This document shows, in pieces, positions 1 through 32,427 of a stretch of DNA of 32,427 bases. The stretch spans positions 1 through 32,427 of the forward strand of contig NZ_PDDM01000041.1 in the NCBI RefSeq assembly GCF_002914585.1, written 5' to 3'. The position numbers and the translations under genes are program-made. This stretch comes from Pseudanabaena sp. BC1403. Its GTDB lineage: Bacteria; Cyanobacteriota; Cyanobacteriia; Pseudanabaenales; Pseudanabaenaceae. The stretch's first letter is position 1, and each line of letters starts with the position of its first letter. The notes below the pieces were generated by a model. It had not been told where the DNA came from, searched no databases, and saw only the letters and a program-made list of their open reading frames with translations.

Positions 1-103
1 TCTTCGCTGTAATAACCCAAAATTATTCCTTTTTTCTCTTTGTCTGAGCTTATCCTAATTTGCACAAGTTATTTATTTTTCATTCCTAACCATCTTTCAA
101 AGT

Positions 104-130
104 CCCCCAGAATTGGGGGATTTAGGGGGC
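104..130. repeat. Dispersed G-run repeat of cyanobacterial intergenic type
   Basis: A CCCCC run and a GGGGG run flank AGAATT, followed by TTTAGGGGG. This can fold as a small hairpin with a second G arm. Such C5/G5 elements with TTTAGGGGG spacing are common between cyanobacterial genes. It lies downstream of the protease gene and its terminator. No coding function is apparent. Confidence 0.45.
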
Positions 131-172
131 TTAGTAAATCAAAACATAGACAGAAAATCCCAAAAAGAAAAA

Positions 173-191
173 GGCGGCGCGATGCGCCGCC
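173..191 (-). terminator. Rho-independent terminator of the S8 protease gene
   Basis: A perfect 8-bp stem (GGCGGCGC/GCGCCGCC) with a 3-nt loop is followed on the minus strand by TTTTTCTTTTT. It starts about 10 nt beyond the protease stop. The plus strand also has a T run after the stem, so it may work in both directions. A near copy ends the HAD gene at 29132-29148. Confidence 0.85.
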
Positions 192-200
192 TTTTTCTTT

Positions 201-2363
201 TTACTGGACAGCTTTGACTGCTGCCTCAGCATTGACTAACCCACTACCAAAGTAATACTGCATCGCCGAAATCGGTGTGGGTGCGGTGTAAATCCCTGAC
301 GGACGCACAAAGGGAAAGTCCTTTACTGTACTAAAGCCGATCGCAGCTTGCAAACGGTATTTATTGGCATCAGATGAAGAGATTTCCAAACCTTCATAAC
401 TAGAAGTACGCTTGAGAATTGCAATCAGATTTTCGCGATTAATATTCGCATTCTCACCACGCATCAGCGCCACGACTCCCGCCACATTGGGCGCAGAGAA
501 AGAAGTTCCCTGTACGCGCACATATTTACCCAAAGGATCGAGCGCAGGTTCCCATGTGTATTTTGGTGATTCCGCCTTGTCCCAAAAGCCCGAAACCCAT
601 GTGCCGCCTGTGGTGAGAATACCGCCCAATGCATTTTGATTGGTTTCACCTCCAGGAGCAACCACATCCAAACGACCACCAAAGCTACTATAAAAAGAAC
701 GATTGCCAGTGATATTTGTGGAGCCGACAGACAAAACCCCTGGAATCGCGGAAGGGAAGCCGACACCATCAAGGCTCTCATTACCTGCGGAGGCGACGAT
801 GACTAAATTAGGGTTGTTGTCTAGGATTTGGAAGATTTGGTCAGTCAGTTCTTGATCGGGAAGCAGACCACCGAGGCTCATGTTGATCACCTGTGCGCCG
901 CGATCGCTGGCATAGCCAACCGCCTCAACCAGATTAGTGCTAGAAATCTCGCCATTTAAGCCAAATACCCGCACGGGTAAAATCTTCGCATTAGGTGCAA
1001 CGCCAAAAATACCCTCACCGTTTTTAGAGTGGGCGGCAATGACTCCCGCCGACCATGTGCCATGAAACTCAGAAGCGATATCACCACGAATATAGTTGCG
1101 AATGATAGTAGCGATCGCAGCTTCAGAACTTTTAGGATTACTGGATTTGAGAACACGCGCCCATTGTTCGTAACGTTTGTTCAATTGGGCATTCGACAGT
1201 TGAAAGGTACTTTGGAAATCAGCCCGCAATTTTGCGACTTCTTCTTTGCTGATGCGCGTATCAGGATCGCCACCATTTTTACCTGTGAAGTCCCAACCGC
1301 TAACTTCATTGGGAAGCTTATCTTTAACGTTGGCGGTGTTGTAAACATTGCCAATCAAATCGGGATGATCCCACTGGATCAGGCTATCGATGACAGCCAC
1401 GACCACTCCATCCCCACCCTTACTATTTTTCCATGCTTCCGTAGCACGAAGGTCGATGCGTGATGAATAGCTGCCGCGTTGGGGTGTGCTGTTGAGATGC
1501 CATTGCAGAGGTAGTAGATTGCTAAAGAATGTGCCGTTATTCGCGAGAATGTAGCGCGATCGCAGTTTTTGGAGATACTTAGCCGCATCGGATTCTTGAG
1601 AGAAGTTGATTTTACCTGCGCGTTGCTCTTGGAATTTATAGGAGAGCGTCTGCACAAAGTTAGGGGTTGCCGATTTCACGCCTGTGATGCCATTGAGTTG
1701 ATTGGAGGCGGTGAGAATATCGGTTCCCGTTGCCGATCGCGATCGCACGATGTAACGGTTTTGGGTAAACCGAAGCGGGCGCACAATTTCTAAGTTGTTG
1801 CGATTGAGAATCAGTTGAACTTGGCTAGAGGTGAGTTTCGGCTCAAAGCTGACGGTAATTTCATTGGGAAGGACAATGGTTTCGCTATTGTCTTTACTGT
1901 CATTACGATTGAGGACAGGCAGAGTCGATGCAACATAGGATCTGGTTTCGGCTTTACGGGTAATTTCCTTCCGTTCTTGGTCACTAGTTTCCGCCGAAAA
2001 TTCGATTAGGGCATAGCGATCGCCTATGGCTTTGACTTCGACTTCAGGTTTGGCGGGTTGAGGAGTGAGGGTGAGTTCGCGGGTGTTATTGCCACTCAAG
2101 TCACGCTGGAGCATTTCACTAAAGGAACCGCCGCGTGGAATGTCTCTTGTAGTATTAAAGGCAACGGCGATCGCGTTGTCGCGCTGACGCAGGGAGATTT
2201 TTTGTCCGTAGTAGAGGTAATAAAGTTCGCTGTCGTTTTTGGCGGTTGGGGTGGTCTCTTGGGCTTGGCTAGGGGCGATCGCTTGTTTGGTAATTTCGAT
2301 GGGAAGGATGGCGGTTGTCCAGAGGCATCCTGCAAAGCAAAGGCTAGATATGATCCGTTTCAT
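201..2363 (-). CDS. Secreted subtilisin-like serine protease (peptidase S8)
   Basis: Predicted exported endopeptidase of the subtilase family. A signal peptide is visible at residues 1-35 (basic MKR start, hydrophobic core, SQAQE near the cleavage site). A prodomain-like segment with NEITVSFEPKL and IVRSRSATG follows at about 165-240. The catalytic triad is complete: Asp326 in VAVIDSLIQWDHPDL, His434 in EFHGTWSAGV and Ser621 in GTSFSAPNVAG. The oxyanion Asn528 lies in ASAGNES. About 70 residues between the Asp and His motifs form an insertion longer than in minimal subtilisins. At 720 aa the protein is long because of the N-terminal half. It is a single gene with its own terminator. Substrate unknown. 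Confidence 0.95.
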   Translation of the reverse strand: MKRIISSLCFAGCLWTTAILPIEITKQAIAPSQAQETTPTAKNDSELYYLYYGQKISLRQRDNAIAVAFNTTRDIPRGGSFSEMLQRDLSGNNTRELTLTPQPAKPEVEVKAIGDRYALIEFSAETSDQERKEITRKAETRSYVASTLPVLNRNDSKDNSETIVLPNEITVSFEPKLTSSQVQLILNRNNLEIVRPLRFTQNRYIVRSRSATGTDILTASNQLNGITGVKSATPNFVQTLSYKFQEQRAGKINFSQESDAAKYLQKLRSRYILANNGTFFSNLLPLQWHLNSTPQRGSYSSRIDLRATEAWKNSKGGDGVVVAVIDSLIQWDHPDLIGNVYNTANVKDKLPNEVSGWDFTGKNGGDPDTRISKEEVAKLRADFQSTFQLSNAQLNKRYEQWARVLKSSNPKSSEAAIATIIRNYIRGDIASEFHGTWSAGVIAAHSKNGEGIFGVAPNAKILPVRVFGLNGEISSTNLVEAVGYASDRGAQVINMSLGGLLPDQELTDQIFQILDNNPNLVIVASAGNESLDGVGFPSAIPGVLSVGSTNITGNRSFYSSFGGRLDVVAPGGETNQNALGGILTTGGTWVSGFWDKAESPKYTWEPALDPLGKYVRVQGTSFSAPNVAGVVALMRGENANINRENLIAILKRTSSYEGLEISSSDANKYRLQAAIGFSTVKDFPFVRPSGIYTAPTPISAMQYYFGSGLVNAEAAVKAVQ

Positions 2364-2499
2364 CGTTGATGTTCCTCACTAGGTTTCGTCAGTTTATCTC
2401 TCTGAGGGTTTGGAGCATATGCAAAAAGTTGTGGGGTTTAGGAGTAGCATTACTGATCGCTGATTGAGGTGATATGCATGGATCGTTGCGGTAATGCGG

Positions 2500-2781
2500 T
2501 TAATAAACCTCATCATGAGTGCCTACTGTCTCTAAAAGAATTGCTTGTAATCCTTCATGCTCTACGAACTTGAAGATAATTCTGAGGTCATATCCACCAC
2601 TACAAGCCCAAGAGTCCTGAAATTCTCCTTTTAATTTATGTGTCCTTAATCGAGGATGAAATGGTTCTATGGATAGCAATTCTAGGGTGTTTTGAAGACT
2701 TGGAGCTATTTCTGGATGTTTCTTGAGGAATTTCTTAGCTGATCTTACAAATGTGTTTGAACGCAGCAAGATGAACTTCAT
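2500..2781 (-). CDS. RelE/ParE-family toxin (probable mRNA interferase)
   Basis: A 93-aa basic protein with the RelE/YafQ-like fold signature: an N-terminal RSNTFVRSAKKFLKKHPE helix, then LRTHKLKG, a central YDLRIIFKF strand and a C-terminal LLETVGTHDEVY. YafQ/RelE members end in the same GtHdevY pattern, where the His and Tyr support catalysis. It overlaps the antitoxin stop by 4 nt (ATGA), so the two are translationally coupled, with the antitoxin translated first. Such toxins cleave mRNA at the ribosome; activity here is inferred from family. It may help stabilise the replicon. Confidence 0.85.
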   Translation of the reverse strand: MKFILLRSNTFVRSAKKFLKKHPEIAPSLQNTLELLSIEPFHPRLRTHKLKGEFQDSWACSGGYDLRIIFKFVEHEGLQAILLETVGTHDEVY

Positions 2782-3011
2782 GATAGAAGCTCCTGCATTA
2801 GCTGATCAGGTGTTGTGGGCTGGCATTGACCAAGTGCAAATTCACGTTGAGCTTCCTGAACTTCTTTGATTAATTCTGCTCTTCTGCGATCGCGAAGGCG
2901 ATTTTGAAGAATCTTAATTAAGTCTTCTTGATCTTCAATCAGAAGTTGGTCGGCAGCTTCTAAGATTTTCGTAAAGTTTGATTCAACTAGCATAATTTTT
3001 AGGTTTAACAT
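2778..3011 (-). CDS. Antitoxin partner of the RelE/ParE-family toxin
   Basis: A 77-aa charged, helical protein directly upstream of the toxin gene and overlapping it by 4 nt. It has a central arginine-rich helix (LRDRRRAELIKEVQEAQREF) and a C-terminal tail rich in Gln, Thr and Leu that could bind the toxin. No clear ribbon-helix-helix or PHD/Fis motif could be seen, so the antitoxin class is left open. An alternative start at Met7 (2993) is as plausible as the first Met; neither has a good Shine-Dalgarno sequence. The role is inferred mainly from position and overlap. Confidence 0.75.
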   Translation of the reverse strand: MLNLKIMLVESNFTKILEAADQLLIEDQEDLIKILQNRLRDRRRAELIKEVQEAQREFALGQCQPTTPDQLMQELLS

Positions 3012-3277
3012 ACTTAGTTATTGGAGTATAGCAAAACCAATACTTACGCCTAACTTATACTTGTTAGAAGATTATTAGGGTTGATTTGATAAAGATCGCC
3101 CACAACATACCAACAAAATGCTTCGCCACTACGATAATTTTTTCCTTTGCCTTAAAAACTGCATATGGTCGGGTGACGAAATAGCTAGATATTGGTAAGT
3201 TTGTTAATACTCGGTCGAGGCGATGTGATTATGTGCAAGGCAATCTCTAGTAATATGTCTGAAAATCAGCAGCCTGT

Positions 3278-3285
3278 GAGGAGGA
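3278..3285 (+). promoter_or_regulatory. Strong ribosome binding site deciding the TPR-CHAT start
   Basis: GAGGAGGA lies 8 nt before the ATG at 3294. The two upstream in-frame Met codons (3192 and 3255) lack such a site. Starting at 3294 also places a signal peptide exactly at the N-terminus. Confidence 0.75.
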
Positions 3286-3293
3286 TCGCGAAG

Positions 3294-6200
3294 ATGAGTC
3301 TGAAATCGTTTAGTTTTGGATCTCTGACAAGTGGTGTCCTTGCAACGTTGGTTTTAGCTATTGCCCCAGTTCCTCTTTCTGCTTTATATTTTCTACAACC
3401 TGTTTCTGCTCAAACAACACAAGATCGCAAAGCAGAAGCAGATCGGCTAATTCAGCAAGGCATTCAGTTACTTCGAGCCAGTCGTTATCGAGAAGCTATT
3501 CAAGTATTGGAATCAGCTCTAGGAATCTATCGCGAGATTAAAAATCGCAATGGTGAAGCAGCGTCTCTCAATAGTCTGGGGGGTGCATACAAAAATCTCG
3601 GACAGTACCAGAGAGCTATTGATCTCTATCAGCAGTCCTTGGCGATCCGAAAGCAAATCGGCGATCGCAATGGTGAAGCAAGGTCTCTCAATAATCTGGG
3701 TGCTGCATACGATAGTCTCGGACAATATCAGAAGGCGATTGATTTCCATCAGCAGTCCTTGGCGATCCGAAAGCAAATCGGCGATCGCAATGGTGAAGCA
3801 ACGTCACTTAATAATCTGGGGAGCGCATACAAAAATCTCGGACAGTACCAAAAAGCGATTGATCTCTATCAGCAGTCCTTGGCGATCCTAAAGCAAATCG
3901 GCGATGGCAATGGTGAAGCGGGGGCTCTCAACAATCTGGGAAGTGCATACGGCAGTCTCGGACAGTACCAGAAAGCGATTGATTTCTATCAGCAATCCTT
4001 AGCAATCCAAAAGCAAATCGGCAATCGCAATGGTGAAGCAGCGTCTCTCAATAATCTGGGTGCTGCATACAAAAATCTCGGACAGTACCAGAAAGCAATT
4101 GATCTCTATCAGCAGTCCTTAGCGATCCAAAAGCAAATCGGCGATCGCAATGGTGAAGCAACGTCACTCAATAATCTGGGTCTTGCATACGACAGTCTCG
4201 GACAGTACCAGAAAGCAATTGATCTCTATCAGCAGTCCTTGGCGATCCGAGAGCAAATCGGCGATCGCAATGGTGAAGCAAGGTCTCTCAATAATCTGGG
4301 TGCTGCATACGATAGTCTCGGACAATATCAGAAGGCGATTGATTTCCATCAGCAGTCCTTGGCGATCCGAAAGCAAATCGGCGATCGCAATGGTGAAGCA
4401 ACGTCACTTAATAATCTGGGGAGCGCATACAAAAATCTCGGACAGTACCAAAAAGCGATTGATCTCTATCAGCAGTCCTTGGCGATCCTAAAGCAAATCG
4501 GCGATGGCAATGGTGAAGCGGGGGCTCTCAACAATCTGGGAAGTGCATACGGCAGTCTCGGACAGTACCAGAAAGCGATTGATTTCTATCAGCAATCCTT
4601 AGCAATCCAAAAGCAAATCGGCAATCGCAATGGTGAAGCAGCGTCTCTCAATAATCTGGGTGCTGCATACAAAAATCTCGGACAGTACCAGAAAGCAATT
4701 GATCTCTATCAGCAGTCCTTAGCGATCCAAAAGCAAATCGGCGATCGCAATGGTGAAGCAACGTCACTCAATAATCTGGGTCTTGCATACGACAGTCTCG
4801 GACAGTACCAGAAAGCAATTGATCTCTATCAGCAGTCCTTGGCGATCCGAGAGCAAATCGGCGATCGCAATGGTGAAGCAAGGTCTCTCAATAATCTGGG
4901 TGCTGCATACGATAGTCTCGGACAATATCAGAAGGCGATTGATTTCTTTCAGCAATCCTTAGCAATCTTTAAGCAAATCGGCGATCGCAATGGTGAAGCA
5001 ACGTCTCTCAATAATCTGGGAGGTGCATACAACAGTCTCGGACAGTACCAGAAAGCAATTGATTTCTACGAGCAATCCTTTGCGATCTTCAAGCAAATCG
5101 GCGATCGCAATGGTGAAGCAACGTCTCTCGGTAATCTGGGTGCTGCATACAACAGTCTCAGACAGTACCAGAAAGCGATTGATTTCTTTCAGCAATCCTT
5201 AGCAATCCAAAAGCAAATCGGCGATCGCAATGGTGAAGCAACGTCTCTCAATAATCTGGGTGGTGCATACAACAATCTCGAACAGTACCAGAGAGCCATT
5301 GATTTCTTTCAGCAGTCCTTAGCGATCACAAAGCAAATCGGCGATCGAGGTAATGAAGGAACAACGCTCAGTAATCTAGGTAGACTATTCGCCCAACAAA
5401 AACAACCCGAACTCGCAATTCTCTTCTACAAACAATCTGTCAACGTGCGCGAAAGCATTCGCAAAGACATCAAAGGACTCAGCCAAACAGAACAAAAATC
5501 CTACCTCGCCACCATCGAAAAAGACTATCGCGCCCTCGCCGACTTACTCCTCAGACAAGACCGCATCCTCGAAGCCCAACAAATCCTCGACCTCCTCAAA
5601 GTCCAAGAACTCAGCGACTACTTCCGCTCCGCCGATGTCGGCGACAGCGCCAAGCAAGCCGACTACCAACCACCCGAACAAAACATCATCGCCCTCGGTA
5701 ACGAACTCGCCAAACTCCAACAACTCGACCCCCTCACCAAAGAACAAGAACAAAGACTTGCCTACTTAACAAATCAAGAAAGCGATCGCAACGCCCAATT
5801 CAACGCCTTCCTCAACAGCCCCGAAGTCCAAAAACAAATCAAACAACTCACCCTCGAAAAAGCCAAAAACGTCGATCTTGAAGAATACAACAGACTACGG
5901 GCAAGCCTTGCTGAAATCAAAAATGCTGTCGTCTTCTATCCACTCATCCTCGAAGATCGCCTCGAACTAATCCTGATCACCGCCAACACCGTCCCCATCC
6001 GCAAAACCGTCAACATCAAACGCGAAGACCTCAACAAAGACATCTCCGACTTTCTCAGCAACCTACGCGATCCATCCTCCTCCGATGTCCAAGCCGATGG
6101 ACAAAAACTCTATAACTACCTGCTCAAACCCTTTGAGAAAGAACTAAAAGACGCAAACATCCAAACCATCATCTATTCCCCCGACGGACAACTGCGCTAT

Positions 6201-7001
6201 ATTCCCCTCGCTGCCCTCCATGACGGCAACCAATGGCTAATCGAACGCTATCGCATCAACAACATCACCGCCAGCTCCCTCACCAACCTCCGCCCCCGCA
6301 CCTACAAACCACCCAAAGTCCTCGCCGCCGCCGCCACCAATAGCCAAAATATCAAACTCGGCGATCGCTCGATTCCCTTCGGAGCCTTACCCGCCACCAA
6401 AACCGAAGTCGAAGCGATCGCTGCCCTCTTGCCCAACACCACCACCTTCATCGACCAACAATTCAACAAAGCCGCCACCATCCCCAATATGCAGCGCAAT
6501 AACATTGTCCATCTAGCAACTCATGGCTACTTTGCGATCGGTAAACCCGAAGATTCATTTATCGTCTTTGGCGATGGCGACAAAGCTACGATCTCTGATA
6601 TTGGAAATTGGTCATTAACCAACGTCGCCTTAGTCGTACTTAGTGCCTGTGAAACCGCGATCGGTGGCAAACTTGGCAATGGCATCGAGATTCTCGGCTT
6701 AGGCTATCAGATTCAAAATCGCGGTGCAGGCGCAGCGATCGCCTCGCTCTGGAAAGTCAGCGACAATGGCACAAGCGAACTAATGCAAGCACTATACAAA
6801 AACCTCAGCCAGAAAAACATTTCCTCATCCGAAGCTTTGCGTCAAGCACAGATTACGATGATTCGCAGTAATAAAAAAGGCAATATTAGCGATCGGGGTA
6901 CAGGTATTAGGATTGTGGGTACAGTACCAACTAACCAAGAAACACAACTTTCCCATCCCTTCTACTGGTCAGCCTTTATCTTGATTGGAAATGGACTGTA
7001 A
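3294..7001 (+). CDS. Secreted TPR-repeat protein with C-terminal CHAT protease domain
   Basis: A 1235-aa protein from the chosen start. The N-terminus is a signal peptide with a long hydrophobic stretch ending VSAQTTQ, so it is predicted to be exported. Residues about 50-700 are tetratricopeptide repeats of 40 residues, most with the core NLGxAYxxLGQYQKAIDxxQQSLAI and a QIGDRNGEA linker; 15 units are nearly identical. The C-terminal CHAT domain (caspase-HetF-associated) has its dyad His1077 in LATHGYF and Cys1119 in LSACETAIGG, and ends with the usual HPFYWSAFILIGNG. Standalone TPR-CHAT proteins are common in cyanobacteria; the TPRs probably bind a partner that triggers proteolysis. Codons in 5390-6420 are strongly C-ending, unlike the repeat region. 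It may extend upstream to 3192. Confidence 0.93.
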   Translation: MSLKSFSFGSLTSGVLATLVLAIAPVPLSALYFLQPVSAQTTQDRKAEADRLIQQGIQLLRASRYREAIQVLESALGIYREIKNRNGEAASLNSLGGAYKNLGQYQRAIDLYQQSLAIRKQIGDRNGEARSLNNLGAAYDSLGQYQKAIDFHQQSLAIRKQIGDRNGEATSLNNLGSAYKNLGQYQKAIDLYQQSLAILKQIGDGNGEAGALNNLGSAYGSLGQYQKAIDFYQQSLAIQKQIGNRNGEAASLNNLGAAYKNLGQYQKAIDLYQQSLAIQKQIGDRNGEATSLNNLGLAYDSLGQYQKAIDLYQQSLAIREQIGDRNGEARSLNNLGAAYDSLGQYQKAIDFHQQSLAIRKQIGDRNGEATSLNNLGSAYKNLGQYQKAIDLYQQSLAILKQIGDGNGEAGALNNLGSAYGSLGQYQKAIDFYQQSLAIQKQIGNRNGEAASLNNLGAAYKNLGQYQKAIDLYQQSLAIQKQIGDRNGEATSLNNLGLAYDSLGQYQKAIDLYQQSLAIREQIGDRNGEARSLNNLGAAYDSLGQYQKAIDFFQQSLAIFKQIGDRNGEATSLNNLGGAYNSLGQYQKAIDFYEQSFAIFKQIGDRNGEATSLGNLGAAYNSLRQYQKAIDFFQQSLAIQKQIGDRNGEATSLNNLGGAYNNLEQYQRAIDFFQQSLAITKQIGDRGNEGTTLSNLGRLFAQQKQPELAILFYKQSVNVRESIRKDIKGLSQTEQKSYLATIEKDYRALADLLLRQDRILEAQQILDLLKVQELSDYFRSADVGDSAKQADYQPPEQNIIALGNELAKLQQLDPLTKEQEQRLAYLTNQESDRNAQFNAFLNSPEVQKQIKQLTLEKAKNVDLEEYNRLRASLAEIKNAVVFYPLILEDRLELILITANTVPIRKTVNIKREDLNKDISDFLSNLRDPSSSDVQADGQKLYNYLLKPFEKELKDANIQTIIYSPDGQLRYIPLAALHDGNQWLIERYRINNITASSLTNLRPRTYKPPKVLAAAATNSQNIKLGDRSIPFGALPATKTEVEAIAALLPNTTTFIDQQFNKAATIPNMQRNNIVHLATHGYFAIGKPEDSFIVFGDGDKATISDIGNWSLTNVALVVLSACETAIGGKLGNGIEILGLGYQIQNRGAGAAIASLWKVSDNGTSELMQALYKNLSQKNISSSEALRQAQITMIRSNKKGNISDRGTGIRIVGTVPTNQETQLSHPFYWSAFILIGNGL
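3541..5340 (+). repeat. Fifteen 120-bp TPR units in tandem
   Basis: The phrase GCGATCGCAATGGTGAAGCA, or a one- to four-base variant, recurs every 120 bp from 3541 to 5221; the next unit at 5341 is degenerate. Each period encodes one 40-residue repeat. Many periods carry the HIP1 octamer in the linker. Short runs are identical between neighbouring units, so slippage or unequal recombination is likely here. Confidence 0.95.
3652..4946 (+). repeat. Exact 600-bp tandem duplication (five TPR units)
   Basis: Bases 3652-4346 match 4252-4946 without difference (695 bp at a shift of 600). The match ends at a G/A difference on the left (3651 against 4251) and a C/T difference on the right (4347 against 4947). 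Perfect identity, including silent sites, means a very recent duplication or ongoing homogenisation. An assembly artefact cannot be excluded from sequence alone. Confidence 0.95.
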
Positions 7002-7042
7002 AGTAGCGATCGCGCATTATGTTAAAAATAATTTTTCTCCTA

Positions 7043-7064
7043 TGCACTTGCTATAGCAAGTGCA
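7043..7064. terminator. Perfect palindrome between convergent genes, probable bidirectional terminator
   Basis: The arms TGCACTTGCTA and TAGCAAGTGCA form an uninterrupted 22-bp palindrome between the stop of the CHAT gene (7001) and the stop of the transglutaminase-like gene (7066). A T-rich stretch lies about 10 nt beyond it on the minus strand (7025-7036 region) and GTTTTATT lies just past it on the plus strand. The T tracts are weak, so it could instead be a dispersed repeat or a protein-binding site. Confidence 0.5.
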
Positions 7065-7065
7065 G

Positions 7066-8478
7066 CTAAGTTTTATTGAACTCTAATCTCCCCACATACC
7101 TGAAATTGCCTCCAGCCTCAGTTGAAGTAAATAAACTGACCTCATAGCTTCCAGAATTAGGAAGAGGACAAGAAATTTGGCTATCCTGAACAGGTTGACC
7201 ACAATTCTGAGAACCACTACTACCTTTAGGTCTGTAACTAGCCAAGATCCAGCGTTTCTGAGGGTTGGCAAGATTAATCACTGCATCGGTTTTAGTATCC
7301 ACTTGCGATCGCTGTGGGCTAATCAGTGACAATCCATCGGCAAAGAACTTAGGACGCATCATCGGCTGACGTAGAAACTCACCTTGGTTAATTGGATTAG
7401 CACGTAATTGCCATGCTGGATCTTTGGGGAAATGGGTAATGCCAATTACTTCTGGTGGTGGCATTAAATATTCGGTGCGATAGTTTTTGATAAAGCCTTT
7501 CTCACGGCTAACATAGCCACTATCCCAAGTTGGATCGATTAAGTACCATTGACCATTAACCTTAACCCCATTCCATGCATGACCTTGACCGCTTAAATCG
7601 CTAGTTTGGGTACGTGCATCACCAACTACATAGACAATCTCTACTCCCGCCGCTTTACCTAGTGCTTCTAGCAACTGGGCATAACCCGCACAAACTGATT
7701 TACGAGTGCGAAACACTGTCTCCGCATCCTGTGGCGGATATACACCAGCAAAGTATGACTCAGCATCATAGGCAATGCGATCGGCAACGTAGTCATGTAA
7801 GGCTTTCACACGCAAAACTGGATCAGATTCTTTACTGACAATGTATTTAGCAACAGAATCAATGCTCGTCTCCACATTTGCTTGCATATTGACGATCGCA
7901 GGGTGCAAACCCTGTCCGTCCCATGCCCATGCATTTTTGCTTGGATTAAGGTCAATTGGTTTCCGATTAGGTTGTGGTTCTGGCTTGATCTTGTTACTGC
8001 CATCGTCATATTGCTCATAGGGATTTTTGTTTAATGCGTTATAAAGCCACTCCAATCCCCCTGCGATTTTGAATAGGCTTTGTCGCGTGACCTCTATATG
8101 TTGCCCTTGCATCGCCCCTAGCATCCAGTCCCCTCTTGTTGAAAGAGCTATGAAGCTAGTACTTGGTTGCCATGCTAATAGTCCTGAGATCGCTACAAAG
8201 TTAATCACCAAAGTTCGGATAGTTAGGCGATCGCCCCAAGTTAATGTCTGTTCGCTTGACTTACCCAATTTGCGCCGCTTGTAACTTGACCAAAGCTCCC
8301 ATAGCAAAGGTAAGACTGGAAACAGAAATACCCCTGCGATGACCGATAGCAAAGTGGAACGATTAGAGAATGCTGCAAGGGAAGATGCAAGCCATACCCC
8401 TAGAACTGGTGTCAGAAAGATACAGGCATAGACTCCCAGCTTTAAGATTGTCCCAATCAACTTAAATAATAGTTTCAT
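7066..8478 (-). CDS. Membrane-anchored transglutaminase-like (papain-fold) protein
   Basis: A 470-aa protein from the ATG at 8478, which overlaps the preceding stop (TAATG) and has GGAGGAG just before it; an upstream Met five codons earlier is less likely. Hydrophobic segments at about 8-33, 41-64 and 85-100 anchor it in a membrane. The transglutaminase core has Cys263 in RKSVCAGYAQLLEALG, His300 in GQGHAWNGV and Asp315 in LIDPTWDSG, a complete Cys-His-Asp triad. The family includes proteases and amidases as well as cross-linkers; substrate unknown. A C-terminal beta-rich region of about 110 residues follows. Its coupling to the 107-aa gene and the helicase could make it part of the defence block, but a separate role is equally possible. 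Confidence 0.85.
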   Translation of the reverse strand: MKLLFKLIGTILKLGVYACIFLTPVLGVWLASSLAAFSNRSTLLSVIAGVFLFPVLPLLWELWSSYKRRKLGKSSEQTLTWGDRLTIRTLVINFVAISGLLAWQPSTSFIALSTRGDWMLGAMQGQHIEVTRQSLFKIAGGLEWLYNALNKNPYEQYDDGSNKIKPEPQPNRKPIDLNPSKNAWAWDGQGLHPAIVNMQANVETSIDSVAKYIVSKESDPVLRVKALHDYVADRIAYDAESYFAGVYPPQDAETVFRTRKSVCAGYAQLLEALGKAAGVEIVYVVGDARTQTSDLSGQGHAWNGVKVNGQWYLIDPTWDSGYVSREKGFIKNYRTEYLMPPPEVIGITHFPKDPAWQLRANPINQGEFLRQPMMRPKFFADGLSLISPQRSQVDTKTDAVINLANPQKRWILASYRPKGSSGSQNCGQPVQDSQISCPLPNSGSYEVSLFTSTEAGGNFRYVGRLEFNKT

Positions 8479-8801
8479 TACTCCTCCAAACACTCAGTAA
8501 CTGCATTCAACTCAGCGATCGCTCGCACTAGCCGATCGCGCAAAGCATTGTCAAGCTTGGGATTTTGCAAAGCTACCTCTTGGATGGCGGCTAACCATTG
8601 TGCGATCGGGACATGGCTAACGGCGGCGCGTAGACCCATATTTGTGAGTATCGCAAGGTAAAAGCCTTTGAAATCATCTGGGTCGCCGTAGTCATAGAAG
8701 CCGTCCCATAGCTCTAGTTTTTCGGGTGTGTAGGCTTCATATTGTTCTAGGGTGATTGGGGTGCGATCGAGTTGGGGTTGGGGTTGGGGTGGTGGGGTCA
8801 T
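8478..8801 (-). CDS. Hypothetical 107-aa protein between helicase and transglutaminase genes
   Basis: Not recognised as a known family. It begins with a Pro/Gln-rich tail (PPPQPQPQ), then ITLEQYEAYTPEKLELWDGFYDYGDPDD, which resembles the opening of Uma2-type proteins, and ends in a helical region (IAQWLAAIQEV, LRDRLVRAIAEL). The Uma2 catalytic residues are absent, so it could be a remnant or an unrelated small domain. The start lies only 2 nt after the helicase stop, and its stop overlaps the next start as TAATG. This spacing indicates one mRNA from helicase to transglutaminase. Confidence 0.7.
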   Translation of the reverse strand: MTPPPQPQPQLDRTPITLEQYEAYTPEKLELWDGFYDYGDPDDFKGFYLAILTNMGLRAAVSHVPIAQWLAAIQEVALQNPKLDNALRDRLVRAIAELNAVTECLEE

Positions 8802-8803
8802 GG

Positions 8804-11800
8804 TTATTTATCCTCTAAAGTTTTGAATAGAGTTGATTCAAATAATGGATCGCCAAAGGTCATCAATCGCAAAGATGGTTGCTCGTCAAAGGTATCAGGA
8901 TGGAAAGTAACCTGATAAGACTTTTGCTGGAATTGCATTGTCCAAACCTTGTCTCCTAAATCCTCAAAGGTGATTCCAGATTTTTGCAGTAGCAGCGATC
9001 GCGTAAACATTTGCTCGATCGCTTCTGCATCAAAGGGCGATCGCGGTATGGGTTTACGCAATTCCATAAGATCGGCTTCGACATCCATTGCCACAGCTTC
9101 ATCAAGTGCCAGTTGTATGGATGGAGCATCAGGAGCCTCAAAAAATTCTGATAGTAAGACATCTTCTTCGAGTGGGTCTGCACTCATTACCGCTTTTTCA
9201 ATAAAAGTAGGTACGCGAGCAAGTATAGGCTGTAAATTTCCGACAACGTTTTTAAATGCTTTGATGCGATCGCGTAATTTGAGATAGACCTTAGCTTCTA
9301 CTGTGCCATCGTAATAAAAGTTGTGGATTCTAACCGTTGCAAATTTTTGACCGATGCGATCGATTCTGCCAATACGTTGCTCTACACGCATGGGATTCCA
9401 AGGCATATCGTAGTTAAATAATACGCCGCAGGTTTGCAAGTTTAGTCCCTCACTGGCTGACTCAGTGCAAAGTAAGAGTTTGATTTCTCCATCACGAAAT
9501 CGCCTTTTGATTTCTTCTTTTTTGACAATCTGCCATGTGCCATCGCGGTTGAGTTCACCACCACGCCCCGAATAACAAGCAACCTGTGAGCCATATAGCT
9601 GAATCAAGGTATCGCGTAAATAGTCCATCGTGTCGGTGTATTGCGTAAAGAAGATCGCACTATCACGCTCTAAAGATTCTTGACGTAGTTTTTTAATAAA
9701 TTCAGAACGTTTGGTATCTTCACCAGTGTTATCAAATTGCTGCAATAAGTCTTGAAGATATTCAATTTCTTTAGGATCGATAGGCTCCATGTAGGACTCT
9801 AAACCTTCGATAATCGCATCATCGGCATCGTCTAAATCTCCAAGGTCATCTTCTCCAAACAGGCTACCTTGTTGAGTCAATAGATACTCTAGTCTCCGTT
9901 GTAAAGATTTCTCGATCGCATAAAAAGAACTGGTCAAGCGCTTGCGATATAGCGTCATCAGAAATCCCAATGCTTTGCGGTTTTCCTTTTGAGCGAGACG
10001 GTAAAAATGACGTACATAATCGCTGACTTCACGATATAAATGGGCTTCCCGTTCTGGTTCTAGGGTAATTGCGTTATCAAATACCTCTCGCGTTGGTACA
10101 GATTTATCTAAGAAGCCACGTTTGTAATATTCACGCAAGGTGTCGCGAGTATGGCGAAACATCAGGTCTTTGATTGGAGTATTGGCTGCAAGAAACTTTT
10201 TCGATTCACTGATGAAATTATCGTCAGCTAGATATTTTTGTGGGTTAGTTATTTTTTGACCAGTCTGCCAAACATCTTCAATTTGATATGACAACAGGCG
10301 ATCGCTAGTCTCTAATGCTTGCTGAATCTTACTGCAAGGTTTTCCGCCATTGGCAAAGTAATCAACAGACATGGTTTGCCAAAAGTTGAGATTATGCTTG
10401 TCGGCGGGTTCGGATAGGGTCGCAAAGTAATCACAAAAAGCATCAGCAAATTCCCAATGACCTTTTAAACCAAGCAATTTAATAAGGTCAAACATTTCCA
10501 CCGCGTCGATCTGCATTGGGGTAGCCGAAAGAAGTAATAGAGCTAGGGTATGCGCTCTAAGTTGAGCCATTAATTCGAGTAGACAGTTAGGAGTGTCCTT
10601 ACGGTTTTGAGGGCTTTTACGCCTTGCATGGTGTGCTTCGTCCAGTACTACTAAGTCCCAAGGTTCGGAGTCTAGTAACTCTTGCATTCGCTCTTTACGC
10701 CGCACCAAATGACTAGAGGCAAGGACTAGGTTTTGCTGATTCCAAGGATTACCAGTAACTGTGACTGATTGTTTGTAAGGATCGATAAGTTCATTTTTGC
10801 CATACGACCAGAAATGCAAGTTAAATTTTTCTCGCATTTCTTCTTGCCATTGCGGTTGAACGCTAGCAGGAGCCAAGATTAAAACCCGTTTCACTTTTCT
10901 TGACAGCAGTAAGTAACGCAATACTAAACCCGTCTCAATGGTTTTACCTAAGCCAACTTCATCGGCAATTAGGGCATTGCGGGGAAACTCAGCAGCCATA
11001 CGCCGCAAGATTTTCATTTGGTGCGCCCAAGGCTTGACGGGAATTGATTTTACTGAGAAGTCTAAACAACCTTCATGGTTATGAATATTTGCAAGTTGAA
11101 TAAATTGTGCGCGTTCCGCTTGTATTTCTTCTTGAGAGATTTGGATTTCTATTTGAGGTGGTGGTGTCGGTTCTTCAGTAGGCAAGTTTAATATTTCTGG
11201 CTTTGGTGCGATCGCACGATCATCAAATTCAGCTTGTCGATTCCAATCTGGCTTTTGGGTTGGAGCATAGCGTAATAGCTTTTGTTTTACGGCTGTGGGG
11301 ATTTCAAACACGCGCACATTGGGAAGTTCATCTTTCCATAGACGTTCAAAGCGATCGCTTTCATGTTGTACCCGTTGTAAATCTCTACCGCCATCCCATG
11401 AAAAGAAGACATGAAACGATTCGCGATTGGCTTGCCAGCCCCCGATTGACTCATTGTTAGAGCCATTAAAAGCAAGACAATCCCCATTCGCGTCAGAGAT
11501 AATACCTACCTTTTCGTGAAAGAGATGTTGCGGATCGAGAACTCGCTCGGATGAGTCAGGTTGACCGCTTGGCTTGAGTGGTATGGCAATGCGAATATCA
11601 AGATATTCATTTTGAATTAACCAACTAAGGATTTCAAAATGCTTGAGTTGGGCAAAGTTGCTCGGTGGGGTGAGTTCAGTATCTAGGCGAGTAGTCAAAG
11701 CATCACGCAGGGCGTAACCCTGTTGGACTGCCTGCAAGTCTTCGGGTGAGAACTGACAGCCCATGATTAGGCGCATTCTGCCTTGATTTTCGAGTAATGC

Positions 11801-11968
11801 ACCAATGCCTCTAGCTACGCGACTGAGAATGCTGCTATTGAAAAATCCTGCTTTGCGATCGTATTGCAGGGCGCATTCGAGGGCAGGAATATAGAAGTCA
11901 GTGATTAAGTTATCTTCATCACTGCCATATCCGATTTTCCACTGGCGATCGCTTAGTTTTTTACTCAT
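8804..11968 (-). CDS. PLD-domain SNF2-type helicase of an Hma-like defence system
   Basis: A 1054-aa superfamily 2 ATPase. The N-terminus (about 20-200) is a phospholipase D-like domain with His151-x-Lys153 in FHEKVGIISD and FNGSNNES further on; in such proteins this domain may cut or bind DNA. The helicase core has Walker A DEVGLGKT (Lys342), DEAH at 443-446, LLLSATPMQ (motif III), TESASEGLNLQ (motif V) and RIGRIDRIGQ (motif VI, from Arg865). The start is the ATG at 11968, which overlaps the nuclease gene stop as ATGA; a GTG seven codons upstream is less likely. It is the helicase part of the helicase-methylase-ATPase set and probably moves on invading DNA. DrmD of DISARM is a related architecture, but other DISARM genes are absent. 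Confidence 0.92.
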   Translation of the reverse strand: MSKKLSDRQWKIGYGSDEDNLITDFYIPALECALQYDRKAGFFNSSILSRVARGIGALLENQGRMRLIMGCQFSPEDLQAVQQGYALRDALTTRLDTELTPPSNFAQLKHFEILSWLIQNEYLDIRIAIPLKPSGQPDSSERVLDPQHLFHEKVGIISDANGDCLAFNGSNNESIGGWQANRESFHVFFSWDGGRDLQRVQHESDRFERLWKDELPNVRVFEIPTAVKQKLLRYAPTQKPDWNRQAEFDDRAIAPKPEILNLPTEEPTPPPQIEIQISQEEIQAERAQFIQLANIHNHEGCLDFSVKSIPVKPWAHQMKILRRMAAEFPRNALIADEVGLGKTIETGLVLRYLLLSRKVKRVLILAPASVQPQWQEEMREKFNLHFWSYGKNELIDPYKQSVTVTGNPWNQQNLVLASSHLVRRKERMQELLDSEPWDLVVLDEAHHARRKSPQNRKDTPNCLLELMAQLRAHTLALLLLSATPMQIDAVEMFDLIKLLGLKGHWEFADAFCDYFATLSEPADKHNLNFWQTMSVDYFANGGKPCSKIQQALETSDRLLSYQIEDVWQTGQKITNPQKYLADDNFISESKKFLAANTPIKDLMFRHTRDTLREYYKRGFLDKSVPTREVFDNAITLEPEREAHLYREVSDYVRHFYRLAQKENRKALGFLMTLYRKRLTSSFYAIEKSLQRRLEYLLTQQGSLFGEDDLGDLDDADDAIIEGLESYMEPIDPKEIEYLQDLLQQFDNTGEDTKRSEFIKKLRQESLERDSAIFFTQYTDTMDYLRDTLIQLYGSQVACYSGRGGELNRDGTWQIVKKEEIKRRFRDGEIKLLLCTESASEGLNLQTCGVLFNYDMPWNPMRVEQRIGRIDRIGQKFATVRIHNFYYDGTVEAKVYLKLRDRIKAFKNVVGNLQPILARVPTFIEKAVMSADPLEEDVLLSEFFEAPDAPSIQLALDEAVAMDVEADLMELRKPIPRSPFDAEAIEQMFTRSLLLQKSGITFEDLGDKVWTMQFQQKSYQVTFHPDTFDEQPSLRLMTFGDPLFESTLFKTLEDK

Positions 11969-12594
11969 AGGGCTAGGTTTTTCTCGCACTCTTGGAAAAT
12001 GTAGTGCAATGCTCCCAACACGATCGCCATATCATTAATCGCGTATAAAGAAGTTTCGTGAACCATATTTTGACTGTCTAATTTGTAATATTTCCAGCCT
12101 TCACCATTGGTAACTATGCCCAACACGTCGATCGCTCTGCCAAGTTGCTTATTTTGCCATTGGCAAGCTTGCATTTCTACTAAGCATTGGGCTAATCCCT
12201 GCTCAAAATCGTCTTTTTTTGCCTCGACTACACAAGCAAATGGAGCTTCTAAATAATCCTTTTTTTCGGCAATTACATAATCAGCGTTACCAATTAGAAC
12301 ATCACTTTCAATTTTGCCACCTTTCCAGATTTTAAGACTTTCAACTCCTTCGAGTGCTTCATCACAAAAAGCATCGATCAAAAGTTTCTTAGATTCTTCG
12401 TAGGAATTAAGGTCAAATTTACGATGCAATCTTTCTAGGTGTTGAATAAAAAAATCACTGGGCGCAAGCGGTTCTATGGGAAATGTCCAAGGCATTAGAG
12501 TTTTGATACCAAGCTGTTTATATGCTTCAGACATACTGAAACTAGAAAAGCTTTTCTTCTTTGATTTGGGTATTTTGGATATAGATTTTGGCAT
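11965..12594 (-). CDS. PD-(D/E)XK nuclease-like protein coupled to the helicase
   Basis: A 209-aa protein. A Lys/Ser-rich tail (residues 1-20) is followed by a helical part, then a nuclease-like core: GNADYVIA (Asp105) and, about 15 residues later, CVVEAKKDDF (Glu124, Lys126). This D...ExK arrangement is the signature of the PD-(D/E)XK fold used by restriction enzymes. A Gln-rich helix (LAQCLVEMQACQWQNKQ) and a VTNGEGWKYYKL strand follow, as in type I restriction-like domains. The stop overlaps the helicase start by 4 nt, so the two are made together. It could be the cleaving subunit of the system, giving a nuclease-helicase pair split over two genes. An AGGAG lies 10 nt before its start. Confidence 0.72.
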   Translation of the reverse strand: MPKSISKIPKSKKKSFSSFSMSEAYKQLGIKTLMPWTFPIEPLAPSDFFIQHLERLHRKFDLNSYEESKKLLIDAFCDEALEGVESLKIWKGGKIESDVLIGNADYVIAEKKDYLEAPFACVVEAKKDDFEQGLAQCLVEMQACQWQNKQLGRAIDVLGIVTNGEGWKYYKLDSQNMVHETSLYAINDMAIVLGALHYIFQECEKNLAL

Positions 12595-12686
12595 TTTTAA
12601 GATACTCCTGATTTATCTAAATAAAGACAACTACTTTTCTAAGATAGTCGTAAATCTTTCCTGATCTCAACGAAAAGATTAGTCAA

Positions 12687-12935
12687 TTAGCTGGCTAAAT
12701 CTAGCTCAAGCGGCTCATAGTGTAGTGAAATTAGTTGCTCTGCTTTAACAGTTATCATTGCAAAAGCTTGTCCATCTGTGCCTGAAAATTCAACCTCAAA
12801 GGCTTTACCATCCTCGTATTCTTCAACTACTGTGCCTACTTGTCCACGCCTTAATAAGACCCAGCGATCGCCCATAAATTGCTTGGTGCGAATATTGCTG
12901 GCTAGGACGACCATATCATGTAACTGAATTTCCAT
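12687..12935 (-). CDS. DUF4926 family small protein
   Basis: An 82-aa beta-rich protein with the DUF4926 pattern: LHDMVVLASNI at the start, RRGQVGTVVEEYEDGKAFEVEF in the middle and MITVKAEQLISL at the end. In cyanobacteria these proteins are common small partners, often beside toxin or nuclease genes; their biochemical role is not established. The start lies 5 nt after the methylase stop, so the two are probably cotranscribed. A 92-bp gap follows before the nuclease gene, which may therefore have its own promoter. Confidence 0.8.
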   Translation of the reverse strand: MEIQLHDMVVLASNIRTKQFMGDRWVLLRRGQVGTVVEEYEDGKAFEVEFSGTDGQAFAMITVKAEQLISLHYEPLELDLAS

Positions 12936-12940
12936 TTTCC

Positions 12941-15802
12941 CTAGTCCTCCTCTACTTCTGTTGTATCAAAATCTAACCCCATCTGACCGCCTGTAAAGTC
13001 AATTTCTGGCTGCACGTAACTAACTTTGGCTTTAATCTCATCCATAGCTAGCCACAGGTCAGCAAGGGCTTTTTCTTCGGGGATGCGTTTGCGCGGATCG
13101 CTGATGTGAGGGATGACGCGCAGGGCTACTTCCCATGATCGCATAAACATCTCATTACTGAGTAAGCCTGTAGCTTTCATGAAGCGACGGACGGGTTCGA
13201 TGGTTTGTTCTTCGAGGTAGATGGCGATAATCGCGTGCAGTCCATCAATGAGGTAACGTGCGGAAAACTCATTGTCAACGAGTGAGAAAGCGTGTTTTTT
13301 GTAGCGTTGATCGGGGCTGAGGAGTTTGCAAGTGCCGCTTTTGATGTCGAGGAGTTTGTAGGTTTTACCGAGGTCGGCGACATTGAAGCCACCAACGGCG
13401 AGGGCAAGCTGACGGGCATCATCAAAGGGAAATTCACGGGCTTGGAAGGCATCCCAAGCGAGGAAATACCATTGTGTCAGTGGGTCAAATCCTGCGGTGT
13501 CGGTTTGGGCAAGTTTGCGAAAACGATAATTGGCTACAGCTTTTCGGGCTTCGGCAAAGGCTACTTCGGGGCGAACTTCTTCGCCTGTGCTGTCGAGGAT
13601 GGGATAGTTGCGAGAGAAGACATTGAGGGCGGGACCAAAGGCGCTGAGATAAAGGTCAATGCCTTGAATTTCATTGGCTTCAAATTCGGGGGCGCGTTGT
13701 TCGACTAGGTTGGCGACTTCGGGGCGGAGGTCATCCCACCATGCTTGGTCTGCATTGGGGTCGCGTTTGCGGCAAATGAGCAGGACGGTACTAGAAACGC
13801 TATTTTTCTGGGCTTGGTGCAGGTTTTGCGGGTTTTCGGTACTGACTGCCCAGCTTGCGGTGATTTCAAATCCTGCGACGATCAGAGATTGGGCGAGAAC
13901 ATCCCATGCGCCTGAGTCTTTGTGATTAAACTGCACGGTCATTACGCCGTTGTCTTTGAGAACTCGGTAATATTCACCGAAGGCGCTTTGCATTTTGGCT
14001 TCATAGTCGCGATCTGCGAGTTCTTTTGGGCTGACTCCCATGTCTCGAAAGCGAGAGGGATTGGCGACAGCCTCGCGATCTTTGTCGGTGAGTTCCATCC
14101 AAAATAAATCGGGGAAAATATCGCCTAGTGTGCGCTTTTGCCAAACATAGAAAAAATCAGCTAAATCTGCATAGGGAATTGTTCCGTAATAGGGCGGATC
14201 GGTAACAACTACGTCAATACTGTTATCGGCTAGATGAAAGAGATTATCAGCTGAAGCTGAATCAATTTGAAATTTTTTTTCGGTATGGTTGTCTAATTCT
14301 TGAAAGCTTGATGAATTTATTTTTGTCCCAAGTAAATCGCAAAGATCTTGATATTTGTTTGTTATTACATCAACACACCAAAACCATAATCGATTTATCC
14401 CACATGGTTCAGGATAATTCCACATTAAATTGAGAGCATGTTGACCACTTGCTAATTGAATTTGAGAAGTTGTAGCGCTCCAATGTGCTAATCGAGAAGA
14501 AGCATCAGCACATCGGCTCAAAACTAAAGTTAAATAAGTAGAGATCGCTTGTAATTTTTCTCCCCCCAATTCCTCTCTAATCTTTTCCTTAGCCTCATTG
14601 ATAATCTCAACATAAGTCACCAAAGTCAAAAGCTGACGAGGATTAAAAACATCTTTCCATTCTGTACAGTAATTTAAAATTTGTCCATGATCATTAACAA
14701 TATTTTCAAATGGAATTAGTTGATTTTGAGCATTTTCGATTTTATGTTTAATAGCTACTTCTGCCAAATTCCATCCGTCTAAATCTGTTTTGTTCGGAAT
14801 TCTAAATTCTAAGCCTCCTTTCCCTCGTTTAAACGCCACAGCATAAAGCTGATGTATCGGTTTATCGGATTGCAGATGAGTTTTAATTATTTGATCGTCA
14901 ATAACTAAGTCACAATTTGGACATTTCCCAACACCTCTAGCAATTGTAGGAAAGTCATCAGGATCATAATCACCGTTAGACGTTTGAATAGAACTACCTT
15001 TACCCTTTTTACCCTTAATTAATTCAAAATCAACCTTTTTTTCTGCAAGATTCGGAATCGGTTTAACCGCATACCAATCACTTGTAACCTTTCTCGCTTG
15101 ATCTTTTCCAGCATAATTACTCGTTTTACTTAGCCACCAATTCGGACTAAGCGGCACAACTGACTGACAACTCGGACAAACCACAGTATGCGCCCAAAGA
15201 TAATTTTGCACCTTCTCCCCATCCTGAGACGGGAAAAACTCACTTAGCCGCTTCTCCGCCTCATCACCAACCCACTTCACCCACTTATCAATATCCTCCT
15301 GCAACGCCGCCCCAAACTGTAACGGAAATGAGATCGCCGCCTTCATCGTCACCACCGCCACAGGATTCAAGTCAGATGCAAACACCCGCAACCCATATCG
15401 CGCCGCCTCAAAAGGTATCGACCCACCACCCGCAAACGCATCCAACACCGTAGGAGTCCTATCCCCCCACATCTGTTCACAAAGCTCGTGCACCCGCTTC
15501 ACCCGCTCAGGACTTGGCGGCGTTTTATATAACCTTGTGCGTTGATGGCGATTATTTTTCTCAGTCTCATTTTCATTTGCCCTAGCCATATCCAAGCCTA
15601 GCAAATACTCAAACTCCTCCATGCTGACATCCGCAGGCAACAGCGAACCCAACACACTCGCCCGACTAAATGACAACGGCTTCCGCGAATACCACCGATG
15701 CAAACCCTTAAACGGATTGCCCCCATTTTCATAGTAAACCTGCTCATTCAGCAGCTTCACAGGCATAATCTTTTCGATAAAAACTGGTTTGCGATCGGTC
15801 AT
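12941..15802 (-). CDS. DUF1156-domain DNA methylase of an Hma-like defence system
   Basis: A 953-aa predicted adenine- or N4-cytosine-specific DNA methyltransferase. The N-terminal DUF1156 region contains YYENGGNPFKGLHRWYSR. The SAM-binding motif is LDAFAGGGSIPFEA (Asp121) and the catalytic motif is VVTDPPYYG (Asp535 to Gly540), typical of N6A/N4C enzymes. Two Cys pairs between them (CPSCQS and CPNCDL) look like a zinc ribbon. DUF1156 proteins occur beside DUF499 ATPases and helicases in bacterial and archaeal anti-phage loci; the methylase probably marks self DNA. The start at Met18 of the longest frame (15802) is chosen because MTDRKPVFIEK matches usual N-termini; the 17 residues before it lie in the AT-rich promoter segment. 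Confidence 0.92.
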   Translation of the reverse strand: MTDRKPVFIEKIMPVKLLNEQVYYENGGNPFKGLHRWYSRKPLSFSRASVLGSLLPADVSMEEFEYLLGLDMARANENETEKNNRHQRTRLYKTPPSPERVKRVHELCEQMWGDRTPTVLDAFAGGGSIPFEAARYGLRVFASDLNPVAVVTMKAAISFPLQFGAALQEDIDKWVKWVGDEAEKRLSEFFPSQDGEKVQNYLWAHTVVCPSCQSVVPLSPNWWLSKTSNYAGKDQARKVTSDWYAVKPIPNLAEKKVDFELIKGKKGKGSSIQTSNGDYDPDDFPTIARGVGKCPNCDLVIDDQIIKTHLQSDKPIHQLYAVAFKRGKGGLEFRIPNKTDLDGWNLAEVAIKHKIENAQNQLIPFENIVNDHGQILNYCTEWKDVFNPRQLLTLVTYVEIINEAKEKIREELGGEKLQAISTYLTLVLSRCADASSRLAHWSATTSQIQLASGQHALNLMWNYPEPCGINRLWFWCVDVITNKYQDLCDLLGTKINSSSFQELDNHTEKKFQIDSASADNLFHLADNSIDVVVTDPPYYGTIPYADLADFFYVWQKRTLGDIFPDLFWMELTDKDREAVANPSRFRDMGVSPKELADRDYEAKMQSAFGEYYRVLKDNGVMTVQFNHKDSGAWDVLAQSLIVAGFEITASWAVSTENPQNLHQAQKNSVSSTVLLICRKRDPNADQAWWDDLRPEVANLVEQRAPEFEANEIQGIDLYLSAFGPALNVFSRNYPILDSTGEEVRPEVAFAEARKAVANYRFRKLAQTDTAGFDPLTQWYFLAWDAFQAREFPFDDARQLALAVGGFNVADLGKTYKLLDIKSGTCKLLSPDQRYKKHAFSLVDNEFSARYLIDGLHAIIAIYLEEQTIEPVRRFMKATGLLSNEMFMRSWEVALRVIPHISDPRKRIPEEKALADLWLAMDEIKAKVSYVQPEIDFTGGQMGLDFDTTEVEED

Positions 15803-15819
15803 GAGAATATTACAAAAAG

Positions 15820-15840
15820 TATGATAAATTATATGATAAA
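15820..15840. promoter_or_regulatory. Tandem TATGATAAA boxes in a divergent promoter region
   Basis: TATGATAAA occurs at 15820-15828 and again at 15832-15840, a 12-bp period, inside the AT-rich stretch between the methylase start (minus) and the mazE-like start (plus). A third partial copy (AATATG) follows. The boxes resemble -10 elements and may bind the ribbon-helix-helix antitoxin as an operator. This is inference from position. Confidence 0.35.
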
Positions 15841-15890
15841 ATATGCAAGACAAGTAAATCTAAAGATTTTTTTATTTTTCCTCTGCCCTT

Positions 15891-16145
15891 ATGAATCAAT
15901 TACAAGGAAAGCAGCGCGTTACAGTCACCATTGATGCCAAATTACTCAGTGCAGTAGATCGGCTATCGCAAAATCGCTCGGCGGCGATCGAAGAAGCTTT
16001 ACATTTATGGCATAGGCAACAAATTGAAGCCCAACTGCAAAGATTCTATACAAATCGTAATTCCCATAGCCTTCAAGAAGAAGAACAATGGGCGCAAGCA
16101 ACCCAAGATAAAGCGATCGCTAGTTGGGAAAATGAGGGATCTTAG
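15891..16145 (+). CDS. Ribbon-helix-helix antitoxin (MazE-like partner)
   Basis: An 84-aa protein. The N-terminus QRVTVTIDAKLLSAVDRLSQNRSAAIEEALHLW has the strand-helix-helix pattern of ribbon-helix-helix DNA-binding antitoxins. The charged C-terminal half (LQEEEQWAQATQDKAIASWENEG) would wrap the toxin. It is 5 nt upstream of the MazF-like gene on the same strand. It probably represses its own promoter, perhaps through the repeats at 15820-15840. No good Shine-Dalgarno precedes the ATG. The pair lies on the opposite strand to all surrounding genes. Confidence 0.85.
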   Translation: MNQLQGKQRVTVTIDAKLLSAVDRLSQNRSAAIEEALHLWHRQQIEAQLQRFYTNRNSHSLQEEEQWAQATQDKAIASWENEGS

Positions 16146-16150
16146 CAATT

Positions 16151-16504
16151 ATGAGTGATTTCCCGCAGCAAGGCACAATCTATTTAGCCAAAGCACTAAA
16201 GCAAGCAGGTGACACCAAAAAACGCCCCGTTCTTGTTGTCTCTGTAGATATCCGCAATCGCCATGCCTCAACGGTTCTAGTCGTGCCATTTTCATCAGAT
16301 ATTACCGCCTCAGCAGGTAATCCTTGCCGCATTCTCATCCCTGCTGGTACAGGCGGATTAGAGAAAGCCTCAGTAACGATGGGCGATCTAATTACCACTG
16401 TGCAGAAAAGTTATCTAGAACGTGGTCCTTACGGCAGTATTGATAGTCAGTTGCTCCAGCAGGTGCTAAAAGGCGTACAGATTGCTATGGGTATTTATGA
16501 GTAA
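16151..16504 (+). CDS. MazF/PemK-family endoribonuclease toxin
   Basis: A 117-aa toxin with the MazF/PemK (CcdB-like barrel) pattern: QGTIYLAKA at the start, KRPVLVVSVDIRN, STVLVVPFSSDI, a GGLEKASVTMGDLITTV segment and a C-terminal helical LLQQVLKGVQIAMG. Family members cut single-stranded RNA at short motifs. The opening usually reads GDIwlv-lnPt; here it is GTIYLAKALKQAGDTKKRPV, a common cyanobacterial variant. It follows the antitoxin gene by 5 nt and ends only 17 nt from the convergent Uma2 gene. The pair might guard the defence locus from loss. Confidence 0.87.
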   Translation: MSDFPQQGTIYLAKALKQAGDTKKRPVLVVSVDIRNRHASTVLVVPFSSDITASAGNPCRILIPAGTGGLEKASVTMGDLITTVQKSYLERGPYGSIDSQLLQQVLKGVQIAMGIYE

Positions 16505-16521
16505 TTGATTGGCAAGTATTA

Positions 16522-17085
16522 TTAAAACTCCACATCTTCGTAAATTGCAGCGATCGCGCATTCAAAATCAATGCTGGCAAACTGCACCAAATCACCTTCT
16601 CCATAGGGTGTTAACTCCCACTTGCCCCGATCGTTAAGCCGAAAAGCCTCAACACCAATACTTTCTGAGCCAACCAAAACATATTCACTCAAGCTGGATA
16701 ACTGTCGATAACGGGCAAACTTACCACCGCGATTGTATGCCTCCGTACTAGGTGACAACACCTCAATAATCAGCTTGGGATAAAATACCGCCTTAGCAGA
16801 CTTGCGATCTCGATCGTCACAGGTCACTAATAGGTCAGGATAGAAAAACTCTCCACTAGGCGAAATTCCGACCTTTGCATCAGAACCCAGTACACGACAG
16901 TTTTTCCCACGCAAATGCGGACGCAGCAAAGAAATCAAATTCGCCGCCACCATACTATGAGCGATCGTTCCACCCGCCATCGCAAATACATCGCCGTTGA
17001 TATATTCGTAACGAATTTCTTGCCTAGCTTCCCATTCAAAATATTCATCGGGCGATAGCTTGTGATAATCAGATAAAGCAATCAT
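16522..17085 (-). CDS. Uma2-family (DUF820) putative endonuclease
   Basis: A 187-aa protein with the Uma2 hallmarks: [24 protein letters not shown] at the start, [15 protein letters not shown], then a PD-(D/E)XK-like core with [10 protein letters not shown] and [11 protein letters not shown], and a [13 protein letters not shown] helix-strand. These proteins are extremely numerous in cyanobacteria, usually as scattered single copies, and their role is poorly known; a DNA endonuclease is predicted from the fold. It sits 49 nt downstream of the 254-aa gene and is convergent with the MazF-like gene. Whether it belongs to the defence operon is uncertain. Confidence 0.88.
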
Positions 17086-17134
17086 AATTTTGACCTCAGA
17101 AAATTAGTACATGGATTTATCATGCATAAGCATT

Positions 17135-17899
17135 TTAGTCATTCTCTCCTTTCCCCTTATTGCTAGATTGACCAAAGAAGAATCCTAGTACAATAAGTAA
17201 TGTATTGTTGAGTATCTCAGGGGTTTTTGCTTTATCACAGAAAATTCCTAACAGTTGAAATCCAATTATCAGAACTATAATTAACGCTCCTATTAACGTA
17301 GCTACGGACTCCTTGGCTAAAATTCTATCCAAGTATTTCATTTTATTATTATTTTCTATCTCCTTCTCCTGTAAGTCCAACTCGCGTCGTTTTATCTCTT
17401 GCTCAAAAGAGTTTCTATTTGTATAGAACTCACCAAGTAATTTCTGGTTCTCTATCAAATCTTCAAGAGATTTTACCGTTTGGTTAAAAGTTTGTGCGTT
17501 TATATATGTATTCTCTGGAGATTCGTTGAATTGCTCTTGAATTAAACGAATCTCTTCTATGCTCAATAAGTTAATTCGATCTAAAATCAATCTTTCTAAC
17601 TCGAAAAATCTCGAAGAGATATAAATCTTTGGCTTTTTACGAAATACGGTCAGAGGAATGTTGAGATCTGAAAAATTATTTGGATCAGATTGGAAATCTT
17701 CTAATTTTGCATAGCTCTTTTTAAGATCTGCAAGATTATATTTCTCTATACTTTCTTCATTTAAACCAAGTTTGGAAAGCTTTTCTCTTAATTCTCTGGA
17801 ATCAGGAACATCAGCAATATCTGACATAAAAACCATATCCTTAGAAACGGGGTAGGAAGAATCACTTCCTTTATAAGATTTTCTGATGTATTTAGTCAT
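17135..17899 (-). CDS. Hypothetical coiled-coil protein with two C-terminal membrane segments
   Basis: Not a family that can be named. It has 254 aa. Residues 1-160 are charged and probably helical, with an LxKLGLNEESIEKYNL segment. A coiled coil rich in Glu/Lys/Arg spans about 165-195. Two hydrophobic stretches follow at about 199-220 (TLIGALIIVLIIGFQLLGIF) and 228-244 (LLIVLGFFFG), ending in a short polar tail. The base composition is more AT-rich than the flanking genes. It starts 20 nt after the 142-aa gene stop and so is probably in the DUF499 operon. A membrane-anchored sensor or effector in phage defence is one possibility; nothing in the sequence proves it. Confidence 0.7.
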   Translation of the reverse strand: MTKYIRKSYKGSDSSYPVSKDMVFMSDIADVPDSRELREKLSKLGLNEESIEKYNLADLKKSYAKLEDFQSDPNNFSDLNIPLTVFRKKPKIYISSRFFELERLILDRINLLSIEEIRLIQEQFNESPENTYINAQTFNQTVKSLEDLIENQKLLGEFYTNRNSFEQEIKRRELDLQEKEIENNNKMKYLDRILAKESVATLIGALIIVLIIGFQLLGIFCDKAKTPEILNNTLLIVLGFFFGQSSNKGKGEND

Positions 17900-17919
17900 A
17901 ATAATTAGATTTTTTCTAG

Positions 17920-18348
17920 TTAACTACCCAATAATATCCGAATTGCCTTCAACGCATTGCCTTTATTTCCGTTGGACACCTTAGCAAACCAATAATGCGC
18001 CTCCTCATTACTCATTGCGGTCACACCACTGGCAATATTAGCGATCCGATCCTCCTTCGACAGCGGCTGCACCGTTTGAAATAGCAAAGCCAAACTCACC
18101 CCTGACTCTTCATCAAGGACATAGGGCGCTTGGCGATCGCATTTCAAAGTTTTTGGATCGTACTTATTTGCTTTCAATGCTGCATAGATCGCCTGTCTAG
18201 TCAGCACCAACGCATTACCCTTGAGCTTACCGATTCGCTTTGCCGCAGGGCGCTTTTTCTCACCTGCTTGCTTATAAGCACATTGGTATAGCTCTAAGGC
18301 AAAATTATTGTTATCTGTGGGTACAACTCTTAGTTGAAACTCTTGCAT
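17920..18348 (-). CDS. Hypothetical 142-aa protein coupled to the DUF499 ATPase
   Basis: Family not recognised. A small basic protein: a beta-like N-terminus (QEFQLRVVPTDNNNFALELYQ), a lysine-rich central part (GEKKRPAAKRIGKLKGNAL), then two helical segments (RQAIYAALKANKYD and MSNEEAHYWFAKVSNGNKGNALKAIRILLG). Its ATG overlaps the stop of the DUF499 gene (TAATG), so its translation depends on that gene and it is likely a dedicated partner. The basic middle part could bind nucleic acid, which is inference only. No Cys clusters, signal peptide or membrane segment. Confidence 0.75.
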   Translation of the reverse strand: MQEFQLRVVPTDNNNFALELYQCAYKQAGEKKRPAAKRIGKLKGNALVLTRQAIYAALKANKYDPKTLKCDRQAPYVLDEESGVSLALLFQTVQPLSKEDRIANIASGVTAMSNEEAHYWFAKVSNGNKGNALKAIRILLGS

Positions 18349-21300
18349 TAGTAACTTACCCTCGCTGTTAGAGATAGGCGATCGACAGGATTACGCAGTA
18401 AAGCTTGTTGTAAGATTACCAACTCATTACCATCAGTGGCGATCGCAGGTTCAAATGTAAATGTTAGCTTGAGACTCACATTAGCTCTAACTCCCTCAGT
18501 ATTTAAAAGAGCATTAACAGGATTCAAGAAACCTTGAAAACCACGCAATCCACCTTGATAATCTAAACGCACAAACTGCTTGTCCATCTGAATCGTTGCC
18601 TTCTGGTCAATCTCAAAGGTCAGTTTACCGAGCAACGGGAAAGATGTCGTAATCTTGCGATAGTCCATCACTTGATCCACCGTGATTTCGATCCTCTGAA
18701 TGTTTTTAACCTTGTAATCAGAACAGCGATCGCTAAATCCTGCAAACGCAGCATTGACAGTTCCAGACAGATCAATCGTTTCAGGCTTTACTTCAAAAAT
18801 TGAAGGTGCATCATGTCCATTTGTCGCTGAACCCTTGCCAGTTGGAGTTTCATAGGAAACGATCGCGGCTCTAGTTTCCTGCTCTGCGGTTTCCCCATTG
18901 CCATAGTCAGCCACAATTTTAAAATTCGTGGTTTGACTAATTTGCACCTGATGATTGTCCGATGGTAAAAATTCACCAGCGATCAATATCCCATCTTGAT
19001 AAATCCTTACTGATAAAGCACCTTGCGATCGCCACCGTAAATTAACAGTTTTTGCTAATTCACTACTGGGCATCACCTGAGCAGACAACTCGATCACACG
19101 CGGCTCAGGTGGCTTGAGAATACCACGCCGATATAATTCCATGCGATCGGAAAATTCAATTGTGTCTGGTAGACTTGGCAACTTACCATCATCACCACGA
19201 ATATAAACCTTAGCACCAACTTTTAAATCCCATTGACCTTCCTGTATACCTTTACGGACGGTTTCTCTTAGTTTGGGAATATCCGCATCAAGCAACATCT
19301 GTAATCCTAGATTTTTGGCAAATTCTTCTTTTAAGGCTCTTGTTGTCCAATGCTCTATTCCTGCTAACCAAACCTTTTGCAGAATGTAAGCAGGTGCAAA
19401 TGCTCCCGCATCTTCTAAACGAATTTTTTGACAATCCTTTAAAGACTTGAGAATCACATCCTGTTGGTTTTTATTGCCTTTGACATCACTTGATGACTCC
19501 GCAGGTAAAGTGAAATGGAGCAATCCTTTCGGTGCTTTGACTGGATCGTTAGTTGGATAAAAAAGATGGCGATAGGTATTTGTTAAGGCAACTCTTACAT
19601 CTAGGTCTTTGATACCACCTCTTTCACGCAATTGCTTACGCTGATTTTCTGATAAGTCCTCTTGGCGATTTGGTGACTTCAAAATGTTTTGAATGGCAAG
19701 ATGCTCCTTAGTAATGTCGATCGCCCGATCTAATTCCTGCTTATTTGCCACCAAGAAAAGCAACCGATTCCGAAATGTGCGGAACTTACCAGACTCTCCA
19801 GTGTTATTAAAGATTTGCTCAACTAGATTAGGTGCAACATCGGTTGAAGCATTCACGGTTCCTTGGTCAAAGTCAATTACACAGAGAGCAATATCATCAG
19901 GTTTATCGTCAACATCTCCCGAACTTTCAGGACTAGCAACTAAGGTAAAGACTTTGTTGGCAAAAATACTATCGCGACGCGATCGCAGATGGTCTTTCGC
20001 TGTAAGATTACCAATCTGCTCTTTCTCTTCCGCAATAATTTTATTGATCGATGGTTCTTCTTTAAAACGTGCGATCGTCGTAATCGGATCGATATCCAGA
20101 TACCATGCCACGCTCGTTAATCGATCTAACACAGGTTCAATATAACTAATCTCAACCGTAGGCATCAGCAAAGCTAAATTTAGCTCGGCTCGGCGGATAC
20201 CTGCGGAAGTACCTTGATTAATGGAATGCAAGAAGATTGTTCTCGCTACCCATGTCGCAAAGGGCGACTTACCTGCTGCCTCCCACTCTTGATCGTGTAT
20301 TTGGGCATGGGCAAGTTTCCCATCAGTATTAAAAATATCTGCCTGAATTGGGCTTCGCATCAATGGACGCTCTAATCGTGACGTAAATTCACTGGTCACA
20401 CCTTCATCTAAACCAATGGGAATATGATGTGGATGAATCATCGGTATCCATACCGACATATCTTGCCAGAGATGCCTTACCACCATTGCAAGTAGTCGCA
20501 ACGCCCCTCTTGTACGCTGAAAATTGGGAATCGATGCAATTTTTTTGGTTAGTAAGTCAAACAATTCTGGCGAAAATGGATAGCTGGACTGCAATACTTG
20601 AGCATGGTTCGCATCTTTGCACCCATCAGGTAGATTTAGGCGACTGGATTTATAAACGCTTAAATAATCCTTTGCCGCAATATCAGCAGCTTTATCGTTA
20701 ATACTTTGAAAAATCCTCTGCTTAACAATGTTGTAAATTTCTATATCTGTGCTGGGACTAAGTACCCTTTCTTGTCGAGCCGACGTTTGCAATGCTTCCT
20801 TTAGATCGTTGGTTTCTGCGCCAAAGGTATCGGATATCGAAGCTAGAGTGTAGACAAATACAATGTTGTTACAGGCTGCCGTTAAGTCCATCAGTGTAAA
20901 TAGAAATGCAACGACTTGTTCAGATAGATCGCTTTTTCCCACTGCGATCGCTTTAGCACGACGCAAATATTGAGCAATTTCATCAAGAATGATTACCGTC
21001 GGTTCTTTTTTGGTCAGCTTTTCGATGACAACTGTTCCTGGGCTAACTTTCTGCTCATCCGAACCTCTAAGCAAGCTATAGCCTTCTACCCCGCCAATTT
21101 GATAAGCGATTTCACCCCACAGTGTATGTACTCTTATCCCTGACTCTTCATGCAATACACCATTTACAGGGTCAAGATCTTGACAGGCGATCGCCGCTAC
21201 TTGGATCGGGCGATCTGGAATAATTGTAATGTCATTTACAAATCTATCTAACCCGCTTATTAGTCTTCCATTTTTCGCAATATGCCAAATCGCTATTTCA

Positions 21301-21572
21301 TCGTGGGTCTTACCTCCTCCAAAACTGGTTTCTAAGCGAATTACAGGCGAACCAGTGTCTGCACCTGTTAAACGTCCAAATACTTCAGATATAAGAGTCT
21401 TGAGTCCATTTGTCGGAAAAGTATTCGCAAAAAAAGTATTTGGATCTTGATAAACTAAGGGCGCATTACCATCCACCACTTGCTTTAATTTTGCAGCAAA
21501 TACATCCTCTGATAAGTTACCGCCAAGCACCTCATCGCGTGGTACACAGGTTTCAAAAATAGATCGGAGCAT
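18348..21572 (-). CDS. DUF499 ATPase of an Hma-like defence system
   Basis: A 1074-aa P-loop ATPase. The opening MLRSIFETCVPRDEVLGG and the AAKL/PLVYQDPNTFFANTFPT segment are typical DUF499. Walker A is FGGGKTH (Lys88) and Walker B is TVIILDEIAQYLR (Asp197, Glu198). A long middle part with FSPELFDLLTKKIASIPNFQRTRGALRLLAMVVRHLW follows, and the last 250 residues are beta-rich. The longest open frame begins 30 codons upstream at 21662; those residues (Cys- and Tyr-rich) do not look like the family, so 21572 is preferred, though no clear Shine-Dalgarno is visible. It heads the minus-strand defence block and supplies the ATPase of the helicase-methylase-ATPase set. What it acts on is unknown. Confidence 0.9.
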   Translation of the reverse strand: MLRSIFETCVPRDEVLGGNLSEDVFAAKLKQVVDGNAPLVYQDPNTFFANTFPTNGLKTLISEVFGRLTGADTGSPVIRLETSFGGGKTHDEIAIWHIAKNGRLISGLDRFVNDITIIPDRPIQVAAIACQDLDPVNGVLHEESGIRVHTLWGEIAYQIGGVEGYSLLRGSDEQKVSPGTVVIEKLTKKEPTVIILDEIAQYLRRAKAIAVGKSDLSEQVVAFLFTLMDLTAACNNIVFVYTLASISDTFGAETNDLKEALQTSARQERVLSPSTDIEIYNIVKQRIFQSINDKAADIAAKDYLSVYKSSRLNLPDGCKDANHAQVLQSSYPFSPELFDLLTKKIASIPNFQRTRGALRLLAMVVRHLWQDMSVWIPMIHPHHIPIGLDEGVTSEFTSRLERPLMRSPIQADIFNTDGKLAHAQIHDQEWEAAGKSPFATWVARTIFLHSINQGTSAGIRRAELNLALLMPTVEISYIEPVLDRLTSVAWYLDIDPITTIARFKEEPSINKIIAEEKEQIGNLTAKDHLRSRRDSIFANKVFTLVASPESSGDVDDKPDDIALCVIDFDQGTVNASTDVAPNLVEQIFNNTGESGKFRTFRNRLLFLVANKQELDRAIDITKEHLAIQNILKSPNRQEDLSENQRKQLRERGGIKDLDVRVALTNTYRHLFYPTNDPVKAPKGLLHFTLPAESSSDVKGNKNQQDVILKSLKDCQKIRLEDAGAFAPAYILQKVWLAGIEHWTTRALKEEFAKNLGLQMLLDADIPKLRETVRKGIQEGQWDLKVGAKVYIRGDDGKLPSLPDTIEFSDRMELYRRGILKPPEPRVIELSAQVMPSSELAKTVNLRWRSQGALSVRIYQDGILIAGEFLPSDNHQVQISQTTNFKIVADYGNGETAEQETRAAIVSYETPTGKGSATNGHDAPSIFEVKPETIDLSGTVNAAFAGFSDRCSDYKVKNIQRIEITVDQVMDYRKITTSFPLLGKLTFEIDQKATIQMDKQFVRLDYQGGLRGFQGFLNPVNALLNTEGVRANVSLKLTFTFEPAIATDGNELVILQQALLRNPVDRLSLTARVSY

Positions 21573-21734
21573 AGATTCAGTAGTGCAAGATATAGTTAAC
21601 GATTGGTAGGCTTTTAGCTGTATATAACAATATGTATTCATAACACACTTGTTTCCTAGCATACGCTAACTGAGCTTAAACCTCACATCTGAGGAAGCCT
21701 TAGCGATTTCTATTAGGTTATTTCTGTCCTAAAT
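21573..21734. promoter_or_regulatory. Divergent intergenic region, DUF499 operon versus 163-aa gene
   Basis: A 162-bp spacer separating the first gene of the defence block from a plus-strand gene. Both transcripts should start here. A small inverted repeat CCTCA-CATC-TGAGG lies at 21681-21694 and could be an operator. No convincing -35/-10 pair was found on either strand. Confidence 0.35.
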
Positions 21735-22226
21735 ATGACTAAAAGTATTCCAGAGAAATGTAAGAAGTGTGCAATGCTTTCGGCGACTCAGGCTCAAGAG
21801 CTTCATGGCAATGATGGCGATCGCTGTTGGAATCCTACGGTTTGCTATAGTCGTCGTTCCTATGTCCGTCATCGCGATCGCCGTAATCTAATTCGTTCTC
21901 GTCAACGGGTTGATACTGATCAAGATTTAGTTGTGAATATTGATGAATTCGCCTCGATTTTTTGGGCGGTGTTAGTTGTTTATCGACAGTCGGGAACAGA
22001 TACACCAATTCATGCTATCGCGGCTCAAGTTTGGAAAGGACAAGAAAAGTTCGCGGCAATTCCACCAATTCATTGTGCGGGAATGGTGGCAACACAAGTG
22101 CATACTTATGTGCAGAAGGTATTGGTTTTGCTAGAGTCAAATTATGGGATTAAGAAATTTGCTAGCCAAGAACGTCTCGATCCTTGGCTTTGTCCTTTGC
22201 GTCCTTGCCCTTGTCATTCAAATTAA
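21735..22226 (+). CDS. Hypothetical 163-aa protein with N-terminal Cys motif
   Basis: No family recognised. The N-terminus has CKKC and, about 25 residues later, CWNPTVC, a C-x2-C...C-x5-C arrangement that could bind a metal, followed by an arginine-rich stretch (RRSYVRHRDRRNLIRSRQR) that could contact nucleic acid. The middle is hydrophobic and helical (VNIDEFASIFWAVLVVYRQSG). The tail is Cys- and Pro-rich (CPLRPCPCHSN). It is divergent from the DUF499 operon, and the next gene follows 14 nt after its stop, so the two form a pair. Function unknown; a DNA- or RNA-binding role is inferred only from composition. Confidence 0.7.
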   Translation: MTKSIPEKCKKCAMLSATQAQELHGNDGDRCWNPTVCYSRRSYVRHRDRRNLIRSRQRVDTDQDLVVNIDEFASIFWAVLVVYRQSGTDTPIHAIAAQVWKGQEKFAAIPPIHCAGMVATQVHTYVQKVLVLLESNYGIKKFASQERLDPWLCPLRPCPCHSN

Positions 22227-22240
22227 TTTTCGGTGTGACA

Positions 22241-22903
22241 ATGAAAGTTAAACAGCTTGAGTTGGATTTATGGGATGTCCTTTCGACTGCGAGGCAAACT
22301 CCTGAAGATGCTAATTTGCCAAGTGTGTTTGAGCTTTTAGATCTGACTCTGGTTGATCTTGATACGCGATCGCAGTTACGAATAGCAGGAGAAGCGGTTT
22401 GTCAGATTGCTGATTTGTTTTGCGATCGCTCTAGCTTTTTATTTGAGGAGTTACATTCTCGTACAGCTAATGGGGAGCCGATCATGGCTGATGATGCTTT
22501 TGATCGTTATGTGCGTCAGTCTATGGTGGTGGATTTTGATCAGTTCATTGAGCCTTTGCAGAGTTTATCTAGAAAGTCTCCAGAATATGAAAAAAATGGT
22601 ATTTCGATTGTTGGCGCAATTGATAAAGAGGTCTTGATTCAAGCTTTAGAACAGGAAAGTTTGCTTAGCTTGGAGGAGGAGTTTGAACAAGCGATTAGTA
22701 CTGCTCACACTGAGAATGTTTCAGCTTGGATTGAGGCGATCGCGCGTTGTATTGCTAATAATTCTTCTCCAATATGCTTACAAGATTTACAAATGGCTTT
22801 GCAATTGCCAATAGTAGAGATTTGGCTGGGGCTGCTTTTGGGTGATTTCAAGTTAGTGCAAAAAGGATGGTTTTATGATTCAAGGAAAATTTGGATTGGT
22901 TAA
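22241..22903 (+). CDS. Hypothetical 220-aa acidic helical protein
   Basis: Not recognised. The protein from the ATG at 22241 begins MKVKQLELDLWDVLSTARQTP and is acidic and helical throughout, with EELHSRTANGEPIMADDAFDRYVRQSM in the middle and a C-terminal winged-helix-like stretch (CLQDLQMALQLPIVEIWLGLLLGDFKLVQKGWFYD) that resembles a helix-turn-helix followed by a wing. A TTG at 22184 would add 19 residues overlapping the upstream gene; the ATG is preferred. It forms a two-gene unit with the 163-aa gene and is followed by a strong hairpin at 22971-23022. A regulator of the neighbouring loci is possible but unproven. Confidence 0.72.
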   Translation: MKVKQLELDLWDVLSTARQTPEDANLPSVFELLDLTLVDLDTRSQLRIAGEAVCQIADLFCDRSSFLFEELHSRTANGEPIMADDAFDRYVRQSMVVDFDQFIEPLQSLSRKSPEYEKNGISIVGAIDKEVLIQALEQESLLSLEEEFEQAISTAHTENVSAWIEAIARCIANNSSPICLQDLQMALQLPIVEIWLGLLLGDFKLVQKGWFYDSRKIWIG

Positions 22904-22970
22904 TTTAAAGACTATAACTTCCGTTATGGCGATCGTTACTAAACTTACGGAACTTTGCTTAAAATCCCCA

Positions 22971-23022
22971 TCAATAAATTTTGGGAAGTGTTACTAAGCA
23001 ACACTATCCCAAAATTTATTGA
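22971..23022 (+). terminator. Long hairpin terminator downstream of the 220-aa gene
   Basis: The left arm TCAATAAATTTTGGGAAGTGTT pairs with the right arm read as AACACT-A-TCCCAAAATTTATTGA, a 22-bp stem with one bulged A and a 7-nt loop. GTAGTTTTTTT follows, consistent with intrinsic termination of the 163/220-aa unit. The stem is much longer than usual for a terminator, so a second role (repeat remnant, recombination or binding site) is possible. Confidence 0.65.
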
Positions 23023-23060
23023 TTGTAGTTTTTTTGAAATAGTTTGGAACAACTATAATC

Positions 23061-23092
23061 TTGACAGTAAATTGCTTTAAACCTCTGATAAT
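23061..23092 (+). promoter_or_regulatory. Candidate promoter for parAB
   Basis: TTGACA at 23061 is a perfect -35 box. TCTGATAATAT follows 17-20 nt later, giving a fair -10 (best spacing with a weaker match). It lies about 265 bp before parA. Transcripts from it would cross both palindromes. Confidence 0.4.
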
Positions 23093-23190
23093 ATATCAAT
23101 CGTCACTTGTAACACGCTACGCACTCGTACAAAAGAACCACATCGAGTATTTAACCAACCGATCAGCAGCATCAGAATCTAATAACCACC

Positions 23191-23212
23191 TGTCGTATTT
23201 CAAAATACGACA
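23191..23212. promoter_or_regulatory. Partition-type palindrome, copy 1
   Basis: TGTCGTATTT-CA-AAATACGACA: 10-bp arms with a 2-nt centre. The second copy lies 132 bp downstream. Likely a ParB- or ParA-binding site (parS or operator). Confidence 0.6.
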
Positions 23213-23322
23213 AACATATAACTAGTAATTAGCAACTACCTCCAAAGTCAAATCTCAGAATAAAACACGACAGTGATCGCTGCTACTCCTAAAAGCTCTA
23301 TTCCATCATCACCCTAATAACC

Positions 23323-23344
23323 TGTCGTATTTTAAAATACGACT
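23323..23344. promoter_or_regulatory. Partition-type palindrome, copy 2, adjoining parA
   Basis: GTCGTATTTTAAAATACGAC at 23324-23343 is a perfect 20-bp palindrome, preceded by CCT as in copy 1 and ending 14 nt before the parA ATG. At this position it would block transcription or translation start, as expected for autoregulation of a par operon. Confidence 0.65.
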
Positions 23345-23357
23345 TCAAAACATTAAT

Positions 23358-24161
23358 ATGCCAAAAGAACAAATAGTCATAGGAATCATTGCAAATGCAG
23401 GCGGAGTCGGAAAATCCACACTTGCTGTGCATTTAGCATACGAGCTAGCCAAGCATCACATCTCAGTGGGATTAATCGATCTAGATCCCCAACGCGCACT
23501 TGATGTTTTCTGTGGTTTACCATCTACCGATTTAGAGCACTCCATTGTTGGAGTGCTCTCCAAAGAATTCACAGGCAACTGGGCGTTAGTTCCCGCATGG
23601 GGACATCCCAATATCGAAGTCTGCCAAGGGCATCCCAGTATGGCTAAACTAGCAGACGATCTAGTGATTCGTCGCCGAGGGGAATATGCACTAGCCGATC
23701 GCTTAAAGAGCCACCCACTCAGACATGATGTAGTGATATTAGATTGTCCAGCGACAATGGGGATGATTTGTGAAAATGCGATCGCAGCAAGTACAGGATT
23801 ACTCGTTCCAATTCAACTAGAGATGAAATCAATCTCTGGAGTTGCAGATTTAGTGGAATGGACGATAGCTATTTGCGACGAACTAAAGCTCGATCCCCGT
23901 CCTCAAATATTTGGACTAGTGCCAAGTCTCTATGACAGCAGTCGGGCGATCCATCGTCAATATCTCCAACAGTTGCCAGAAATAACCGAGCAATTAAGAA
24001 TCAAGCTATATCCACATATACGCGATTCATCGGAGTTTAAGAACTCAAGTGCTAACGGTTTACCACTACAAAAATATCGCCCAAACCATCCTGCTTGCAG
24101 TGATTTTCAGGTGATCGCAGAAGACATCATTAAACTAGTCAAGGCAGGAGCAAAAATCTAA
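23358..24161 (+). CDS. parA: ParA-family partition ATPase
   Basis: A 267-aa ParA/MinD-type ATPase that would drive segregation of the replicon with ParB. The Walker A region reads ANAGGVGKSTLA (Ala14-Gly15-Gly16-Val17-Gly18-Lys19-Ser20), Walker A' is LIDLDPQRALD and Walker B is VVILDCPATMG. In canonical ParA proteins the residue at position 14 is the signature lysine of KGGVGKT; here it is alanine. ICENAIAASTGLLVPIQ and EMKSISGVADLVEWT are normal for the family. There is no long N-terminal helix-turn-helix, so it is a short (type Ib-like) ParA. It overlaps parB by one base and has no clear Shine-Dalgarno; the palindrome just upstream probably regulates it. Confidence 0.93.
   Translation: MPKEQIVIGIIANAGGVGKSTLAVHLAYELAKHHISVGLIDLDPQRALDVFCGLPSTDLEHSIVGVLSKEFTGNWALVPAWGHPNIEVCQGHPSMAKLADDLVIRRRGEYALADRLKSHPLRHDVVILDCPATMGMICENAIAASTGLLVPIQLEMKSISGVADLVEWTIAICDELKLDPRPQIFGLVPSLYDSSRAIHRQYLQQLPEITEQLRIKLYPHIRDSSEFKNSSANGLPLQKYRPNHPACSDFQVIAEDIIKLVKAGAKI
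23534..23559. repeat. Perfect inverted repeat inside parA
   Basis: AGAGCACTCCA and TGGAGTGCTCT are 11-bp perfect arms around a TTGT loop within the parA reading frame, encoding LEHSIVGVLS. In the mRNA this makes a stable hairpin about 180 nt into the gene. Confidence 0.7.
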
Positions 24162-25279
24162 TGGGTAAGATTCCAGCAATTTCACAAAGATTTACAGGTG
24201 CAATTCAGGCAACTGACCAAGCCCAGCGCATTGCCGAACTGCAAACAGAAATTGAAAAGCTCCGATCTTCGCAGTCTCCAGCATTAGAAAAACAGATCGA
24301 AGCGCTAAGAATAGAGCTAAAAGAACAGTCAGGTGAAAAAGATATTGAAGTAAAAAAGATCCAAGCAAACCCCAATCAACCTCGGCAGACCATAACCAAT
24401 GAAAGCATTCAAACCATTGCACGAAGCATGGAAAAAGATGGTCAGATTACCCCATTAATCGTTATCCCCCAGGATGAAACCTATCTACTATTGGATGGAC
24501 AACGCCGTTGGGAAGCGGCAAAAATCTTGGGCTGGAAAACATTGAGATCGGTCATTGCCATCATGCCCAATGACCTGCATCGTAGATCTTTACTTACTTT
24601 CATTCATCATGAAGATCTTAACCCTCTAGACAAGGCTGAAGCAATTCTCAAAGAAGTCTCAAGTATCACAAGTATGAGTACTGAGGGAATATTAACCCTC
24701 CTCTCAACTGTGTTAAGGCGTTTAGAAAGACAAAAACAAGCCAGTCAGCTCACAAATCTAGTTACAGTTACCCAAGAAGAACAAAAGACGGGACTGCAAA
24801 ATCTAGATGTTAGTGACGATGAAGAGAAGCTACTTTTAGCATTACTCGATTTGGCTCTAAACCCTACTTCAGTCAAGGCAAACCTTATGCCCATGCTTTC
24901 ACTACCCAGTGATCTAAAACAAGCAATCAGAGAACAAGGCCTTAAAGGCGCACATGCTTTGGCACTTTCAGTACTATCAGCCAAAACACTAAAAATCTCC
25001 GAAGCAAAAGCGACTAAAGAACGCATTCAAACAACAGAACAGGTAATCCAAGAGGATTTGACAGTCGCCAAGACAAGAGAACTTATATCTCAAGTCAAAT
25101 CAAAATATTTAGAAGAAAATAACGTTTCATCCAAGGAGTTTATAGCTATAAATCGCAGTGTAGAAAAACTTTCTAAAATTAATCTCACTAATATAGAACC
25201 TCAACAACTAATTGATATACGCGCAATCCTCCAGAAAAAGCTTGAAGAGATCGAGGCTGCTCTTGAGCAAGGACAATAG
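24161..25279 (+). CDS. parB: ParB-family partition protein
   Basis: A 372-aa ParB/Spo0J-like centromere-binding protein. Residues 18-58 form a coiled coil (QRIAELQTEIEKLRSSQSP). The ParB/sulfiredoxin-like domain follows with ANPNQPRQTI (70-79), IARSMEKDGQITPLIV and LLDGQRRWEAAKILGW (113-120 core). The usual GERR motif that contacts nucleotide is GQRR here. LNPLDKAEAILKEV and the following helices are the DNA-binding part. The C-terminus is helical, with a dimerisation-like end (LQKKLEEIEAALEQ). Its start overlaps the parA stop (TAATG), showing a single operon. It presumably binds the GTCGTATTT palindromes upstream of parA. Confidence 0.92.
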   Translation: MGKIPAISQRFTGAIQATDQAQRIAELQTEIEKLRSSQSPALEKQIEALRIELKEQSGEKDIEVKKIQANPNQPRQTITNESIQTIARSMEKDGQITPLIVIPQDETYLLLDGQRRWEAAKILGWKTLRSVIAIMPNDLHRRSLLTFIHHEDLNPLDKAEAILKEVSSITSMSTEGILTLLSTVLRRLERQKQASQLTNLVTVTQEEQKTGLQNLDVSDDEEKLLLALLDLALNPTSVKANLMPMLSLPSDLKQAIREQGLKGAHALALSVLSAKTLKISEAKATKERIQTTEQVIQEDLTVAKTRELISQVKSKYLEENNVSSKEFIAINRSVEKLSKINLTNIEPQQLIDIRAILQKKLEEIEAALEQGQ

Positions 25280-25369
25280 AACCCATGGCATTTTGAAAAA
25301 TATTGCTCCGATAAAGCAAAGCTACTTTTAGAGAGAAAATCTCTTTAACATTTGCTAAGTGAAATGTAG

Positions 25370-28300
25370 CTACGACCTCATAGCAATAAGAGCAAGCACA
25401 GAAAATAAACGATTGCTGTTATTGCTAGATAACTTAGTAACTACAGACTGATGCAAATATTGAGGGATATGCTCAGCAAAGAACTCAAAAATACCTTCTA
25501 GAGTAGTTTTCATCGGCATAGCATCATTTAAAAATCTTTCAGTTACACTAGCCCAAAAGTCTATTTGCTCATATTCTGCGTCATTGAATTGTAGATCTAG
25601 ATTTTCATCCAAATTTTGGATCGGGTTGCTATATAAGAACTTTAATAGCGCGTCGATCCAGTCAAAATGGTGCCGAAATTTACCCCATGAAATGTTCAGC
25701 CAATCTGCAATTTGCCTTTGAGACATCGAAACTAAATCAATCCCTTCAGACAGAGCTTCATAAAAACGCTGCGAGACTTCGGTTCTAAATATTTCCTTTT
25801 TACTCATTGCCTTAGGCGTAATGTCACTAGCTTTAACCTGAATATGAGGAATATCTCCTAAATCAAAATCAGATAAAAAGTAAATTACATCGCCCTCTTG
25901 AAAACGATTACCAAGCTTACGCCCAAAACATTGTCGAACATTTGCCAAAATATGGCGATCAATAAAGTCCGTAAAAGCTTGGTCTTCTTCTTCAGGATGA
26001 AACCCAGTTAAAACCACAAACTCAGCCTTAAGTGCGGCGATATTCTGGCAAGGAGTGCCAGTCACGACAAAGGTTTTTGCATCCTTAAAATCATTAGAGC
26101 CACGCGAGTCTCGAAACCAAGCACCATCAGCATCAAACTTTTTAAAATCAATGCTTTTGGTGGTCGGATCAATAGCGCATAAGTGCGAGGCGATCGCTTC
26201 AGCCTGACGAGTTTGTTCATTACCACGTTGCATTCCCAATCGTCCGATATCAGCAACTTGATAAATAGTCGGCATCTGCGAGATATCTGCTTGTTTAACC
26301 ACATGAATATGAGATGCCAACTTCATCTCTAAATGTGATTGGTTAATTGTGGCATCAAGATAAAGATTTGATGCAGACTTATTCGCTATTTCACGCAAAC
26401 GAGCATCGAGGAGCGAAACCGTAAGCTTTCCATTCTGAATATGTAGATCACCATATTGAATCTTGCCAGATAAAATATCCAGAAATTCTGAGAGCCATTG
26501 CTTTAATACCTCACGCTCGATCCTTTGCTCGAACTCAACCGAATGAAGTGTAGTAGCACTCTTGAGTAAAGAATTTAACCTAGCCAGCTCACGCTTGTCT
26601 TTACCCTTTGCATGATCAAACTCAGAATCAGCAATTCCATCAACCGTATCAAGAATCGATAAATCTGGTTCAAGTACATTTGCTAGTAGAGAGCTATCAA
26701 TTATTTCAGGGATTGCTTCCTTAATTTTGTGATAATCCAAACCAAATCGAGACTTATTTTCTAACAAATGATGTAACTTATTGAGCAGACTGATCGCTTG
26801 TTGTCTATTCTCAATATCAGTACGTGAAAGCTTTGCGATCGCCGCATCAATATCGGCGCGATCGACCTGAATTTGACGCATAGTTACAATGCTTTCTCCT
26901 ACTTCTTCCCAAACAAGCAAAGTCTTTGAATAGTCATAATCATCAGGACTGGGCAAACTAGCAGGATGAGAACGTAGGATATTTGACTTAAAAGCGATTG
27001 CTCGTTCATGTCTAAAGCCAAAACCATCACCACTAGAATGACGACAAGCATTGAGTAAAGGGCAAGTCTCGCAGACGATACGAGTATCAAAAATAGCCTT
27101 ATTCCGTAAGGCTGCGATCGCTCCTGTGCGGGAGCAATTAGACTTAGTATGCAGATCATCACGATAGTTAGCCCGCCGCAACTTACCGTTTTTATCAGTC
27201 AAGCCACGATGACGAGCAGGCAGCATTTGCCATTCTTGTAAAGTCTCTGTAGTGACATTACGAGAATCATTCGAGACATAAATAATTTTTTCAACACCAT
27301 TTAGTAACTCAGGACGCAACAAACCTGCATCATGACTTTTGCCCGTACCCGTCGCCGAAGCATCCAAAACATGTTTATGGGCTTGAAGTGAATTACGCCA
27401 AGTTTCCAGTCTCGTGCCAGATTTATACTCCAAAGAAGGATTAGTGACAGTGACTTGATGCGATCGCGCAAAGCCCTTAGCTTTAGGCTTAGGAATCAAC
27501 TTATCTTGTAGCCATTGAAAAGGAGAAGACTTAGTTCTTGGCTTGTATTTAGCAATTTCAAAGAACTGTGCGATCGTTAAAAGCTGGATATTTGAGCGAT
27601 CGGGCAATTCATCGATGTCATCATCATCTTTGGTGAACTGCCCCCACCACAATACGTCGATGTTATAGCCAAGCTCAACTAGAAAATCTAAATTATTTTC
27701 ATGGCGACGCATTACCTGTTTGTTAACAACGTCACCAGCATCGATCGCATATTCCAGTCTAGTTAATGTTGGACTAGCGCTAATATCTTGCAAATAGCTA
27801 ATTAAAGTTTCTTTGCAAGATACAAACTGACCGCTAGAAGCACCGATAGCAGAACATTTACGAATCTTAGCTGCAAGAAAAGGTTTTACGCCTGTCCCCT
27901 CAACCAAAACTACTCGATCTAATATCCTAGGCAAGTAAGCATAAAAAGCAAGAGGTAGCTCGCCATTTTGTTGTCGAGCATCAATCCCATATGGTTTGTG
28001 CCAGCGATAGCGGCCAGAATCAGTATCTCTCAGTCGAATCTGAGCGCCTAAAATTTGTCCTTGGGGGTTCCGAATTGGGACGACATAGCCAGCCTTCATC
28101 GACTTTGCGCCCAAATTTTCAATTTCAGGTTCGGTCAATCTGCGTCGTTGAAGATCGGATATGTCAGATTCATTGAGATTAAGCTTTTGAAAATAAACCT
28201 GAAATAGACGATCTCTCTGAGTAGCATCAGGTAATTTAGCAAATCGTTCACGTTCAGATTTTTGCTGGGCTGCCTTAAGTCTGCGGTTAGTTTCTTGTCT

Positions 28301-28546
28301 TTGTTGACGCTCGGTTTCAGACTCTTGGCGGTCTCTAACATATTTCCCAGCGTAGTAACTACCTTTCGTTTCGCCAAGATAATGCCAACCTGACAGATCT
28401 AAATTAGTAGGATAGGTCATGCACAGGACAAGATCATCACTGATAATCCGACATTTACCTTTGACATCATCGCAAATTGGACAAGGTCGATCCGATCTTG
28501 CGGGTGAAAATTTGCCACTAGAATACTGATTGTTTTGGAGGCTCAT
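25370..28546 (-). CDS. CyRepA-like plasmid replication protein
   Basis: A 1058-aa protein that matches cyanobacterial plasmid replication proteins of the CyRepA type (large, with a DUF3854/Toprim-like region and a helicase part). Visible features in order: an N-terminal four-Cys element (CPIC...C...LCM, Cys22, Cys25, Cys32, Cys42); a Toprim-like VVLVEGTGVKPFLAAKIRK near residues 210-230; Walker A ASATGTGKSHD (Lys403) and a LLVWEEVGESI acidic motif; motif III-like FVVTGTPCQN; RQCFGRKLGNRFQEGD; and a C-terminal helix-turn-helix (SQRQIADWLNISWGKF). Together these suggest primase-helicase activity at the plasmid origin. A strong Shine-Dalgarno (28553-28560) supports the start. The family name is from memory and should be confirmed. 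Confidence 0.85.
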   Translation of the reverse strand: MSLQNNQYSSGKFSPARSDRPCPICDDVKGKCRIISDDLVLCMTYPTNLDLSGWHYLGETKGSYYAGKYVRDRQESETERQQRQETNRRLKAAQQKSERERFAKLPDATQRDRLFQVYFQKLNLNESDISDLQRRRLTEPEIENLGAKSMKAGYVVPIRNPQGQILGAQIRLRDTDSGRYRWHKPYGIDARQQNGELPLAFYAYLPRILDRVVLVEGTGVKPFLAAKIRKCSAIGASSGQFVSCKETLISYLQDISASPTLTRLEYAIDAGDVVNKQVMRRHENNLDFLVELGYNIDVLWWGQFTKDDDDIDELPDRSNIQLLTIAQFFEIAKYKPRTKSSPFQWLQDKLIPKPKAKGFARSHQVTVTNPSLEYKSGTRLETWRNSLQAHKHVLDASATGTGKSHDAGLLRPELLNGVEKIIYVSNDSRNVTTETLQEWQMLPARHRGLTDKNGKLRRANYRDDLHTKSNCSRTGAIAALRNKAIFDTRIVCETCPLLNACRHSSGDGFGFRHERAIAFKSNILRSHPASLPSPDDYDYSKTLLVWEEVGESIVTMRQIQVDRADIDAAIAKLSRTDIENRQQAISLLNKLHHLLENKSRFGLDYHKIKEAIPEIIDSSLLANVLEPDLSILDTVDGIADSEFDHAKGKDKRELARLNSLLKSATTLHSVEFEQRIEREVLKQWLSEFLDILSGKIQYGDLHIQNGKLTVSLLDARLREIANKSASNLYLDATINQSHLEMKLASHIHVVKQADISQMPTIYQVADIGRLGMQRGNEQTRQAEAIASHLCAIDPTTKSIDFKKFDADGAWFRDSRGSNDFKDAKTFVVTGTPCQNIAALKAEFVVLTGFHPEEEDQAFTDFIDRHILANVRQCFGRKLGNRFQEGDVIYFLSDFDLGDIPHIQVKASDITPKAMSKKEIFRTEVSQRFYEALSEGIDLVSMSQRQIADWLNISWGKFRHHFDWIDALLKFLYSNPIQNLDENLDLQFNDAEYEQIDFWASVTERFLNDAMPMKTTLEGIFEFFAEHIPQYLHQSVVTKLSSNNSNRLFSVLALIAMRS

Positions 28547-28552
28547 TAATTT

Positions 28553-28560
28553 CCACCTCC
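28553..28560 (-). promoter_or_regulatory. Ribosome binding site of the rep gene
   Basis: GGAGGTGG (minus strand) lies 6 nt before the rep ATG at 28546. It is one of the few strong Shine-Dalgarno sequences here and fixes the start. Confidence 0.8.
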
Positions 28561-28740
28561 ATTGAGCTTGCTAGTGGCGATCTTTTTATAGATCTGCCGA
28601 AGCAAGACTTGCAAATTTAAAAACATCTAAATTGTCCTGATTGTAAGGGTTGTAGCGATTTCAATCAGGAAACGGAAAGACTTTTTAGAACAGTTCAAAA
28701 ATTATTTTTGCCAAATTTAAAAAATTTGCAGCAAAAAGTG

Positions 28741-28768
28741 TTGCTAAATTCATATCTTGCGTTAAGAT
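28741..28768 (+). promoter_or_regulatory. Candidate promoter of a small RNA, with overlapping palindrome
   Basis: TTGCTA and TAAGAT with a 16-nt spacer make a good sigma-70-type promoter on the plus strand. The inverted repeat ATATCTT-GCGTT-AAGATAT (28752-28770) covers the -10 box and could be an operator. Confidence 0.45.
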
Positions 28769-28774
28769 ATAAGA

Positions 28775-28886
28775 AAGCATTGAACAAATTCTTCGCTCGT
28801 CAAAGCAAAACTCGTCCGTTTCCATTTATTCGATTAAGTACCTTCGGGTCATCAAGAAGCTAGTGATTGCAGTCGCTGGCTTTTTT
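28775..28886 (+). ncRNA. Candidate small RNA opposite the rep leader
   Basis: A predicted RNA of about 110 nt from the promoter at 28741-28768 to an intrinsic terminator at 28857-28886 (10-bp stem AAGCTAGTGA/TCGCTGGCTT including G-U pairs, loop TTGCAG, six T). A small ACC-TTCG-GGT hairpin lies at 28840-28849. It runs opposite to rep and would pair with the rep mRNA leader if that starts upstream of 28890. In Synechocystis pSYSA a related rep gene is controlled by an antisense RNA, which makes this plausible. No direct evidence of transcription. Confidence 0.45.
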
Positions 28887-29131
28887 GATGTGGAAGGGGA
28901 AAATTAGTAAGGGGATCTCCTGTAGATAAAAAACCTCAGACTAAGCATACATCAATCGCTCAAGATCTGAAACATAAAATTTAAAAAATTTATCTCTAGA
29001 CATTTTGAACAGTTTGTAGGCATCAATAACCGCTATTTGCGAAACTATTTTTACCCAATATCCAATCCCAACATTTGCTATTGATAAGAGGCGATCGCTA
29101 AATTGTAAGTCCTTTCCAAAAAAAATAAGAG

Positions 29132-29148
29132 GCGACGCGATGCGCCGC
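29132..29148 (-). terminator. Rho-independent terminator of the HAD gene
   Basis: On the minus strand, GCGGCGC-ATC-GCGTCGC forms a 7-bp stem (one G-U pair) followed by CTCTTATTTTTTTT. It begins 4 nt after the HAD stop codon. It shares the GGCGCATCGCG core with the protease terminator at 173-191. Confidence 0.85.
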
Positions 29149-29151
29149 TTT

Positions 29152-29910
29152 TTACTTTTGCAGTAATAATTTTGCCAACTCAGAAAAACCAGCAAACTCA
29201 GAAGCACGAGTAACGTATTGGGGTAAATGCAGCATTTTGTCTTGATAATGATGAATATTTGCCACACCGACCGATATGGGAAATTTAGTAGCATCAAACA
29301 TCGTCTCATCATTGGGACTATCGCCAACGGTTAGGACTTGCTGCAAATTGATTTCAGGAAAATGATTTTTGAGCACTGTATCTAAGCCAGTTGCTTTATC
29401 TTGGTGCAGTGGTTTGATATGACATTGAACATTGCTGTAAGTGAAACTCCAGCCCATTTGATCACATAGCGAAGAGATGGCTTGAATTTCATCGGTTGAT
29501 AAATCATTGACATCAAAAGTCCAATCGGTAATACGGAACTGATTATCAGAGGAAGTCTGAAGGTTAGGAAATTTCTGTTTAATGTGATGAAAAGTATTTT
29601 CTAGAAGAATGCGATGTCTAGATAAATTAGGAATCGAAGAGAGTAAATCTTGTTGACCATTGGGCTGTAAAAACAAACCGCCATTTTCCGAGATCGCCCC
29701 TGCAACAGGTAAATAATTTACCAAAGTACTGACCCACCCCGCCGAGCGACCAGTCACCAATAAGACTTTAATTCCTGCTGATTGTAAATCCAGAAGAGTC
29801 GAGATGAAATTAGAAGAGAATTTCCCATTTTGGGTAAGAGTGCCATCAACATCAGAAGCAATTAAACGAATGTCGGACAAATCAGCTTGATTGAGATTGA
29901 GCAGAGACAT
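29152..29910 (-). CDS. HAD-superfamily (IIB type) phosphatase
   Basis: A 252-aa predicted sugar-phosphate or related phosphatase of the Cof-like HAD-IIB group. Motif I is LIASDVDGTLTQNG with Asp20 (nucleophile) and Asp22; motif II is VLLVTGRSAGW; a cap region with ISENGGLF follows; Lys in HQDKATGLDTVL is motif III; motif IV is VGDSPNDETMFDATKFPISVGVANI. The set is complete, so the enzyme is probably active, but the substrate cannot be told. It is a single gene with its own terminator, between rep and the RNA-polymerase-like operon. No link to replication or defence is evident. Confidence 0.9.
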   Translation of the reverse strand: MSLLNLNQADLSDIRLIASDVDGTLTQNGKFSSNFISTLLDLQSAGIKVLLVTGRSAGWVSTLVNYLPVAGAISENGGLFLQPNGQQDLLSSIPNLSRHRILLENTFHHIKQKFPNLQTSSDNQFRITDWTFDVNDLSTDEIQAISSLCDQMGWSFTYSNVQCHIKPLHQDKATGLDTVLKNHFPEINLQQVLTVGDSPNDETMFDATKFPISVGVANIHHYQDKMLHLPQYVTRASEFAGFSELAKLLLQK

Positions 29911-30008
29911 AAAGAAGAAATGAAACTAAAACCAGAATACAGCTAACGTGAGACTATTGGAAAATCTAGCGATTCGCTGGTGAAGACAAAACTACCATCA
30001 ACGGAGTA

Positions 30009-30037
30009 TTGACAATTCCAGAATTTGTACGAACAAT
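30009..30037 (+). promoter_or_regulatory. Candidate promoter of the RNA-polymerase-like operon
   Basis: A perfect TTGACA (30009-30014) and AACAAT (30032-30037) with a 17-nt spacer. It lies about 100 bp before the 71-aa gene and runs in the same direction. The operator-like repeats at 30040-30094 begin directly after it. Confidence 0.55.
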
Positions 30038-30039
30038 AT

Positions 30040-30094
30040 TCTCAATCATCAATTTAGAGAAATTGATAGAATGTAATCTCTCAATCATCGATTT
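30040..30094. repeat. Operator-like direct and inverted repeats downstream of the promoter
   Basis: TCTCAATCATCAATTT (30040-30055) and TCTCAATCATCGATTT (30079-30094) are direct repeats 39 bp apart. ATCAATTT-AGAG-AAATTGAT (30048-30067) is a perfect inverted repeat within the first. Their place just after the -10 box suggests a repressor site. Confidence 0.5.
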
Positions 30095-30138
30095 CCCAAA
30101 CCCGTTGTATTCAATCCTAAGCACTTAAAGAGGAACTA

Positions 30139-30354
30139 ATGAGAAACAATATCCAATCCAAGATTGACGCAGGCTATACCTACGACGAACTACTGAGCGA
30201 AGGCCTAGCCAGCTTTGATGACATCGCCCGTTATGAATCACAGTATTCCCTGTATGACGAAGATGCAGAACCAAAGCCCAAAAAGACAAAAGCCAAACCG
30301 AAAACACAAGAAACTAAACCAAATAAAGAAGCAGAAATTGACTTTGAATTCTAG
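30139..30354 (+). CDS. Hypothetical 71-aa charged protein upstream of the RNA-polymerase-like gene
   Basis: Not recognised. The N-terminal half is acidic and helical (IDAGYTYDELLSEGLASFDDIARYESQYSLYDEDAE). The second half is a Lys/Pro/Thr-rich tail (PKPKKTKAKPKTQETKP) ending in DFEF. AGAGGA lies 7 nt before the ATG. The next gene starts 14 nt after the stop, so they are in one operon. Small size, charge asymmetry and constant position suggest a partner or regulator of the large protein, perhaps like a small polymerase subunit, but this is speculation. Confidence 0.7.
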   Translation: MRNNIQSKIDAGYTYDELLSEGLASFDDIARYESQYSLYDEDAEPKPKKTKAKPKTQETKPNKEAEIDFEF

Positions 30355-30368
30355 CGAGAAATGACAAT

Positions 30369-32345
30369 ATGGAATTTAGACAGATTGACCTGAAGACAGG
30401 GCAAGAGTTACCATTGCCTCCGAAAACTATTGAGCATAGCTACCTCGAACTGAAGATCTGGAAAGACATTGAGCCAAGTAAACTCGCCGTTGGCAAGATG
30501 TACGATGGCATCACTGAGCGAGACATCGAGCGACTGCAAGAGCAAGGACTGTACCTAATTCTTGCCAATGGAAGAACTGCTTATTTTGGCGATCGCGAGA
30601 TTTCTGAAAAGGTAAGCCAAGAAATCTTCACTAATCACAGCGATGCTGTCGCCTATGGTAGTTTGCCCGTATCTGAAGCCAAGACCTCCATATTCAAAGA
30701 GCAAGCCAGAATCCTGATCATTGATGATGAAACCCTAAATAAAGATCCAGCCACTGGAACTTACCAAGCGGATTGGGGAAAGCAAACCATCACCATAAGC
30801 AATGGCATCACCATTAGCGATAAAGCAATGGGCTTAATCGCCAGCAAACTGGGAGACTGCTATAGCCTGATCTCACCAGATCTCGCGACCCAACTGCAAG
30901 CCGAACCAAATCGCCCATTTCAATATCGCGCCGCCGTACCTGAATGGCATGGCGTGATTAAAGGCACATGCCGAGCCAGTTTGCTCTGTCAAGCCCTAGA
31001 AGTCGATGGGATTATTGCCAAATCAAGCATCAAAGGCGACAACAAAACTACTACCACTGGAATCCATGAGATTAGTCTATTCTGGTCAAGAAAAGAAGAT
31101 GCTAAATACACCGAACAAAAACTAGGTACTCAAGCTTTAGTCTTCTTCCCTGAAGGAGTCCAAGCAGACGTATTGCCTAAGCTGAAAATCAAAGCCGAAC
31201 GCTTAGCTGAAGCCCAATCCGACCCGCGTAAGATAGCGCAACTGTATATCGAGCGCCACGAAAAGCGCCTACAGCAGAGGCAAGAAGCAACAGGAGATCG
31301 CGCTAACATTACCCAAATCATCGAGCCAGAACTAGCACTAGAACTGGGATTAAGCCCACAAGAAAACACAACAGCCAATGAAATTAAACGAGAGATAGTA
31401 GCCTCACCTAACGAAGAATACCAAGATTGGCTCTATGACATCCTCAAAACTGACCTGATTGAAGGCGGTCATTGCCAAGTATTAGAAATGGAAGATATCG
31501 CCAAACGCCTGCGAGAATTCCTGCAAAGTGAATGGCAAGAAGTCGCCACAGGAGGCGTTTACGTCCCCAGTGGCATCGCTCAACCCCACAACCAACTGCA
31601 AGAAGGCGAAGTCAGTTTTACAGGACTACCCGATGGATCTGAAGTTGCTATCTATCGCAGTCCCGTGGCTAATGCTGCCAACTTTGACGTATTTACGAAT
31701 AACCTCACGGTTCTGCGTGAATTAGATCCTGAAGCCTATAGGCAGAGAGGAGTTTGCTATCTCAATCCCAACGATGCCAAACGACTAGTCATCGACTTTG
31801 ACGGCGATCGCGTGGGGATAATTCCTAGTCAACTAACACCCGAACAACAAGCCAGTTCCCAGAAAATTATTGAGCAATATCCAACCCTAATCCAAGAAAT
31901 AATTGACAAGAATCTGCCAGAGAACAAACCAATTCAAGTCGAAAAAGAAAAGAAGATTCCCCGTGATGTTGCCAATGGATTTGCCACCCTAGCTAGTGCA
32001 GCCGTTAATGCTGCTGATAACCCCACAGGCAGAGTCGCCAATCTGGGCATGAGGCTAGAAGCCTTGCGATGGGATGCCCAATATATACCAGAAGCCGAAA
32101 GAAGCGAATACTTGCAGGACATTGGCAAACACTTCCAAAAGCTACTCGCCGAAGACAAAGAGGATAAGAAACCATTTCGTATTCTCAATGACGCATGGCG
32201 TGACCAAATTGTCGAAATTAGTCAAATTGCCAGTACCATCCCCAAACTCCCCGAACCAGAACAAGCAACTGCCGTAACTACAGGTTTAGCCAAAACCGAG
32301 AGACTACTTTGGAATCTAGAAAGCCTCGCAGCCGTGAACTTATAG
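30369..32345 (+). CDS. Putative single-chain RNA-polymerase-like (double-psi beta-barrel) protein
   Basis: A 658-aa protein with no assigned family. At 470-500 it reads RLVIDFDGDRVGIIPSQLTPEQQ: DFDGD (476-480) plus the following hydrophobic-x-P-x-x-L-x-x-E-x-Q spacing closely follows the bacterial RNA polymerase beta-prime catalytic barrel ([20 protein letters not shown]), where the three Asp bind Mg. IYRSPVANAANF (428-439), 40 residues earlier, corresponds in place to LNRAPTLH of beta-prime. A second segment, PEWHGVIKGTCRAS (Lys198), may be the Lys-bearing first barrel seen in two-barrel polymerases (RdRP, YonO, phage enzymes). The rest is helical. It could make or process RNA or DNA for the plasmid or phage defence, or have lost activity. 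It overlaps nothing and follows the 71-aa gene. Confidence 0.6.
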   Translation: MEFRQIDLKTGQELPLPPKTIEHSYLELKIWKDIEPSKLAVGKMYDGITERDIERLQEQGLYLILANGRTAYFGDREISEKVSQEIFTNHSDAVAYGSLPVSEAKTSIFKEQARILIIDDETLNKDPATGTYQADWGKQTITISNGITISDKAMGLIASKLGDCYSLISPDLATQLQAEPNRPFQYRAAVPEWHGVIKGTCRASLLCQALEVDGIIAKSSIKGDNKTTTTGIHEISLFWSRKEDAKYTEQKLGTQALVFFPEGVQADVLPKLKIKAERLAEAQSDPRKIAQLYIERHEKRLQQRQEATGDRANITQIIEPELALELGLSPQENTTANEIKREIVASPNEEYQDWLYDILKTDLIEGGHCQVLEMEDIAKRLREFLQSEWQEVATGGVYVPSGIAQPHNQLQEGEVSFTGLPDGSEVAIYRSPVANAANFDVFTNNLTVLRELDPEAYRQRGVCYLNPNDAKRLVIDFDGDRVGIIPSQLTPEQQASSQKIIEQYPTLIQEIIDKNLPENKPIQVEKEKKIPRDVANGFATLASAAVNAADNPTGRVANLGMRLEALRWDAQYIPEAERSEYLQDIGKHFQKLLAEDKEDKKPFRILNDAWRDQIVEISQIASTIPKLPEPEQATAVTTGLAKTERLLWNLESLAAVNL

Positions 32346-32405
32346 CAAAGTAAGGTTAAGATAGGACATAAAATTGAAACAGAAGAGACAGAAAAAGAAA
32401 CGAAA

Positions 32406-32427
32406 ATGACAGCAGCTTACAGCATAG
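32406..32427 (+). CDS. Start of a further gene cut by the window edge
   Basis: An ATG at 32406 opens a frame (MTAAYSI) that runs off the window, 60 bp after the RNA-polymerase-like gene on the same strand. The purine-rich stretch before it (GAAACAGAAGAGACAGAAAAAG) could serve as a weak ribosome site. Too short to assign. Confidence 0.3.

Follow-up and report, generated by a model that had tools for sequence, protein, structure and literature searches.

A conserved antisense-RNA and leader-peptide module predicted upstream of plasmid rep genes in Pseudanabaena

The comparison of rep upstream regions in the genus Pseudanabaena leads us to propose, as the probable reading, that the sequence analyzed here carries an exchangeable antisense-RNA and leader-peptide module for plasmid copy control and incompatibility, which module would contain a switch formed by a long-range helix between two leader elements designated U and D. 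The comparative basis, as displayed by the aligned sequences themselves, consists in a conserved RNA, covariation in its helices, variability of its loops, the overlap of a leader ORF with rep, the covariation of U with D, and the presence of the module ahead of two classes of Rep protein. A broader view, to which we would give an even chance, is that the module constitutes an autonomous RNA cassette, distributed across the genus and addressed by the combination of its two loops, wherein the antisense RNA competes for an activating helix, and that the cassette moves between unrelated initiators; if that view were true, one cyanobacterial cell could keep six or more related plasmids by means of it. 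By the window we designate the whole stretch of DNA analyzed, which is an entire contig of 32,427 bases and contains the following features:

28741-28746, + strand: -35-like hexamer TTGCTA of the antisense promoter (mean column identity 0.97)
28752-28770, no strand: palindrome ATATCTT-GCGTT-AAGATAT over the antisense -10, with conserved arms and a spacer that differs at some loci
28763-28768, + strand: -10-like hexamer TAAGAT of the antisense promoter, separated from the -35 by a 16-nt spacer
28775-28886, + strand: predicted antisense RNA of about 112 nt, the 5' end being placed from the -10
28792-28808, + strand: antisense stem-loop SL1, with a variable loop (28797-28804) and a stem that is bulged in the window copy
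28840-28849, + strand: ACC-UUCG-GGU tetraloop hairpin of the antisense RNA, from sequence and comparison
28854-28886, + strand: terminator stem-loop plus U6 (helix 28854-28865 / 28874-28885; T at 28881-28886)
28866-28873, + strand: terminator loop, the most variable of all the segments measured
28918-28965, - strand: conserved stretch lying upstream of the antisense target, a candidate for the rep promoter or 5' region
28815-28823, - strand: U element GGAAACGGA of the rep leader, within the antisense target and covarying with D
28668-28676, - strand: D element TCCGTTTCC of the rep leader, which pairs with U and shares bases with the 5' arm of the S hairpin
28635-28670, - strand: S hairpin TCCTGATTG / CAATCAGGA, whose 3' arm includes AGGA (28635-28638), the Shine-Dalgarno of the leader peptide
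28546-28626, - strand: leader-peptide ORF of 26 codons (MFLNLQVLLRQIYKKIATSKLNGGGN), whose stop TAA overlaps the rep ATG (TAATG)
28537-28560, - strand: rep-SD hairpin, in which GGAGG (28556-28560) pairs with the post-start codons CCTCC (28537-28541)
25370-28546, - strand: rep gene (1058 aa), CyRepX-like by homology to a pSYSX protein
24161-25279, + strand: ParB gene, adjoining rep
23358-24161, + strand: ParA gene, adjoining rep

The initial annotation had proposed that a promoter-like pair, an operator-like palindrome over the -10 box, and a terminator stem with six T define an RNA of about 110 nt running opposite to rep. Each of those elements can be read directly in the window—TTGCTA-16-TAAGAT at 28741-28768, the palindrome at 28752-28770, and the terminator with its conserved arms ending at 28886—and a predicted RNA of 112 nt directed against the rep leader is strongly supported by the comparison. 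From the one sequence alone, without conservation, the claim would be weak: the hexamers of the antisense promoter match the consensus at only 8 of 12 positions; a scan for consensus promoters and terminators listed neither the antisense promoter nor its terminator; promoter-like sites numbered 2 versus 4.8 expected from shuffles and terminator-like sites 1 versus 1.6; and the fold of 28776-28890, with a minimum free energy of -27.8 kcal/mol (z -2.28), was equaled by 5 of 200 shuffled sequences. A search of 28300-29200 against Rfam returned no match above threshold, the sub-threshold IS128 (E 0.97) lying outside the RNA. The locus rises above chance because it is conserved. The promoter, the terminator, and the hairpins between them are maintained across the fetched upstream regions, with mean column identities of 0.95-0.97 for the antisense-promoter elements, 0.92-0.96 for the terminator arms, 0.63 for the SL1 loop, and 0.48 for the terminator loop. 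The -35/-10 pair along with the 5-bp core of the palindrome arms was found in 51 of 52 loci, L123 being the one without them, by means of a pattern that left two -35 positions free and admitted spacers of 15-17, the diverged loci L045 and L062 being outside that set of 52.

With respect to what might bind the palindrome, the exact site occurs only once in the 5.5-Mb genome to which it belongs, so that recognition by a global regulator with a regulon of its own is unlikely; and the arms persist ahead of both Rep protein classes, which circumstance makes Rep itself a doubtful repressor. Further upstream in the rep sense, two conserved segments within 28918-28965 (28918-28936 and 28948-28965, with mean column identities of 0.83 and 0.82) are consistent with a rep mRNA that would span the antisense target. 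The heptamer GCTAGTG appears both at 28570-28576, near the rep ribosome site, and on the + strand of the terminator stem at 28859-28865, which repetition may be due to chance.

The covariance model R1 was built from 30 sequences—the window plus 29 upstream regions, out of 32 that were fetched and among which L060 was too short—and recovered 54 copies in 17 of 26 Pseudanabaena genomes, 30 of those copies having built the model and 24 not. The score at the window is partly a matter of construction, the window being one of the 30 rows, and the 22 loci first found through R1 (L105-L126) scored 71-133 bits. The model gave 0 copies in 12 genomes of the same order from outside the genus; in a class-wide sample of 291 genomes from 130 genera it recovered copies in only Pseudanabaena, with stricter filters that may miss weak matches; and nothing was found at the pSYSX locus (the cyRepX1 match ± 2.5 kb, L071). 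At L123, on contig C23 of genome G012, a remnant of the module is present without rep, with a helicase-like ORF of 727 aa and a short transposase-like ORF downstream.

The signature of an RNA was sought in the alignment A2, containing 54 copies (50 of them distinct), which alignment was fitted to the R1 structure and is hence biased toward it. In A2, 98.7% of the helix cells were paired versus 96.3% upon shuffling, and two-sided changes occurred in 6 of the 16 helix pairs, with 0 of 500 shuffles reaching either value and slid registers attaining at most 57%. Whereas the first 30 copies, aligned with MAFFT, showed no two-sided helix change, such changes did appear in this wider, structure-fitted set. 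The variation in the terminator stem among those 30 copies was entirely of the A-U/G-U type on the + strand, corresponding to A-C mismatches on the - strand, and the pairing is therefore kept on the + strand only.

The nearer (5') end of the antisense RNA lies about 229 nt upstream of the rep start, which start the RNA thus does not cover, and control must accordingly work through the leader. Within that leader, and outside the antisense RNA at 28775-28886, the ORF at 28546-28626 has a layout in the rep orientation that consists of AGGA, then an ATG or GTG, and then an open frame through to the rep start codon. The leader stop and the rep start share bases in 49 of the 50 leaders, the stop of L105 occurring a few bases early; the overlaps are of the TAATG/TAGTG type in 26 of the 50 and of the ATGA/TTGA/GTGA type in 23. 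All 49 overlapping start codons are in frame with the downstream rep, and that frame remains open as far as the gene stop or the limit of the fetched sequence. The ORF lengths are mostly 26-27 codons (with values of 20, 25-27, and 30), the frame being kept even in L041 (20) and L040 (30). This predicted small ORF thus appears to be arranged for translational coupling to rep. The best rep-SD hairpin is present in 50 of 50 loci, forming 5-8 of the 8 pairs that a fixed register allows; 18 of 1000 shuffles reached its percentage of paired cells and 322 of 1000 its two-sided changes, so that the support from covariation is modest. The initial annotation had included neither this coupled leader-peptide ORF nor the covarying long-range helix, and both are additions made here on comparative grounds.

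For that helix, 22 distinct U:D pairs from the 50 loci were 91.3% paired versus 88.8% in shuffles, and contained 12 two-sided cells versus 2.8, with 0 of 1000 shuffles reaching either figure and slid registers remaining at or below 55%. Two of the four U:D measures did not exceed the shuffles, namely, the number of pairs with a two-sided change (reached by 270 of 1000) and the number of pair types (1000 of 1000). The S hairpin covaries weakly, having 6 distinct sequences and two-sided changes that 79 of 1000 shuffles reached. At 28815-28823 the antisense RNA carries on the + strand the same letters as D, so that it and D would be rivals for U. According to the ensembles computed with ViennaRNA, the accessibility of the peptide AGGA fell from 0.197 with the target free to 0.027 with the target blocked, being lower in 46 of the 50 loci and showing no drop in the other 4. 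When a block of 12 nt was placed on U alone—one locus being skipped and one duplicate dropped—the accessibility of the leader SD went from 0.208 to 0.024, with a decrease of more than 30% in 47 of 48 loci, whereas seven other 12-nt blocks left means of 0.196-0.233 and lowered the value in 0-6 of the 48. The switch of the window itself is below average (0.10 to 0.02, with 3.4 expected U:D pairs), and several loci have next to no U:D pairing in the folding ensemble.

We propose the following sequence of events, in which the transcription of the RNA, the kissing and its kinetics, the direction of the regulation, and the effects on copy number and incompatibility are what we infer from these comparisons. 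A short antisense RNA, presumably constitutive, would be made from the promoter inside the rep leader and end at its own terminator. The rep mRNA would start further upstream of the antisense target, and its leader would therefore carry the complement of the antisense RNA. Within that leader, U (GGAAACGGA) would normally pair with D (TCCGTTTCC), some 140 nt downstream, and by so doing draw D away from the leader-peptide Shine-Dalgarno, which site would otherwise be held in the S hairpin; translation of the leader peptide would then open the hairpin in which the rep ribosome site is hidden, permitting the synthesis of Rep. As plasmid copies increase, the antisense RNA would kiss the leader through the two variable loops and subsequently cover U, whereupon D would return to the S hairpin, the peptide would go untranslated, and Rep synthesis would drop. 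Since the loops would determine the mutual recognition of the RNAs, plasmids with different loop pairs could coexist.

Among the explanations that would dispense with this switch, one that we hold to be rather unlikely is that the antisense RNA simply blocks the leader sterically near the peptide start, or exposes it there to RNase-dependent decay. CopA of plasmid R1 is reportedly an inhibitor of leader-peptide translation, in work attributed to Blomberg and dated 1992, which precedent speaks for such an effect; here, however, the peptide start lies about 150 nt downstream even of the nearer end of the target, which makes direct masking unlikely, and both the U:D covariation and the result of the blocking test would be left unexplained. 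A transcription attenuation of the kind used by pT181 and pIP501, where binding of the antisense RNA would cause a terminator to form near the antisense promoter and the rep mRNA to end early, seems to us distinctly improbable. A pattern for a hairpin with a U-run (GCAACA..UGCUGC AAAUUUUUU) does match just downstream of the target in 42 of 50 leaders, but in the 41 distinct leaders considered (8 of the 50 having no match to the pattern, and one being a duplicate) that local hairpin is weak, at a mean of -3.6 kcal/mol, and blocking the target shifted its local pairs from only 1.86 to 2.09, with a rise of more than 0.5 in 7 of the 41. The hairpin energy and the blocking result thus make attenuation a weak candidate, and it would moreover account for neither the leader peptide nor the U:D covariation.

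That the leader RNA might instead prime replication, in the manner of ColE1, with the antisense RNA blocking maturation of the primer, has a parallel in the proposal made for the pSYSA pair ssr7036/asRNA1 (PMC9978351); nevertheless, the conserved coupling of a leader ORF to rep, and the covariation of the structures about the ribosome site of that ORF, point to translational control, and we consider priming very improbable. We find it scarcely credible that the conserved feature should be one of the DNA—an origin, an operator, or an iteron-like site—and not of an RNA: the palindrome is conserved and unique in its genome, and an origin may well overlap the region, yet an RNA is indicated by G-U pairing that suits one strand only, by compensatory changes, and by loops that vary on near-invariant stems.

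Regarding the gene under control, the 1058-aa Rep matched no entry in Pfam (E 0.001) or NCBIfam (E 0.01), and those searches gave no indication of a RepA/RepZ-type family. A tblastn search of plasmids yielded 114 records with relatives of the Rep, nine Pseudanabaena plasmids at 62-66% being among the 60 matches listed; and Rep relatives were present in 16 of the 26 genomes of the genus. Among those 60 listed of the 114, the closest recognized relative that has been characterized would be the CyRepX1-type protein at 27957-31322 of pSYSX (25% identity over 89%, E 8e-53), which range corresponds to Slr6031, according to the limits of the fragment cloned in PMC10899382, where autonomous replication is described for Slr6031 and Slr6090; by this homology the Rep is CyRepX-like. 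A kinship with CyRepA1 of pSYSA as the nearest one was considered and set aside, the best Synechocystis match examined among the 60 listed of 114 being to pSYSX; a weaker match on pSYSA may exist as well. The initial annotation had stated that a related cyanobacterial rep gene is under antisense control, and antisense RNAs do exist at cyanobacterial rep genes, but the closest characterized relative recognized among the matches listed is CyRepX1 (pSYSX) and not CyRepA1 (pSYSA), the latter being the one whose antisense RNA was investigated by experiment. The ParA and ParB genes beside rep support the status of the contig as a plasmid.

A blastn search with the leader led to the plasmids ABRG53b and pPg_05, whose downstream gene encodes a protein of 587 aa with no similarity to the 1058-aa Rep either by BLASTP or by a comparison of small profiles (probability 0.6%). 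Thirty-two of the 54 copies of the module precede CyRepX-like genes and 20 precede genes of this other class, which we refer to as Prim-Pol-like, the two remaining copies being L123, where rep has been lost, and L116, at a contig edge. Stated otherwise, 20 of the 22 copies outside the CyRepX set are ahead of relatives of the 587-aa protein, 17 at 70-100% and 3 at 34%, and all 20 of those genes begin 219-235 nt from the first model position of the RNA, the distance in the window being 225 nt. The relatives of the 587-aa protein occur on 66 plasmid records, one of them annotated as a 'replication-related protein'; the family weakly resembles the polymerase domain of LigD (E 0.0026), and one of five members, different from the ABRG53b protein itself, has a similarity to Prim-Pol (E 2.2e-4). 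The 587-aa protein is, on these grounds, likely a replication initiator.

The genes of the window past the leader—those for a HAD hydrolase (88% identical), a 71-aa ORF (97%), and a 658-aa ORF (94%)—have their counterparts in ABRG53b, which plasmid carries the other Rep class (587 aa). Because the flank and the module are the same and the Rep is different, these comparisons point to the replacement of one rep gene by another on a common plasmid backbone. One control region is found ahead of nonhomologous Rep genes, as in the REx-C replicons of Pseudomonas. These three genes (29152-32345 of the window, 4784-8461 of L073, and 4786-8462 of L074) are 85-94% identical, or 68-97% for the 71-aa gene, between the window and the plasmids of the other Rep class. 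Two modules on a single contig were observed in G005 (C3, with L056 and L110) and in G002 (C1, C2, and C4), those on G005 C3 and G002 C1 being placed one ahead of each Rep class, and such contigs suggest multireplicon plasmids. The window contains, in addition, a defense-like cluster at 8804-21662, with an SNF2-type helicase, a PD-DExK nuclease, a DUF1156 adenine methylase, and a DUF499 ATPase, the last two having HmaB and HmaC as their best PADLOC matches; a possible toxin–antitoxin pair at 15891-16504, where a MazE-like antitoxin (E 2.6e-7, below the cutoff) is followed by a 117-aa ORF with no family match; and a subtilisin-like protease at 201-2363, similar to the mycosin type below the family cutoff.

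The 51 usable copies, which exclude L045, L062, and L123 as diverged, contain 38 SL1 loops and 23 terminator loops in 46 combinations. None of the 85 same-strain pairs is identical at both loops, but chance predicts only 0.47 such pairs and 62% of the permutations were as low, for which reason the absence constitutes no evidence of avoidance; the first set of 31 loci had likewise given 0 of 30 pairs, with 0.13 expected. Upon conditioning on backbone identity or relatedness, with L116 also dropped, p was 0.2-0.6, and the sharing of a single loop inside strains was not rarer than chance. Avoidance of identical loops within strains was thus nonsignificant in all three tests, and the same-strain differences are compatible with incompatibility and prove nothing. 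Individual examples are nonetheless on record: L053 and L048 share a contig in one strain and show 98.2% identity once the loops are set apart, yet their terminator loops differ; L057 and L054 belong to two strains and show 98.7% identity although neither loop is the same in both; and in one Pseudanabaena genome 6 of 8 contigs each have one copy, every loop pair being different. Some loops, such as GTTCCAAG and AGGTCGAAGT, recur across both Rep classes.

Searches of the open-licence literature gave no earlier account, for Pseudanabaena, of this RNA, of the leader peptide, or of the module; antisense RNAs at the CyRepA1 and CyRepX genes of Synechocystis have already been published, with other layouts. 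Ohdate et al. (2024; PMC10899382) named CyRepX and describe abundant asRNAs over the CyRepX starts, for which RNAs a role was proposed. The pSYSX genes CyRepX1 and CyRepX2 thus have in common with the present locus a homologous Rep family and an antisense RNA adjoining rep, but their asRNAs, as described there, start about 25 nt inside rep and cover the ribosome site, whereas the RNA predicted here starts about 229 nt upstream, runs away from rep, and covers neither ribosome site. The asRNA1 of pSYSA, described by Kaltenbrunner et al. (2023; PMC9978351), is with respect to ssr7036 likewise a cis-antisense RNA upstream of a cyanobacterial rep and is linked to copy number, which link we infer for the RNA considered here; it covers, however, an ORF of 64 aa, while the antisense target of the present locus does not include the leader ORF of 26 codons, and the Rep of pSYSA is CyRepA1, which protein the authors of the CyRepX study place in a separate clade (PMC10899382). 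The same authors, according to that article, note the coexistence of several plasmids in cyanobacteria, free of incompatibility, and deduce different replication mechanisms; the module suggests another answer to that coexistence, namely, a shared machinery with a different RNA address. Such an address would offer a sequence-based route for predicting compatible Pseudanabaena plasmids, together with naturally occurring RNA parts from which compatible cyanobacterial vectors could be built.

Outside the cyanobacteria, the IncI (RNAI; PMC10724649) and IncFII (CopA/Tap/RepA) systems have a leader-directed antisense RNA, a small coupled ORF, a masked rep ribosome site, and an incompatibility determined by loops; the module resembles them in the arrangement of its small ORF and, by prediction, would do so in the other three properties. 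Their Rep and RNA are, as far as tested, unrelated to those of Pseudanabaena. The activating element differs as well: in IncI it is a loop pseudoknot at the rep site, whereas here it would be a long nested helix that frees the ribosome site of the leader peptide.

Closest in kind would be the REx-C replicons of Pseudomonas (RepJ, RepA-PFP, RepA-RA2, and RepA-Pa), in which, according to Bardaji et al. (2017; PMC5304414), control modules with a putative antisense RNA and a leader peptide have been swapped among unrelated Reps. The likeness, which is one of description, extends to a stem-loop control region, a putative antisense RNA with a variable loop, a leader peptide coupled to rep, and an exchange among nonhomologous Rep families; the bacteria and the Rep proteins are others. 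Incompatibility is demonstrated for REx-C in that work, while the module of Pseudanabaena is known through its sequence; and the REx-C chimeras, according to the same authors (PMC5304414), speak against pseudoknot formation with the vicinity of rep. Pseudanabaena would accordingly be a second lineage, after Pseudomonas, with swapped control and replication modules, the present one being unlike REx-C in having two variable loops, one of which is that of the terminator, and a covarying long-range U:D helix.
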